This document shows, in pieces, positions 1 through 47,124 of a stretch of DNA of 47,124 bases. The stretch comes from a virus. The stretch covers positions 1 to 47,124 of the IMG/VR virus record IMGVR_UViG_3300025327_000052; one strand, 5' to 3'. Position numbers and translations under genes: made by a program. How positions within the stretch are numbered: position 1 is the stretch's first letter; the number at the start of each line of letters is the position of its first letter. Below the pieces are notes generated by a model. It was not told the origin of the DNA. It saw nothing but the letters and a program-made list of their open reading frames with translations, and did not search any database.

Positions 1-1
1 C

Positions 2-109
2 AAGTGGAGTGACGTCCGGGTAGAGATGGGTCGCACGCGGCAGGAACACATCGTCACCGGCGTCTTTAGGGAGACGACACAGGCGGCGTCTCAGACCCCC
101 AGGGCGTAG
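2..109 (+). CDS. C-terminal end of an unidentified protein (cut by window edge)
   Basis: Only this plus-strand frame stays open from the left edge to a TAG at 107-109; the other two frames close within 25 bases. The visible 35 residues are polar and basic (KWSDVRVEMGRT near the start) with no recognisable motif. A ribosome-binding-like GAAGGGAAG follows for the next gene, which fits an operon continuing in from the left. Function unknown. Confidence 0.45.
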   Translation, partial: KWSDVRVEMGRTRQEHIVTGVFRETTQAASQTPRA

Positions 110-121
110 AGAAGGGAAGCC

Positions 122-298
122 ATGAGCTACGACACGAAATGTTACAAGCTGGCTGAGGCGTTCATGGTGGACGTGCGGGCTGAAGAGCCCGAGATGACCG
201 AGGACGCCGCGACGGCCCACACGAAGGCGCTGGCGCAAGTCATTCAGAACGAGATCGAGAACTACATCGAAGAACTGTCGCTGAAGCCGAGCGCATAA
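122..298 (+). CDS. Small acidic hypothetical protein (58 aa)
   Basis: ATG at 122 follows GAAGGGAAG at good spacing. The product starts MSYDTKCYKLAEAFMVD and is rich in Glu, Asp and Ala, with a helical middle and no membrane segment. Small acidic early proteins of this kind are common in phages, where some bind host or DNA-metabolism proteins, but nothing here shows a partner. Its place just upstream of the recombination genes suggests early expression. Confidence 0.6.
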   Translation: MSYDTKCYKLAEAFMVDVRAEEPEMTEDAATAHTKALAQVIQNEIENYIEELSLKPSA

Positions 299-304
299 AC
301 GAAA

Positions 305-325
305 GGCCGCGCTGTGAACGCGGCC
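305..325 (+). other. Intercistronic hairpin
   Basis: GGCCGCG and CGCGGCC form a perfect 7-bp stem around the 7-base loop CTGTGAA, between the stop of the 58-residue gene and the GGAG ribosome site of the next. No T run follows, so an intrinsic terminator is unlikely. It may act in mRNA processing or stability. Confidence 0.45.
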
Positions 326-341
326 CCACAGGAGAAAACGC

Positions 342-770
342 ATGGACACCGTAGCACGACCGAGCCCGTTAGACAACCCCGCCCTGGCGACAACCTTGGC
401 ACAGATCCGCCCGCACCCCGTCGATGTGCGACACGCGGCCATCGAATCCTGTGTGGATGCTGTGGCACGAGTGCTCTTTCAAGCCGCAGCGATCTACGCC
501 GGCCTGCCCGATGCCGACTGGCACTCGGCGGAGTTCCGCGTGAAGGAGCCCTACCGCCACGAGGCGATTCTGGCGGTGGCGTCACAGGATCGGCTGCTGA
601 TCTCGCGGGCGAGGTCTCGGGCGATTGCTGCCATTCCCGGCCGCGTCGAAGGGGAACTCGGCGACGAAGTGTCCCCCGGCGAGTTCACGATGTGCGCGCT
701 CGCGGGCGAACTGATGATCGGCCTTTACCCGACGAAGGTGCTGGCCGCTTATGCGGAGGAACGCCGATGA
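342..770 (+). CDS. Hypothetical protein (142 aa)
   Basis: ATG at 342 has AGGAGAAAAC just upstream. The protein is Ala-rich and mixed helical, without signal peptide, membrane segment or a motif I recognise. Its last codons overlap the next start in an ATGA (767-770), so the two genes are probably translationally coupled. Function unknown. Confidence 0.65.
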   Translation: MDTVARPSPLDNPALATTLAQIRPHPVDVRHAAIESCVDAVARVLFQAAAIYAGLPDADWHSAEFRVKEPYRHEAILAVASQDRLLISRARSRAIAAIPGRVEGELGDEVSPGEFTMCALAGELMIGLYPTKVLAAYAEERR

Positions 771-988
771 GCCCGCGACCGATCGAGCACGATCCTGACA
801 AGTTCTACCTCGGCGATGGCGTGTTCGTGATGCCCGGCAGTTATCGGGGCGAAATCATCATCACGACCGAAGATGGCATCTCGGAACACAACCGCGTCGT
901 ACTCGGCCCCGAAGAACTCAACAGCCTCAACACCTGGCTGAGTCAATGGAAGTTCTTGCGAAAGACACCAAAGGCGGCAACATCATGA
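767..988 (+). CDS. Hypothetical protein (73 aa)
   Basis: The start is set by the ATGA overlap with the preceding gene; the frame is open further upstream, but that part lies inside the other gene. The product (MSPRPIEHDPDKF...) looks like a small beta-rich soluble protein. It ends in an ATGA overlap with the ERF gene, so it travels with the recombination module. No family recognised. Confidence 0.6.
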   Translation: MSPRPIEHDPDKFYLGDGVFVMPGSYRGEIIITTEDGISEHNRVVLGPEELNSLNTWLSQWKFLRKTPKAATS

Positions 989-1770
989 GCCCGAGTCAAC
1001 CGGTCCTCGCCCCAGTGATCGATGTTGAACTCCGGCCGAAGTCTCAGGCGCTGGAGGCGACCACCGAAACCGGCCTGACGATGTTCGAGCGCATGGTACG
1101 CGATCCCTCCGTGGACGTGGACAAGCTCGAACGGCTCATGGCAATGCACGAACGAGCACAGGCCCGGCTCGCTCAGGAGCAATTCAACGCGGCCATGAGC
1201 GCGGCGCAGAAGGAAATGCGCCCCGTCGCGGCCGACGCCCACAACAAGCAAACGAATAGTTGGTACGCATCTTACGCCGCCCTCGACAACAAGATCCGGC
1301 CAATCTACACGCGCCACGGCTTCGGGTTGTCGTTCGACACGGGCGACTCGCCGCTCGCTGACAACGCCCGCGTCCTTTGCCACGTCTCACACTCGGCCGG
1401 CTGCATGCGGACCTATCACGTGGACATGCCGACGGATGGCAAGGGTGCGCGCGGCGGCGACGTGATGACGAAGACGCACGCGGTCGGCGCGGCCCTGTCC
1501 TACGGCGCCCGCTACCTGCTGAAGATGATTTTCAACATCGCCGTAGGTGAGGACGACCGCGACGGCAACGATCCGCCAGTCAAGGAAGTGAAAGCGCCGG
1601 CCGGCTTTGACGACTGGTGGACGGACCTGCAAGCGACCGCCGATGACGGCTACAAGGCGTTAGAGGCTGCGTGGAAAGCATCCAAGGCTGAGTATCGCCA
1701 CCACTTGAACGAGACCGCACGGCCGGCGTGGGAGCAAGTGAAAACTCGGGCGGCCAAGGTGCCAGCATGA
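985..1770 (+). CDS. ERF-family single-strand annealing protein
   Basis: This 261-residue protein fits the ERF (essential recombination function) family of phage annealing proteins, which pair complementary single strands during phage recombination. The conserved core is about residues 65-192: QEQFNAAMSAAQ, a region with Tyr94 and Tyr98, the THAVGAALSYGARYLLK helix and the acidic GEDDRDGND end. The ATG at 985 is preferred over one 39 bases upstream because it forms the ATGA overlap usual in this operon. The next gene is its expected partner exonuclease, again joined by ATGA. The C-terminal 65 residues vary in the family and here are Trp-rich and helical. Confidence 0.88.
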   Translation: MSPSQPVLAPVIDVELRPKSQALEATTETGLTMFERMVRDPSVDVDKLERLMAMHERAQARLAQEQFNAAMSAAQKEMRPVAADAHNKQTNSWYASYAALDNKIRPIYTRHGFGLSFDTGDSPLADNARVLCHVSHSAGCMRTYHVDMPTDGKGARGGDVMTKTHAVGAALSYGARYLLKMIFNIAVGEDDRDGNDPPVKEVKAPAGFDDWWTDLQATADDGYKALEAAWKASKAEYRHHLNETARPAWEQVKTRAAKVPA

Positions 1771-2438
1771 AGATCCACGACTGCGAACAACGCTCGCCGG
1801 AGTGGTTCGAGGCTCGGCTTGGCCGACTGACCGCCAGCGATTGCCGTGACGCCTTCGCCACAGTGAAGTCTGGGGAGTCGGCCGGACGGAAGCGCGTCCG
1901 GGCCAAGCTCGTGGTGGAGCGGCTGACTGGTATCTGTCAGGACGACGGCTACATCAACGCGGCGATGCAGCGTGGACTCGACCTTGAGCCAGCCGCTCGC
2001 GCCGCCTACGAAGCCCACACGGGCCTGCTGGTGGACGTCTGCGGCTTCGTCTCGCATGACGACCTGATGATCGGCTGCTCGCCCGATGGCGTCATGGACG
2101 GGCTGACAGCCGGCGTGGAGCTGAAAGTTCCGCTCATTGCGACACACATCGGATACCTGCGAGGGCACCATGGCGTGCCGTCCGAATACCTGCCGCAAGT
2201 GATGCACAGCCTGCTCGTGACTGGCGCGACGTGGTGGGATTTCGTCTCGTTCGCGCCGGAGTTGCCGGACCACCTGCGCCTGTTCCACGTCCGGCTGCAA
2301 CGTCAAGACGTGGACATGTCCGCGCACCTGTCCTCCGTCAAGCGGTTCCTAGCTGAAGTCAACGAGGAAGAACAAGCCCTGCGCACAATGGCGAATCCTT
2401 CGGCGCAGCTACAGGCGGCGGTTGAGGCCCTAGCGTGA
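1767..2438 (+). CDS. YqaJ/lambda-Exo-type recombination exonuclease
   Basis: A 223-residue PD-(D/E)XK nuclease of the YqaJ viral recombinase family. It should chew one strand of a double-stranded end so that the ERF protein can anneal the exposed strand. Visible motifs are the N-terminal QRSPEWFEARLGRLTASD, GLDLEPAARAAYE (Glu74), GCSPDG (Asp107), VELKVP (Glu118 and Lys120) and YLPQVMHSLL (Gln144), in the right order and spacing. Start at 1767 from the ATGA overlap with the ERF gene. Lambda Exo and Beta are the same kind of pair in reverse order. Confidence 0.9.
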   Translation: MKIHDCEQRSPEWFEARLGRLTASDCRDAFATVKSGESAGRKRVRAKLVVERLTGICQDDGYINAAMQRGLDLEPAARAAYEAHTGLLVDVCGFVSHDDLMIGCSPDGVMDGLTAGVELKVPLIATHIGYLRGHHGVPSEYLPQVMHSLLVTGATWWDFVSFAPELPDHLRLFHVRLQRQDVDMSAHLSSVKRFLAEVNEEEQALRTMANPSAQLQAAVEALA

Positions 2439-2881
2439 CGTTCCTCGGCCTTGTCACGGAGGACGGCGCGAAGCTCGTGCTGGACAAGCCAGACGTCTAC
2501 CGCGAGTACATCAAGAAGTTCGCGGCCGATGAGGTTGTCGTCACCGTCAAGCGGAAGCCTCGCGAGCAGGGCACGCAGGCCATGCGCTACTACCGAGGCA
2601 TTGTGATCCCGGAGATTGCCGAGGCATGCGGGTATGCGGACCCTGACGAATACAAGTCGGTGCATGAGGCGATGGCGTGGAAGTTTCTGCGGCTGCCAGA
2701 TGGCACGTTTGGCGAGCCGCGCCGACGCAGCACAGCAAAAGACGATCTGTCGATGGAGGAAATGAGCCGCTACATTGATCAGGTGATCACGTTCGCAGAG
2801 ACGTCCATTCCGGGATGTCCGCGAATCACGCGGCCCGAGGAAGCGGACATGGACAAGGTTGTCGATCCGGGGTGGCGATGA
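2435..2881 (+). CDS. NinB-like recombination accessory protein
   Basis: A 148-residue protein starting with GTG in a GTGA overlap with the exonuclease. A central YYRGIVIPEIAEACGY helix, then WKFL, then RSTAKDDLSMEEMSRYIDQV resembles the lambda NinB pattern, in which a basic linker is followed by a Ser/Thr-Lys motif and a helix. NinB-type proteins bind single-stranded DNA and assist phage recombination. The resemblance is by eye and moderate. The location right after the annealing protein and exonuclease supports a role in recombination. Confidence 0.55.
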   Translation: MTFLGLVTEDGAKLVLDKPDVYREYIKKFAADEVVVTVKRKPREQGTQAMRYYRGIVIPEIAEACGYADPDEYKSVHEAMAWKFLRLPDGTFGEPRRRSTAKDDLSMEEMSRYIDQVITFAETSIPGCPRITRPEEADMDKVVDPGWR

Positions 2882-3426
2882 TGTCTATCCCACTTGGCTT
2901 CTGTCAGTGCGGTTGCGGTGAGCCGACGACGGTTTGCAACAGGAACCATGCGCGTCTCGGCTACGTCAAGGGACAGCCGTTCCGGTTTATACGTAACCAC
3001 AGCACGCGAGTTTCCAGACGCGCCGACGTTTACAAGACTAAGCGCGTGAGCGGCAGTAAGCACGGCTCCGTGTTGGAGCACGTCCTGATTGCCGAGAAGG
3101 CGCTCGGGCGTCCATTACCTGACGGCGTTCAGGTGCATCACGTTGACGAGAATCGCCGGAACAACGCCAACACGAACCTCGTCATTTGCCCGGACCAGTC
3201 TTATCACCTGATGTTGCACGCGAGAGCGAAAACATTCCGAGCTGGTGGCAACCCGAACACGGAGCATGTGTGCGGCATATGCGGCATTGTCAAGCCGCTG
3301 GACCAGTTCAATAAGCAGGCGAAGAACCGAGGGCGCGGGCTCAATTCACAGTGTCGCCAGTGCCAGTCTAACTACTTCAAGTCTTGGCAACAGCGCGCCG
3401 CCGCGAGAGAGGAAGTGACGGCATGA
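2878..3426 (+). CDS. HNH endonuclease with N- and C-terminal zinc clusters
   Basis: A 182-residue HNH nuclease. The HNH core is GVQVHHVDENRRNN at residues 84-96 (His87, His88), the Asn pair and the downstream SYHLMLHAR histidines (110, 114). The N-terminus has a CQCGCGEPT cluster, and a second zinc-ribbon-like pair lies at Cys132/Cys135 and Cys159/Cys162. The start is the first of two tandem ATG codons (2878, 2881), which forms an ATGA with the upstream gene. Such proteins in phages act as homing-type nickases or modular DNA-binding nucleases; which applies here is unclear. Confidence 0.8.
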   Translation: MMSIPLGFCQCGCGEPTTVCNRNHARLGYVKGQPFRFIRNHSTRVSRRADVYKTKRVSGSKHGSVLEHVLIAEKALGRPLPDGVQVHHVDENRRNNANTNLVICPDQSYHLMLHARAKTFRAGGNPNTEHVCGICGIVKPLDQFNKQAKNRGRGLNSQCRQCQSNYFKSWQQRAAAREEVTA

Positions 3427-3647
3427 CGATCCGGTGCGGCCGATGCTTTCATGTCATCGATCCCGCCGACATGCGCGAGCGGTTCAACCCCGGCGATCGG
3501 GACGAGCCTTCGCACTATGAGCCAGCCTGCCGCTATTGCTCGCCAGACAGTGACGATCTCGCCGCGTCCCGTGACGCCTACGATGATCGCCGGCTGAGCG
3601 TGTTTCGTGAGGGCGTTCCTTTAGGGGCGGAAGGCGAGGGGCACTAA
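3423..3647 (+). CDS. Small zinc-ribbon-like protein (74 aa)
   Basis: Starts MTIRCGRCFHVID and has a second Cys pair in ACRYCSPD, giving a C-x2-C ... C-x2-C pattern that suggests one bound zinc. It is otherwise hydrophilic and acidic. ATGA overlap with the HNH gene upstream and TAATG overlap with the HNH gene downstream. Role unknown; DNA, RNA or protein binding is possible. Confidence 0.6.
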   Translation: MTIRCGRCFHVIDPADMRERFNPGDRDEPSHYEPACRYCSPDSDDLAASRDAYDDRRLSVFREGVPLGAEGEGH

Positions 3648-4033
3648 TGGCCGATCTAATCCGCGATTGCCCGCCTAAGCCGACGCCACGTCTCTTCGAG
3701 AAGGTCCAGAAGGCTAAGGCCGCGGACGCCTTGTGGCGGGCTGTGTGCCGAGAGGTAGACGAGCGGGACCGCTTCCACTGCCGGGCGTGCCAGCGGCGGC
3801 TCACGCGCACACTGGCCGCTATCCCTGCGCGTCTGGAGCGGCATCACGTCGTGCCCGTATCACGTGGGGGCCAGGACACAACGGCGAACGTCTGCCAGTT
3901 GTGCCTCGAATGCCACACGCGCCGCCATGTGAGCCGAGAGCTTGAGATCCGTGGCGTGGCGAATGGCGTGCTGACATTTACTCGGGCCGGCCGGACCTGG
4001 ACGTCCGAGCCGCCCATGTTTGACGTGCTGTGA
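3647..4033 (+). CDS. HNH endonuclease (128 aa)
   Basis: A compact HNH nuclease: C-x2-C at 45-48 (FHCRACQRR), RHHVVPVSRGG at 65-75 with catalytic-type His67, Asn81, then C-x2-C-x2-CH (83-90). The pattern matches McrA-type phage HNH proteins. It is the second HNH gene within 1 kb. The start overlaps the previous stop as TAATG, and the gene ends in TGATG with the next. Confidence 0.8.
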   Translation: MADLIRDCPPKPTPRLFEKVQKAKAADALWRAVCREVDERDRFHCRACQRRLTRTLAAIPARLERHHVVPVSRGGQDTTANVCQLCLECHTRRHVSRELEIRGVANGVLTFTRAGRTWTSEPPMFDVL

Positions 4034-4275
4034 TGATCCGCTGGCTGCTCCGTCTCGTGGGCTGCTGTTCGCACCCCGCCGAGGGCTTGATCCGCGAACT
4101 GCGGGGGACCGTCCTGCACTTTGTCTGTGAGTGCGGTAAGTCCTGGCCGGCGATCACGCGAACGCCGCAGGACTACAAGCGCATGAAGGCGTTGGCGAAG
4201 CGGCTGGAACAGTCGAAGCGCACGCCGGCCACCGTCGTGCAGATGCCCAGGCGGCGCGCGGGACGGAGCCAGTAA
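4033..4275 (+). CDS. Small hypothetical protein with Cys cluster (80 aa)
   Basis: The ATG at 4033 makes a TGATG junction with the HNH gene; a GTG directly before it (4030) is an alternative start. The product has an N-terminal hydrophobic stretch with a CCSH motif, then FVCECGKSW, so four Cys/His ligands could bind a metal. The C-terminal half is very basic (RMKALAKRLEQSKR, PRRRAGR), which suits nucleic-acid contact. No family recognised. Confidence 0.55.
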   Translation: MIRWLLRLVGCCSHPAEGLIRELRGTVLHFVCECGKSWPAITRTPQDYKRMKALAKRLEQSKRTPATVVQMPRRRAGRSQ

Positions 4276-4908
4276 ATGCAGCCGTACTACCAGGACGAAC
4301 TGGTGACGCTGTTTTACGGCGATTGCAGAGAGATATTGCCGTCTCTTTCGGCTGATGTGCTTGTTTGTGATCCGCCTTACGGGGTCGGCATGGACAGTTT
4401 CTTGGACGATTTCACGACTGGCCTAGCCGGCGTGGATGCTGCTCCTGGCATTCGAGCGGCCATCTTCCATTCGCCTCGTCTCGTAATGAGGTTTTCTTCG
4501 GCGCTCAAGACGTGGCAATCGGAGCGGCTGTTGTGGATGCACAAGGTTGCGGACATTGCCGCTCCGTGGCGCGGCTGGTCAATGAACAGTGAGGCCATTC
4601 TAATCGCATCGCGTGAGCGGAAGGGTTGGCCTGACCCAGAGACATATCGGTCCGATGTCTACACCGTCGGTCCGTGGGAGCGGAGCGGGCATCCGTGCGC
4701 GAAGCCGATGGTTGTCGTGACTGACCTCGTATGTAGATTGGCGAATCAGTCAGACGTAGTGATCGATCCGTTCTGTGGAAGTGGGACCACGCTACGCGCA
4801 GCCAAAGATCAGGGCATCAAGTCGATCGGCATTGAAGTAGACGAAGCGTACTGCGAATTGGCTGCGCGACGGATGTCACAGGGCACGTTAGCGGAGATGT
4901 TCCAGTGA
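4276..4908 (+). CDS. Orphan DNA methyltransferase, beta class (N6-adenine or N4-cytosine)
   Basis: A 210-residue Rossmann-fold methyltransferase. The catalytic DPPY is at residues 32-35, followed by a target-recognition region, the HPCAKP motif (139-144) and the AdoMet-binding DPFCGSGTTLRAA (164-176). DPPY before FxGxG is the beta-class order. It should transfer a methyl group to an amino nitrogen in a specific DNA site. No restriction enzyme is next to it, so protection against host restriction or regulation is likelier than a complete restriction-modification system. Base composition looks slightly less GC-rich than its neighbours, which hints at separate acquisition. Starts directly after the previous TAA. 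Confidence 0.88.
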   Translation: MQPYYQDELVTLFYGDCREILPSLSADVLVCDPPYGVGMDSFLDDFTTGLAGVDAAPGIRAAIFHSPRLVMRFSSALKTWQSERLLWMHKVADIAAPWRGWSMNSEAILIASRERKGWPDPETYRSDVYTVGPWERSGHPCAKPMVVVTDLVCRLANQSDVVIDPFCGSGTTLRAAKDQGIKSIGIEVDEAYCELAARRMSQGTLAEMFQ

Positions 4909-5273
4909 CGCAGCCCTCGCTGTGGGACGTCGCGGCCAGGACGGTGCAGGACACCAGCCTGGAGGCGTATCTGAAGATCCTGCCGACGCTGACGAAGCGT
5001 GAGATTGCCGTGTTCTTCGCGCTCTGGGACTACCTGCACGCAACGGGGCACTCGGACGCGACCGGCGCCGAGTTGACTGGCTGGATGGTTAGACGGCAGC
5101 AAGCGAGGGATTTCAACGACTGCCGGCCGAGGATCACGGGCCTCTTGGCGAAGGGTTGGGTTGAGAAAGTGACCGCTCGGAAATGCCGGCAGCATGGCAC
5201 CACGGCGCACCCGGTACGGCCGTGCGTGCCGAGAGCAGCGGTAGCTCGGATGCAGACGAAGGATCACTCGTGA
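4905..5273 (+). CDS. Predicted winged-helix DNA-binding protein (122 aa)
   Basis: GTG start in a GTGA overlap with the methyltransferase. Residues about 25-95 read like a winged helix: KREIAVFFALWDYL, GAELTGWMV, a recognition-helix-like stretch with RPRITGLLAKGWVEKV, then a basic wing. Such proteins regulate transcription or assist replication. The C-terminus is basic with scattered Cys. Assignment rests on pattern, not on a recognised family. Confidence 0.5.
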   Translation: MTQPSLWDVAARTVQDTSLEAYLKILPTLTKREIAVFFALWDYLHATGHSDATGAELTGWMVRRQQARDFNDCRPRITGLLAKGWVEKVTARKCRQHGTTAHPVRPCVPRAAVARMQTKDHS

Positions 5274-5288
5274 ACGAGGCGCGGCGGC

Positions 5289-5411
5289 GTGGAAGGAACA
5301 CGCCCTGAAGCTAGTAGGCCATTGAAGGAACTGGACATCACAGCGAGATGGGGAACGGGCGATCCGAACGAGCGGCTAGAAAGCGCCGAAAGCAAAGGCG
5401 ACTCCGCATGA
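5289..5411 (+). CDS. Possible small ORF (40 aa)
   Basis: A GTG at 5289 with GAGG about ten bases upstream opens a frame starting VEGTRPEASRPLKEL that ends in an ATGA overlap with the next candidate (5408). The overlap style matches the rest of the operon. The region 5274-5717 is poor in clear genes: another 33-codon ORF in this frame (5466-5567) and the basic ORF at 5408 compete with it. Confidence 0.3.
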   Translation: MEGTRPEASRPLKELDITARWGTGDPNERLESAESKGDSA

Positions 5412-5677
5412 CCACCTGGTGCGGAGCGGCGGTGACGACGTTGTGTCTCGGACGGAAGAAAGCCCGTGCAGGCCGTAAGAAAGCCAAGGCCGACCGTCGG
5501 CGCCACGAAGCCGTGTTGCGTCGGCGATTTCTCCGAGGACGCGCTGTGCCTCCAAGAGACGCGGTGAGATTTCGACTCGCGTTTCGCGTGACTGAGGCTG
5601 AACGTCAGGAGACGGCGTGCGCTGGAGCGTCACCCGTAGGCCCGTCGCCGGAGCGTTACCGGCCCGCGTCTCGTTGA
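5408..5677 (+). CDS. Doubtful basic ORF (89 aa)
   Basis: Starts MTTWCGAAVTTLCL; an in-frame ATG at 5348 would give 109 residues. The product is extremely rich in Arg, Lys and Ala (GRKKARAGRKKAKADRRR), as expected from either a nucleic-acid-binding protein or an out-of-frame read of GC-rich DNA. The ATGA junction at 5408 favours a real gene. Function unknown. Confidence 0.33.
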   Translation: MTTWCGAAVTTLCLGRKKARAGRKKAKADRRRHEAVLRRRFLRGRAVPPRDAVRFRLAFRVTEAERQETACAGASPVGPSPERYRPASR

Positions 5678-5717
5678 CGAGTAGACGATAGGCAAAAGAG
5701 CGGCGAGAGGTAATTAG

Positions 5718-6137
5718 ATGTTCTATTGGCTCCCCAAGCCCAAGCGCGCACCGGTGGCACATTGGAGCGATTCTGAGCCGTTGATGCCTGAACTACCACG
5801 GCCACGCTTTCAGTTTATGACGCGACCGTCAGGGCGTCGGTGGACAACGTTTCACTCTGCCGATTACAGGTTCCTTCCACACAAGACGGCAGGAGTCTAC
5901 GTGTTCTATCGAGACCGTCGGCCTATCTATATCGGTCGGGCGCAGGACTTGAGAAAACGAATGATCGCGCACCGATGGAAGTTTGGAAACTGCGACTACG
6001 TGAAGGCGTGCATTCTGCGCCGGCATGAGCATCGGGCCTGGCTGGAACACCGGTTGATATCCAAGCTCAAGCCGTCGTGCAACGCGGTGATCTACCGGAA
6101 CGCTGGCGGGTGTCTCGTCAGATCGGAAGCCTACTAG
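5718..6137 (+). CDS. GIY-YIG nuclease domain protein
   Basis: A 139-residue protein whose C-terminal two thirds form a GIY-YIG nuclease: GVYVFY (59-64), YIGRA (71-75), the Arg79/Arg81 pair, catalytic-type Glu110 in WLEHRLISKLKPSCN and Asn122. All expected key residues are present. The first 50 residues are a separate basic segment. GAGAGG lies upstream of the ATG. Family members cut DNA as homing, repair or restriction nucleases. It sits directly before the replication gene (TAGTG overlap), so a role in replication-linked processing or homing is possible. Confidence 0.82.
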   Translation: MFYWLPKPKRAPVAHWSDSEPLMPELPRPRFQFMTRPSGRRWTTFHSADYRFLPHKTAGVYVFYRDRRPIYIGRAQDLRKRMIAHRWKFGNCDYVKACILRRHEHRAWLEHRLISKLKPSCNAVIYRNAGGCLVRSEAY

Positions 6138-7216
6138 TGGCATGGCTTCGTATTGATGATCGGTTTCGGACGCACCCGAAGATCCAGCGGGCGCAGCTCG
6201 GTGGGTGGCTGCACTTCTGCGGGATCAGTTATTGCCGGGAACACTTGACGGACGGACTGATCCCGCGTGAAGCCGTTGGCACGCTCGCCCCAGGCTTGAT
6301 GACGCCCTACAAGCACGCGGCCAGGCTCGTCGAAGTCGGCCTCTGGCACGAAGAGAAAGACGGCTTTCGAGTGCATGACTTTCTGGACTGGAACCCGACT
6401 CGGGATGAGGTAGAGGCGAACCGCGAATGGGGGCGCCAACGGAAAGGGCTCTACCGGGACAAAGACGTTACGGCCGCCGTGCGAGAGCGTGATCAAAGCC
6501 TCTGCCGCTACTGCGGCGCCCTTGTGAATTGGACCGACCGGCGTAGCGAGTTCGGCGGCCAGTTCGACCATGTGATCCCTCGCGGCCCGGCGACCCTAGA
6601 GAACGTCGTGGTGTCGTGTCGTGGCTGCAACATCCGCAAGAACGACAGAACACCAGATGAAGCCGTAATGCCACTTCTCCAAGTCGGAACTAGTTCTGGA
6701 CGCGAGAAAACTAGTTCTAAACGTCCCGTAACTAGTTCCCCTCACGCGAGCGCGCGTATAGGCGCGGGTGACGCGGGCTTGGGCTCTCTCTCTGGCTCTG
6801 ATCGCTGGGATCTGGATCTGCCGGAAGAGAGTCCGAGAGAAACCACGCCGCCGGTGTGGGTAAAACCTCACGAAACAGCTGGCGCGACCCCGTTACCTAT
6901 TCTGGACGGCCTACACCGCCTGCACGCCTGGTGCTGCTCTCGTGGCGTGTGTGTGCCGATAGGGCTGCACTCGGAGTTCTGCGGACGACTGGGGACGCCT
7001 GACGCTGATGTCAGGTTGCGGGCGTGGTATCCGGCCGTTGTGGCCCAGTTCGAGGGCCGAGGGATCGGGGATAACCTATTCCGCTTCTGGCAGCACGAGT
7101 TCGAGGGCTGGGTTGGCACGGTGACGAGTCGGCCGGCTGACATGAAGGCCGGCAAGGGTGCGCGCATGGTCGAAGCGTTCCGCACAGCCGGCGCGAAGAT
7201 CGGCGGTGGCACGTGA
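6137..7216 (+). CDS. Replication-organizer-like protein with central HNH nuclease domain
   Basis: GTG start in a TAGTG overlap with the GIY-YIG gene; 359 residues. Residues 1-95 (WLRIDDRFRTHPK, GLIPREAVGTL, a paired-helix region, DFLDWNPTRDEV) match the winged-helix N-terminal domain of phage replisome-organizer proteins. Residues 110-175 are an HNH nuclease (C123-x2-C126, Asp144-His145, C161-x2-C164-Asn165). A Ser/Thr-rich linker at about 185-240 is encoded by the 21-bp repeats at 6688-6738. The C-terminal part (about 265-345) has a conserved-looking FCGRLGTPDAD ... LFRFWQHEFEGW region. I infer origin binding and replisome loading, with a possible nicking activity. The next gene may be its loader partner. 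Confidence 0.7.
   Translation: MAWLRIDDRFRTHPKIQRAQLGGWLHFCGISYCREHLTDGLIPREAVGTLAPGLMTPYKHAARLVEVGLWHEEKDGFRVHDFLDWNPTRDEVEANREWGRQRKGLYRDKDVTAAVRERDQSLCRYCGALVNWTDRRSEFGGQFDHVIPRGPATLENVVVSCRGCNIRKNDRTPDEAVMPLLQVGTSSGREKTSSKRPVTSSPHASARIGAGDAGLGSLSGSDRWDLDLPEESPRETTPPVWVKPHETAGATPLPILDGLHRLHAWCCSRGVCVPIGLHSEFCGRLGTPDADVRLRAWYPAVVAQFEGRGIGDNLFRFWQHEFEGWVGTVTSRPADMKAGKGARMVEAFRTAGAKIGGGT
6688..6738 (+). repeat. Three 21-bp-spaced AACTAGTTC iteron-like repeats (candidate origin)
   Basis: AACTAGTTC occurs at 6688-6696, 6709-6717 and 6730-6738, each start exactly 21 bp after the last. The first copy extends to the perfect palindrome GAACTAGTTC. The repeats lie in a locally AT-richer stretch inside the replication-organizer-like gene, in its linker between domains, where they encode a TSS every seven residues. 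Lambda carries its origin iterons inside gene O in the same relative position. Origin function here is inference. Confidence 0.6.
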
Positions 7217-7761
7217 GCCTCGAACGCCGTCAAACTGCGCTCACGTTCCTCGGGCTGGCGCGGCAAGCCGATCCCGACAAGGACGTGGCCGCGGCCTACC
7301 TCTTGGCGCTGAACGACGTTGAGATTGACTGGCTGGAAGCGGCGTGCAACGAGTTAGCGCGAGAGGTTCGGCAACCGTTCGAGCCCGCCATGCCGGCTGT
7401 CGGCACGATCCTCGCCAAAGCCGGCACACTCAAGCGGCAGTCGGCAATGGTCGCTAGCCGGCGGGCCTTGCCGGCGCACCCAATCGATCACGACACGTTT
7501 ACGTGCTTTCAGTGCCAGGACGATACCGACGGCTGGCTGTTGCTGAAATGCCCGCAGACGGCGTGTGGTCGCACTCGTGAACACGCCGCACACCCGTTCA
7601 CCGTCCGCTGCCCGCATTGGCTCCGCGCACACGAGGACGGGATTCGCAACAGCGCCGCCGAACGCCGCAAGAAGAACCAGCCTATGACGTCGGAGTTTCT
7701 GGCGTTGCAGGATATAGCCTCTGGCGCCTATCGCTACGAACGCGCGGTGACGCAGCTATGA
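7213..7761 (+). CDS. Possible helicase-loader-like protein with zinc cluster (182 aa)
   Basis: GTG start in a GTGA overlap with the replication gene. The N-terminal half is helical (FLGLARQADPDKDVAAAYLL, LEAACNELAREVR, MPAVGTILAKAG), as in small phage loader or helicase-interacting proteins that track residues on the last MCM-like helices. The C-terminal half has a cysteine cluster (Cys98, 101, 113, 118, 133) that probably binds zinc. Position right after the initiator suggests it links initiator and helicase, but no family was recognised with certainty. Confidence 0.5.
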   Translation: MSLERRQTALTFLGLARQADPDKDVAAAYLLALNDVEIDWLEAACNELAREVRQPFEPAMPAVGTILAKAGTLKRQSAMVASRRALPAHPIDHDTFTCFQCQDDTDGWLLLKCPQTACGRTREHAAHPFTVRCPHWLRAHEDGIRNSAAERRKKNQPMTSEFLALQDIASGAYRYERAVTQL

Positions 7762-7982
7762 GCGGCGCGCATCTCCTTTGCCATGAAGTGGGCCACTACT
7801 ACGGCCTCGCGCAGAAGCGGCACGTCTGCCGGCGGTGTGGGCAGTCTCGGCGGGTGGGGGTGATCCGATCGCGGGTGGGCTGGCCGGTGACGCGCGTTAG
7901 ATCCGCGTTCGTGCCACCGCCGGGCATGATCGCGTTGAGCTTACTTGGCTGCGACTGGGTGGGCCGGGGCGTGACGCCATGA
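7758..7982 (+). CDS. Small Cys/His protein (74 aa)
   Basis: ATGA start after the loader-like gene. A CHEVGHYY stretch and HVCRRCGQSR could together bind zinc. The last residues, GRGVTP, are encoded by a junction repeat that recurs at the ends of the next two genes. No family recognised. Confidence 0.55.
   Translation: MSGAHLLCHEVGHYYGLAQKRHVCRRCGQSRRVGVIRSRVGWPVTRVRSAFVPPPGMIALSLLGCDWVGRGVTP
7962..7982 (+). repeat. Junction repeat A, copy 1
   Basis: GGCCGGGGCGTGACGCC followed by ATGA; it spans the end of one gene and the start of the next. Copy 2, at 8174-8194, is identical over all 21 bases. Confidence 0.75.
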
Positions 7983-8194
7983 CGACGCGCTATCGTTCTC
8001 TCTTTGTGTCCGAGTTTCTGGGCAATCGCCGTGGGCTGCGCGTCGATCAGTATATTGGGCCGTGGGCGTCCATCGGTGTCCATGTTCACCCGTGGCCGCT
8101 GAATCGGGCGCACATCGACTTTCACATCGGCTGGTGGCTGATCTGTTTCGGGTTTCACTGGATGACACGAGAAGGCCGGGGCGTGACGCCATGA
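7979..8194 (+). CDS. Small aromatic-rich protein (71 aa)
   Basis: ATGA start inside junction repeat A. The product (MTTRYRSLFVSEFLGN...) has a beta-strand-like pattern and an aromatic C-terminus (GWWLICFGFHWM), which could be a short membrane or hydrophobic segment. It ends in the same GRGVTP as the preceding protein although the rest is unrelated. Function unknown. Confidence 0.5.
   Translation: MTTRYRSLFVSEFLGNRRGLRVDQYIGPWASIGVHVHPWPLNRAHIDFHIGWWLICFGFHWMTREGRGVTP
8174..8194 (+). repeat. Junction repeat A, copy 2
   Basis: An exact 21-base copy of 7962-7982, again placed so that its final ATGA forms a stop/start junction, here before the SLOG-like gene. Confidence 0.75.
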
Positions 8195-8571
8195 AGATCG
8201 GATTTACCGGCACACGAGCTGGCATGTCGCAGGCTCAGAAACTTCAGCTGCACGTGGTGCTGGAGGGACTTGCGGTGGACGAGTTTCACCACGGCGCGGC
8301 GCGCGGCGCTGATGAGCAAGCGGCGAAGATCGCGTTGACGCACGTGCTTTACCGCGAGTCGGTGATCGCGCACCCTACTGGTCCTGATCCGCTCGTCAGA
8401 AACCGAGAGATTGTCGCGGCCTGCGACGTACTGATCGCGGCTCCGAGCGAAGACAAAGAGCAGATCCGTTCCGGGACGTGGGCTACGGTGCGCTACGCGC
8501 GTGCGGCCATGATCCCAGTCGTCATGTTATCGCGTGGCGGCCGGGGCGTGACACGGGGGAGCCAGGGATGA
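8191..8571 (+). CDS. SLOG/LOG-like nucleotide-binding protein (126 aa)
   Basis: A small Rossmann-type protein with the pattern of the SLOG superfamily (relatives of LOG and DprA): GFTGTR at residues 4-9, HGAARGAD at 34-41, an RN pair at 70-71 and SGTWATVRYA at 94-103. These elements line a nucleotide or nucleotide-derivative pocket. Some SLOG proteins act as sensors in anti-phage signalling or hydrolyse nucleotide derivatives, so in a phage it could interfere with host signalling; that is inference. The C-terminus runs into junction repeat A. Confidence 0.72.
   Translation: MKIGFTGTRAGMSQAQKLQLHVVLEGLAVDEFHHGAARGADEQAAKIALTHVLYRESVIAHPTGPDPLVRNREIVAACDVLIAAPSEDKEQIRSGTWATVRYARAAMIPVVMLSRGGRGVTRGSQG
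8539..8552 (+). repeat. Junction repeat A, copy 3 (partial)
   Basis: GGCCGGGGCGTGAC, identical to the first 14 bases of copies 1 and 2, then diverging (ACGGGGGAGCCAGGG) before the ATGA start at 8568. It gives this gene's product the related end GRGVTRGSQG. Confidence 0.65.
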
Positions 8572-8816
8572 CGACAAGAGAATCGGGCTTTGGCATTCGC
8601 GGCACTGGCGGCGGCTATTACGACATGAACGGTATCGGCGACTGGTCACTGGCTGGAGATGCCGCGACATGCGAACTGTTTGCGTCGATTGAGGCCGCCG
8701 AGGAAGTCGTTGATGAGTCCTTAGACAACGACGGGATCAGCATCGTGCAGATCACGCGGACGGTGGTAGTGCAGATTGGCGAATGCGTGCTCGCACGGAC
8801 GAAAGAGGCCACGTGA
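8568..8816 (+). CDS. Small acidic hypothetical protein (82 aa)
   Basis: Start in an ATGA overlap, with CAGGG upstream. The product is Gly-rich at its N-terminus (MTTRESGFGIRGTGGGYYDM) and strongly acidic in the middle (IEAAEEVVDESLDNDG). No known motif. GTGA overlap with the next gene. Confidence 0.55.
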   Translation: MTTRESGFGIRGTGGGYYDMNGIGDWSLAGDAATCELFASIEAAEEVVDESLDNDGISIVQITRTVVVQIGECVLARTKEAT

Positions 8817-9001
8817 TACTGACGTGCTGTTTCGGATCGCGCTGGGGACGTCGCGGTTGCGGGCCGTGTCGGAAGTGTCGCGCCTACGCCGACGAACTGG
8901 ATCGGCGCTTTGCGGTGGACGTGCTGTTGGGGAAGTTTGATCAGGATGGCTACCGGCCTTCGGAACGATCGGCGCAGCGGCGCAAGGCGGCAGCGGTATG
9001 A
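8813..9001 (+). CDS. Small Cys-rich protein (62 aa)
   Basis: GTG start by GTGA overlap. The N-terminus contains TCCFGSRWGRRGCGPCRKC, with five cysteines that could bind zinc, followed by a helical, charged tail. It could be a minimal zinc-binding adaptor. No family recognised. Confidence 0.55.
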   Translation: MILTCCFGSRWGRRGCGPCRKCRAYADELDRRFAVDVLLGKFDQDGYRPSERSAQRRKAAAV

Positions 9002-9210
9002 GACACGAAGAGGATCACTGCTTCCACGTCGAACTCTCGGCAGCGGAGCAGGACTTCGCGGCGGAGATGATGGCGGCGGCGGGCCTCACGGCACGGGCAG
9101 ATCTGTTGCGCCTCGGATTGTGGCACCTCGCAAGGCACCTGGACGTGCCGGTGGGCAATCAGATATTTGCAGTACGCGGTTCGCGGGCACGTCGGACGGG
9201 GGGCGCATGA
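8998..9210 (+). CDS. Small helical protein, possible ribbon-helix-helix type (70 aa)
   Basis: ATGA overlap start. The sequence MRHEEDHCFHVELSAAEQ ... GLTARADLLRLGLWHLAR has a beta strand followed by two helices, the order seen in ribbon-helix-helix DNA binders. The match is by pattern only. Basic C-terminal tail. Confidence 0.5.
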   Translation: MRHEEDHCFHVELSAAEQDFAAEMMAAAGLTARADLLRLGLWHLARHLDVPVGNQIFAVRGSRARRTGGA

Positions 9211-9473
9211 GTCAGCCTGAGCGTTTCGCGCCAAGCGTCAACATTCCAGGCGTCGGCCACGTCGTGCCAGAAGGTTGGATGTGGATCGTCGGATTCGCGT
9301 TTGGCGGTTGCGAGTGGGCGATTCGCGAGGCGACGTCACCGACGTTCGATCTGCGCGGCAAGTTCGAGGACTATAACAAGCGTGGAGAGATTCACAACTT
9401 GGAAGCGTGCATAGCGGAGACAGAGCGGCAACTTGAACGACTGCGCGGATTACTTCGCAAGGCGTCGGCATGA
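9207..9473 (+). CDS. Small protein with C-terminal coiled coil (88 aa)
   Basis: ATGA overlap start. The first half is aromatic and Gly-rich (VVPEGWMWIVGFAFGGCEW). The last 30 residues (LEACIAETERQLERLRGLLRK) form a clear heptad-type helix, so it probably oligomerises or binds a helical partner. Role unknown. Confidence 0.55.
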   Translation: MSQPERFAPSVNIPGVGHVVPEGWMWIVGFAFGGCEWAIREATSPTFDLRGKFEDYNKRGEIHNLEACIAETERQLERLRGLLRKASA

Positions 9474-9820
9474 TGCATCTCTCCCCGGCGTCGGCCGCCC
9501 ACCTTGGGATCAGGACGCCGAAGCGCAGTAAGTACGGGGCGGTGCGAACGAACGGTTTTGCATCGAAGAAAGAGTCTCGTCGGTGGCTAGAGTTGCGGTG
9601 TCTGGAGAAGGCTGGGGAAATTTCAGAGTTGCGCGCTCAGCCCGAGTTTCACTGCTGGATACACGGGCAGCTCGTGTGCCGGTATATCGCGGACGCCTCG
9701 TGGGTGGATCGAGCTGGTGTGGTGCATGTCGAGGATACCAAAGGGCTGCGCCTGCCGGTGTTCCGCCTGAAGGCGAAGCTCGTGGCGGCGTTGTTCGGCG
9801 TGACTGTGGAGATTGTCTAA
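9470..9820 (+). CDS. DUF1064-like PD-(D/E)XK nuclease (116 aa)
   Basis: Residues 19-116 follow the DUF1064 family: RSKYGAVR, FASKKESRRWLELRCLEKAG, the LRAQPEF strand, RYIADASWVD (an Asp in a strand), VHVEDTKG with an E-x-K-like element, then a final helix-strand. DUF1064 proteins are small phage nucleases of the PD-(D/E)XK type thought to act in DNA processing. Start at the first of two close ATG codons, which makes the ATGA overlap. TAATG overlap with the next gene. Confidence 0.78.
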   Translation: MMHLSPASAAHLGIRTPKRSKYGAVRTNGFASKKESRRWLELRCLEKAGEISELRAQPEFHCWIHGQLVCRYIADASWVDRAGVVHVEDTKGLRLPVFRLKAKLVAALFGVTVEIV

Positions 9821-10311
9821 TGGGACTTTACGCGGAGAATACGAAGGTGTCGGCGATGCAGTCGCGCGGCGAAATCGAGCGGCTGTTGTCGCGGCACAAG
9901 TGCAGCCAGTTCAGTACGGGCGTCGATCACGAACAGCATCGGGCGCTCGTGCAATTCAAGGCGCACGATCGCTATATTCGATTCGAGATCCGATTGCCCG
10001 ATCCAGCCGACAAGGAATACAAGCTCGACCGGAAAGGCTGGACGCTCTCGGCCAGTGGCATTGAAGCCAGAGTCGCACAGGCTGAGCGTCAGAAGTGGCG
10101 CGCGCTCTTGCTCGTCATCAAAGCCAAGCTCGAATCCGTGGAGAACAACATCGCCACGTTCGAGGAAGAATTTCTCGCGCATATCGTTTTGCCGAACAAG
10201 CAGACGGTGGGCGAGTTTATTCTCCCGGCGGTGCAGCAGATGTACGACACTGGCAAGATGCCGAGTGATCGAATGCTCTCAGGCCGAACGGCGGTTGATG
10301 TTGATCAGTAG
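9820..10311 (+). CDS. Conserved phage-type protein of unknown function (163 aa)
   Basis: The N-terminus (YAENTKVSAMQSRGEIERLL) has the look of a phage-encoded hypothetical family with a TKVS ... SRxEIExLL signature, followed by a beta-rich domain (ALVQFKAHDRYIRFEIRLP) and a helical C-terminus. I recognise the signature from phage early regions but no function. TAATG overlap with the DUF1064-like gene suggests the two work together. It is the last gene of the unbroken overlap chain; 36 bases follow before the next start. Confidence 0.62.
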   Translation: MGLYAENTKVSAMQSRGEIERLLSRHKCSQFSTGVDHEQHRALVQFKAHDRYIRFEIRLPDPADKEYKLDRKGWTLSASGIEARVAQAERQKWRALLLVIKAKLESVENNIATFEEEFLAHIVLPNKQTVGEFILPAVQQMYDTGKMPSDRMLSGRTAVDVDQ

Positions 10312-10347
10312 GCGTGCGTTGAAGCCTCGGCCAAGGAGGGCCAGCAA

Positions 10348-10692
10348 GTGAGGATATCGGTTCCGGCGATGGTGGCGACCGTAGCTATCGCTGCGGCGGG
10401 AGCATTGATTTACATATATGGATCTGGACTGTACGGCTGGGATCTGCGTATTGCTCTCATGAGTGCCAGGGCCGCTCAGATCAAGTGCTCGAATGTTCAT
10501 CGTGGATCGGATGCCTTGAACGCGGTGTTATTTGCGACGTGCCAAGCGCCTGGGTATCCAGAGAGCTTGCAATCGTATTCGTTCGACATGCCGCTGACGC
10601 CCCGCATGAACCCCGAGGACTATATGCGCGCGAACTACCTCGACGTGATGACGGCCACTGACTACGCTCGCAAGATCGGCGCAGAGCCATGA
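10348..10692 (+). CDS. Membrane-anchored or exported hypothetical protein (114 aa)
   Basis: GTG start with a strong AAGGAGGG eight bases upstream. Residues 4-27 (SVPAMVATVAIAAAGALIYI) form one hydrophobic segment, either an anchor or an uncleaved signal. The rest is soluble with two Cys (KCSNVHRG, ATCQAPG). No family recognised. Confidence 0.6.
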   Translation: MRISVPAMVATVAIAAAGALIYIYGSGLYGWDLRIALMSARAAQIKCSNVHRGSDALNAVLFATCQAPGYPESLQSYSFDMPLTPRMNPEDYMRANYLDVMTATDYARKIGAEP

Positions 10693-10705
10693 GGAAAGGA
10701 TCGCG

Positions 10706-11137
10706 ATGACTGATCCCTCTCTCCCCAGGAGCGCCGAGGCGTTGGAACGCCGAGCGCCCGTGCAAGGCTTCTCGGCCGGTATCCCGTGGGAGATGCACCT
10801 GCGAGCCTACGACGGTTATTGCAAGCGTCACGGGCCACAGCAGGCGTTGATTGAAGGCTGGTGCCGTGGTGGTTTCGGTATGAACGAGCTGGACGAATAC
10901 ATTCCAGGTTGGCGCGACGAACTCTCGGAACGTGCTGCTATGAAAGCACGGATCGCTGAACTCGAAGCCGCCCTGCGCCTCTCCCCGCCCCCAGAGACGT
11001 GGAGGCCGATCAGTGAGGATCAATTCGCGCATGCCTGTCAGGTGGCGCTCGAATACGGCACGCCAGCGGGCCACGCGACGTTGTTGGACTACATGAAGTC
11101 ACCACGTCCAGCGGAGGGAGAGGAGCCGAGGCGATGA
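10706..11137 (+). CDS. Hypothetical protein (143 aa)
   Basis: ATG preceded by GAGGAAAGG. Soluble, mostly helical; middle section GYCKRHGPQQALIEGWCRGGF and a short coiled-coil-like stretch (RAAMKARIAELEAALR). Ends AEGEEPRR, a variant of the acidic end motif also seen at the ends of the proteins at 11304, 12716 and 13219. ATGA overlap with the next gene. Confidence 0.6.
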   Translation: MTDPSLPRSAEALERRAPVQGFSAGIPWEMHLRAYDGYCKRHGPQQALIEGWCRGGFGMNELDEYIPGWRDELSERAAMKARIAELEAALRLSPPPETWRPISEDQFAHACQVALEYGTPAGHATLLDYMKSPRPAEGEEPRR

Positions 11138-11307
11138 GCGAACAGCGACCCACTGGGACAGAATGCGCACTTGCGTTCCTCGTACTGATGGCGATGATCG
11201 TGGCGCTCTACATGCGCGGCACTCGCCTTGATTCTCGTGTCGAGTACCTGGAGGATACATTGTGGATCTTCGCGCCACACACGTACGGGGAGTTCCCCCG
11301 AAGGTGA
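11134..11307 (+). CDS. Small single-pass membrane protein (57 aa)
   Basis: Opened by an ATGA overlap; too short to stand out in ORF listings. After a polar start (MSEQRPTGTE) residues 11-27 (CALAFLVLMAMIVALYM) make one transmembrane helix, followed by a short amphipathic helix. The next gene starts on its stop codon (GTGA at 11304). Function unknown. Confidence 0.6.
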   Translation: MSEQRPTGTECALAFLVLMAMIVALYMRGTRLDSRVEYLEDTLWIFAPHTYGEFPRR

Positions 11308-12719
11308 AAACCGCTTTTGACGCGACGATCCACGGCCATCGGTATGCCAAGGTGCTTGACATGATGGACGAAATAGATCGCGAGTCTCCCTCGGTGTCCC
11401 CGCCTCCCGCGCGGGAGGGGCTGACCGAAAAGGCTGTGCTGTCGCGGCTCCTGGATGAGTTCGAGGCGCGCTACGGGACGGCTGGCGGCGACATCGGACT
11501 GATTGAGGTTCGGCGCTGGCTGGAAACGCGCCATGTGCATTGGCCGCATACGCCCGAGTGCCAGCATCACTACGCGGATCAGTGGGACATCGGCAAGTGT
11601 GTGTATTGCCACGCGCCGATCCCCGTCGTGGATCCTGGCTTCGCCCCCGCCGAGCGGCCGGAGCGCCCGCCCGAGAGTCCGATCTTGGCGTTTCAGGCGT
11701 GGGCCGAGCGCAGGGTGCCCATGATTGGCCGAGCGTTCACCCACGACGAATACACGCTCGCTCAGGCCGCGTTCATCGCCGCACACCCCGGTGAAGGCCC
11801 GCGTTCTGACGTGATGGCCGAGACGCCGGGGAGCCCGCCCGCTCCCTCCCTCGCCGAGACGAGTGCGGAGCGGCTGACGGAAACACGCGATTCCGTCGTG
11901 ATGGCATGGGAGACTGGTCGCGGTGCTTGTATCGATGCGCTTCGGCGTGCAGTCGCCCGAGAGCGGCAAGGCGGGATTCTACCGCTGACCGGGCAGGAGT
12001 GCGTGCAGATTCTCGAAAGCGTTACGTTGGACATCCTGGCCGCCCCGGCCCCCCGGCCTGATCCCCAGGTGAGCCCGAGAGCGGCGTCAGGCGATACACG
12101 CTGTCGGTGCGGGCATCTGGCCGGAGCACATCGCGCTGACGGTGCATGTCGCGTGTGTGAGGGGGATCCATGTTGGGAGCCTGCGCCCCCCGCCTCCACC
12201 CCTACGCCTCCGCCTTACGCCGTGACGCAGCAGCCGTGGTGCCAACACTGCGGCAAAACGGTCCTCGCCGTGGAGTGCGACACCTGCCGAGACGCGCTCA
12301 AGGGGCCGATTCCTGCGCCCCGGCCGAGCCCCGTTGCCTGCGGCCTTTGTGACATACCCATATGTCGAGAGTGCGGCCGGTGTCATCGCTGCACAGGCCA
12401 GCCTGATGCGGAGTGCTGGCCCACCCTCGCGCCGAGCGGAGCGCGTGAGGCGCCCGTCACGCCGGACGAGCGCGAACAGTTGCACGCCCTGCTGCAGGCC
12501 GCCGACGCACTGATTGACCCAGAGGAGCACGGCGACTTGCACGCGCGTATCGTCGCGGTGCTGTTGCCCTGCGCGGCGGGGCGCTGTGTGCCGCCGATCT
12601 GCCCGTGCGAGATTTTCCAGACTTGTGATGTGTGTCGAGGGACGGCGCGCGAGGTGCGTGTCCCCCCGGATCCGGAGCGTGATCGGCTGCGGACGGCCGG
12701 AGAGGAGCCACCCAAGTGA
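11304..12719 (+). CDS. Large Cys-rich multi-zinc-cluster protein, unknown function (471 aa)
   Basis: The GTG at 11304 is chosen because it makes the GTGA overlap; a GTG at 11262 would add 14 residues. The protein mixes helical blocks with many Cys clusters: HTPECQHHY ... CVYCHAP near 85-105, then CRCGHLAGAH, GACRVCEGD, PWCQHCGK, CDTCRD, CGLCDIPICRECGRCHRC and CPCEIFQTCDVC. Pro-rich linkers join the clusters. It looks like a string of small zinc ribbons built from repeated gains of short modules. No catalytic motif was seen. The last residues RTAGEEPPK belong to junction repeat B. Confidence 0.6.
   Translation: MKTAFDATIHGHRYAKVLDMMDEIDRESPSVSPPPAREGLTEKAVLSRLLDEFEARYGTAGGDIGLIEVRRWLETRHVHWPHTPECQHHYADQWDIGKCVYCHAPIPVVDPGFAPAERPERPPESPILAFQAWAERRVPMIGRAFTHDEYTLAQAAFIAAHPGEGPRSDVMAETPGSPPAPSLAETSAERLTETRDSVVMAWETGRGACIDALRRAVARERQGGILPLTGQECVQILESVTLDILAAPAPRPDPQVSPRAASGDTRCRCGHLAGAHRADGACRVCEGDPCWEPAPPASTPTPPPYAVTQQPWCQHCGKTVLAVECDTCRDALKGPIPAPRPSPVACGLCDIPICRECGRCHRCTGQPDAECWPTLAPSGAREAPVTPDEREQLHALLQAADALIDPEEHGDLHARIVAVLLPCAAGRCVPPICPCEIFQTCDVCRGTAREVRVPPDPERDRLRTAGEEPPK
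12691..12708 (+). repeat. Junction repeat B, copy 1
   Basis: GGACGGCCGGAGAGGAGC lies at the end of the Cys-rich gene, 11 bases before its stop. The identical 18 bases occur at 13406-13423. It contains the ribosome-binding sequence (GGAGAGGAG) for the following gene. Confidence 0.7.
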
Positions 12720-13222
12720 GTCTGTCGCTGCACCCGTGGACGGTGAAGATGGCGTTGCCGTTCGTGGCGCGTGTGCATCGGCGTCTGAAAAAGATCCAAG
12801 GGGCACGCTGGGCGGTCTGCGTCAGGGACGAAGCCGGTGTCGTGGTGGGAACGGCGCTCGTGGGTACGCCAGCTCGGATGTTGAACGCGGACACGCTCTG
12901 CGTCTTGCGCGTGGCTGTCGAGGAAGGGCACCCAAACGCCTGTTCGATGCTCTACGGGGCGTGTTCGAGAGCGGCCAAGGCGATGGGCGCGAAGAATCTC
13001 GTCACCTACACCCACGGCGACGAACACGGCACGAGTCTGAAAGCCTCGGGCTGGATTGATAGTGGGATGACCGACGGAGGCGAACATTCTCGGCCCTCGC
13101 GCCCGCGTCTGCCCGGAGTTGACGCCACCCCGAAACGTCGCTGGTGGGCACCGTGGAGCGAACGCGCGAAACCGGCACCCGAGTTGTTGCCCTCGGTGGT
13201 GGCAGGAGAGGAGCAGACGTGA
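12716..13222 (+). CDS. XF1762-family protein (168 aa), acetyltransferase-like fold
   Basis: GTG start by GTGA overlap. The pattern RVHRRLKKIQGARWAVCVRD, GVVVGTALVGTPARML, VLRVAVEEGHPNACSMLYG and LVTYTHGDEHGTSLKASGW is the signature of the XF1762 family, a phage and plasmid family that resembles a small GNAT-type acyltransferase. The substrate of the family is not known to me. The C-terminal 45 residues are a basic, Pro-rich tail ending AGEEQT in a junction repeat. Confidence 0.75.
   Translation: MSLSLHPWTVKMALPFVARVHRRLKKIQGARWAVCVRDEAGVVVGTALVGTPARMLNADTLCVLRVAVEEGHPNACSMLYGACSRAAKAMGAKNLVTYTHGDEHGTSLKASGWIDSGMTDGGEHSRPSRPRLPGVDATPKRRWWAPWSERAKPAPELLPSVVAGEEQT
13205..13222 (+). repeat. Junction repeat B, variant copy
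   Basis: GGAGAGGAGCAGACGTGA at the junction before the gene at 13219; an exact copy is at 13414-13431, at the next junction. Each contains a ribosome-binding core and the GTGA stop/start. Confidence 0.7.
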
Positions 13223-13431
13223 TGGGCGAGATGGCCGAGTGGGTCAACGACGACATGCCGGGTGAGGATTTGAGAGATTCGTATATCGAGCCCCTCGTCT
13301 GGCGATGCCAACGCTGCGAGTGGGTGTATGTGCCGACGACGGGGATGGGCATTCATCGCGTCCCGACGGCCTGTCCGACGTGTGGGGGAAAGGTACTCGG
13401 GAAGCGGACGGCCGGAGAGGAGCAGACGTGA
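13219..13431 (+). CDS. Zinc-ribbon protein (70 aa)
   Basis: GTG at 13219 in the GTGA overlap, with an ATG directly after it (13222). RCQRCEWVY and ACPTCGGKV form a classic C-x2-C ... C-x2-C zinc ribbon. The end, RTAGEEQT, is encoded by junction repeat B. Likely nucleic-acid or protein binding; no more specific role visible. Confidence 0.62.
   Translation: MMGEMAEWVNDDMPGEDLRDSYIEPLVWRCQRCEWVYVPTTGMGIHRVPTACPTCGGKVLGKRTAGEEQT
13406..13431 (+). repeat. Junction repeat B, composite copy
   Basis: Bases 13406-13423 equal 12691-12708, and 13414-13431 equal 13205-13222, so this junction joins both variants. It gives the GTGA start of the gene at 13428. Confidence 0.7.
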
Positions 13432-13637
13432 CCCCGAAAGGCTACGACACGACGGTGGCGAGGATTGCGGGAAACTCCGTGGCAGTCGCTTGGGAATTGC
13501 TGAAGAAGGACGCTGCGAATTGGAACAGCATGGTCGTGTGCTCATCGACTGTCGCTGCGAAAGCCGTGCGGATCGCTCGCGCTATTGTCGAAGAAACGAA
13601 GCGTACCGAGCCGACCACCGGGGAGACGAGGACATGA
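13428..13637 (+). CDS. Small hypothetical protein (69 aa)
   Basis: GTG start by GTGA overlap with the zinc-ribbon gene. VTPKGYDTTVARIAGNSVA then two helices (AVAWELLKKDA, VAAKAVRIARAIVEE). Soluble and mostly helical. No family recognised. ATGA with the next gene. Confidence 0.5.
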   Translation: MTPKGYDTTVARIAGNSVAVAWELLKKDAANWNSMVVCSSTVAAKAVRIARAIVEETKRTEPTTGETRT

Positions 13638-13774
13638 CGAAGAAGAAGCCGTCGAAGAAGAAGCCTGCGCGCCGCGAAACGTTCTGGCAGTTCGTAGAGC
13701 GAACGTCGGCCGAAGTTGCGAAGTGGCCCGCGTGGAAATTCGGCGGCGTTAGTCATCGGAAGGCGCGTCCCTGA
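13634..13774 (+). CDS. Very small basic protein (46 aa)
   Basis: Start by ATGA overlap with GACGAGG upstream. The first 15 residues are a Lys/Arg run (MTKKKPSKKKPARRE) followed by an aromatic helix (TFWQFVERTSAEVAKWPAWKF). Suits DNA or RNA binding. TGATG overlap with the next gene. Confidence 0.45.
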   Translation: MTKKKPSKKKPARRETFWQFVERTSAEVAKWPAWKFGGVSHRKARP

Positions 13775-13956
13775 TGGCCTTCACCACCGAGCAGATCCGA
13801 AAAGAGGCCGCACTGCTGCGAGCGCGTGGATTACAGCTCACTGCTGACATGCTGGAGGCGGGCGCGGCGGCCCTGGAGCGGGAGCAGCAGCACGTCTGCA
13901 AAGGCAAGCTCCTGCCGCCCCGACTCGCGCCTCCGATTATCTATTCGGAGGACTGA
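13774..13956 (+). CDS. Small helical protein (60 aa)
   Basis: TGATG start. A single long helix (TEQIRKEAALLRARGL ... ADMLEAGAAALEREQQ), then a short Pro-rich tail. No family recognised. Confidence 0.5.
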   Translation: MAFTTEQIRKEAALLRARGLQLTADMLEAGAAALEREQQHVCKGKLLPPRLAPPIIYSED

Positions 13957-13959
13957 CCC

Positions 13960-14232
13960 ATGACCCTTGCGGATCGCGTCCAGGCGAGACTGACGGATGA
14001 GGTGCTGATGAGAATTGGCATGTCGCAGATTGAGGCGTGTCACCATGACGACGGCGCGGAGGCGGTCAGTTACGATCCGACTGCGCTTCGGACGGTCATC
14101 ATGGCCGCGATCGCGCCGGTGATCGCCGATGTCGAGCACGAACTGATTGCTGGCGCGGCTGCGCGGGCCCGTGAGCGCGCCCGCAGTATGGTCGCGTCTG
14201 ACGTGCAACTCAAATATCGGTATCAGCCATGA
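13960..14232 (+). CDS. Small hypothetical protein (90 aa)
   Basis: ATG three bases after the previous stop, with CGGAGGAC upstream. Two helical stretches (LADRVQARLTDEVLMRIG and IMAAIAPVIADVEHELIAG) and a basic, Ala-rich third one. No motif recognised. An 11-codon ORF (14229-14264) starts on its stop codon and may only relay ribosomes to the next gene. Confidence 0.5.
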   Translation: MTLADRVQARLTDEVLMRIGMSQIEACHHDDGAEAVSYDPTALRTVIMAAIAPVIADVEHELIAGAAARARERARSMVASDVQLKYRYQP

Positions 14233-14267
14233 CGCCCCGCGCCCTCGCCCAGAAGGAGACATGACTG

Positions 14268-14396
14268 ATGGCTGATGGACTCTGTTCGTGGTTCAACGCG
14301 CTGGCGTGGCGGGCGAATTATCTCGCGTGGCACCGTCGCGTCACCGGCCGACTGATTACCGGCTACGCGATGCCGTTTGAGGAACGGCGCAGATGA
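14268..14396 (+). CDS. Very small Trp-containing protein (42 aa)
   Basis: ATG at 14268 preceded by GAAGGAGAC. The product MADGLCSWFNALAWRANYLA... is an aromatic, basic single helix that could lie on a membrane. ATGA overlap with the next gene at 14393. Confidence 0.42.
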   Translation: MADGLCSWFNALAWRANYLAWHRRVTGRLITGYAMPFEERRR

Positions 14397-14617
14397 CTAC
14401 TAATCCCATCTCTGTGCTTGTCGTGTTGTTCATCATTGGGCTGACGTGTTACTGGCTCGGCTGGCACGAAGGCGTGCGCCACACGAAGGCCGCGATCAAA
14501 CCTGAACCGACCATTAGTGGAGTCACCTATAGTGGCATTCCGCTCACGCAGGTGGGGGAGGCGTGGCGTCTTCCTGATGGCCAAATAATCGCCATCAAGC
14601 GAGGCAACCGTGACTGA
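14393..14617 (+). CDS. Small N-anchored membrane protein (74 aa)
   Basis: ATGA start. Residues 6-23 (ISVLVVLFIIGLTCYWLG) form one transmembrane helix, followed by a soluble domain ending GQIIAIKRGNRD. The topology resembles small phage superinfection or spanin-like proteins, but no specific motif supports that. It is the last plus-strand gene before the minus-strand tRNA block. Confidence 0.55.
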   Translation: MTTNPISVLVVLFIIGLTCYWLGWHEGVRHTKAAIKPEPTISGVTYSGIPLTQVGEAWRLPDGQIIAIKRGNRD

Positions 14618-14668
14618 TACTTTCCTCTCCCCGCTGACTGAGCCCGAGCTGACCGCGCTGGAACAGAA

Positions 14669-14758
14669 TGGCGGAAGGCAGACGACTCGAACGTCTGTGC
14701 GGCTTTCACCGCAGCCTCGGTTTAGCAAACCGGCCCGTTGCCGCTCCGGCAGCCTTCC
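14669..14758 (-). tRNA. tRNA-Ser (anticodon GCU)
   Basis: Read on the minus strand, GGAAGGC pairs with GCCTTCC as a 7-bp acceptor stem, followed by discriminator G and an encoded CCA. The anticodon loop TTGCTAA gives GCU (14724-14726 on plus), reading AGC and AGU. A long variable arm (TGCGG ... CCGCA) and the T arm AGACG-TTCGAGT-CGTCT are complete, as expected of a class II serine tRNA. 90 nt with CCA. Confidence 0.93.
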
Positions 14759-14769
14759 GCAAAAGAAAG

Positions 14770-14844
14770 TGGAGGTCCGCCCAGGACTTGAACCTGGAGA
14801 TGCTGCATTACGAGTGCAGTGCTGTGCCGTTGAGCCAGCGGACC
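14770..14844 (-). tRNA. tRNA-Thr (anticodon CGU)
   Basis: Minus strand. Acceptor GGTCCGC/GCGGACC, anticodon stem CTGCA/TGCAG with loop CTCGTAA (anticodon CGU, reads ACG), T arm CCAGG-TTCAAGT-CCTGG, discriminator T, encoded CCA. The D stem has three good pairs. 75 nt with CCA. ACG is a common Thr codon in this genome by eye, so the tRNA may support late gene translation. Confidence 0.93.
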
Positions 14845-14848
14845 GAAA

Positions 14849-14934
14849 TGGCGGAAGGGGCAGGAATCGAACCCGCTTGCGTGTGACCGCGCCAGTTTTC
14901 AAGACTGGGGGCATGCCGTTATGCCATCCCTTCC
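14849..14934 (-). tRNA. tRNA-Ser (anticodon UGA)
   Basis: Minus strand. Acceptor GGAAGGG/CCCTTCC, anticodon stem CCAGT/ACTGG with loop CTTGAAA (UGA, reads UCA), variable arm GCG/CGC, T arm GCGGG-TTCGATT-CCTGC, discriminator G and encoded CCA. 86 nt. It is the first gene of the block in the direction of transcription, 14 and 5 bases from its neighbours' pattern of tight spacing. Confidence 0.93.
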
Positions 14935-15050
14935 GAACCGTGAATTGTGAACGAGAAAAGGAAAGCGTTGAGTGCTACCGCGTAGAGCGGCGACTCGAAC
15001 GTGTTGACGAACGGGACGATGTGTGGCGACGGGCCATGTTCGTGAGGCGA

Positions 15051-15059
15051 ATTGTAGCA
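15051..15059 (-). promoter_or_regulatory. Candidate extended -10 promoter for the tRNA block
   Basis: Read on the minus strand the sequence is TGCTACAAT, a match to the extended -10 form TGnTAnAAT. It lies about 115 bases upstream of tRNA-Ser(UGA) and faces it. No good -35 box at 17 bp (TCGGGT), which an extended -10 does not strictly need. The leader 14935-15050 holds no clear gene. Confidence 0.4.
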
Positions 15060-15092
15060 TGGGCGCCCACCCCACCCGAGGAGACGAGGTAA

Positions 15093-15293
15093 ATGGCGAG
15101 TCAATTAGTGATCGAAGTGTTGAAGGGCAGCGGGGAAGGTCAGCACGTGACTGTGCGGATCGAAATCGAAGGCCCGGTCGGTGATTTCACCCCGCAAGGC
15201 CAGCGTATTCGAGATGAGATGTGCGCCAGCCTGACACACTCAGTCGTCAGAGAGGCCAAGTCGTTCAGCGTCGAGTTGAAAGGCACGGCCTGA
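15093..15293 (+). CDS. Small hypothetical protein (66 aa)
   Basis: ATG with GAGGAGACGAGG upstream. Beta-rich (LVIEVLKGSGEGQHVTVRIEIEG) then a helix. Soluble. It restarts the plus-strand operon after the tRNA block. No family recognised. Confidence 0.55.
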   Translation: MASQLVIEVLKGSGEGQHVTVRIEIEGPVGDFTPQGQRIRDEMCASLTHSVVREAKSFSVELKGTA

Positions 15294-15294
15294 C

Positions 15295-15651
15295 ATGCCT
15301 GAGCAGGACGACTACGTGACGGGCTTAAAGGACATGGGGCCGATCAAGGTCAATGGACTCTGGAGCTCGACATTGGCGGCGGCCCTATCCACCCAGGGGC
15401 CGATGATGATTCATATCCGCTCGTCGCGTTGGTTCGGTGTCCGCTGGTACCTCGAAGCGTATGCGTGTCCACTCGTGTCCATCACGCGCAGCGATGAGCC
15501 CGGCGTTCTCACGATGGTGTCTGAGGCGCCGTACGAGATCAGGCGTGCTGCGTGGTGGCGACGACTCGGTTACTACCTGATCGCGAGGCCGCTCGATTTG
15601 ATCGCGTGGCACGGCTATCAGCGGTGGCGGCGAGACGACGAGGAGGACTGA
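15295..15651 (+). CDS. Hypothetical protein (118 aa)
   Basis: ATG one base after the previous stop. A beta-rich middle (IRSSRWFGVRWYLEAYACPLVSI) and a Trp/Arg-rich C-terminus (RRAAWWRRLGYYLIARPLDLIAW) that could bind membrane or nucleic acid. It is not clearly related to the Trp-rich family that starts at 15910. TGATG overlap with the next gene. Confidence 0.55.
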   Translation: MPEQDDYVTGLKDMGPIKVNGLWSSTLAAALSTQGPMMIHIRSSRWFGVRWYLEAYACPLVSITRSDEPGVLTMVSEAPYEIRRAAWWRRLGYYLIARPLDLIAWHGYQRWRRDDEED

Positions 15652-15905
15652 TGGCGACTGATCGTCCGATGACTCACGAGGACGTCAACTTTCTACGTGA
15701 GCAAGCGCAGCAGGAGACGACGCGGCTGTTCCAAGAATGGCACGCCTTCACGCGCCTGAATGACGACACAGGCGAACCGATCAGCTTCGTCGAATGGCGG
15801 CGCACCGCGTCTCTGTGGAGTGATGTGACGACGCCCGCTGATCCACCCAACGTGCGGCGCTTCAAGCGAATAGGGCAGTCGGCTGGCGATCCACTGAGAG
15901 GCTGA
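15651..15905 (+). CDS. Small hypothetical protein (84 aa)
   Basis: TGATG start with GAGGAGGAC upstream. Helical N-terminus (HEDVNFLREQAQQETTRLFQ), then a FVEWRRTASLW segment. No motif recognised. Confidence 0.5.
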   Translation: MATDRPMTHEDVNFLREQAQQETTRLFQEWHAFTRLNDDTGEPISFVEWRRTASLWSDVTTPADPPNVRRFKRIGQSAGDPLRG

Positions 15906-15909
15906 CGAC

Positions 15910-16485
15910 ATGGGCAACAGTAAACAGCCGTCTCCGTCTCCGGGTTCGCCTGGCTATCGTGGGCCGAAGCAGTTCAGGCCGACCCCGCCACCAGCGCCGC
16001 CACCGCTGCGATACATAGGGGTGCATGGTCCGCTCACTAAGGCTGACAAAGACGACATACGCCGCAGGTGGTCTGACTTCAACCGGGGCATTATGCCGCC
16101 CGATCCGCTGTTCGAGTGCCCGCCTAACCGGGAGATTCGAGAAGGCGATTGTGGCCCGGCCCAGCCGCCGAGTCCCAAGGCCCCGCCAATGGTGTGGTAC
16201 TACCGAGGACGCAGGCTCTCGGCCTCTGAGAGTCCACCCAGTAACGGCTCCCGCTATCGCCTAGCCCGTCGTGGCCCCTACTGGCGTGTGGAGGAATGGC
16301 GCCGGCCGTGGTGGTTCTTCGGCGCGAGACGCTGGCTCCCTGTGCCGAGTTGCTGGGATAGCCCGCATCCATCGGACCGCTGGGAGGCGACTACGGACCG
16401 ACGCGACGCGGAGCAGCGACTGGTCACCTATCGGACCCGCGAAGCCTACGAAGCCAATGCGTGGACCCTAGACCATGACGCCTGA
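15910..16485 (+). CDS. Trp-rich paralogue 1 (191 aa)
   Basis: The N-terminal half is Pro-rich and unrelated to its neighbours apart from the MGNS start. Residues about 110-190 carry the shared domain: SRYRLARRGPYWRVEEW, then RRPWWFFGARRWLPV, then a helix with DRRDAEQRLVTY, ending AWTLDHDA. The same order of elements occurs in the next two genes, so the three form a tandem family. The domain looks like a small beta-sheet with exposed Trp and Arg. Function unknown. It overlaps the next gene by 11 bases. Confidence 0.62.
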   Translation: MGNSKQPSPSPGSPGYRGPKQFRPTPPPAPPPLRYIGVHGPLTKADKDDIRRRWSDFNRGIMPPDPLFECPPNREIREGDCGPAQPPSPKAPPMVWYYRGRRLSASESPPSNGSRYRLARRGPYWRVEEWRRPWWFFGARRWLPVPSCWDSPHPSDRWEATTDRRDAEQRLVTYRTREAYEANAWTLDHDA

Positions 16486-16804
16486 CCCGCGCGACTATCG
16501 TGGCGGCGATATCACCAGGTTGCCGTATCGAAGTCCGAACTTAGGGCGCGTCTATCCAAGGCAGTATTTGCGGCTCACGACGAACGGCCACCGCTGGCGG
16601 ATTGAACGCAAGCGCCTGTGGTGGTGGACTCCGGCATGGTGGAAGTCGTTCGAGACGCGCCACGAGGCCGAGCACTACCTGCGCCTACTCACAGAGTCAG
16701 ATCAACCTGACCCTGATGCTGGGACGTGGACCCCAGCCGAGGATCCGCCAGAGCCGATTACCAATCCCCGCAAGTCGCTGAACATCATCCAGAAGGGCGG
16801 CTGA
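16475..16804 (+). CDS. Trp-rich paralogue 2 (109 aa)
   Basis: Shared domain at about 29-90: QYLRLTTNGHRWRIERK, RLWWWTPAWWKSF, the helix TRHEAEHYLRLLTE, and the end GTWTPAED. It is the most diverged copy at the N-terminus and has a 20-residue tail after the domain. Start ATG is inside the end of paralogue 1. Confidence 0.62.
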   Translation: MTPDPRDYRGGDITRLPYRSPNLGRVYPRQYLRLTTNGHRWRIERKRLWWWTPAWWKSFETRHEAEHYLRLLTESDQPDPDAGTWTPAEDPPEPITNPRKSLNIIQKGG

Positions 16805-16807
16805 AGA

Positions 16808-17128
16808 ATGGGCAACAGAACGCCACCACGGCCGCCGCACTGGCGTCATGACTTCGGCTATCCGCCGTCAGGGCCGAACCGCTACCGGCTGGTCAAGCGC
16901 GGCCTTTACTTTCGAGTCGAGGAGTTCTGCTCGCGTTGGTGGAGCCTTGGATATCAGCGGTGGCGCCCGCTGCGTAGTCGGATGTGGAAGTTCAGCAACA
17001 CGTCAGAGTTTATCTTCACCGGACAAACGAAAGATCGCCTCGATGCGATTCATGTGCTTAGTGTCTGCCGGTCCCATGCATTTCACGAAACCGCTGCAAC
17101 GTGGACCCCAGACGAGGACGCCTCATGA
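16808..17128 (+). CDS. Trp-rich paralogue 3 (106 aa)
   Basis: Starts MGNRTPP, like the MGNS of copy 1. Shared domain: NRYRLVKRGLYFRVEEF, SRWWSLGYQRWRPLRS, the helix TKDRLDAIHVLSV, end TWTPDED. It closes the early region; a 128-base non-coding gap follows before the terminase genes. Confidence 0.62.
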   Translation: MGNRTPPRPPHWRHDFGYPPSGPNRYRLVKRGLYFRVEEFCSRWWSLGYQRWRPLRSRMWKFSNTSEFIFTGQTKDRLDAIHVLSVCRSHAFHETAATWTPDEDAS

Positions 17129-17256
17129 TGTGAGGGGGGGGGCTGGGCATAGGTTCTTTCGAGTCGACCTCAAGAGCGGGTAACACGACTCGCGAGTTTC
17201 CCGTAGGGTTGAATGCCCTATAAAGGGCTTTTGGCTTGTAGCTATTTGAGGACATT
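17129..17256 (+). other. Non-coding gap before the terminase genes (possible cos and late control region)
   Basis: 128 bases with no ORF. It holds a run of nine G (about 17133-17141), the 10-bp perfect palindrome ACTCGCGAGT at 17188-17197, and a hairpin followed by T at 17215-17232. In lambda-like phages the cohesive-end site lies just before the small terminase gene, so this is the natural place to look for it. Nothing in the sequence proves cutting here. Confidence 0.4.
17215..17232 (+). terminator. Weak intrinsic terminator or -10 element
   Basis: GCCCT-ATAA-AGGGC makes a 5-bp stem followed by TTTT. It could end early transcription before the late genes. The loop also contains TATAAA, so it may instead be the -10 of a late promoter. 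An upstream AGGG (17205-17208) could pair with the CCCT arm and disrupt the hairpin. Confidence 0.4.
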
Positions 17257-17832
17257 GTGCCGCACATCGAATCTGAGATCCCGCTCTTGTTCACGCGGCC
17301 GCAGTTGGCGAAGCTGTTTCGGAAGGACTCTCGGACGATTACGAAGTGGCTTGAGGATGGGCTGCCGTGTGCGATGAAGGGGCGTGGGGGGCGGCCGTCG
17401 ATGTTCAACCTGCCGGATTGCGTGCAGTGGGTGGTCGCCCGAGAGGTCCAGAGCGCGACGGGGATGGATTCTGAGGCCATGTCGCCGGCGATTGAGATGG
17501 CGAAATTGAACCGGCGGCGCCGGGAAGAGTTGGAACTGAAGATGCTGGTTCGGCGTGGGGAGCTCGTGGAAGCCGAGGCGGTGCGGACTGAGTTTGCTGG
17601 GTTGGCGGTGGCGGTGAAGGCGCGGATCCGGTCGGTGCCGGACACGATTGCGGACCAGGTGGTGGGGCAGACACCCGCGGCGGCGCGCGCGTTGATGCTG
17701 GCGCGGTTGGATGATGCCTTGCGCGAGTTGGCCCGGGGGGAAGGGGTAGTCATCGTGCTACCGCCTGCTGATGAGCCGATTGATGCCGACGAACCAGCCG
17801 ATGGTGACATGGCGGAGGCACGGCATGCTTGA
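17257..17832 (+). CDS. terS: Terminase small subunit, Nu1-like
   Basis: GTG start with TGAGGAC upstream; 191 residues, close to lambda Nu1. Residues 8-50 are a winged-helix/MerR-like DNA-binding unit (TRPQLAKLFRKDSRTITKWLEDGLPCAMKGRGGRPS), which should bind the packaging site. Then a long helical region (NRRRREELELKMLVRRGELVEAE) and a C-terminal domain for contact with the large subunit, with an acidic tail. It overlaps the large subunit gene by eight bases. Confidence 0.88.
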   Translation: MPHIESEIPLLFTRPQLAKLFRKDSRTITKWLEDGLPCAMKGRGGRPSMFNLPDCVQWVVAREVQSATGMDSEAMSPAIEMAKLNRRRREELELKMLVRRGELVEAEAVRTEFAGLAVAVKARIRSVPDTIADQVVGQTPAAARALMLARLDDALRELARGEGVVIVLPPADEPIDADEPADGDMAEARHA

Positions 17833-19708
17833 GACGGATCGGCGAGGTTTTCTGCAAGGCGTGGGCGGGGTTGTGGCTAGTGCCTTCCTGCCGGCGCTCG
17901 AACCGCCCCCGACCATCACGGTCAGCGAGTGGGCGGACCGGTTTCGGATGTTGTCGCCGGAGGCATCGTCGGAGCCTGGCCAGTGGCACACGGCCAGGGC
18001 CCCGTACCAGCGGGCGCTGATGGACGCCGCGATGAGCGACGACGTGCACACGGTCGTGATCATGTCCAGTAGTCAAATAGGGAAATCCGAAATACTCCTC
18101 AACACGATTGGCTATCTGATTGATTTGGACCCATGCCCGATTCTCATGGTTCAGCCGACGCTGGAAATGGCGGAGGCGTTCTCGAAGGATCGGCTGGAGC
18201 CGATGCTGCGGGACACGCCGACGCTCCGCGCGAAGGTGAAGCTGGGCAAGCGGGACGCCTCGAACACGATCCGGCACAAGGGGTTCCCGGGCGGGCAGAT
18301 CACGCTGGCCGGGTCGAATAGCCCTGCGGGACTGGCGTCGCGGCCGATTCGAGTGGTTGCGGCTGACGAAGTTGACAAGTGGGATGTGAGCGACGAAGGC
18401 GATCCGCTCGCCCTGGCCGCTCGCCGGACGGCGACCTACTGGAACGCGAAGCACATCGTGACGTCGACGCCGACTATTCGTGGCGTGTCACGCATCGAGG
18501 CGAAGTACGCGGAAAGTGACCAGCGGCGGTGCTTTGTCCCCTGCCCACACTGCGAAAGCATGCACGTATTGGAGTGGCAGCACGTCAAATGGACCGGCGG
18601 CGACCCGGAAACGGCGCATCTCGTGTGCCCGGGGTGCGGAGCGACGATTGACGAAGCGGAGCGCGCGCGCATGCTGCAGACGCCGGAGTGGCGAGCCTCG
18701 GCGCCGTTCCGCGGGATTGCCGGCTTTCATCTCTGGGAGGCGTATTCGCCTTGGCGCCGGCTCGCGGACATCGTCGCGGACTTCCTGGAGGCCAAAAAGG
18801 CGCCCGATACCCTCCAAGTGTTCATCAACACGTCGCTCGGGGAGACGTGGGAAGAGCAGGGGGAACAAGCCGAGGGGCACGTGCTGCTCGCGCGGCGCGA
18901 ACCGTATCTGGCCGAGCTGCCGGCGGGGGTGTGCTGCCTGACGATGGGCGTGGACGTGCAGGACACCCGGCTGGAGGCCCTCATCGTCGGGTGGGGGCCC
19001 GGGGAAGAGGCCTGGGTGATTGAATCTCGCGATCTCCCGGGCGATCCGCAGCGGCCGGAGCCATGGCAGGCGCTTGACGCACTCCTGACGAATGCCTTCA
19101 AACATCAAACCGGGGCGATCCTCACCGTCGCGTCGACCTGCGTCGACACGGGTGGCCACCGGACGGACTTCGCGTATGACTTTGTGCGGCAGCGGGCCCA
19201 TCAACGTGTGTACGCCATTAAAGGGGTTGGCGGCACGGACCAGCCGATCGTCTCGGCGCCGTCACGGCGGGGCAGTGGCACGGAACGGCGCAAGGTGGAG
19301 CTGTATACGGTCGGCACGGATCAGTGCAAGTCGCTGATCTACAGCCGGCTGAAGGTGACAGACGCGGGCCCCGGGTTCATTCATCTGCCGCTGGCGCATC
19401 AGGTGAAGGACACGTTTCGGTCGGGCGTCGATGAGGAGTTCGTCGCCCAGCTCACGGCCGAAAAGCTGATCACGAAACACAAGTCTGGGATTCCGCATCG
19501 GCAGTGGGTGAAGACTCGGCCACGGAATGAGGCGCTCGACATGTTTGTGTACGCGGTCGCGGCCTTGCGGTTGCTGCGGCCGAATCTGGAGGCGCTGGCG
19601 GAGCAGTTCAAGCCAAAGGTGGCCGCGCCTCCGGCGCCGCCGACGGTGCCGGCCTCTCGGTGGATTCAACCGCGCCGGGGCGGCGGTTGGCTGAAAGGGA
19701 ACCGATGA
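17825..19708 (+). CDS. terL: Terminase large subunit, gpA family
   Basis: A 627-residue packaging motor of the lambda gpA type. ATPase half: a Walker A-like SSSQIGKSE (81-89), Walker B RVVAADE (176-182). A zinc finger sits at Cys240/Cys243 and Cys268/Cys271. Nuclease half: GVDVQD with Asp377 and a later CVDTGGHRTD strand. It should translocate DNA into the prohead using ATP and cut the concatemer. ATG at 17825 is chosen over in-frame ATGs inside the small-subunit gene. The first 22 residues (DRRGFLQGVGGVVASAFL) look oddly like a twin-arginine signal, probably by chance. ATGA overlap with the next gene. Confidence 0.92.
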   Translation: MLETDRRGFLQGVGGVVASAFLPALEPPPTITVSEWADRFRMLSPEASSEPGQWHTARAPYQRALMDAAMSDDVHTVVIMSSSQIGKSEILLNTIGYLIDLDPCPILMVQPTLEMAEAFSKDRLEPMLRDTPTLRAKVKLGKRDASNTIRHKGFPGGQITLAGSNSPAGLASRPIRVVAADEVDKWDVSDEGDPLALAARRTATYWNAKHIVTSTPTIRGVSRIEAKYAESDQRRCFVPCPHCESMHVLEWQHVKWTGGDPETAHLVCPGCGATIDEAERARMLQTPEWRASAPFRGIAGFHLWEAYSPWRRLADIVADFLEAKKAPDTLQVFINTSLGETWEEQGEQAEGHVLLARREPYLAELPAGVCCLTMGVDVQDTRLEALIVGWGPGEEAWVIESRDLPGDPQRPEPWQALDALLTNAFKHQTGAILTVASTCVDTGGHRTDFAYDFVRQRAHQRVYAIKGVGGTDQPIVSAPSRRGSGTERRKVELYTVGTDQCKSLIYSRLKVTDAGPGFIHLPLAHQVKDTFRSGVDEEFVAQLTAEKLITKHKSGIPHRQWVKTRPRNEALDMFVYAVAALRLLRPNLEALAEQFKPKVAAPPAPPTVPASRWIQPRRGGGWLKGNR

Positions 19709-20124
19709 ACACCGATCGCCCGTGTATGACTGCTCTGGAGATGACCGACAAAGAGAAGATGCGTGAGTTTGCCAGGATGACGAGCGAGGCCTTGGCAAAC
19801 GCACCGCACCGCACTGTGTATGTCTCACCGGCTGCCGCTGCGGGCATGACGGCCGATGAAAGGAGAAGGTTCATGACTGACCACGACGAGCAGAAGGACT
19901 TCGATCGGAACGAACGGGCCATCGGGCAGGCGCCAGAAAACCACATGGTGTCGCCGGAGGAGCTGGCCAATCGATCCGCCGAGCTGCTCGCCTCAGATCG
20001 TCATCTGTTCGTGCGCGCCTGGTGCGAGGAACGCTGGAAAAGCGAGTCCACGCTGACCGAGGCCGATCTGCAGGTGATTCGCGCCGATCCGCGGTGGCAA
20101 TCGCCCGTCGACACCAGTCGATGA
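19705..20124 (+). CDS. Hypothetical protein (139 aa)
   Basis: Start by ATGA overlap with terL. Charged, helical, soluble; a second part (SPEELANRSAELLASDRHLFVRAW) resembles nothing I know. Together with the next two genes it forms a small unknown block between terL and the gpW-like gene, where lambda has none. Confidence 0.55.
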   Translation: MNTDRPCMTALEMTDKEKMREFARMTSEALANAPHRTVYVSPAAAAGMTADERRRFMTDHDEQKDFDRNERAIGQAPENHMVSPEELANRSAELLASDRHLFVRAWCEERWKSESTLTEADLQVIRADPRWQSPVDTSR

Positions 20125-20145
20125 CGGAGGACTGAGGAAATTGAA

Positions 20146-20385
20146 ATGGCTAAGCTAGTGGACTTCGACAGTATCACGACGCATGAGCTCCAAAAACATG
20201 GCCGGTTCAAGGTGGAGACATACCGAACTGGCGACAACCGACTTGACTTAGCGGTGGTCGGAAACGATGTGCTGGTGTGCATCGGTGGTCCGGTTAGGGC
20301 CAAGGAGACGTCCATCCTGTTTGCCCGCCGTGAGTTCATGTCGCTCGTCAAGTTCGGCAAGAACAACTTGCCTGAGACACAGTGA
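20146..20385 (+). CDS. Small hypothetical protein (79 aa)
   Basis: ATG with GGAGGACTGAGG upstream. A short N-terminal ITTHELQKHG is nearly the same as the ITSHELQNHG at the start of the regulator-like gene at 28825. The rest is beta-rich. GTGA overlap with the next gene. Confidence 0.55.
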   Translation: MAKLVDFDSITTHELQKHGRFKVETYRTGDNRLDLAVVGNDVLVCIGGPVRAKETSILFARREFMSLVKFGKNNLPETQ

Positions 20386-20567
20386 CCGACAAGCCGCCGA
20401 TTCCGCCCACCATCTGGCGGCGTCTCCTCGCGTTCATTCGAGACGAGCGGAGCGGCTCGATCACGATCCAGGTGGATCGCGGCGTCATTCGGAAGATGAC
20501 GCTGTGCGACCAGACGACCGAGACCTCCGAAGTCACCGCGGCGGGTAGTGTCTCAGATTCAAACTGA
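20382..20567 (+). CDS. Small hypothetical protein (61 aa)
   Basis: GTG start by GTGA overlap. A basic N-terminal helix (PTIWRRLLAFIRDERS) followed by beta strands (SITIQVDRGVIRKMTL). Its last nine codons and its stop lie inside a large hairpin (20541-20580). Confidence 0.5.
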   Translation: MTDKPPIPPTIWRRLLAFIRDERSGSITIQVDRGVIRKMTLCDQTTETSEVTAAGSVSDSN

Positions 20568-20580
20568 GACACTACCCCGC
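20541..20580 (+). other. Long near-perfect hairpin overlapping a stop codon
   Basis: GCGGGTAGTGTCTCAG (20541-20556) pairs with CTGAGACACTACCCCGC (20564-20580) through 16 pairs with one extra C, around a 7-base loop. The TGA stop of the 61-residue gene is in the right arm. No T run follows. It could be a terminator of another type, a processing site or the footprint of an inserted element. Confidence 0.75.
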
Positions 20581-20728
20581 GGCGGAGCGCGAAGTGTCGT
20601 AGAATGCGCTGAGTTCTTCGTGTCCGGCCTCTGACGTCCTCGGGTCCTGACGGCGCTCTTTGCGCCGGCACTCCACCAGCCGACCCGCCGCCGGCAGCCG
20701 CCCCTCTTCGGCCTTGGTGCCGTGTGAA

Positions 20729-20947
20729 GTGGCGGCGCCGTTGGCCTACACCCAAAGTGATCTCGACGCGCTGGACCTGCAGATCGCCGCGGCCGGCGCC
20801 GTCAAGTCGACCACCTTCAGCGATCAGTCGACGACCTTCCGCGATCTCGACGACATGCTCAAGCTCCGCGCCGTCATGGCGCAGGAGATCGCCGCGGCGG
20901 CTGGTAGCTCGCGCACGCGGTACGCGGCCACATCCAAGGGCGTCTGA
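20729..20947 (+). CDS. gpW-like head completion protein
   Basis: GTG at 20729 gives 72 residues, near the 68 of lambda gpW; GTG at 20717 is an alternative. LAYTQSDLDALDLQIAAAG, then TTFRDLDDMLKLRAVMAQEI follows the gpW pattern: helix, beta hairpin, helix and a basic disordered tail (SRTRYAATSKGV). Family members plug the portal vertex after packaging. The 161 bases before it (20568-20728) hold the hairpin's end, a 6-bp hairpin at 20651-20667 and no clear gene. TGATG overlap with the methyltransferase. Confidence 0.7.
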   Translation: MAAPLAYTQSDLDALDLQIAAAGAVKSTTFSDQSTTFRDLDDMLKLRAVMAQEIAAAAGSSRTRYAATSKGV

Positions 20948-21552
20948 TGATCGAGACGGCCAGCGATCGCCTGTCCGACATTCGGCAGGTGTACGCCCAA
21001 CACCTGACCCGGTCGCGGGCCATCACGCCGCACTTGCCCCGCTTGTTGGCGCTCGCGGCGTCCTGTGAGACCGCGGTCGAGTTTGGCGTGAAGACCGGCG
21101 CCTCATCGTCGGCGCTGCTCCTGGGGGCGAAGGGCCGAGTGACGAGTTACGACTTGGTCGAGACGCCGCCGGCGCGCGCGCTCGCCCGGATCGCCGGGGA
21201 GAAGTGGGCCTACTGCCTCGAGGATTCCCGGACGGCGGCGGTGCCGCCTGCTGATCTCCTGTTCGTCGATGCGCTCCATACCTACGACCAGGTGGCGGCC
21301 GAACTGTCCGCGCACGCCGCGAAGATCCGGCGTTGGCTGGTGTTCCACGACTCGATCACGTTCGGGAGCATCGGGGCACAGGGCGAAACCGGACAGTGGC
21401 TTTGGAACTACACGCCGGGTCAGGCCGTGCCGCGCGCGGCGCTCGGCATTCGGCCAGCGATCGATGAGCTGATGATCGGCGATCCGTCGTGGCAAATTCG
21501 GGCGCATTACACGGACTCGCACGGACTATTGGTCTTGGAGCGTGCCCGGTGA
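20947..21552 (+). CDS. Class I SAM methyltransferase (family 24-like)
   Basis: A 201-residue Rossmann methyltransferase: AVEFGVKTGASSSALL (43-58) is the AdoMet-binding loop, VTSYDL ends strand 2, and LLFVDALHTYDQVAAEL (104-120) is the family-24 motif with an Asp-His core. Such enzymes methylate small molecules or sugars rather than DNA. It is the first gene of a seven-gene glycan-type block set between gpW and portal; GTGA overlap with the glycosyltransferase that follows. Confidence 0.78.
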   Translation: MIETASDRLSDIRQVYAQHLTRSRAITPHLPRLLALAASCETAVEFGVKTGASSSALLLGAKGRVTSYDLVETPPARALARIAGEKWAYCLEDSRTAAVPPADLLFVDALHTYDQVAAELSAHAAKIRRWLVFHDSITFGSIGAQGETGQWLWNYTPGQAVPRAALGIRPAIDELMIGDPSWQIRAHYTDSHGLLVLERAR

Positions 21553-22211
21553 CGTGGGCCCTCGGCGTGCTGGCCTGGAACGACCCCGCCAGTTGCCGGC
21601 GAACGATCACGGCCCTCGCGGCCGGCGTCTCCGGGGAGTACACGATCACCGTCCTGGACAACGGGTCCGTCGTGCCGATGGCCCTTGATCCCGGAGTCAC
21701 GATCAGTCGGCAACCGAAGAATCTGGGGGCCGGCGGCGGACTGACCGCCCTGGTCAGTTCACTGCTCCACACCGGCGCGGAGGCCCTCCTCTGTGTCGAG
21801 GATGACTGGATCCTCGAGACGCCCCTGGCGCTGGCGGCGTTGGAGCCGCTCCTGATCGATCCGACGGTGGGCCAGATCCGCCTCGGCCGCCGGCCGGCCG
21901 TGCCGGGGACGAAGTACTACACCTACGGCCTGAGTGGGGCAGACGCCGACGCGGCCGCAAGGCAGGTGCATGCGCCGGTCGGGGAGTACCTCCATGGCCA
22001 CTATCAGCGGCTGCGGACGCTGTGGTCGAACAATCCGTTCGCCTGTACGCGCGCGGTGGCGCGCCGATTTCTTCTCACGGGCCTAGATGAACTCCGCATG
22101 GCGCGGCCGTACTACGCGGCGGGGCTCCAGACGATTTCGACGACGCCCGGACATTTCCGGCACCAGGGCGAGATCCGTGACCGACGCGCGAGGAGTGGAT
22201 GGACAAAGTAG
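21549..22211 (+). CDS. GT-A-type glycosyltransferase (220 aa)
   Basis: GTG start by GTGA overlap. Follows a family-2-like plan: short N-terminal strand, YTITVLDNGS (31-40), NLGAGGG (58-64), then LCVEDDW (81-87) as the DxD-type metal and nucleotide-sugar site. No membrane segment, so it works in the cytoplasm. Its 3' end overlaps the dehydratase by 13 bases. Confidence 0.75.
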   Translation: MTWALGVLAWNDPASCRRTITALAAGVSGEYTITVLDNGSVVPMALDPGVTISRQPKNLGAGGGLTALVSSLLHTGAEALLCVEDDWILETPLALAALEPLLIDPTVGQIRLGRRPAVPGTKYYTYGLSGADADAAARQVHAPVGEYLHGHYQRLRTLWSNNPFACTRAVARRFLLTGLDELRMARPYYAAGLQTISTTPGHFRHQGEIRDRRARSGWTK

Positions 22212-23080
22212 TCATTACCGGAGGGTCGGGTCTACTTGGACGCGCGTTGCTGGCGCGCTTGGCCGGCGACGCCGAACTCACGGTGATTTCCCGATCCGAA
22301 ACGCCCCAGTTGCCACTCCGGCGAATGTATCCGAGCGTGCGGTTCCTCTTGGGGGATGTCCGCGACCGGCGCTTCCTCGCGACGGCCTTCGCCGGGCAGG
22401 ATGCCGTCATTCATGCGGCCGCCTTGAAGCATGTCGATCTCTCCGAACGGGAACCGACCGAGTACGTCAGCGTCAACGTCGAGGGCTCACGCCTGGTCGT
22501 CAGGGAAGCCCGGGCAGCCGGCGCCCGCGTGGTCGGGATTTCGACGGACAAGGCCTGCCAACCCTACAACGTGTACGGCCTATCGAAGCTGCTCATGGAG
22601 CGCATGTTCTGCGAGCAGGGCCAGATCGCCGTGCGGTATGGGAACGTTTTCGGCTCGGACGGGTCGGTCATCCCGACCTGGCGCGCGCAACTCGCCGCGT
22701 CGGATCAGATCACCGTCACGGATCCCGAGATGACGCGGTTCTTCTTCCCGGTGGACGCCGCGGTTGACGAGGTTATCTGGGCGCTCGCCTGTGCGCCGGC
22801 GGGGTGTGTCGTCGTGCCACGGCTGCAGGCCGCGTCCTTGGCCGATCTCGCGACGGCCTTTCTCGCCCAGGCCGGACACGGCACGCTGATCGTGTCGGGA
22901 CGCCGGCCGGGGGAAAAACAACACGAGAGTCTACTCTCGGTCGAGGAAGGGAGACGCGCCACGGAACGAGAGGGCCGCGTCCTGGTGACGAGCGCCCCGG
23001 CCGCGTCGCCCCTGGCTCCCATCACCTCCGAGACAGCGGCGCGCCTCAGCGTGCAGGAGTTACAACAATGGATTGGCTGA
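22199..23080 (+). CDS. Nucleotide-sugar dehydratase/epimerase, PseB/CapD-like
   Basis: A 293-residue extended SDR enzyme. TGGSGLLG (7-14) binds NAD(P), GDVRD (52-56) and HAAALKHVD (72-80) follow, then ISTDKA (114-119) and YGLSK (126-130) with catalytic Tyr126 and Lys130. AAALKHV and STDKA are typical of UDP-N-acetylglucosamine 4,6-dehydratases of the PseB/FlaA1/CapD group, which make the precursor of deoxy-amino sugars. This is the only nucleotide-sugar-making enzyme of the block, so the phage appears to bring part of its own sugar pathway. AGGAG lies next to the start; overlaps the next gene by 13 bases. Confidence 0.85.
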   Translation: MDKVVITGGSGLLGRALLARLAGDAELTVISRSETPQLPLRRMYPSVRFLLGDVRDRRFLATAFAGQDAVIHAAALKHVDLSEREPTEYVSVNVEGSRLVVREARAAGARVVGISTDKACQPYNVYGLSKLLMERMFCEQGQIAVRYGNVFGSDGSVIPTWRAQLAASDQITVTDPEMTRFFFPVDAAVDEVIWALACAPAGCVVVPRLQAASLADLATAFLAQAGHGTLIVSGRRPGEKQHESLLSVEEGRRATEREGRVLVTSAPAASPLAPITSETAARLSVQELQQWIG

Positions 23081-24525
23081 CCCGACGGCAGGCGTATTCG
23101 TCCGCCTGCCTGAAACACGCTGCGGACTTTACGCGGGCCCCGGCCGCCTCGACCTTCAAGCGGGATCCGGACTATCGCGCGATCGTCGCCAATGATCTCC
23201 GCGATCTGACGACGACGACTGCCTTTCTGGAGTGGCACCAGGCCCGAGGACCGGTCAAGTCGATCGCCGCGCGCGTCGCGATGAACGACCGCTATGGCGC
23301 CCCCGTGCTTCATCAGATCGGCGGCCATCAGTGGTCGACCGGATCGCTCCGCTATCTGCAGGTGGCCGACGAGATCGGGTCGCAGGCGGCCATTGTGGAA
23401 ATCGGCGGCGGCTATGGGGGGCAACGACTCCTCTGTCCGGACGTCCGCGATTACACAATCGTGGACGTGGCCGAGGCGCTCGTCCTCGCAGAGGCCTACC
23501 TGGCGCCGAGCGGCCTTCCGACGACGTTCGTTGAAGTCGGGCAGCCTATCACGGTGCCTGAGGGCGCCTTCGTGCTCAGTGACTGGGCGTTATCCGAAGT
23601 GCCCGCCGATGTGTGTCGCGATCTCATCGACCGGATCGTTGCGCGGTGCGCCGCGGGCCGGTTCACGGTCGCCGTTGCCGCCGTCGATCGTCTGGTTGCG
23701 GCGCTCGGGCCGCACTTCGCGTCGATCACGAGTGAGCTCGAATCGCCGCGGACGTCCCATCACGACAACCGGGTCATTCGATGCAGTGGTCGGCCGACTG
23801 CTGCGCCGATCCGGCGCGTGCTCAAGGAACCGGCGCGCCCGGAGACCATTCGGCGGTTGACCGGCCTGCTCGAGGCACGCACGCCGTTCGCCTTCTCTCG
23901 GTGGGGCGATGGCGAATGGAGTGCCGTGTTAGGACGTGGCCATGCGAATTGTGACCAGCAACCGTATGCCGACGGGCTGCGGACGGCGTTGGCCGAGGTA
24001 CTCCGCGACGAGCCACCGTATTTGCTCGGGCTGCAACCGATGGCCGTGCGGCGATTCGGTCCAGAGATCGCGGCCTGGCTCGAACGCCATGGCCGGTGGC
24101 CCGCCTGGCTGAATGCCGACGTCTGGCACCAACTCTCCCGGAAGGGCGCCCTTGACACCGTCATCGATCTGCTCCGCGATCGCCCAGTCCTACTCGTGGG
24201 GCCCGCCTATCTGCAGGCGTTGGACGCGCGGGTGCCGCTCGTCGGACACGTCGACGTCCCGACGGTCGACGCGTATGCCGGCCTGGAGGCGATCCAGACG
24301 GACCTGGCCGACCAGCTCAGTCGCCTCGGGCCTGGCGGCGTGGTCGCGTTGAGCGCGGGGATGGTGACCAACGTGATCATTCATGAGTATTGCGGGCGGA
24401 GGCCCACACGGACGTCGCCAGCCACTACCACCTGGATCGACTTCGGGGCCGTCTGGGAGCCCTACGTCGGCCGGACGAATCGCACCTATCACGCGGAGAT
24501 CGTGCGACGGTTGGAGCGTCCCTGA
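23068..24525 (+). CDS. Two-domain protein: sugar O-methyltransferase fused to GT-D-type glycosyltransferase
   Basis: 485 residues. The N-terminal domain (about 30-245) has VEIGGGYGGQRLL (110-122), YTIVDVAEALVLAEAYL and a downstream SDWALSEVP, the pattern of putative sugar O-methyltransferases. The C-terminal domain (about 255-480) has FAFSRWGDGEWSAVLG (274-289), matching the conserved RFGDGE-type motif of GT-D fold glycosyltransferases (DUF1792). A fusion implies coupled transfer and methylation of the same sugar. ATG at 23068 is inside the end of the dehydratase gene; TGATG junction with the next. Confidence 0.7.
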   Translation: MDWLTRRQAYSSACLKHAADFTRAPAASTFKRDPDYRAIVANDLRDLTTTTAFLEWHQARGPVKSIAARVAMNDRYGAPVLHQIGGHQWSTGSLRYLQVADEIGSQAAIVEIGGGYGGQRLLCPDVRDYTIVDVAEALVLAEAYLAPSGLPTTFVEVGQPITVPEGAFVLSDWALSEVPADVCRDLIDRIVARCAAGRFTVAVAAVDRLVAALGPHFASITSELESPRTSHHDNRVIRCSGRPTAAPIRRVLKEPARPETIRRLTGLLEARTPFAFSRWGDGEWSAVLGRGHANCDQQPYADGLRTALAEVLRDEPPYLLGLQPMAVRRFGPEIAAWLERHGRWPAWLNADVWHQLSRKGALDTVIDLLRDRPVLLVGPAYLQALDARVPLVGHVDVPTVDAYAGLEAIQTDLADQLSRLGPGGVVALSAGMVTNVIIHEYCGRRPTRTSPATTTWIDFGAVWEPYVGRTNRTYHAEIVRRLERP

Positions 24526-25154
24526 TGCTGTCGGTCACCGTGGTCACCGCCACGATCGGGGATCGCACCGATCGGCTCCGCGCGCCGACGTGGGTCGCGC
24601 CGGACGTGCGCTATCTCTGCGTGAGCGATCGCCCGGTCGCGCTGCCGCCCTGGGAGTGGCTACCGTGTGACCCCCCGTCCGATCCCACCTGGGCGGCACG
24701 CGAATGGAAAGTGCGACTCCTCGAGCGCGTGGAGACCGATGTCAGCCTGTGGCTGGATGCCGCGTTTCGGCTCGATGTCAATCCGCGCACGTTCCTGCCG
24801 GCCCTGACTGACGTCGACGCCTTGATGTTCCCGCATCCCGACCGGCAGAGCATTACGGAGGAGGCGGGGGCGTTGCGGGCGGCCGGTTACGACGCGCCTG
24901 GACCGCAGGCGGCGGCGTATGCGCAGGACGGCCTGCCGGCCGCGCCGCCCCTCGCCAGCACCGGGTTCCTGCTCCGGCGGCACACGCCAGGCGTTGCGGC
25001 GTTCGGGGCCTACTGGTGGCGCGAATTGCAAGCCTGGGGGCACCCGCGCGATCAGATGAGCGTGAATTACGCCGCCTGGAAGACCGCGCTGCGCTGGGCG
25101 TGGCTGGAGGGGCACTACCGGCAGAACGCGTACGCGAAATGGTTCAAGACATGA
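24525..25154 (+). CDS. Glycosyltransferase-like protein (DUF616/TOD1-type pattern, 209 aa)
   Basis: Starts with a strand and VTATIGDRTDRL, then YLCVSDRP, WAAREWKVRLLE and SLWLDAAFRLDVNP (75-87). The LDA element takes the place of the DxD metal site in this kind of enzyme. The end contains HPRDQMSVNYA. The order resembles DUF616 glycosyltransferases; the match is by eye. ATGA with the following glycosyltransferase. Confidence 0.65.
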   Translation: MLSVTVVTATIGDRTDRLRAPTWVAPDVRYLCVSDRPVALPPWEWLPCDPPSDPTWAAREWKVRLLERVETDVSLWLDAAFRLDVNPRTFLPALTDVDALMFPHPDRQSITEEAGALRAAGYDAPGPQAAAYAQDGLPAAPPLASTGFLLRRHTPGVAAFGAYWWRELQAWGHPRDQMSVNYAAWKTALRWAWLEGHYRQNAYAKWFKT

Positions 25155-25897
25155 CGACAGGGGTAACGCTTCGAGTCAGTGTGCTGACGCCGACGCGGGA
25201 TCGGCCCCACGGGATCGCCCTAGCCGAACGCTGGATGGCCCACCAGACGCGTCCGCCAGACGAATGGATCATCGTGGATGACGGGCTGGAGCCGGCGCCG
25301 CTGACGCAGGGCCAGATCCATCTCCGGCGCGCGGCGGAGCCTGGCTGTGGCGGGGCGCAGAGTCTCTGTCGGAATCTGCTGTGGGGGCTGCCGCGGGTGA
25401 CCGGGGATGTCCTGGTGTTCTGGGAAGATGACGACTACTACGCGCCGACCCACCTCGAACGGATTCTCGCCCAACTCCAACGGCCGGGCGTGTTGATCGC
25501 CGGCGACGATCAACAACGCTATTACAACGTCGCGCATCGGCGCTGGCGGATCTTCAAAAATCGCGGCGCGTGTCTCTGCCAAACGGCCATCCGGCGAGAC
25601 GGGCTGGCGATCGTGGAACGGGCGGCGTGCCAATCGTTGAGTCGGCGCAGTTATGGCGTCGATGCGGGGATCTGGTCCCTGATGCCGCGCCACGCCAAGG
25701 CCCTCGATCGGACCGGCACCGTCGTCGGCATCAAGGGCCTCCCCGGTCAACCTGGCTTGGGGGTTGGCCATCGACCGATCGGTCCGGAGTGGCAGGCGGA
25801 TCTGGACGGGCGCGTCCTCCGGGAGTGGATCGGTCCAGACGCGGCCGTCTATCACGCGTCCGGACAGCCGGCGCTGCGATCGGTGGTGACGTCGTGA
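25151..25897 (+). CDS. Family 2 glycosyltransferase (248 aa)
   Basis: Typical GT-A plan: VSVLTPTRDRP (9-19), EWIIVDDGLEP (38-48), a GAQSLCRNLLWGL donor-side helix, VLVFWEDDDYYAP (87-99) with the DxD-like EDDD. It should transfer a sugar from a nucleotide donor. No membrane segment. GTGA overlap with the next gene of the same type. Confidence 0.82.
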   Translation: MTTGVTLRVSVLTPTRDRPHGIALAERWMAHQTRPPDEWIIVDDGLEPAPLTQGQIHLRRAAEPGCGGAQSLCRNLLWGLPRVTGDVLVFWEDDDYYAPTHLERILAQLQRPGVLIAGDDQQRYYNVAHRRWRIFKNRGACLCQTAIRRDGLAIVERAACQSLSRRSYGVDAGIWSLMPRHAKALDRTGTVVGIKGLPGQPGLGVGHRPIGPEWQADLDGRVLREWIGPDAAVYHASGQPALRSVVTS

Positions 25898-26565
25898 CGC
25901 GACTCGTTCAGGATGGGCGACCTGATGCGGTACGCGCTCGTGGAGGCGACCTCGTGATCCATCCGATGATTCCCTTCGCCCTCGATCTGAACCTTGGCGC
26001 GGCCTACAACCGCGCGATGGCGCTGATCCCGGACGGGGACTGGTGTGCATTTCTCGATCATGACGCCATGCTGCTCACGCGCGAGTGGTATGCCCAGCTC
26101 GTTGAGGCCGTTGAGTTCAAGCCTGACGCTGGCGCGTTCGTGGCGGTGACGAATCGGATCGATGCGGCCTGGCAACGGGCCCAAGAATCCGATCCAGAGA
26201 ATCACGACATCGGGTACCACACCGCGATCGGGCTCGCGCGCCTGCAGGTCCGGACGCTGCTCGACATCACGGACACGAAGGGATTCGGCGGCGTGTTCTT
26301 CGCGCTCTCTAAGGCGGCATGGATCGAGGCGGGCGGCTTCGCCGATGGCCTCCTCTGTGTCGACCATTCTATCCACTTTCGACTGCGACGGTCAGGCCGC
26401 CGGATCTATTTGATGGAAAACCTGTACATCTACCATCGGCGTCGCGCCTTCATCGGCAAGTTGCCGGAGGACACGCCGCGCGTCGCGAATTGCCCGTGCC
26501 GAGGGCCGGAACCGATGCCGACCGTTCGCCTCACGTTACCGACTCCGACTGCGAGGACCGTATGA
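25894..26565 (+). CDS. Family 2-type glycosyltransferase (223 aa)
   Basis: GTG start by GTGA overlap. Lacks the usual first strand; LNLGAAYNRAM (32-42) and CAFLDHDAMLL (51-61) with Asp55/Asp57 form the nucleotide-sugar site, and GFGGVFFALSKAAWIEAGGF is the family's acceptor-side motif. The short N-terminus suggests a reduced domain. Its 3' end overlaps the portal gene as ATGA, so the block is translationally coupled to the structural genes. Confidence 0.75.
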   Translation: MTRLVQDGRPDAVRARGGDLVIHPMIPFALDLNLGAAYNRAMALIPDGDWCAFLDHDAMLLTREWYAQLVEAVEFKPDAGAFVAVTNRIDAAWQRAQESDPENHDIGYHTAIGLARLQVRTLLDITDTKGFGGVFFALSKAAWIEAGGFADGLLCVDHSIHFRLRRSGRRIYLMENLYIYHRRRAFIGKLPEDTPRVANCPCRGPEPMPTVRLTLPTPTARTV

Positions 26566-28094
26566 AATCCCACTGGCTCGACCGTGTCACGTCCGGTATT
26601 GCGCCCGCCTGGACGCTGCGACGGCAGCGGGCTCGCGCGGCGATGGACCTGCTGGCGCGACACTACGAGGCCGCCGGCACGGGACGCCGAACGCAGGGGT
26701 GGCGTCGGTCCAGCGGCGACGCTAACGCCGTGGTCGGGCCCGCGCTCACCCGGCTGCGCGAGAACGCGCGGGACCTGGTCCGGAACAATCCGTTCGCGGA
26801 GAGTGCCCTGAGCACGATCGCGGATCACGCGGTCGGTACCGGCATTATCGCGAAGCCCGTGCCGGCGGATGGACGCGCGTTGGCCGCCTGGCAAGCGTGG
26901 GCCGAGACGACGGCCTGTGATGCGGACAACCGGCACGACTTCTACGGCCTGCAGAAGTTGGTCATGCGCACCGTGGTGGAATCGGGGGAGGTTCTCGTCC
27001 GGCGCCGGATCCGCCGCCTCGACGACAACCTCCCGATCCCGATGCAGATCCAGGTCCTGGACCCGGACTTTCTTGACACGTCCAAGGACACGACGGGCCT
27101 GACCGGCAACGGCCGCATCATCCAGGGCGTGGAGTTCGACGGCATCGGCCGGCGCATCGCCTATTGGCTCTTTCCGCAGCATCCCGGCTCCTCGCTGAGC
27201 ACGATGGGGGCGTCGGTGCGGGTGCCGGCGGACTCTGTGCTCCACGTCTTTCGACCGACGCGGCCGGGGCAGGTGCGGGCACCGAGCTGGTTCGCGCCGG
27301 TCCTGCTGCGGTTCAAGGATTTCGACGAGTTCGAAGACGCGACGCTGATGAAGCAGAAGATCGCGGCGTGCTTGGCGGTCCTCACGACCGATCCGGATGG
27401 GTCGGCCTCCCCGCTCGGCACGGCGGATGACACGCAGACGCCCGTGGTGGACAGCCTGGAGCCTGGGATGATCATGAACCTGACGCCCGGACGGGATGTG
27501 CACGTGGTGGAGCCGCCCCAGGCGCGAGACTACGAGTCCTATTCCAAGACGGTGCTCCGCGCGATCGCCACCGGCATCGGCGTGACCTATGAGGATCTGA
27601 CCGGGAGCTACGAAAACCTCCCCTTCTCCGCGGCGCGCATGTCCAGGATTCGCCACTGGGCGCGCGTCGAGGACTGGCGCTGGCGGATCCTGATCCCGCA
27701 GTTCTGCGATCCGGTCTGGGCGTGGGCGATGCAGGCGGCCGTGATCATGAATCAAGTCATCGGCATGCCGGGCGCCGAGTGGACCGCGCCCCCGCCGCCG
27801 ATGGTGGACCCGGTCAACGAAGGCCTGGCCTACCAGCGCAACGTCCGGACGGGCATCCAGAGCCTGTCCGACGCGATTCGTGAGCGCGGGTACGACCCGG
27901 ACACGCTCTTCGCCGAGATGGCGGCCGACAACAAGAAGCTCGACGACCTTGGACTGGTGGTCGACAGCGATCCTCGCAAGATGACGCAGGCGGGTCAAGC
28001 GCAATCGCCGCTGGCCGACGCGCCTGACGCGCGAGACGCTGACGCCACCCGATCCCGTTCCTCGTTTCTGACGGCGGTCGGGGGGCGTCAGTGA
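26562..28094 (+). CDS. Portal protein, lambda gpB-like
   Basis: A 510-residue portal of the lambda family: ARDLVRNNPFAESALSTIADHAVGTGI near residue 72, the GEVLVRRRIR strand, QVLDPDFLD, ADSVLHVFRPTRPGQVRAPSW and MKQKIAACLAVL, then SYENLPFSAARMSRI. It forms the dodecameric ring at the unique head vertex through which DNA enters and leaves and to which the tail joins. It is preceded by the glycan block rather than directly by gpW as in lambda. GTGA overlap with the glycosyltransferase that follows. Confidence 0.92.
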   Translation: MKSHWLDRVTSGIAPAWTLRRQRARAAMDLLARHYEAAGTGRRTQGWRRSSGDANAVVGPALTRLRENARDLVRNNPFAESALSTIADHAVGTGIIAKPVPADGRALAAWQAWAETTACDADNRHDFYGLQKLVMRTVVESGEVLVRRRIRRLDDNLPIPMQIQVLDPDFLDTSKDTTGLTGNGRIIQGVEFDGIGRRIAYWLFPQHPGSSLSTMGASVRVPADSVLHVFRPTRPGQVRAPSWFAPVLLRFKDFDEFEDATLMKQKIAACLAVLTTDPDGSASPLGTADDTQTPVVDSLEPGMIMNLTPGRDVHVVEPPQARDYESYSKTVLRAIATGIGVTYEDLTGSYENLPFSAARMSRIRHWARVEDWRWRILIPQFCDPVWAWAMQAAVIMNQVIGMPGAEWTAPPPPMVDPVNEGLAYQRNVRTGIQSLSDAIRERGYDPDTLFAEMAADNKKLDDLGLVVDSDPRKMTQAGQAQSPLADAPDARDADATRSRSSFLTAVGGRQ

Positions 28095-28828
28095 CCCCAC
28101 GGCTCGAGGCGGTCTACTTCGATGATGGCCCGTACGATGATTTCGCGAGACTCGCGCGGGTCCTCGAGCATACGGCTGACCAGCACTGCGGGGGCTGGCG
28201 GCGGGCCATCACGCGCCTGGATCCGCCGCGGCGCCGGGCGGGCAGCTCGTCCATGGTAGCGAATACCGTGAAGCTGAATCGCTGGTGTGACCTGGTCGCC
28301 TCGGCCGAGGACGGCGAGCAGATCCTGCTCCTCGACACGGATACGGCGCTGCTGCGCGCGATCGATGCGATCTGGGAGCGGCCGTTCGACGTGGCCTACG
28401 CCACTAAGGTGCACGACTTCCAGTTCAATCTCGGCGTGTTCTTCTTGCGGGTGACCGCGCGCGTCCGGACACTGTTCGAGACCTGGCGCGCGGAGAACGC
28501 GCGGCTCTTCCGCACATGGTCGGAGGACCCGACCTGGCGCACGCGGTATGGCGGCGTGAACCAGGCCTCCTTCGGGTCGCTGATCCAGACGGGCGCCCTC
28601 GAGGGGGTGGACGTCTGCGAGCTCGCCTGCGCCGAATGGAACTGCGAGGAGAGCGCCTGGCCGGCGTTCGATCCGGCGGTGACGCGAATCCTTCATCTGA
28701 AAGGTGCCCTGCGGCGATCCGTGTTTCATCGGCAGACCCCTCCGGCGGACCTGCTGCCGGCGGTCTCGGCTTGGCGCCAGCTCGACCGTGAGTCGCGTCG
28801 CGGCGCGAAGGCGGCCGCGGCGTCATGA
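28091..28828 (+). CDS. Glycosyltransferase-like protein (245 aa)
   Basis: GTG start by GTGA overlap with the portal. QILLLDTDTALL (77-88) is a DxD-type site of GT-A fold enzymes; FNLGVFFLRVTARVRTLFETW and NQASFGSLIQTGALEGV resemble family 8-like retaining or nucleotide-diphospho-sugar transferases. It is the eighth glycan gene, separated from the other seven by the portal. Its start and end both overlap structural-operon genes. Confidence 0.7.
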   Translation: MTPRLEAVYFDDGPYDDFARLARVLEHTADQHCGGWRRAITRLDPPRRRAGSSSMVANTVKLNRWCDLVASAEDGEQILLLDTDTALLRAIDAIWERPFDVAYATKVHDFQFNLGVFFLRVTARVRTLFETWRAENARLFRTWSEDPTWRTRYGGVNQASFGSLIQTGALEGVDVCELACAEWNCEESAWPAFDPAVTRILHLKGALRRSVFHRQTPPADLLPAVSAWRQLDRESRRGAKAAAAS

Positions 28829-29049
28829 TCACCAGTCACGAACTGCAGAATCACGGCGTGAACCCCGAGTCCCTCACGGAGCGGCAGCAGGAGGCCCTGA
28901 CGCTGGTCCGGGACTACTATCGGGTCGCAAGTGAGCCGCCGTCCTACGGCTGGCTGGCCCGGCGCCTGGGCGTGAGTCGGCAGACCGCCGCGGAGTATAT
29001 CCAGACGCTGAGGCGCAAGCGGTGGCTCGACGACGAACGGACCCCCTGA
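28825..29049 (+). CDS. Winged-helix DNA-binding protein, LexA-N-terminus-like (74 aa)
   Basis: ATGA start. TERQQEALTLVRDYY, then PSYGWLARRLGVSRQTAAEYIQTLRRKRWL reproduces the winged helix of LexA N-terminal domains and related phage regulators; there is no LexA protease domain. A DNA-binding regulator in the middle of the structural genes is unusual. The start motif ITSHELQNHG also appears, slightly altered, in the gene at 20146. The next gene lies in the same frame 16 codons later. Confidence 0.72.
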   Translation: MITSHELQNHGVNPESLTERQQEALTLVRDYYRVASEPPSYGWLARRLGVSRQTAAEYIQTLRRKRWLDDERTP

Positions 29050-29097
29050 CAAAACCGCAGCTTACGGTCCACGGGATTTCCTGGCAGGCTCCAGGAC

Positions 29098-31143
29098 GTG
29101 CCTCCGGCTGCCAGCACGACGGTTGAACTCCTGCCGCTCTGTCGGCGCGCGGCCGTTCAGTCCAGCACGATCGATGAAGAGAATCGCACGATCGAGTTGA
29201 TTTTTACGACCGGCGCGGCGGTGCGCCGGTTCGACTGGTGGACCGGGAAGGCCTACCTCGAAAAATTGTCGCTTGATCCCAAGCATGTCCGCCTCGATCG
29301 GCTGAACAACGGCGCCCCACTGCTCAATGCCCATAGCGGGTACTCGATCGAAGACCAGATCGGGGTCGTGGAAGACGGCTCGGCCAAGGTGGTCGGGAAG
29401 AAGGCGATCGCCACGGTGCGCTTTTCCGCGCGCGAGGCGGTCGAGCCCATCTGGCGCGACGTGAAGGACAAGATCGTCCGGAACGTCAGCGTCGGCTACC
29501 TCATCCACAAGTTCGAAGAGACGGTGGGTACGGACGGCGCGATCCCCACGCGGACCGCGACGGACTGGGAACCGTACGAAATCTCGATGGTCCCGATGCC
29601 GGCTGATGCCGGCGCGCAAACCCGGGCCGGCAAAAAGCCCGCCGGGGTCGCGACCTACCCCTGCGAAATAGTGACCCGCGGCGCCGTAGCGCCGGCGGAT
29701 GTTCCGACTGAGGAGCCGACCATGTCTGAAGTTCGCACCACGCCGTCCGAAACCATCGCGGAGATGAATCCGCTCGACCCGGGCGCGCCGACGCCGCGAG
29801 CCACGCCGGCCGTGCCGGTGGAGAAGAACGATCTCGACAAGGGCGGCGACGCCGAGCGTGAGCGGATCACCGGCATCATGGCGGCCTGCACGGCGGCGCG
29901 CATGCCCGCGGCGTTTATGCAGAAGATGATCGCCGACAAGATCCCGCTCGTGCGGGCGCAGGCGATGGTGTTCGAGGAGCTGGCCCGGCGGGGCGGCGAT
30001 CACGGAGCCGGCCCGCAAACCTCCGACGTCCGCGTCGGGGGCGAGGATGTGCTCGTCCATGCCCGCAAGGGGATCGAGAACGCGATCCTGCATCGTGTGG
30101 CACCGGCGAAGAACAAACTCGACGACATCGGGCGCCCCTATCGGGGCATGAGCCTGATGGATTGCGCGCGCGCCTTCCTGCAGGCGGCCAACATCCGGAC
30201 GACCGGGATGTCGCCCATGCAGATCGCCGGCGTCGCGCTCGGTCTGGATGTCCGCGGCGGCTACCACACGACCTCCGACTTCGCGAACCTGCTGGCCGAC
30301 GTCTTCAGCAAGACCCTGCGGCAGGCCTACGCCGAGTCGCCCCAGTCGTACGCCGACTTCGTGCGCTTCGTGACGGTGCCGGATTTCAAGACGGTCAGCC
30401 GTATTCAGCTCGGGGAGGCGCCCGCGCTCGAGGAGGTGCTGGAGCACGGGGAGTTCAAGCGCGGCACCATTGCCGACGGCAAGGAACAGTACGCGCTGGC
30501 TACCTACGGCAAGGTGTTCGCCATCACGCGGAAGGCACTCGTCAACGACGACACCGACGCGTTCTCCCGCCTCACGGCGCTGTTCGGCCGGGCCGCCCGC
30601 CAAAAGGAATCCGATCTCGTCTGGGCGCAGATCACCAGCAACCCGACGATGGGCGACACCAACGCGCTCTTCAGCGCGGCCCACGGCAACCTGCAGACCG
30701 ACGGCGATGTGATTTCGATCGCCTCGCTCGGAAGGGCGCGCGCGGCCATGCGGATCCAGAAGGGCCTGGACGGCGTGACGCTGCTCAACATCACCCCGCG
30801 GCTCATTCTGGTGCCGACGACCCTGGAGACGGTCGCGGATCAGTACATGGCGCTCATCACGCCGGGCACAGCCGCCGCGGCCAATCCGTTCTCCGGCAAG
30901 CTCAAGGTCATCGTCGAGCCGAGGCTCGACGCGGACAGTGTGACCGCGTGGTACGTCGCGGCCTCGCCGGACCAGCTCGACATGATCGAAGTCGCGCACC
31001 TGGAGGGCGAAGAGGGGCCACAGGTCGAGAGCCGGGTCGGCTTCGACGTGGACGGGCTGGAAGTGAAGGCGCGGCTCGACGCGGCGGCGAAGGTCATCGA
31101 CTGGCGCGGCTTCCACAAGGATCCGGGCGAGCTGGTCAGCTAA
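29098..31143 (+). CDS. Prohead protease / major capsid protein fusion
   Basis: 681 residues; GTG start with only weak ribosome-binding sequence. Residues 20-180 are an S78/HK97-type prohead protease: LLNAHSG with His79, IVRNVSVGYLIHKFE with Ser131, EPYEISMVPMPAD with Glu158/161. Residues about 330-680 are a Mu gpT-like major capsid domain (FANLLADVFSKTLRQAY, FVTVPDFKTV, IVEPRLDADSVTAWY). The linker of about 150 residues is charged and helical and may act as scaffold. The protease should cut the capsid protein free during maturation. This fusion occurs in other prophages. Confidence 0.85.
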   Translation: MPPAASTTVELLPLCRRAAVQSSTIDEENRTIELIFTTGAAVRRFDWWTGKAYLEKLSLDPKHVRLDRLNNGAPLLNAHSGYSIEDQIGVVEDGSAKVVGKKAIATVRFSAREAVEPIWRDVKDKIVRNVSVGYLIHKFEETVGTDGAIPTRTATDWEPYEISMVPMPADAGAQTRAGKKPAGVATYPCEIVTRGAVAPADVPTEEPTMSEVRTTPSETIAEMNPLDPGAPTPRATPAVPVEKNDLDKGGDAERERITGIMAACTAARMPAAFMQKMIADKIPLVRAQAMVFEELARRGGDHGAGPQTSDVRVGGEDVLVHARKGIENAILHRVAPAKNKLDDIGRPYRGMSLMDCARAFLQAANIRTTGMSPMQIAGVALGLDVRGGYHTTSDFANLLADVFSKTLRQAYAESPQSYADFVRFVTVPDFKTVSRIQLGEAPALEEVLEHGEFKRGTIADGKEQYALATYGKVFAITRKALVNDDTDAFSRLTALFGRAARQKESDLVWAQITSNPTMGDTNALFSAAHGNLQTDGDVISIASLGRARAAMRIQKGLDGVTLLNITPRLILVPTTLETVADQYMALITPGTAAAANPFSGKLKVIVEPRLDADSVTAWYVAASPDQLDMIEVAHLEGEEGPQVESRVGFDVDGLEVKARLDAAAKVIDWRGFHKDPGELVS

Positions 31144-31223
31144 GCCAGCATCACGGGAAGGGCTGGCAAACCGCCACACCGCGTGGCACAAGCGCGCCGA
31201 GCGCGCGAGGGTGAGGGGTAGAC

Positions 31224-31577
31224 ATGATCAATTACGTGCAACCGGGTGGCGTCCAGACCTTCATCGCGCCCAGTGGCGGCGTGGTGGCCGGCAACTTCTA
31301 CGTGTTCGGGCTCTTGGTGGTGTGCGCCACGGTCACAGTCGCGCAGACGCTGCCGTTCGCCGGCAAGATCTGCGGCGTGTTCTCGGTCACGAAGGCCGGC
31401 TCGCAGGCTTGGACGCATGGCGCGGCGGTCTATTTGACGGCCGGGTCTGCGACCACCTTCACGACGACGGTCGGCAGCAACACCCTAGCGGGCAAGGCCG
31501 CGGGCGTGGTCGGGTCTGGCGCCGGCGAGACGACCGGCCTGGTGCTCCTGAACGGATTGCCGGACGCCTCGATCTAA
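31224..31577 (+). CDS. DUF2190-like capsid decoration protein (117 aa)
   Basis: ATG with GAGGGTGAGGGG upstream. The sequence YVQPGGVQTFIAPSGGVVAGNFYVFG, then GVFSVTKAG, AVYLTAG, LVLLNGLPDASI is the beta-barrel pattern of DUF2190, which forms capsid cement or decoration spikes in lambda-like phages. Its position right after the capsid gene agrees. 80 bases separate it from the fusion gene. Confidence 0.78.
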   Translation: MINYVQPGGVQTFIAPSGGVVAGNFYVFGLLVVCATVTVAQTLPFAGKICGVFSVTKAGSQAWTHGAAVYLTAGSATTFTTTVGSNTLAGKAAGVVGSGAGETTGLVLLNGLPDASI

Positions 31578-31589
31578 GGACCGGCGTCC

Positions 31590-31937
31590 ATGAGCGTCGC
31601 GGCGCTCCGGGCGCTCGTCCGGGATGTGAACTTCGCGACCCATGGAGTGGCCGCGACCGTCACGCGACCGGCACCGGATGACGCGCCGATCACGACGACG
31701 GTGATCTGGCTGGTCCCGGTGGCCGACCAGGCGCCAGGCGGCGCGGAGATGGGCCGCATGGACCACCGGCGGGTGCTCGCGGTGCGACGTGATGAGGTGC
31801 CGACGGTGCCACGCGGCACGCGCATCTCGGCGGCTGAGTTGCCGGACGGTACGGTCCTGGACTGGATCGTGGACGGCACGGATCGGGTCGAGCCGGGCCA
31901 CGTGATTGTGCTGGTGGTGGAGGCGCCGGTCCCGTGA
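31590..31937 (+). CDS. Head-tail joining (gpFII-like) protein (115 aa)
   Basis: Beta-rich (AATVTRPAPDDAPITTTVIWL, PRGTRISAAELPDG, WIVDGTDRVEPGHVIVLVVEAP) and positioned between the decoration protein and the tail terminator, where lambda has FII. FII-type proteins close the head-tail connector. Assignment rests on place and fold pattern. GTGA overlap with the next gene. Confidence 0.62.
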   Translation: MSVAALRALVRDVNFATHGVAATVTRPAPDDAPITTTVIWLVPVADQAPGGAEMGRMDHRRVLAVRRDEVPTVPRGTRISAAELPDGTVLDWIVDGTDRVEPGHVIVLVVEAPVP

Positions 31938-32395
31938 GTCCGACGCCTTCGACTCGGCGGCTGATTCTCGAAGCGTTTCGCGACCGGGTCCTCGTGATTG
32001 CCCAGGTCAGCGGGTATCACACCGACGCCGGGCGCCAAGTGTTCGTCGGGGAAATCCCCGGGCTCGGGCCAGACGATCCGCCGGACGCGATTGCGATCGT
32101 CGGGCAGCCGGACGAGTGGAAGCTCCAAGGCAAGGCCTACTTCGTCAACTGGCCGATCACGATCATGGCGGTGACGAGGGCGGATCGAGACGCGGCGTAT
32201 CTGGCGCTGGAGGACATTCTCGCGGACATCACCCGCGCGGTCGAACTCGACGACATCGATTTGGGCGGGTTGGTGATTCAGCAGTTCGTGCGCATGGCCC
32301 CCCGGCAGACGCTGGAGCGCGAGGAGGGGTCGCTGGTCGTGGGGGTCGGGATCACCTACCTGTGCACGTTCAAAGAAGGCTGGGGCCTTCCGTAA
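31934..32395 (+). CDS. Tail terminator / completion protein (gpU-like, 153 aa)
   Basis: GTG start by GTGA overlap. An N-terminal helix (RRLILEAFRDRVLVIAQV), a beta-rich centre with YFVNWPITIMAV and a helix (DRDAAYLALEDILADITRAV), ending VGVGITYLCTFKEGW. It resembles tail-terminator proteins that stop tube growth and bind the head connector, and lies just before the tail tube gene. Lambda places Z before U; here the Z-like gene comes later. Confidence 0.68.
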   Translation: MSPTPSTRRLILEAFRDRVLVIAQVSGYHTDAGRQVFVGEIPGLGPDDPPDAIAIVGQPDEWKLQGKAYFVNWPITIMAVTRADRDAAYLALEDILADITRAVELDDIDLGGLVIQQFVRMAPRQTLEREEGSLVVGVGITYLCTFKEGWGLP

Positions 32396-32407
32396 GGAGT
32401 TCGATTT

Positions 32408-33022
32408 ATGGGTGTCGGCTACGCCAACTCTTCCCCGTACGAGATTATCGGGGCGCCGTTCACGGCCTGGATCGCGGCCGCCGGGTCGACGAAGCCCGTC
32501 ATTGACAATGCCGTCGGGTCGCCCTGGATCCTGATCGGATCCTCAGGCAACCTGAATCAGACCGAGGAAGGGATCACGGTCGAACATCGGCAGACGATTG
32601 TCGACTTTCGGGCCGCGGGCGACGCCGGCACCCGGAAGCGTTTCCGCACCGAAGAGCAACTGCTCGTCCGGTTCACCATTGCCGATCTGAAACTCGAACA
32701 GTACATGCTCGCGCTCGAACACAACACGGTCACGACGGTGGCGCCGTCGGGTGGGGTCGTCGGCTACAAGTGGGTCGGGCTGAGTCGTAATCTCGTCCTC
32801 ACGGCGCGCGCGCTCTTGCTCCGGGGGCCGTCACCCTACGGCGATCTAATGGTGATGCAGTATTTCCTGCCACTCGTCCAGCAGTCTGGCAATCCCACCC
32901 CAGTCTTCAGGAAGGGCGAGGCCGCCGGGTTGGCCTTCGAGTACAGCGCCCTCGTGGACGTGACCGCCGCGACGGACGCGGAACGGTTCGGGCGACTCGA
33001 AGCGCAGCATCTGGCCAGCTAA
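32408..33022 (+). CDS. Major tail (tube) protein (204 aa)
   Basis: ATG with AAGGAGTTCGATTT upstream, the best ribosome site in the tail region. Beta-rich protein with the tail-tube plan: an N-terminal strand pair, an extended loop with LNQTEEGITVEHRQTIVDFR, a central helix (LKLEQYMLALEHN) and strands toward the end (AAGLAFEYSALVDVT). Position before the assembly chaperones and tape measure agrees. It should form the stacked hexamer tube. Confidence 0.8.
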   Translation: MGVGYANSSPYEIIGAPFTAWIAAAGSTKPVIDNAVGSPWILIGSSGNLNQTEEGITVEHRQTIVDFRAAGDAGTRKRFRTEEQLLVRFTIADLKLEQYMLALEHNTVTTVAPSGGVVGYKWVGLSRNLVLTARALLLRGPSPYGDLMVMQYFLPLVQQSGNPTPVFRKGEAAGLAFEYSALVDVTAATDAERFGRLEAQHLAS

Positions 33023-33034
33023 CCGGGTCTCCCG

Positions 33035-33229
33035 ATGGGCGACGCGATGCTCGATCGGGTCGAAGGCTTACGCGCGCAGGTGGCCACCCACAAGCGGGCC
33101 ATCAATCACCATCGGCGCGGGCTGCACGAGGCCAAAACCCAGCTCGTCATCCTCGAAGAAGAGTGCCGTAAGCGCGGCATCCAGCTTGTGATCGTGCCCT
33201 CTGGCGTAGGAGTAATCCATGGCCACTAA
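33035..33229 (+). CDS. Small coiled-coil protein (64 aa)
   Basis: A basic helical protein: LDRVEGLRAQVATHKRAINHHR ... LVILEEECRKRG, then a hydrophobic end. It overlaps the next gene by 11 bases; the second Met at 33047 could be the true start. It has no counterpart I know in the lambda tail operon. Confidence 0.5.
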   Translation: MGDAMLDRVEGLRAQVATHKRAINHHRRGLHEAKTQLVILEEECRKRGIQLVIVPSGVGVIHGH

Positions 33230-33686
33230 TCAGAGTCCTCCGAATAACGTCTCCCCGCTGCTGCAAGCCGAACCGATGCTATCGCTCTCACATGAAATGG
33301 AGATCCCGAAGATCGTCATTGGCGATCGGAACTACGGGTTGAAGCGGCGCGAAGCCTTGACGCTACGCGAAGACGCGAAGGCGCACGTGATCGCGCGCCG
33401 GCTGTTGATCCTGGATTCCACACCGCTCGATGAGGCCGTGGCGACAGACATTGCCGGCCTTCGGGATCAGCTCTGCCGCCTGGTCGTCGTCGGCATGACC
33501 GATGAGGAGCACGTGGCGCTCTCCGACTATCACCGCGGAGAGATCGTGCGGAGTTTTTTTCTGCTTCGGTGGGCGCCGCAGGAGATCGAGATCATGGCGA
33601 CGCTAGCCGGCGCCGACCCGAGTTCGACCTCGGCGAACTCCTCCCACGACTCGACGGGTTCTATCCCGGAGCCCGCGATTGGCTGA
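33219..33686 (+). CDS. Tail assembly chaperone, gpG-like (zero-frame product)
   Basis: 155 residues; ATG with TAGGAG upstream. The place between tube and tape-measure genes and the strand-helix plan (KIVIGDRNYGLKRREALTLRED) fit gpG-type tail assembly chaperones. Ribosomes that slip at 33554-33560 should make a longer G-T protein of about 255 residues ending at 33985. The zero-frame tail after the slip site (ATLAGADPSSTSANSS) is low-complexity. Confidence 0.75.
   Translation: MATNQSPPNNVSPLLQAEPMLSLSHEMEIPKIVIGDRNYGLKRREALTLREDAKAHVIARRLLILDSTPLDEAVATDIAGLRDQLCRLVVVGMTDEEHVALSDYHRGEIVRSFFLLRWAPQEIEIMATLAGADPSSTSANSSHDSTGSIPEPAIG
33554..33560 (+). promoter_or_regulatory. Candidate -1 programmed frameshift heptamer
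   Basis: T-TTT-TTT in the zero frame of the chaperone gene (codons TTT at 33555 and 33558). A slip of one base back moves ribosomes into the open frame that ends at 33985. The heptamer fits X-XXY-YYZ and lies 42 codons before the zero-frame stop. Confidence 0.72.
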
Positions 33687-33985
33687 ACACGCCGATCGTG
33701 CTCGTGCGGGCCTACGTCGCCATGCTGCCGAGGCTGAAAGCCGAGGCTTCGCAGCGAGCCGCGACCGAGATCGCCGTCGGCAGTGGCACATTGAAGCCAC
33801 ACGACCGGCTGGCGCTCCTGCGCGAGTGGGCCGACCAGGCGGATCCCGCGGGCCCAGAGGGTGGCCCCCATCGCGTCAAGACGCGGGCGACGCCTGGCAA
33901 TCTTGCCGAGATGGGGATCGGGTACGAGCAACTCCCACGTCGGAAGCGGCGCCATGAAGCTGACCCTCAACACCCAGTCGGTTGA
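33560..33985 (+). CDS. T extension of the tail assembly chaperone (reached by -1 frameshift)
   Basis: The -1 frame is open from the slip site to 33985. It adds SASVGAAGDRDHGDASRRRP, then a structured part with FDLGELLPRLDGFYPGARDW and a basic end, about 141 residues. In lambda the G-T product binds the tape measure protein through T while G coats it. It has no ribosome site of its own. It overlaps the Z-like gene by 32 bases. Confidence 0.7.
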   Translation, partial: SASVGAAGDRDHGDASRRRPEFDLGELLPRLDGFYPGARDWLNTPIVLVRAYVAMLPRLKAEASQRAATEIAVGSGTLKPHDRLALLREWADQADPAGPEGGPHRVKTRATPGNLAEMGIGYEQLPRRKRRHEADPQHPVG

Positions 33986-34499
33986 GCGCGCCATCGCCAC
34001 GCTCCGCGAGAAGGCGCCCGCGGCGCTCGTGCGGGCGCTCAACCGTGGCGTCGGGGGAGGACGGACGGTACTGGTGCGTGACGTCTCGAAGGATCTGCGC
34101 CTGAAGGTCGGGCAGGTGCGCGATCGGACCTCGGTCGCGAATGCCACGGCCGCGTCGATGGTCGCCCGGATCGTCGCCTCGGCGCAGAAGGTCCCCGCGA
34201 TTGAGTTCGGCGCGCGTGGGCCGGAACCCTCACGCGGGAAGGGCCGGGGCGTCTCGACGAAGTTGCCGGCGGGCCGATTCCCGCATGCGTTCATCGCCAC
34301 GGTACGGAGTCCTCGTGGCGGCCTGCATCGTGGCGTGTTCGAGCGCAAGGCCACAAAGCGACTGCCGATTCGAGAGATCAAGGGTCCGAGCGTCTGGTTC
34401 GTGGCTGGGAAGCACCTCGAGCCGGCGGCTGCGCGGGCGATCGAGCTGGCGGCGAAGACGCTCGAGCACGAGATGAGTCGCATCCTCCCAACGAAGTAA
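33954..34499 (+). CDS. Minor tail protein Z-like (181 aa)
   Basis: ATG at 33954 inside the end of the T frame. KLTLNTQSVERAIATLREKAPAALVRALNRGV, then a basic middle and AGRFPHAFIATVRS ... HRGVFERKATKRLPIREIKGPS follow the gpZ pattern (helix, Asn-Arg, VRR-like basic loop, FxxxRxxxxRLPIxxxxGPS). Z-type proteins are needed at the head-tail join. It precedes the tape measure gene. Confidence 0.75.
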   Translation: MKLTLNTQSVERAIATLREKAPAALVRALNRGVGGGRTVLVRDVSKDLRLKVGQVRDRTSVANATAASMVARIVASAQKVPAIEFGARGPEPSRGKGRGVSTKLPAGRFPHAFIATVRSPRGGLHRGVFERKATKRLPIREIKGPSVWFVAGKHLEPAAARAIELAAKTLEHEMSRILPTK

Positions 34500-34505
34500 C
34501 CAGCG

Positions 34506-37388
34506 ATGCCGATCTTCAAACTGGGCCGCGCCGTCCTCGAGTTCGCGGGAGACAAGACCCAACTTGAGGCGGCGCTCAAAGCCGCTGGCATCGACGTCAA
34601 ATCCTTCAAAAAGGAGACCGAGGGCGCCACCGGGACCGTCGGCAAGTTCGCGAGCAGTCTCAAAGGCGTCGGCGCGCTGATCGGCGTGTCGTTCACCGTC
34701 GGCGCCGTCGTCAACTTCACCAAGAAAGTCTTCGACGCGGCCTCGGCGATCAACGACCAGTCGAAATCCCTCGGCTTCGGGGCTGAGAACTTCCAACGGT
34801 ACGCGTTCGCGGCGAAGCAGTCCGGCGCCGACCAGGAGATTTTCACCAAGAGCGCGAGCGTCCTGAACGACAAGCTGGCTGGCGGCGACAAGTCGACCGT
34901 GGCGGCGCTGAAGAAGGCCGGCCTGGAGTATGAGTCCATCCGGGCGATGAAGCCGGACCAGGCCTTCCTCGCGGTCTCCAACGCGGTCGGCAAGATCGAA
35001 GATCCCATGCTGCGCGCCAACGTCGCGCAGGACCTGTTCGGTAAGGGCGCCCTGAAACTACTGCCCGGGATGATCGAGGGCTACGAGAAGCTCGGCGCCG
35101 GTGCCAAGGTCATGTCGGACGAAACGATCCGGCGGCTCGAGGCCGCGCAGGACGAGTGGGAGGCTTTCGCCAACAGCGTCGTCATTCACACCGGCGAGAT
35201 TCTCGGCGCGATTGCGGGCCTCGGCGAGGAAGCCTCGAAGTCCAAGGCGTTCCAGTTGGTATTCCTCCCACCGAACGCCTCTGCGGCCCTGCGGGCGCAA
35301 ATATTGGCGGAGCTGCCGAAAGAGCCGTTCAAGGGCGCACTAGACCGTTTCGGTGTCGGGGCGCTCAACGAGGCCCAAGCGAAGGCCCTGGGGATCCTGA
35401 GTAGCGCGCCGGGTTTTGTCGCCAGGATTAAGGCGGCGCGCGAGCAACTATCGAGGTTGACCGCGGAGCAACGAGAGCAACTCGACGCCGCCCAGCAGCT
35501 CGAAGGTCAATTTACGGCGCTGGCGAATAGTTACGATCTCAGCGCCGATGCGCAGAAGATCTACACCTCCAACGCGAAGGACACGGAAAAAGCCCTCAAG
35601 GATCAGGCCGATGCCGCCAAGAAGTTGCTCGACCTGCAGAACAAGATCTACGGCCGAGACTTGATCGCGCGAGCCAATGAAATGGCGGCCGCGCTCGGCG
35701 ACACCGGAGACGTGACGCGGTTGTTGCCTGGGATGCAGAAAGACTTCCTCGGCACCGTCGACAGCGCGATTGCCGCGTATCAACGGCTTGGTGAGGTTGC
35801 GCCGTCGGCGCTGCTGTCGATTCGAGACGCGCTGGTGCCACTGGTGGCCGTGAATGAGTTGGCGGAGGGCGTCGAAACGAACGTCAACGCGATCCTGTTT
35901 CGACTGGGTCAGCTCGGCACGAAGGTCGGCCGGTTGTTGCCTTCGATTACGACGGTGCCGTTCGATCCGTCGGCGCTCCAGGGCACGCGCGTCAACCTTG
36001 GGCGGCCGAGCCTGGCGCGCCTGTTGGGCATCGACCTTGAGGCGGCCGGCCACGAGTTCAGTCAACAGCTCGGCCCGACGGTCCTGCAGGCGCTGACCGG
36101 CGGCGGCAGCGTGAGCCAATCGATCGGCGGCCTGGCCGGGATGCAGATCGGGAAGTCGCTCAGCACCACCTTCGGCGGCGTCATCAAGAAAGGGCTCGGC
36201 GAGAAAATAGGCGGCGCGCTCGGGTCGTTCATTCCTGGGATTGGCGCGCTGATCGGTCCGCTTCTCGGCAAGGGCCTCTCGGCGCTCGGCGGTCTGTTCG
36301 GGATCGGGCCGAGTGAAATGGAAAAGGTCCGCCAAGCTCGTGCCGAGTGGCTGAAGGCGGCGGGTGGCCTCGACAAGCTCAACAAGTCGGTCGGCGCGGT
36401 GGCCGGCGATCCGAAGGTCCGCGCGGCCTGGAATGATCTGTTCAACGCCAAGAAGCTGAAGGACTACGAAGCCGCGCTCGCCGCCTTCAACACGACGGTG
36501 GCCGAGGCGCAGGCGGCGCTACAGCTCCGGCTCGGCGAAGAGCAGGAGGCGCGGGACTTCCTGCAGGCCACGGTCGAGAAATACGGCTTCACGATCGATC
36601 AGCTCGGAGACAAGTGGAAACAGCAGGCGCTCACGGATGAGGCCATGCTCCTGGTCCGAGAGTACACGGCGCTGACCCGATCGGGCATCGACCACAACCT
36701 GGTGATCGAGAAGATGGGGGAGAACATGAACACGTTCTTCCTCAAAGCGATCAAGACCGGCGTTGAGGTCCCGAAACAGTTGCGGCCGTTGCTGCAACAG
36801 ATGATCGATCAGGGCACGCTCATCGACGAGAACGGCCAGGCGTTTGACTCCCAGGCGCTCGATGCGGTCCATTGGAGCCAGACCCTGACCGAGCAGCTCC
36901 AGCTCGTGATCGACAAGCTGGGCGAACTGGTCGACGTCATCACGGGCAAACTCGGGAAGGCCATCGAGGAGATCCCGACGCTGGAGATCCCAGTCGCGCC
37001 GCTGAGCAATCGACAGCGGGCGTTCAATCGCGCCAGGGGGCTTGAGAGCTTTGCCACGGAAGCCTTTGTGCGTCGCCCGACGATGGCGCTCGTCGGGGAC
37101 GTGCCGGGCGGCGAGTTCGTGCTGAAGCCGTCCACGATCGCGGGCTGGCTCGACCGTGCGGCTGGATCCGCCTCTGAAGGCCTAAATGGTGACCGTCTCG
37201 GCCGACAGATCGCGGCGGCCATCGCCCCGGCCCTGCAGCGGGACGGTGAGGACTTCGTACTCGTCGTCGACGGAGAAGTGCTAGGTCGTGTCGTTGGACG
37301 CCACCGGGCAACCCAGGAGGAGCTGAGCCGAGGCATCGCGCTCAACACGTTCGGGCTGGGCACGGCCGTCAGACAGGCCAGCTCATGA
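34506..37388 (+). CDS. Tape measure protein (960 aa)
   Basis: The longest helical protein of the tail region, in the expected place. The N-terminus (LGRAVLEFAGDKTQLEAALKAAGIDVKSFKKE) is the standard tape-measure start. A hydrophobic segment lies at about 55-75 and a Gly-rich hydrophobic region at about 545-610 (IGGALGSFIPGIGALIGPLL), typical of parts that enter the host membrane during DNA injection. 960 residues suggests a tail in the 140-150 nm range if lambda's ratio holds, which is inference. ATGA overlap with the next gene. Confidence 0.9.
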   Translation: MPIFKLGRAVLEFAGDKTQLEAALKAAGIDVKSFKKETEGATGTVGKFASSLKGVGALIGVSFTVGAVVNFTKKVFDAASAINDQSKSLGFGAENFQRYAFAAKQSGADQEIFTKSASVLNDKLAGGDKSTVAALKKAGLEYESIRAMKPDQAFLAVSNAVGKIEDPMLRANVAQDLFGKGALKLLPGMIEGYEKLGAGAKVMSDETIRRLEAAQDEWEAFANSVVIHTGEILGAIAGLGEEASKSKAFQLVFLPPNASAALRAQILAELPKEPFKGALDRFGVGALNEAQAKALGILSSAPGFVARIKAAREQLSRLTAEQREQLDAAQQLEGQFTALANSYDLSADAQKIYTSNAKDTEKALKDQADAAKKLLDLQNKIYGRDLIARANEMAAALGDTGDVTRLLPGMQKDFLGTVDSAIAAYQRLGEVAPSALLSIRDALVPLVAVNELAEGVETNVNAILFRLGQLGTKVGRLLPSITTVPFDPSALQGTRVNLGRPSLARLLGIDLEAAGHEFSQQLGPTVLQALTGGGSVSQSIGGLAGMQIGKSLSTTFGGVIKKGLGEKIGGALGSFIPGIGALIGPLLGKGLSALGGLFGIGPSEMEKVRQARAEWLKAAGGLDKLNKSVGAVAGDPKVRAAWNDLFNAKKLKDYEAALAAFNTTVAEAQAALQLRLGEEQEARDFLQATVEKYGFTIDQLGDKWKQQALTDEAMLLVREYTALTRSGIDHNLVIEKMGENMNTFFLKAIKTGVEVPKQLRPLLQQMIDQGTLIDENGQAFDSQALDAVHWSQTLTEQLQLVIDKLGELVDVITGKLGKAIEEIPTLEIPVAPLSNRQRAFNRARGLESFATEAFVRRPTMALVGDVPGGEFVLKPSTIAGWLDRAAGSASEGLNGDRLGRQIAAAIAPALQRDGEDFVLVVDGEVLGRVVGRHRATQEELSRGIALNTFGLGTAVRQASS

Positions 37389-38161
37389 TCAGCACCTGCT
37401 ACTACTGCCGGCCGTCCGATAACTTGACGCCGAGTGCCACGCTCAGCCTCACGGCGGGCACCGAGGCGGGCGCCTTCCCGCTGACGAATGCGCAAGATCG
37501 GATCGCGCGCACCGTCTTCAAGTCCACCGGCACGAGCTGCACGATTCGATCGCATTGGTCGGCTCCGGTCACGATCGAGGGCCTGTCGCTTCATTACCAC
37601 AAACTGGCTGGAGCCACGGTCACGGTGACGAACCCGGCCGGGTTCAGCCGTGCGCTGACAATCCCGGCGAACACGGCTGACGGCCATTGCCTCGATCCTT
37701 GGGACGACTACCGGACGCTCGCCAACGTCACCGATGACGATTGGGACATTGTGATCACGGGCGCCGCGACGGTCGTCGCCATTGGGGAAATCGTCTGGTG
37801 GCAGACGGTCCGCGAGGCGATCCTGGACCGCGGCGCTGTCGGCGATGAGAACCAGCCGGCGGTCGTGCATGCCGGCGACTACCACCCACGCATCAACGCC
37901 TACCGGATGGGGACGCGTGTGCGCGCGTTCCGGGGCCACATCGTGCCGGCCGACGTCGCGGCCGACATCCTCACGCTGTCGCGTGGCGCTCAGGGTGTGA
38001 TGCTGCCGTTTGCGCTCGTCCCGGACTCTACGGTGAACGACGCGCTCTTCGGCCATCTGGCGACGACCCGGCACACGTTTCTGGAGTCCTACCCGCGCGG
38101 GTCCGGGGCGCGCGAGACGGATCTTGAGTTCGCTGAGGCGCTTCGCGGGCTGGCTTTATGA
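37385..38161 (+). CDS. Tail tip/baseplate protein (258 aa)
   Basis: Begins MISTCYYCRPSDNLTP and is almost wholly beta-rich, with internal symmetry (LSLTAGTEAGAFPL ... VTVTNPAGFSRALTI). Position right after the tape measure suggests a distal-tail or tip protein. It ends in an ATGA overlap with the next gene. No specific family recognised. Confidence 0.62.
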   Translation: MISTCYYCRPSDNLTPSATLSLTAGTEAGAFPLTNAQDRIARTVFKSTGTSCTIRSHWSAPVTIEGLSLHYHKLAGATVTVTNPAGFSRALTIPANTADGHCLDPWDDYRTLANVTDDDWDIVITGAATVVAIGEIVWWQTVREAILDRGAVGDENQPAVVHAGDYHPRINAYRMGTRVRAFRGHIVPADVAADILTLSRGAQGVMLPFALVPDSTVNDALFGHLATTRHTFLESYPRGSGARETDLEFAEALRGLAL

Positions 38162-39231
38162 GCGCCATAGACGCTGATACCCCCTCCTGGTACACGCGGG
38201 CGCAATTGCCGCGCGGGTACACCGTCGTCGAGAACGGCGCGATCGAGATCGGGCCCTACGGTCGCGCCGGCGCCTCGGCGATCCGATTCTCCGGGGATCC
38301 GGACGACTACATCGAACGGGTGTGTGACGGGCATCGGACCGAGGTGCCGTCTGGGGCGACTGCGATCGGCGAGCGCGATCTCCGAGTGACGTCCTATCCT
38401 TCGGCCGGACAGCGAAAGATGATCCTCGCGGTCCTTGAAGGTGGGGACGTGCAGGATGGGCTGTATCTGGAGGACGACGGCACGCTCTCCGCCTGCCGCG
38501 GTGAAGGCGGCGCGCTGACGGTGCTCGGGACGTCGACGTTCGTGCTGCCGCTTGCCACGGACTACCGGCTCGGGTTCAAGGTGCTCATCCATGCCAGTGC
38601 CGGCACGGTGGATGTGCAAGCGCAAGGCCCAGGCGACAACACACCGCAGAACGTGCTGGCCCTGACCGGCAAAGACACGCTCGAAACAGCGAGTGCGACC
38701 TGGGATGGCTATCGACTCGGGTCCGCGTCACCGGCCGTAAGCACCTGTGAAAACTGGGTCTGGAAAGATGGCAGCGGCGGCGTGCACGACGATCTGTCCA
38801 GTTCGCCGCAGAACGTGGTCGGGGTGGTCAGGCCGATCGCCGATGGGGCACATAGCGACTGGATCCGGTCAACGGGCCTGCAGCAGTTCGCGGGCATCGA
38901 TGACATCGCGGCGGATGATGACATTTCCTACAACCAAGGGGACGTCGACGGCGATATCGATGTCGTCCAGATGGCCCAGGCGCCTGATCCGAACCAGCCG
39001 ATCGCGTTCGTGGTGATGAACTTCGTCGCCCGGAACGGCGGCGGCAGCGAGGAAGTCTCGCATGTCATGCGTCAAGGCGGGTTGGATACCGTTGGCGCCA
39101 GTCATGGCCTGGCGGCCAATTATCTGCCGTATGTGGAAGTGCATCAGGTGTCGCCCGATGCGACGCCGTGGTCGACGGCAGTCTGGGCGGCGCTTGACGG
39201 CGCGGGCTATCAGCGGACGGACCCCACATGA
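38158..39231 (+). CDS. Tail protein with lectin-like beta-sandwich (357 aa)
   Basis: Residues 40-200 have the look of a concanavalin/LamG sandwich (AGQRKMILAVLEGGDVQDGLYLEDD, YRLGFKVLIHASAGTVDVQAQ), a fold that often binds sugars at tail tips. A second part (about 200-350) is acidic and Asp-rich with DDIAADDDISYNQGDVDGD, possibly calcium-binding. A host-receptor role is plausible. ATGA overlap with the following large tip protein. Confidence 0.6.
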   Translation: MSAIDADTPSWYTRAQLPRGYTVVENGAIEIGPYGRAGASAIRFSGDPDDYIERVCDGHRTEVPSGATAIGERDLRVTSYPSAGQRKMILAVLEGGDVQDGLYLEDDGTLSACRGEGGALTVLGTSTFVLPLATDYRLGFKVLIHASAGTVDVQAQGPGDNTPQNVLALTGKDTLETASATWDGYRLGSASPAVSTCENWVWKDGSGGVHDDLSSSPQNVVGVVRPIADGAHSDWIRSTGLQQFAGIDDIAADDDISYNQGDVDGDIDVVQMAQAPDPNQPIAFVVMNFVARNGGGSEEVSHVMRQGGLDTVGASHGLAANYLPYVEVHQVSPDATPWSTAVWAALDGAGYQRTDPT

Positions 39232-42200
39232 AGCAGGTCTTCTTCGTCCGCACCGGCACCCATACCATACTCACGAACTACACCAACCTGTTCAGCGAGT
39301 ACGATTCCGGCGCCGGTTGGGTGTTCACCGAGGCGTCGATGCGCGCCCCGTGGCCGTGCGCCGGGGTGCTGCGCAACCTAGGCATCTGGCGCGACCCGGC
39401 GCCCGGGACTGGCGAGTCGGTCACGATCACGCTCCGGGTGAACGGCGCGGCCACGGCGCTCGTCTGCGTCCTATCAGGCACGAACCAATCGGCGGTAACG
39501 ACGGGGACGGATATCTCGGTTGTGCTTGGCGATCTGATCACGGTCAGTTATGTCACGAGCGCCTCCCCGGCCGCGCTCAATCATCCCGAAATTATCTCGA
39601 TTGAGTTCGAGGGGAGCGTCGCGCGCGAGTCTGGGTACGCCATCGCGACGACGGGCGCGATCACGGGCACCAAATACGACGGGGTTTTCCGTGGGCCTTC
39701 TAACTGGAGTAACTCGGATGGTCTGAATCATCGGGACGTCGTGGCGGTGCCTGGTGCCCTGACGGGTTTCTGGGCGGACTTCGAGACGGCACCAGGCTCC
39801 GGCAAGTCGATCACGTTCACGATCCGCAAGAACGGCGTCGATCAAGATGGGTCCGGCGGCACGCCGGACACACGGCTCACCATCTCTGATTCCGCCACCA
39901 CCGGATCGGCAACATTCGCGTTGACGCTGGCAGTGGGTGATGAAGTCAACGTTAAGGCGGTCGCCACGAACAGCCCCGCGTCGAATGCGATCGGGATTGG
40001 GGTGTCGTTTGTCGCCGACACCGACGGGTACTCCCAGTACTGCGGTCATGCCAACGACTCGCCAGACAGCGGCGTGCCCACCTATGCGCCGCCGTGCACA
40101 CCCGACCAGGCCGGCACGGCCTGGGATACGACCGAGGCCGATGTCGAATGGTTTCATTGCGGCGCGACAGGCTTCCAGCTCATCGGCCTGGTCGTCAAAC
40201 TCGGGACGGCCCCAGGGTCTGGCGGCGATGCCTACACCTTCGACGGACGCGTCAACGGCGCAACGCCAACTGGAGCCCCCTCAGTCACGATTACTGATGC
40301 TGCTGACGAGGGCGCCGACGCTGTCGGGGCTATGGCCGTCGCACCTGGCGACACGCTGGCGCTGCAGGCGTCACCGTCAGTCACGCCGGCCGCGACGAAT
40401 GCGAACTGGGCCTGGGGCCAGTTCATCTCGACACTGAATGCCGTCCGAGTGACGCAGCTCGTCGCCTTACTGGTCCAGGACCGGCCACCGGACCCGGCCA
40501 TCGTCTCGCCGCCAACTGGTGGCGGCACGGTCGGCGCAGGGACCAACCCCGCGGCCGGCCTCGACCTCTGCGGCGTGGATACGCCGGTGGTCTTCATGGA
40601 CCTGACGCCACCCGGGGGCACGTTGAAGCGGTACACGAGTGTCCCCATCAACGTGACGGTGCCGGATGAGCCGTCCGTGAAGTCGTTCGGGAGCATCGTG
40701 CGCGCGCTGACGAGCCGGTCCGGCGGCGACCTGCGCGGCTCGCAGGTGACCATCGAGCTGTTCGACACGGACCGACTCCTGCGTGATCTGGAAGGCAATG
40801 GCGATGGCCTCACCGATGCGCTGGTCGAGATCTACATCTCCACCGAGACGGCCATCAAGGCGGGCTCCACGCCCCGTCGGGTGTTCAGCGGGAACGTGAC
40901 CGACAGTGAGCCGCTGGGCGGGTTGGAGTTCCGCCTGACCGCCTCTGACTGGCTGCAGCGCATCCTGGACCTGGACCCGGAGCCGCGCTATCCCTCACGG
41001 CTCTTCACGCTGACCGACTTCCCGAACATGGGGAACGACCCAGCCGATCCAGTGAACCCGGGCAACCCGACCATGATCGGCAAGCCCGTGCCGGTGGGGT
41101 ACGGCCTCCTCTCCGACGAGGCGAAGGGCCTGAGCGCCGTCGGCGTCGTGCCAGGCATCTTCACGGGCACCCGTTACATCCCGTACTTCGCCATGGACTG
41201 GGATGAGTACGTGCTCTTCGGGCATGCCCCGGCCGGCGACCCACTGGCCCTCTTCGTGCCGATCTCACCGTTTGGCCCCTCGCTGGCCGTCGCTCGACTC
41301 AAGGAAACGCTGGCGACGCTGCCCGTCGCCACGGACTGGCTCTTCCCTGGTCAGGCGGACTGGACGTCCGCATTTGGATCGGCGGTGCCATATCGGGACT
41401 TCAACGGCCGTCGGTACTGCGTTATCTACGGCCGCGGTCCGCGGTCGATCCTCGCGCGCACGGGCCAGGTGCCCGTGGTGGTGAATCTTGGCGGCGTCGA
41501 GGACGTTGGAGACGGGAGCGGTAATCTGATCGAGTCATTGCCGCTGCAGTTCCTGGATCTCCTGCATAACTTGATTCTCGGCGACTACCAGTCCGGGGCC
41601 CGGCTGGCGGCGCCGACCGTGAACGGCTACTCACGGACGAACCAGGCCACGTTCGCCGCGGCGAAGACCCGGAGTGAGGTCCGCACGGCCAGTGGATGGC
41701 TCGGGGCCTTCCTACTCGGGTGGGATGGCGAGGGTGTCAGCCTCCGTGAGCTCGCCCGGATGGCGTACGAGCACGGCTTGTATCTGGGTCAGAACAAGGA
41801 CGGCCAGATCATCGGCTCTGTGATCGACCCGGCGGCCGCGGCCGCGCGGACCATCTCTGATATCACGGACACGCTGGCGCAGTCGTTCCGCGCGCGCCGG
41901 CAACGCACCGAGATCCGGAATTACGTGCTCTATCGGTATGGCCGCCTCTACACGCCGCCCTTGCCAGAACCTACGCCGGCGGTGGGCGATGCGTTGCCGG
42001 CCAGCCTGCGCCAGCCGCAGCGCGAGTGGGACGTCGACGACCAGGTGCAGACCGATAGCGCCTCGGACACCAAGTACGGCACGAGGAAGATGGGCGCCGA
42101 CGGCGGCCTCTCGCTCGAACTGACACGCGACTCGGCGACCGCTGAGGACATCGTGGCGCAACACCTTGAGGTACTCGCGCCTGGCCCGGTGGTGGCCGCG

Positions 42201-42398
42201 GTCAAGGACAGTCTCTGCGGGACGAACGTGGAACTCGGCCAGAACCTCGATCTCGACCACTTTGAAGGTCTTGATGCTGCTGGGTGGGATGATCGGTTAC
42301 TGCGGTGTGAACGGCACACGTTGATCCTTGGCGGCCTAGAGAAGTTCGCCGTCGAGTTTGAATCACTCGATTTGGAGAATCTGCCCGTGCCGACCTAA
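39228..42398 (+). CDS. Large tail tip/hub protein with N-terminal triplicated sandwich (1056 aa)
   Basis: Residues 1-400 contain three related beta modules; each has a TAPGSG or PAPGTG loop, a TFTIRKNG or TITLRVNG strand, and then a DxxxVTxxA strand near its end (about 10-140, 141-275 and 276-410). Residues about 420-1050 form a hub part with KRYTSVPINVTVPDEPSVKSFGS, DWLQRILDLDPEPRYPSRLFTL, IGKPVPVGYG and AWEYDD-like end strands (DDQVQTDSASDTKYGTRK). This resembles tip proteins that join tail tube and receptor-binding parts. It is the last tail gene; a terminator follows. Confidence 0.7.
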   Translation: MKQVFFVRTGTHTILTNYTNLFSEYDSGAGWVFTEASMRAPWPCAGVLRNLGIWRDPAPGTGESVTITLRVNGAATALVCVLSGTNQSAVTTGTDISVVLGDLITVSYVTSASPAALNHPEIISIEFEGSVARESGYAIATTGAITGTKYDGVFRGPSNWSNSDGLNHRDVVAVPGALTGFWADFETAPGSGKSITFTIRKNGVDQDGSGGTPDTRLTISDSATTGSATFALTLAVGDEVNVKAVATNSPASNAIGIGVSFVADTDGYSQYCGHANDSPDSGVPTYAPPCTPDQAGTAWDTTEADVEWFHCGATGFQLIGLVVKLGTAPGSGGDAYTFDGRVNGATPTGAPSVTITDAADEGADAVGAMAVAPGDTLALQASPSVTPAATNANWAWGQFISTLNAVRVTQLVALLVQDRPPDPAIVSPPTGGGTVGAGTNPAAGLDLCGVDTPVVFMDLTPPGGTLKRYTSVPINVTVPDEPSVKSFGSIVRALTSRSGGDLRGSQVTIELFDTDRLLRDLEGNGDGLTDALVEIYISTETAIKAGSTPRRVFSGNVTDSEPLGGLEFRLTASDWLQRILDLDPEPRYPSRLFTLTDFPNMGNDPADPVNPGNPTMIGKPVPVGYGLLSDEAKGLSAVGVVPGIFTGTRYIPYFAMDWDEYVLFGHAPAGDPLALFVPISPFGPSLAVARLKETLATLPVATDWLFPGQADWTSAFGSAVPYRDFNGRRYCVIYGRGPRSILARTGQVPVVVNLGGVEDVGDGSGNLIESLPLQFLDLLHNLILGDYQSGARLAAPTVNGYSRTNQATFAAAKTRSEVRTASGWLGAFLLGWDGEGVSLRELARMAYEHGLYLGQNKDGQIIGSVIDPAAAAARTISDITDTLAQSFRARRQRTEIRNYVLYRYGRLYTPPLPEPTPAVGDALPASLRQPQREWDVDDQVQTDSASDTKYGTRKMGADGGLSLELTRDSATAEDIVAQHLEVLAPGPVVAAVKDSLCGTNVELGQNLDLDHFEGLDAAGWDDRLLRCERHTLILGGLEKFAVEFESLDLENLPVPT

Positions 42399-42501
42399 AA
42401 CGATGCACTGACGGAGTAAACTCTACTCACTCGATAGGGATAGCTACCCGAACCCGCGCCGGCCCGGCGCGTGCGATGTGAGACAGGGGCCATCGAGAGG
42501 G

Positions 42502-42543
42502 AGCCGCTCGGACGTGCTGCAACGCACGGACGTAGCGGCTTTT
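42502..42543 (+). terminator. Intrinsic terminator after the tail genes
   Basis: AGCCGCT (42502-42508) pairs with AGCGGCT (42534-42540), with an inner GTGC-TGCAAC-GCAC hairpin, followed by TTTTCTCTTT. It sits in the 42399-42560 gap, which also holds GAGTA-AACTC-TACTC (42414-42428) and no clear gene. It would separate tail and lysis transcripts. Confidence 0.7.
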
Positions 42544-42582
42544 CTCTTTGTGGCAGACGAATGACTGACTGGCTGGTGGTGG

Positions 42583-42798
42583 TTGGACTGGACCCAGATC
42601 GACGTTGAACGGCTCACGGTGATCGGGCTCATGGGTCTGATCATCACGTCCTTGCTCAAAGGCTGGCTCGTGGCCGGCTGGACGTACCGCGAGAAGTGCG
42701 CGCACGCGGACAAGGCCGTGACGATGGCGGCTGAGGCCATGAAGCTGTCGGAACGCTTAACGCAGGGGTGGCTGCCCCCCGTGCGGGGGCGGCGGTGA
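42583..42798 (+). CDS. Small membrane protein with coiled-coil tail (71 aa)
   Basis: TTG at 42583 gives MDWTQIDVERLTVIGLMGLIITSLLKGW; residues 11-31 form one transmembrane helix, followed by a charged helix (REKCAHADKAVTMAAEAMKLSERL). An ATG at 42561 opens another frame that stops after 15 codons, so the start is uncertain. First gene of the lysis region; holin or holin-regulator-like topology. GTGA overlap with the next. Confidence 0.55.
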   Translation: MDWTQIDVERLTVIGLMGLIITSLLKGWLVAGWTYREKCAHADKAVTMAAEAMKLSERLTQGWLPPVRGRR

Positions 42799-42968
42799 GG
42801 CGATTCATGCGTGCCCTGCTCATGCGGTGGACTGAGCGGGTCGATCCGTCCCCGACGTCTGGCCGGGTGTCAGAGCTTGAGGCGCGGCTGGCGGCGGTGC
42901 GGAAGTTTGTCGAGGCGCGCGTGCCACCAGCTAATCGAAAGGACCGGGTGAAGGTGCGTGGAGCCTGA
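42795..42968 (+). CDS. Very small basic protein (57 aa)
   Basis: GTG start by GTGA overlap. An N-terminal basic amphipathic stretch (RRFMRALLMRWTERV) and a coiled-coil-like ELEARLAAVRKFVEARV. No signal. Overlaps the next gene by 11 bases. Role in lysis unclear. Confidence 0.5.
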   Translation: MRRFMRALLMRWTERVDPSPTSGRVSELEARLAAVRKFVEARVPPANRKDRVKVRGA

Positions 42969-43305
42969 GCTGTTGTGGAGTCGACTCATCGTTGCCAGCA
43001 TCGCGCTCGTGGCGAGTACGTGGATGTTCCTCATCTTGGTCCGCGATTCTCGCGCGATGCGCCTGAGCGGGATCAATGGGGAAGTGCTGCACGCCTATGA
43101 AGGTCTGCGGAGCGCGGCGCGGTCGCTGATGTTCATGGCGATGGCCGGGGGTCTGTCGGCGATTCACCCGTCATGGCGACGGGACCGAGCCTTGATCTGG
43201 GTGCTGCTGGTTGGGGTGATTTGGATGTCTGCACGGATGTATCTGGACCGGCGCAAGGCGGAACTGCTCGCTGGGCAACGTCTCGCGCGCAGGGGTGATG
43301 AATGA
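42958..43305 (+). CDS. Multi-pass membrane protein (115 aa), holin candidate
   Basis: GTG start. Hydrophobic segments at about 8-27 (LIVASIALVASTWMFLILV), 56-69 (LMFMAMAGGLSAIH) and 78-94 (ALIWVLLVGVIWM) suggest two or three transmembrane helices, with a charged end. Direct GTGA-type overlap (43302) with the endolysin gene makes it a good holin candidate. Confidence 0.6.
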   Translation: MEPELLWSRLIVASIALVASTWMFLILVRDSRAMRLSGINGEVLHAYEGLRSAARSLMFMAMAGGLSAIHPSWRRDRALIWVLLVGVIWMSARMYLDRRKAELLAGQRLARRGDE

Positions 43306-43754
43306 CGATCACCGCGTTCGACCTCGCTATGAGATTCGTCGGCACGAAAGAGATTGCCGGGGTGTCGTCGAATCCGCTCATCGTGGCGATGCTGAAGCTC
43401 GACAACGACTGGGCCGGGTCGGATGACGTGCCGTGGTGCGCAGCGTTCATTTCGTTTACTGCGTGGTTGCTCAGATTGCCGCGGTCGAAGTCGCTGGCGG
43501 CGCGCTCGTGGCTCACGGTGGGCACACCGATCCGGTTGCAGGACGCCAAGCCTGGCTTCGACGTGGTGATTCTGAAGCGTGGGGCAGCACCGCAGCCGGG
43601 GCCGGATGTGATCGCCGCGCCGGGGCATGTCGGCTGGTTCGCTGGCACAGACGGCAATACGGTCACGCTGCTCGGTGGGAATCAGAACAATACCGTGAGT
43701 CTCGCGCGTTTCGTGAGTGCCGACGTGCTCGGCGTGCGGAGGCTGGCGAGCTAA
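43302..43754 (+). CDS. Endolysin, NlpC/P60-type (TIGR02594-like)
   Basis: A 150-residue cysteine peptidase: VPWCAAFISF with Cys46, APGHVGWFAG with His109 and GGNQNNTV with polar residues at 127-128 are the catalytic Cys, His and third residue of the TIGR02594 family. It should cut stem-peptide bonds in peptidoglycan at the end of infection. No signal peptide, so it needs a holin. ATGA start. Confidence 0.85.
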   Translation: MTITAFDLAMRFVGTKEIAGVSSNPLIVAMLKLDNDWAGSDDVPWCAAFISFTAWLLRLPRSKSLAARSWLTVGTPIRLQDAKPGFDVVILKRGAAPQPGPDVIAAPGHVGWFAGTDGNTVTLLGGNQNNTVSLARFVSADVLGVRRLAS

Positions 43755-43793
43755 TGGACGCCCTGCGAAGGACGAAGTAGCAAAGGAGTGAGC

Positions 43794-44246
43794 ATGGATC
43801 CGATCATCGCGCAAACGATCGACCCGATGTACGCCGAGATCATTAAAGTCGTCGGCGGCATCATCGCGTCGGCGCTGGGCATGTTGCTGATTTGGATTGC
43901 GACCCAGGTGTCTCGCAAGATCGGCTACTCGCTCAGCGCAGAGGATGAGGCGCAGTTGAAGTACTTCGCGCAGCAGGGGGCCAAGAAAATGGAAGAGGTC
44001 TCAGCCGCGTACCTCAAGAAGACCGGGAAGCGGATGACGCCTGAGGAGCAGATGGCCGGAGCGGTGGCGACGGTTAAGGAAAACCTACCGAAGAAGGCGA
44101 CCGAGTTAGTGGTGTCTGCCGTGACAGCCGCGTTGCCTGAATTGGGCATCGGTGCGGCTGGGCCGCTAGTCGTGAGCGCGGCAACGCCTGTGGTGATCGC
44201 GGCGCCGGTACCAGTGGGAAACGCACCGGGGACACCAGGGCAGTGA
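43794..44246 (+). CDS. Phage holin, LL-H family-like (150 aa)
   Basis: ATG at 43794 lies six bases after AAAGGAG; a GTG at 43788 touches that site and is unlikely. Residues 16-38 (IIKVVGGIIASALGMLLIWI) are one membrane helix, then a charged helical domain (LSAEDEAQLKYFAQQGAKKM, KKTGKRMTPEEQMAGAV) as in LL-H-type holins. The C-terminus is Ala/Pro/Val-rich (VVIAAPVPVGNAP). It follows the endolysin by 39 bases. GTGA overlap with the next gene. Confidence 0.78.
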   Translation: MDPIIAQTIDPMYAEIIKVVGGIIASALGMLLIWIATQVSRKIGYSLSAEDEAQLKYFAQQGAKKMEEVSAAYLKKTGKRMTPEEQMAGAVATVKENLPKKATELVVSAVTAALPELGIGAAGPLVVSAATPVVIAAPVPVGNAPGTPGQ

Positions 44247-44485
44247 GCCCGGCGCTGGTGTCACTTGCGCGCCCGATGTCTGCGGATCTGTCGGCGGCGA
44301 TCTCGGACGCGGTGCGGGCGATTCCGTCAGGCAAGAAAGGCTATGCGAGCGCAGGGGTCACGCTGCAAGGGATGCAATTCGAGGTGGGCGCGAAGCCGAA
44401 GTCCTGGTTGAACGTGGGCGGCTACGCGGCGAAGTTATGGGGCGGCGGCTGGCAGGCTGGCGCGAAAGCACAAGTGGTGTGGTGA
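44243..44485 (+). CDS. Hypothetical protein (80 aa)
   Basis: GTG start by GTGA overlap with the holin gene. MSPALVSLARPMSADLSAAI, then a beta-rich Gly/Ala part (GVTLQGMQFEVGAKPKSW ... WGGGWQAGAKAQVVW). No family recognised. GTGA overlap with the next. Confidence 0.5.
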   Translation: MSPALVSLARPMSADLSAAISDAVRAIPSGKKGYASAGVTLQGMQFEVGAKPKSWLNVGGYAAKLWGGGWQAGAKAQVVW

Positions 44486-44775
44486 GCATGATGCCGAACT
44501 TCGACCCGACCATCACCCTCGGCAATGTCATCACCATGATCGGCATTGTCGTGGGGTTGTGGATTTCAGCCACGCGACTCTATGGGTCGGTGGACCGGCG
44601 TCTCGCCGTGTTCGAGGTCATGTTGAGTAGCCACGCCAAGACGCTCATCGAGCACAACATCCGCATGGAGAAACAGGACGACATGCTGCTCCGGTTGATG
44701 GGCGAGATCCAGCGGCTCGTCGGGCGCCTCGAATCGACGACGCAAAGGCGGAATGAAGGGAGTGCAGGGTTATGA
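44482..44775 (+). CDS. Membrane protein with coiled coil, spanin- or holin-like (97 aa)
   Basis: GTG at 44482 by GTGA overlap, with ATGs at 44488 and 44491 as alternatives. One membrane helix at about 12-30 (LGNVITMIGIVVGLWISAT) followed by a long coiled coil (RRLAVFEVMLSSHAKTLIEH ... QRLVGRLESTTQRR). The shape fits an i-spanin or a helper of the holin. No lipoprotein partner was found. Confidence 0.6.
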   Translation: MSMMPNFDPTITLGNVITMIGIVVGLWISATRLYGSVDRRLAVFEVMLSSHAKTLIEHNIRMEKQDDMLLRLMGEIQRLVGRLESTTQRRNEGSAGL

Positions 44776-44912
44776 CGTTTCCACTGTTGTTTTGGGTTGT
44801 CGCGCTCGCGTTGTCCGGGTACGCGCTGGTTGAATCACGCGGCAAGGGCCTCGTGACGTGGGCGGCGTTCCTGCTGGCGCTCGGGCTGCTCTGGTCGTCG
44901 CTGCCGAGGTGA
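44772..44912 (+). CDS. Very small two-helix membrane protein (46 aa)
   Basis: ATGA start. TFPLLFWVVALALSGYALV and GLVTWAAFLLALGLLWSSL are two membrane helices joined by a charged loop (ESRGK). The size and shape match small class II holins. Easily missed because of its length. Confidence 0.6.
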   Translation: MTFPLLFWVVALALSGYALVESRGKGLVTWAAFLLALGLLWSSLPR

Positions 44913-44916
44913 ACTG

Positions 44917-45906
44917 ATGGCCCTGCGCACCCGCTCCGGCGTGTTCTCGCGCGTCCTCTGGACGCCTGAGGGCTGGCTGTGGCTGATCGTGTCGGTCGAC
45001 CAACGGACGGTTGAGGCGGTGCGGCTGCTGACGGGCGAAGTGCTTTGGGCGCACTCGTGCCCTGGCATCGGGTTTACGCACCTGGACGCAGACTCGGCGC
45101 CAGACGGGTCAGTCCTCTGTGCGGCTCAGGCGTTCACGGCCTCGAACACCGACCCGCGCAACGACAAGCTCGTGACGATCAACTCGGCGGGCGTGTCGGA
45201 GACGGGCCTCGATTGTTCCGGCCAGGAAGGGGCGAAGGTGCGCTGGAACGGCGCGGCGTTCGTCCTCTATTCCAAACGCGGCGACGGCCAGTACTGGCGG
45301 CAGGAAGTGGGCCAGGTGGCGAAAGCTCTACCGGTACTCCGTGGGGTCAATGGCGAATTGCCGGCGACGTTCCTACTGGACGTGGCAGCCGGGCGCGCGC
45401 TCGACGGCTCACAGGATGTGCTGCGCTGGGCGGATCGGGATCGGTTCACCACGGTCGCGGGCTTACCGATGATTTCGGCGACCGAGCGCGGCGGCGTCTG
45501 GTTCGGACAGGAAGCGAGTCCGGCCGATCGCATGGTCGGCGTTGATGGTGTCACGCCCTTCCTGATTCATGAGGGGCTCGGCTTCTACCCGCGGCTTGAG
45601 GTCTCCGCTGACAGCGCCGAGTATGCCGCGACGTGGGCGAACGAGCACGGCACGGTGTCTGCGGCGCTCATGCCGCCGTTTCCGCCCTACGTGCCGCCGG
45701 TTGTCGTGGCGCCTCAGCCAGCACCACCGCCCGCGCCGGAGCTGCCGCCCGTCCCGCCCGTGGTTGAACCTCCGGCGCCTGTGCCCGTCCCTGTGCCTGA
45801 GCCTGAGCCTGCCCCCACGCCGCCGACGCCGAAGAAACGGCCGTGGTGGCAGAAGGCGATCGAGATCATCTTGGCGATTGTGCAGTCACGGAGGGGGCGT
45901 CCATGA
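44917..45906 (+). CDS. Beta-propeller-like protein with Pro-rich linker (329 aa)
   Basis: Residues 1-245 are beta-rich with repeats of about 40 residues (LWTPEGWLWLIVSVDQRTVEA, LVTINSAGVSE, KVRWNGAAFVLYSKRG, PMISATERGGVWFGQE, VTPFLIHEG), like a propeller. Residues 250-300 are a Pro-rich linker (PPAPVPVPVPEPEPAPTPP), then KKRPWWQKAIEIILAIVQS, an amphipathic or membrane-lying end. It follows the small holin-like gene by four bases. It may be a virion or envelope-facing protein. ATGA overlap with the next. Confidence 0.58.
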   Translation: MALRTRSGVFSRVLWTPEGWLWLIVSVDQRTVEAVRLLTGEVLWAHSCPGIGFTHLDADSAPDGSVLCAAQAFTASNTDPRNDKLVTINSAGVSETGLDCSGQEGAKVRWNGAAFVLYSKRGDGQYWRQEVGQVAKALPVLRGVNGELPATFLLDVAAGRALDGSQDVLRWADRDRFTTVAGLPMISATERGGVWFGQEASPADRMVGVDGVTPFLIHEGLGFYPRLEVSADSAEYAATWANEHGTVSAALMPPFPPYVPPVVVAPQPAPPPAPELPPVPPVVEPPAPVPVPVPEPEPAPTPPTPKKRPWWQKAIEIILAIVQSRRGRP

Positions 45907-46088
45907 AGTGGATCTTGATTGTCGGCCTTGTGTGTCTGGGCGCCTATGAACTCTGGGCCATTGTGCATGAGGCAACTGGCGACACGATTTCTGAATTGGT
46001 CTGGGCGGCCGGTGAGCGGTCAGACCTGCTGCCGTTTTCTCTCGGGCTGTTAGCTGGTCACTTTGTGTGGCCGCGGAGGAAGTCGTGA
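45903..46088 (+). CDS. Small membrane protein (61 aa)
   Basis: ATGA start. Residues 3-22 (WILIVGLVCLGAYELWAIV) form one helix; a second hydrophobic part (LLPFSLGLLAGHFVW) lies near the end, and the last residues are RRKS. Holin-like size and topology. The last plus-strand gene of the lysis region; it converges with the minus-strand genes across a 28-base gap without a clear terminator. Confidence 0.58.
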   Translation: MKWILIVGLVCLGAYELWAIVHEATGDTISELVWAAGERSDLLPFSLGLLAGHFVWPRRKS

Positions 46089-46116
46089 TGGCGCGGGCTA
46101 CTGCATCGCTGCTGTG

Positions 46117-46347
46117 TCAGGGCGCGCTCGCCGAAACCTTACGTAAAAACAAGTCCCAGAATGCGGGGTGCATGGATCGGTCGCCGGCCTCCCATTGGCG
46201 CCAGACGCGATCAATGGTGTGGACGAGTAAGGCGGCGCCAGCTTGCGTGAGCCCAGCGTTCTCCCGCGCCCGCCGAATCTCGTCAGGCGCGGGATTGCGC
46301 GACGGATGCGGCGTGCGGCGGGAGCGATTAGGGTGGGTCGGGCTCAT
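46117..46347 (-). CDS. XRE-like helix-turn-helix regulator (76 aa)
   Basis: Start at 46347 gives MSPTHPNRSRRTPHPSRNP; the first 20 residues are disordered and basic. DEIRRARENAGLTQAGAALLV, then HTIDRVWRQWEAGDRSMHPAFWDLFL is a helix-turn-helix of the XRE/Cro-like type with its usual W-E-xG-xR turn. It is the last of three minus-strand genes under the promoter at 46854-46882 and could bind the palindrome in it. Confidence 0.68.
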   Translation of the reverse strand: MSPTHPNRSRRTPHPSRNPAPDEIRRARENAGLTQAGAALLVHTIDRVWRQWEAGDRSMHPAFWDLFLRKVSASAP

Positions 46348-46354
46348 CGCGTCG

Positions 46355-46540
46355 TCAGTCCTCTGTGACGATCTTGGGCGTCGTCCAGTGCAGCGAGCCC
46401 AGGCGATCCTCGGCGTTGGGATATTTGTGGTCGGCCTCTGCGAGACACGTCTCTGGCGTCGGCGCCACAATCACGTCCACGACGGGCCACGTGTCGGTGC
46501 CTGGAATGACGCGGTGGCTGTCGAGTCGATAAATGGTCAT
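46355..46540 (-). CDS. Small hypothetical protein (61 aa)
   Basis: ATG preceded on the minus strand by AGGAGGACCCC, a strong ribosome site. Product MTIYRLDSHRVIPGTDTWPV; no motif. Seven bases from the regulator start below it and nine from the stop of the gene above it, so the three form one operon. Confidence 0.6.
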   Translation of the reverse strand: MTIYRLDSHRVIPGTDTWPVVDVIVAPTPETCLAEADHKYPNAEDRLGSLHWTTPKIVTED

Positions 46541-46549
46541 GGGGTCCTC

Positions 46550-46789
46550 CTAGCGAGCGACGGCGATCAGGCCCACGGCCACGAGCGCCTTGAGCGCGTT
46601 CTGCACGCGGCTCAGATCGTCAGCCGTGGTGCAGACGATGGCACGGCGGTTGGTGATGTCGGTTGTCGGCGTCAATCCAATGGCGTCAAGCTGTTGGCAC
46701 AGCGAGTCGGCGCACGCGCCGCGGATGACCATCTCAAATGCCGGCTTGCCGTGGTCGGTGGTCCTGAGCAGTTGCAACGTGGGGGTCAT
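46550..46789 (-). CDS. Small hypothetical protein (79 aa)
   Basis: ATG at 46789 follows GGGAGACAC on the minus strand. Starts MTPTLQLLRTTDHGKPAFEM with a beta-rich pattern, then helical (DLSRVQNALKALVAVGLI). First gene of the minus-strand operon, 58 bases after the predicted transcription start. A frame open further upstream runs into the promoter and is not used. No family recognised. Confidence 0.6.
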   Translation of the reverse strand: MTPTLQLLRTTDHGKPAFEMVIRGACADSLCQQLDAIGLTPTTDITNRRAIVCTTADDLSRVQNALKALVAVGLIAVAR

Positions 46790-46853
46790 GGTGTGTCTCC
46801 CGCCCCTGATGGCCGAGGCGCGCCGGACGGCATCAGTGCCATCCATGAGACTC

Positions 46854-46882
46854 AGTATAGGCGCAATGCGCCTAAGATGCAA
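46854..46882 (-). promoter_or_regulatory. Sigma-70-type promoter for the minus-strand regulators
   Basis: On the minus strand, TTGCAT (46882-46877), a spacer of exactly 17 bases and TATACT (46859-46854): five of six matches in the -10 box and four of six in the -35. Transcription should begin near 46847. The spacer contains the operator described separately. It is the best promoter in the window. Confidence 0.7.
46858..46874. promoter_or_regulatory. Palindromic operator in the promoter spacer
   Basis: TAGGCGCA-A-TGCGCCTA, a perfect palindrome with 8-base arms around one base. It fills the spacer of the minus-strand promoter and overlaps its -10 by two bases. A dimeric repressor bound here would block RNA polymerase, and could also affect the divergent gene at 46915. 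The XRE-like protein of the same operon is the obvious candidate, which would make it self-regulating. Confidence 0.65.
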
Positions 46883-46894
46883 GAGAAATCGCTA

Positions 46895-46915
46895 ATGAGA
46901 CTGGACGGCTGCTAA
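46895..46915 (+). CDS. Six-codon leader ORF
   Basis: ATG AGA CTG GAC GGC TGC TAA; its TAA shares its last base with the ATG of the next gene (TAATG). The first three codons repeat those of that gene. Flanking GCTAATGAGACTGG occurs at 46891-46904 and 46911-46924. It may be a translational leader or just a local duplication. Confidence 0.35.
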   Translation: MRLDGC

Positions 46916-47124
46916 TGAGACTGGCAACACGCTATTTCCCGCACCTGCTCGCCACGGCGCTCCTGACGGTCGGCCTGTATCTGGCCTGCGGGCCAACAGT
47001 GGAAGCGCGGCAACTGCCGACGCGGCTCCTCACGGCGGCCGACCTCGTCCATCAATACAGTTTCACCCTACCGGCGATGCACGATGTCTCGTCCTCGGGC
47101 CAGTACTGCGAATACACCAACGGG
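46915..47124 (+). CDS. Exported hypothetical protein, N-terminal part (cut by window edge)
   Basis: ATG at 46915; 70 codons visible. After a basic start (MRLATRYFPH), residues 11-25 (LLATALLTVGLYLAC) form a signal peptide or lipobox-like end (LACG), then a polar mature part with QLPTRLLTAADLVHQYSF. The LYLAC-G sequence is close to a lipoprotein signal, so it may be a lipoprotein. Divergent to the minus-strand operon and probably under shared control. Confidence 0.6.
   Translation, partial: MRLATRYFPHLLATALLTVGLYLACGPTVEARQLPTRLLTAADLVHQYSFTLPAMHDVSSSGQYCEYTNG

Follow-up and report, generated by a model that had tools for sequence, protein, structure and literature searches.

Why does the gene for a phage replication initiator carry three identical 9-bp repeats, with a period of exactly 21 bp, or two helical turns? 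The repeats, AACTAGTTC, lie in the window analysed here, a stretch of 47,124 bp of viral DNA, and the original prediction was that the encoded protein binds its own gene at these sites, which would thus form the origin of replication. As had been predicted, the three copies are exact and in frame (positions in Table 1), and they encode TSS every seven residues, at residues 185-187, 192-194 and 199-201. A feature overlooked at that stage is that the core of the repeat, AACTAGTT, is a perfect 8-bp palindrome. When the window was searched for further copies, AACTAGTT was found nowhere else, the three copies at the repeats comparing with 0.15 expected from base composition. The tetranucleotide CTAG is itself depleted about six-fold in the window (26 seen versus about 153 expected). 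In addition, no other 9-mer in the 47,124 bp occurs three times at equal spacing (period 9-60).

The product of the gene is a phage replication initiator with a winged helix, an HNH domain, a disordered linker and a helical C-terminal region. Its residues 1-109 match the phrog_2447 replication initiation protein (E 1.3e-24), which bears out the earlier description of the gene as replisome-organizer-like, and the gene also matches the phrog_15463 HNH endonuclease (E 1.9e-35). Homologs, among them tblastn matches, occur in phages of Gordonia, Microbacterium, Arthrobacter and Brevibacterium and in further actinophages, with the annotation replication initiation protein, RepA-like replication initiator or HNH endonuclease. 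The lambda O family is absent from the Pfam matches and from the best 25 of the 27 PHROG matches. In the AlphaFold model, the N-terminal domain consists of helices 14-18, 22-36, 44-50 and 57-67 and strands 70-73 and 76-79. Its structural matches to winged-helix proteins (Z about 6-8) possibly reflect just a common arrangement, and the middling matches in the PDB are not taken as a sign of kinship. The HNH domain, which went unremarked earlier, follows the winged helix and precedes the linker; it scores 22.7 bits against Pfam HNH PF01844 (cut-off 21.4), and its structural match is the HNH nicking endonuclease 4h9d (Z 8.1). Considering that the repeats encode residues 185-201, they are located at the start of the predicted disordered linker, and the earlier placement in an interdomain linker holds if low pLDDT is read as disorder. 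Beyond the linker, helices are modelled with modest confidence at residues 253-268, 275-284, 290-308, 311-330 and 340-355; by analogy, this region may be the partner for a helicase or its loader. The next gene (7213-7761) matched no loader family and gave only a sub-threshold zf-UBP match; a role as helicase loader drew no support, families, phages and viral contigs yielding no match. Genes for the recombination proteins Erf and YqaJ are found near the initiator gene, and three tRNA genes (Ser-GCT, Thr-CGT and Ser-TGA) lie in a row at 14669-14934 on the minus strand.

Table 1. Features of the initiator gene and its repeats (window coordinates)
Feature	Position	Strand	Basis or remark
Gene for the replication initiator (359 aa); its GTG start overlaps the TAG stop of the preceding gene	6137..7216	+	phrog_2447, phrog_15463, tblastn homologs
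Winged-helix domain at the N-terminus, residues 1-87, presumed to bind DNA	6137..6397	+	AlphaFold
HNH nuclease-like domain, about residues 105-183, preceding the linker	6449..6685	+	Pfam and structure
AT-rich trough with all three repeats	6666..6739	.	45-47% GC versus 64.6% for the window
Predicted disordered interdomain linker, residues 184-250	6686..6886	+	pLDDT below 50 at 186-250 (AlphaFold)
Repeat 1, AACTAGTTC	6688..6696	+	10-bp palindrome GAACTAGTTC at 6687-6696
Repeat 2, AACTAGTTC	6709..6717	+	
Repeat 3, AACTAGTTC	6730..6738	+	
C-terminal helical region, residues 253-355	6893..7201	+	AlphaFold helices, modest confidence

The 60 bp beginning at position 6666 have a GC content of 45%, which places them in the bottom 0.2% for the window and confirms the local AT-rich patch. 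The trough is the repeat segment itself; the DNA just 3' of it is 65-70% GC, and no separate AT-rich tract was seen adjoining the repeats. Cumulative GC skew, proposed earlier as an origin signal, rises steadily and does not switch at 6.7 kb.

Repetition at the DNA level is widespread in this position among homologs. We assembled 111 family genes, including that of the window, and reduced them to 84 non-redundant genes at <80% identity, scoring exact 8-mer repetition in the linker against synonymous shuffles (p 0.05 or better). Repetition exceeded that of the shuffles in 39 of the 84 (the window gene included, p 0.005), where about 4 were expected. Among the 59 genes in which an array anchor could be used, the pass rate was 36% in the linker compared with 3% and 9% in N-terminal and C-terminal control regions, respectively. 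The lags between repeats cluster near 11-12, 23-24, 33-36 and 46 bp, and a period of about 11.5 bp fits them best; enrichment over shuffles is roughly ten-fold for lags such as 11, 23, 35 and 46. All of these figures are descriptive, since limits and thresholds were chosen within the analysis, the genes are related and lags within a gene are non-independent. Arrays resembling iterons, whose cores include CGCGTGAC and GTGAGTCAC, were seen at L126:3325-3417 and L115:3310-3420 (approximate limits); the L126 array has a period of 11 bp, so that the repeat ignores the reading frame. The homologous gene of Brevibacterium phage AGM7 (L005:3290-4279) contains five annotated 198-bp coding repeats, and PMC9331655 cites a paper on tandem repeats in such phages. 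When viral and genome contigs were scanned with single sequences, neither close relatives of the window gene nor a second genome carrying it came to light; one contig that shares an identical structural gene (L138) is without the initiator, but its record is only 27.8 kb long. Of the homologs that carry the HNH domain, the two nearest, L045 and L133 (42-44% identity), have no comparable cluster in the linker: the former has no repeats and the latter one weak pair.

As a positive control, the same statistic was applied to the lambda O gene, where it recovered the annotated iterons (lags 20, 23 and 44) at the equivalent place within the gene, the parallel on which the original prediction had drawn. 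When viral contigs were searched for three copies of AACTAGTT close together, 14 stretches emerged; in two unrelated O-like initiators (L025/L026/L030 and L021/L023) the triplets lie in the linker, with lags of 22, 23 and 45. The initiator of L025/L026/L030 belongs to phrog_678, and the gene that follows it in L025 encodes a DnaC-like loader; the profile of the window family matched neither O-like initiator. Since many of the 14 stretches are intergenic or lie in simple-repeat proteins and are hence uninformative, we regard the O-like triplets as a parallel and not as proof.

Could the repeats be bound for a purpose other than replication? An operator for a repressor, or a site at which the initiator regulates its own gene, would be consistent with short, helically phased palindromes, which suit a dimeric regulator. 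The sole other ACTAGT in the window (6133-6138) overlaps the GTG start codon of the initiator; it might represent an autoregulatory half site or else a product of the TAG-GTG overlap, and the latter, which accounts for it in part, weakens its value as support for an operator. Moreover, the repeats are 550 bp into the coding region, away from any start, and homologs as well as unrelated initiators carry repeats at the same linker position. We therefore consider a regulatory site in place of an origin unlikely.

Alternatively, selection might act on the peptide, a flexible TSS-rich linker in which the identity of the DNA stems from recent duplication. The repeats are in frame with a seven-residue period, and low-complexity linkers are common in proteins. 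The codons used, however, are uncommon in the phage (ACT and AGT make up 6% and 12% of their families), and the same rare codons recur in all three copies while the 12-bp spacers differ. The differing spacers argue against a recent tandem duplication and, together with the reuse of rare codons, make it look as if the DNA rather than the peptide is conserved. Given the peptide and the codon usage of the phage, three identical 9-mers arise with a probability of about 3e-4 in simulations, and the exact AACTAGTTC set did not occur in 2 million codon-usage draws. Relatives that keep TSSxxxx over unrelated DNA, which according to the original prediction would have spoken against an origin, were not seen: TSSx4TSS is absent from all other genes of the non-redundant set. 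In many homologs the lags, such as 11, 23, 35 and 46, are not divisible by 3 and cannot be produced by a peptide repeat. A purely peptide-level explanation is thus very improbable.

Partition and packaging systems, too, make use of phased palindromes, and recombination genes are close at hand, so that a site for partition, recombination or packaging might have come to lie in the initiator gene by coincidence. The initiator itself best accounts for the position within an initiator linker, common to the family and to other initiators, and we give such a coincidence very little credence. Chance is the least credible explanation, since equally spaced 8-mer triples arose in 2 of 300 dinucleotide-preserving shuffles but 9-mer triples in none, and the sites are palindromic, unique and confined to the one gene in which an origin is expected.

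Taken together, these data support the reading of the repeats as initiator-binding iterons of a lambda/SPP1-type origin inside the initiator's own gene, to which we assign a probability of roughly three in four. The window shows phased repeats within an initiator gene, between the regions encoding its domains, as in a gene-internal origin. The winged-helix domain would bind the three AACTAGTT palindromes, probably as a dimer on each, and the 21-bp spacing would align all three along a single face of the helix. Bound initiator might then wrap or bend the AT-rich segment, this segment or nearby DNA would be opened, and the C-terminal region could recruit the helicase machinery. Speaking against an origin are the small number and size of the sites (three of 8 bp), the GC-rich 3' flank, the lack of a skew switch, the next gene with its lack of loader matches, the failure of the scans to turn up a second genome with the gene, and the two nearest HNH-bearing homologs without such repeats.

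An origin of this kind is a known arrangement, to which the window would add a case. Iterons within the initiator gene have published precedent in lambda O and the Stx phages (PMC7466680), and in SPP1 the direct repeats of oriL, to which the initiator binds, are located within the gene that encodes it, gene 38 (PMC6316719). As in lambda, whose copies are 20-24 bp apart (39034, 39054, 39078 and 39101), the candidate iterons of the window are placed midway through the initiator gene; however, lambda has four 18-bp iterons flanked by an AT-rich tract, whereas the window has three 8-9-bp palindromes and no such flank, and its protein differs from lambda O in carrying an HNH domain and in having no O family among its Pfam matches. 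The candidate sites resemble SPP1 oriL in being repeats within the initiator gene, but in SPP1 the AT-rich unwinding element is defined, the loader and helicase genes are known, and there is a second origin, oriR. For mycobacteriophage RepA systems, whose RepA possibly belongs to another family, one study saw no repeats in the stretch it analysed and proposed that the origin might be located within repA or immediately upstream of it (PMC7157519). For actinobacterial phages, we found no origin with this layout in the literature searched.

With the actinophage RepA-like/phrog_2447 family the window protein shares a homologous N-terminal domain, and linker DNA repeats occur in many members; most members differ from it in lacking the HNH domain and in possessing 5-bp-phased CCC arrays. 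Runs of CCC (or GGG) phased at 5 bp, at least four in a row, were present in 57 of the 84 family genes, as against about 7% of synonymous shuffles, and were about 155 times denser in the initiator gene than in its flanks (58 in 70 kb versus 2 in 374 kb). In most homologs these CCCNN arrays (GGGNN on the opposite strand) directly follow the linker repeats on the 3' side and encode PTRPDPTRPDP-like peptides; they lie within the initiator genes of L011, L012, L016, L034, L036, L048, L086, L088, L115, L127 and others. In the HNH-bearing L004, L005, L007, L008, L009 and L113, the array is reversed, with GGGNN on the coding strand and nearer the C-terminal end, and in several HNH-bearing homologs it encodes GSGRVGSG-like peptides. 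That the two intervening bases vary and that the G-rich strand is sometimes the coding one points to DNA-level constraint on the arrays, as judged from sequence. The GGGNN strand could form a G-quadruplex or provide an element for loading or unwinding. The initiator gene of the window contains no CCCNN array and no G-quadruplex motif. No published description of 5-bp-phased arrays was found in the part of the literature covered, by a search aimed at other subjects.

We suggest tentatively, at somewhat less than even odds, that a large family of actinophage initiators has an undescribed intragenic origin, in which iterons of about 11-12 bp spacing precede a 5-bp-phased CCCNN array, and that the window represents a divergent member with 21-bp-spaced palindromic iterons and without the array. 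For an uncharacterised phage, the repeats provide a concrete origin candidate, and the family analysis extends this to candidate origins for many actinophages.

Follow-up and report, generated by a model that had tools for sequence, protein, structure and literature searches.

To our knowledge, glycosylation of tailed-phage virions has so far been shown only for actinobacteriophages, most of them mycobacteriophages, and investigations have dealt with how it affects mammalian antibodies, which exert little pressure on phages living in soil. In mycobacteriophages of cluster O, an O-methyltransferase and three glycosyltransferases (GTs) adjoin the portal gene within the head operon (PMC4351075). 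Virion glycosylation in mycobacteriophages was reported by Freeman et al. (2023, Cell Host Microbe 31:1216), as relayed in PMC12619734, PMC11600133 and PMC11256854; citing that study, PMC11600133 states that the cluster O enzymes modify the capsid and tail tube, and PMC12619734 places glycans at the C-termini of the capsid and tail tube proteins of Mycobacterium phages.

The DNA analysed here (the window) is a stretch of 47,124 nucleotides from an environmental virus record (IMGVR_UViG_3300025327_000052) that carries an island of sugar-related genes in its head operon. We consider it likely, with a probability of roughly 0.7, that this island serves the phage as a virion glycosylation cassette, whose products O-glycosylate the C-terminal Ser or Thr residues of the capsid and tail tube proteins in the cytoplasm with a methylated glycan.

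Gene content of the island

The island consists of seven plus-strand genes (20947-26565) located between the genes for a gpW-like head-tail adaptor and a lambda-family portal protein. An earlier note on this DNA had described a seven-gene glycan block at this position, and the families and overlapping junctions that it gave hold, although it missed the two-domain nature of the fourth gene and an eighth transferase gene beyond the portal. The left border gene (20660..20947, +; phrog_2545 “head-tail adaptor Ad1”, E 5.5e-6, and phrog_118) probably starts further in than 20660, and its homologues lie directly upstream of the portal gene in most relatives. The right border is the portal gene itself (26562..28094, +; PF05136, 1.4e-107). 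Every junction in the island is an overlap of 1, 4 or 13 nt (TGATG, GTGA, ATGA).

The first gene encodes a class I methyltransferase (20947..21552, +; Methyltransf_24, PF13578, 2.4e-7) and starts within the stop codon of the gpW-like gene (TGATG). It is followed by a gene with a GTG start and a 4-nt overlap with the methyltransferase stop (21549..22211, +), whose product found no match among Pfam, PHROG and NCBIfam profiles; its N-terminal strand, DDW motif and context suggest a GT-A-like glycosyltransferase. The third gene (22199..23080, +; Polysacc_synt_2, PF02719, 4.6e-61) clearly encodes a member of the SDR family, soluble and probably of the UDP-GlcNAc 4,6-dehydratase type (PseB/FlaA1/Cap8E-like). 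Its product matches Cap8E (8.9e-44) and the FlaA1-type UDP-GlcNAc 4,6-dehydratase 2gn4 (6.4e-42) among PDB sequences and carries the active-site stretch STDKA..Y..SK, but its best NCBIfam model (PseB, TIGR03589) scores 189 bits, under the cut-off of 408, and the exact product is a prediction from sequence.

The fourth gene (23068..24525, +) encodes a two-domain protein that appears to combine a putative sugar O-methyltransferase (TIGR04371, 1.8e-9, sub-threshold) with a GT-D-like glycosyltransferase. Its C-terminal half is 53% identical to a protein of another phage contig (L082), and a PF08759 GT-D gene is present in comparable islands of two relatives (L003 and L018). One of these, L018, also encodes a relative of the next protein, a TOD1/MUCI70 (former DUF616) glycosyltransferase-like protein (24525..25154, +; PF04765, 9.4e-8). 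The last two genes encode a GT2 glycosyltransferase (25151..25897, +; Glycos_transf_2, PF00535, 1.4e-9) and a second, weaker GT2-like enzyme, GT2b (25894..26565, +; PHROG glycosyltransferase phrog_14179, 8.8e-14). Homologues of GT2b are found upstream of the portal in three records (L006, L007 and L073). GT2b has homologues with 68-75% amino acid identity and dN/dS of 0.16-0.23, values which, together with the recurrence of the island in related phages, argue against a chance pattern of open reading frames.

Several of these families (PseB/CapD, GT2 and sugar methyltransferases) are typical of envelope loci, and GT-carrying phages are commonly interpreted as altering the host surface (PMC10955285). 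The earlier note allowed for modification of host surface glycans besides that of the phage's own particle. That the enzymes alter polysaccharides on the host surface, whether late in infection or during lysogeny, and so lead to superinfection exclusion or seroconversion, nevertheless seems very unlikely to us. A Pfam search of the block revealed no membrane-spanning GT, flippase, polymerase, GtrA/GtrB or undecaprenyl-P transferase, which leaves this option unsupported; all eight proteins lack membrane segments (maximum KD19 1.76), the block forms an integral part of the head operon, and the capsid and tail tube termini described below would be left unexplained.

DNA-glucosylating GTs are likewise frequent in phages and the window encodes a DNA methylase (4276-4908), as would suit hypermodification of the phage DNA against restriction. 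We regard this as the least probable of the readings, since it gives no reason for a sugar dehydratase, sugar O-methyltransferases or the capsid and tube termini. No thymidylate-synthase-type enzyme was detected (no PF00303, the positive control being detected), and no TET/JBP match was obtained either (PF12851), a search in which the positive control was also undetected.

Recurrence in related phages and a GT8-fold gene

In related environmental phages the gpW-like and portal genes normally touch, with a median gap of 30 nt. Six records with the gpW-like gene, including this phage, instead contain 3.6-8.3 kb of GT genes between the two, with very different content. The relatives with islands at this position encode different sets of GT, methyltransferase, SDR and PIG-L genes, GT4, PIG-L and FkbM being among them, while their portal proteins are 65-74% identical. 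Overall, dozens of relatives of this soil-type phage carry swappable sets of sugar genes in the head-building operon. The case that the earlier note had set against its own reading, namely that a single assembly had picked up an envelope locus of the host by accident, is rejected, because equivalent islands recur in the same operon of relatives and in independent assemblies. The nearest genome contigs, tentative pointers to the host, are one of a Vicinamibacterales MAG (55%) and a short, possibly mis-binned one of a Thermoleophilia MAG (62%). There is no sign that the host is actinobacterial.

The gene directly after the portal (28091..28828, +) encodes a protein with a GT8 fold (AlphaFold pLDDT 91.4) and a conserved DxD motif, for which Foldseek returned glycogenin, Gat1 and the capsid GT of PBCV-1. 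This gene is present in 12 of the 13 records with a GT island upstream of the portal and in only one of 61 others, and on the strength of this co-occurrence we count it with the island, as its eighth transferase gene, despite its location downstream of the portal. A GT8 profile scan of viral sequences gave 49 loci, single-sequence viral scans with the two-domain protein, GT2b and the GT8-fold protein gave few or none, and tblastn searches of 50,697 deposited phage records with the GT8-fold protein and the first methyltransferase came back empty. Two of the records with the GT8 gene (L121 and L269) also have GT4-type neighbours, and for this reason we do not claim that the GT8 enzyme suffices alone.

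C-terminal residues of the capsid and tail tube proteins

The proposed acceptors are the last Ser of a prohead protease/major capsid protein fusion (29098..31143, +; NF045541, 741 bits), which ends in ...DPGELVS, and that of a probable tail tube protein of 204 aa (32408..33022, +), which ends in ...EAQHLAS. The latter found no family match in profile searches and is assigned by synteny, its gene lying a few genes upstream of the tape measure gene. The NF045541 profile stops 4 residues short of the C-terminus of the capsid protein. Ser/Thr-rich C-terminal extensions that might act as acceptor domains were not found in the capsid, which has a tail of only 0-4 residues, and we therefore compared the last residue. 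The capsid profile found no match among PDB sequences, and the AlphaFold model of the capsid (pLDDT 59) is too poor to place the C-terminus.

The capsid ends in Ser or Thr in all 18 carriers of GT genes but in only 2 of 47 non-carriers, whereas residues -2 to -4 vary freely; a PF00535 scan of 35 whole non-carrier records gave nothing above cut-off. The tail tube protein, which is unrelated to the capsid, has a Ser/Thr terminus in 21 of 22 carriers, and its end varies together with that of the capsid (15 pairs with both Ser/Thr, 6 with neither and 2 discordant; 15/2/0/6, p 2.8e-4). Portal and gpW termini show no association with carrier status. Some records depart from this pattern: the L127 tube has a terminal Leu, the L011/L252 contig ends in Ser although the fragment, 23.7 kb long, yielded no GT, and L085 and L088 end in Ser/Thr with no GTs seen. 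Carrier status changes approximately five times along the capsid tree, and the terminus follows in the independent pairs (three of three on supported branches), although carriers cluster, so that independent events are few and a sign test cannot reach 0.05.

This clustering would also be expected if the Ser/Thr termini were a trait of the lineage and the enzymes acted on another virion protein or an internal site, such as a decoration protein or tail fibre. A 117-aa decoration-like protein does end in Ser/Thr more often in carriers (6/14 vs 5/38, p 0.05). Furthermore, an unrelated lambda-E-like capsid family has Ser/Thr ends in 14 of 14 carriers and also in 12 of 22 non-carriers, whose records contain no GT2 above cut-off in a PF00535 scan; a Ser/Thr terminus alone is thus no proof, and we have not counted this family as an independent replicate. 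Within it, a small residue followed by a Ser/Thr end occurs in 13/14 carriers vs 1/22 non-carriers, a post hoc observation. We nonetheless think a different target unlikely, because the last residues of two unrelated proteins change together, because L146 and L121, which are distant from the window in the capsid phylogeny, obey the rule, and because the same pair of termini is seen in Che8 and cluster O. It is this independent signal in the termini that favours glycosylation of the phage's own capsid and tail, as the earlier note had put first.

For virion glycosylation by the island we infer the timing, the order of the enzymes, the sugar, the methylation of the glycan and the acceptor residue as follows. 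Translation of the cassette would occur late, alongside that of the head genes, and the SDR would act with host enzymes to provide a dehydrated nucleotide sugar. The candidate initiating enzyme is the GT8-fold protein, which probably starts the glycan, and soluble cytoplasmic GTs would then extend it to a short O-linked glycan attached to the last Ser/Thr of the capsid and tail tube subunits. Capping or decoration of this glycan may fall to the two methyltransferase domains, presumably with the methyl group on the sugar itself. Head and tail would thereby acquire a coat of sugar, the structure of which differs from phage to phage through cassette swapping.

The chances appear evenly balanced that glycosylation at a C-terminal Ser/Thr of both the capsid and the tail tube is widespread and modular and extends well beyond actinophages, with a GT8 enzyme encoded beside the portal attaching the first sugar, exchangeable neighbouring cassettes rewriting the glycan between close relatives, and the trait being predictable within this capsid lineage from the final residue of these two proteins. 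If so, a fast-changing cassette with a readable acceptor signature in unrelated environmental phages would make the trait general, would suggest a natural role for it in the setting of phage, bacterium and soil, and would provide a sequence rule for finding further cases. The island may also provide compact sets of soluble enzymes able to attach sugars to the C-terminus of a protein while it is in the cytoplasm.

Comparison with known glycosylation systems

Serotype-converting gtr cassettes resemble the island in that the GTs are borne by a phage, but they rely on the membrane proteins GtrA/GtrB and a membrane GT, for which the island has neither a Pfam match nor a transmembrane segment. In chlorovirus PBCV-1 the virus's own GTs glycosylate the capsid protein, and the model of the GT8-fold protein resembles the PBCV-1 capsid GT 2p72 (TM 0.59/0.69); however, this is a eukaryotic virus with a different capsid and other acceptor sites, and identity to the GT8-fold protein is ~12%. 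Glycogenin and Gat1 share the GT-A fold with DxD and act on proteins, but at 13-19% identity the likeness to the phage enzyme is structural only.

GT-A folds are widespread, and GT homology is not a defining feature of C-terminal virion glycosylation. The GTs of the window show no convincing homology to those of cluster O (best blastp E 0.006, gp35 vs GT2b). The two systems also differ in that the phage described here and its relatives have lambda-type portals and a larger island, mostly upstream of the portal, that includes SDR, GT-D, TOD1 and GT8 genes here and GT4, PIG-L and FkbM genes in relatives; the glycan of the window, unlike that of mycobacteriophages, is a predicted one. The statement in the earlier note that no described phage system has this makeup at this place was nevertheless too strong, given that the cluster O portal gene has an O-methyltransferase gene and three GT genes beside it (PMC4351075). 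Mycobacteriophages of cluster O (Corndog, Firecracker and Dylan) and F1 (Che8) likewise combine soluble phage GTs with an O-methyltransferase, and their capsid and tail tube proteins both end in Ser, as do those of the window (..ELVS and ..HLAS). The glycosylated phage Che8 has a capsid ending in ..KTGS and a tail protein ending in ..SDGS, and the corresponding ends in Firecracker/Dylan are ..LVGS and ..KGDS, whereas those of AGM4, in which no GT was seen in the head region, are V/V. The system in the window is best explained as a probable non-actinophage form of the same kind of virion glycosylation as that of the mycobacteriophages.

A sugar-gene block in the head operon

Between the gpW-like gene (W) and the lambda-family portal gene, on the plus strand, the window carries a seven-gene sugar block (20947-26565), and annotation matches both the block and the gene functions claimed for it in an earlier note. 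It encodes a class I methyltransferase, a GT-A-like protein (starting at 21549) that has no family match and is the weakest assignment of the seven, a PseB/FlaA1/Cap8E-type SDR (PF02719, 4.6e-61; PDB Cap8E, 8.9e-44), a two-part protein joining a putative sugar O-methyltransferase (TIGR04371, sub-threshold) to a GT-D-like domain, a member of the TOD1/MUCI70 (DUF616) family, one GT2 enzyme and another GT2-like protein. The original list of seven stands but missed an eighth transferase gene, of GT8 fold (28091-28828), directly 3' of the portal gene. Overlaps of 1, 4 or 13 nt occur at every junction in the block, and overlaps also link the portal gene to GT8 and GT8 to the next gene; GC3 of the block, 0.75-0.86, lies close to the 0.81-0.88 of the head and tail genes. 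The block is constructed in the same way as the remainder of the head operon. Elsewhere, the window contains genes for ERF and YqaJ recombination proteins, for HNH endonucleases and for an N6/N4 DNA methylase (946-2438, 2815-3426, 4276-4908, 6077-7216), and no relatives of its tail tip genes (37385-42398) were detected in the first set of loci compared, despite the conserved head genes.

Sugar-gene cassettes in related phages

Using the portal as query, 80 related loci were found in IMG/VR contigs, some of them duplicates or near relatives of one another (L003, L004 and L005 are a single phage). In the 70 loci with a W gene, including the window, W and portal lie a median of 30 nt apart; the gap is 5.6 kb in the window and 3.6-8.3 kb in L003, L004, L007, L010 and L018, where it is in each case occupied by sugar genes. 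The L003 cassette contains two GT2, GT-D, epimerase, FkbM and class I methyltransferases, those of L007 and L010 a GT2/PIG-L fusion, and that of L018 GT-D, TOD1, GT8-like, GT2 and methyltransferases. Additional carriers of glycosyltransferase (GT) genes, recovered with a GT8 profile, have sugar genes between terminase and W, or 5' of terminase (L122, L129, L131), and some possess GT4-type enzymes. GT8 after the portal co-occurs with GTs before it (12/13 versus 1/61 in the portal-selected set, a few near-duplicate contigs being counted). With sugar-gene sets that differ and GT8 co-occurring with them, this region is a hotspot at which glycan cassettes can be exchanged, GT8 being their one constant companion.

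A different insert, of 7 kb, separates terminase and W in L031 and L032 (2875-9399); it has two ORFs, each roughly 900 aa, and no GT match, and the region from terminase to portal thus looks like a general hotspot. The W-portal gap of L056 (1950-2885) holds a single 312-aa protein without a family match; the capsid of this locus ends ..NPGA.

C-termini of capsid and tail tube

The mycobacteriophage precedent led us to examine the ends of virion proteins. The window capsid, a prohead protease/major capsid protein fusion (29098-31143), ends ..DPGELVS, extending four residues beyond the NF045541 family model, and capsids of non-carrier relatives end ..NPGA, ..NAGA or ..NAGV. Once near-copies are removed, the last residue is Ser or Thr in 18/18 carriers versus 2/47 non-carriers (Fisher 3.8e-14, which ignores kinship), "non-carrier" denoting no GT in the available DNA of contigs that are mostly fragments; in carriers, positions -2 to -4 are variable. 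A PF00535 scan of 35 whole non-carrier records gave zero matches above cut-off. The tail-tube family, assigned by synteny (32408-33022 in the window) and unrelated to the capsid, has a Ser/Thr end in 21 of 22 carriers, and in genomes that have the two proteins their ends agree (Ser/Thr in both 15, in neither 6, in the capsid only 2, in the tube only 0; p 2.8e-4). Portal and gpW C-termini show no link between a Ser/Thr end and carrier state, and terminase has, if any, the opposite tendency (0/26 versus 16/99). On a capsid tree computed without the C-terminus, carrier state switches about five times, with three of the switches forced by supported branches; its independent origins are few, and the terminus tracks it in independent pairs that are not numerous enough for a sign test.

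All 14 carriers with capsids of a second, lambda-E-like family have a Ser/Thr end. A Ser/Thr terminus alone is insufficient evidence, because 12 of 22 lambda-E-like non-carriers, with no GT2 detected, share it. We consider it probable (roughly seven in ten) that the capsid and tube C-termini are O-glycosylated by the block's enzymes. The earlier interpretation, with capsid, tail or host surface as target, is thereby narrowed to these two C-termini. The capsid structure model is too poor to place its C-terminus on the surface.

Several loci show further variation. The L237 capsid ends ..PGELVS like that of the window and its tube ends ..DDTAS, unlike the window's; both are Ser-ended, so that tubes are swapped with the Ser signature kept. 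After the capsid, L056, L070, L072 and L084 encode a 115-aa decoration-like protein that is extended at its C-terminus by an additional domain of some 120 aa. Many lambda-E-like capsids of L159-L202 end IKLTKS or IKGKRT, keeping a basic residue and Ser/Thr, with no GTs detected. In L011, portal and capsid are separated by 9 kb of unrelated genes (5208-13379), one encoding a 680-aa Gly/Ala/Ser/Val repeat protein and another an HNH-like protein; the capsid of this contig (L252) ends ..EEDS and no GT was found on the contig.

Candidate pathway and mycobacteriophage counterparts

GT8 is the best candidate for adding the first sugar, because it is almost always found near the portal, has a DxD motif and, as an AlphaFold model (pLDDT 91), resembles glycogenin, Gat1 and the PBCV-1 capsid GT. 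As to enzyme order, sugar identity and timing, we infer that a 4-keto-6-deoxy sugar would come from the SDR, with the remaining GTs extending the glycan and the methyltransferases capping it. All eight proteins are predicted to be soluble, as would be expected if modification took place in the cytoplasm, ahead of assembly or in its course.

According to PMC12619734, which cites Freeman 2023, glycans were observed on the C-terminal ends of both capsid and tail tube in Mycobacterium phages, and in PMC11600133 cluster O enzymes are said to act on both proteins; the Corndog block has also been described (PMC4351075). In the cluster O phages Firecracker and Dylan, where an O-methyltransferase and GTs sit between portal and protease, the capsid ends ..LVGS and the tail protein ..KGDS. 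The capsid of Che8, a phage reported as glycosylated, ends ..KTGS and its tail protein ..SDGS. Of the remaining head and tail proteins examined in Che8 and Firecracker, most lack a Ser/Thr end, an exception being Firecracker gp40 (..STS); Brevibacterium AGM4 has a Val end and no GTs in the region seen. In Firecracker, Dylan, Che8 and the window, capsid and tail protein are all Ser-ended.
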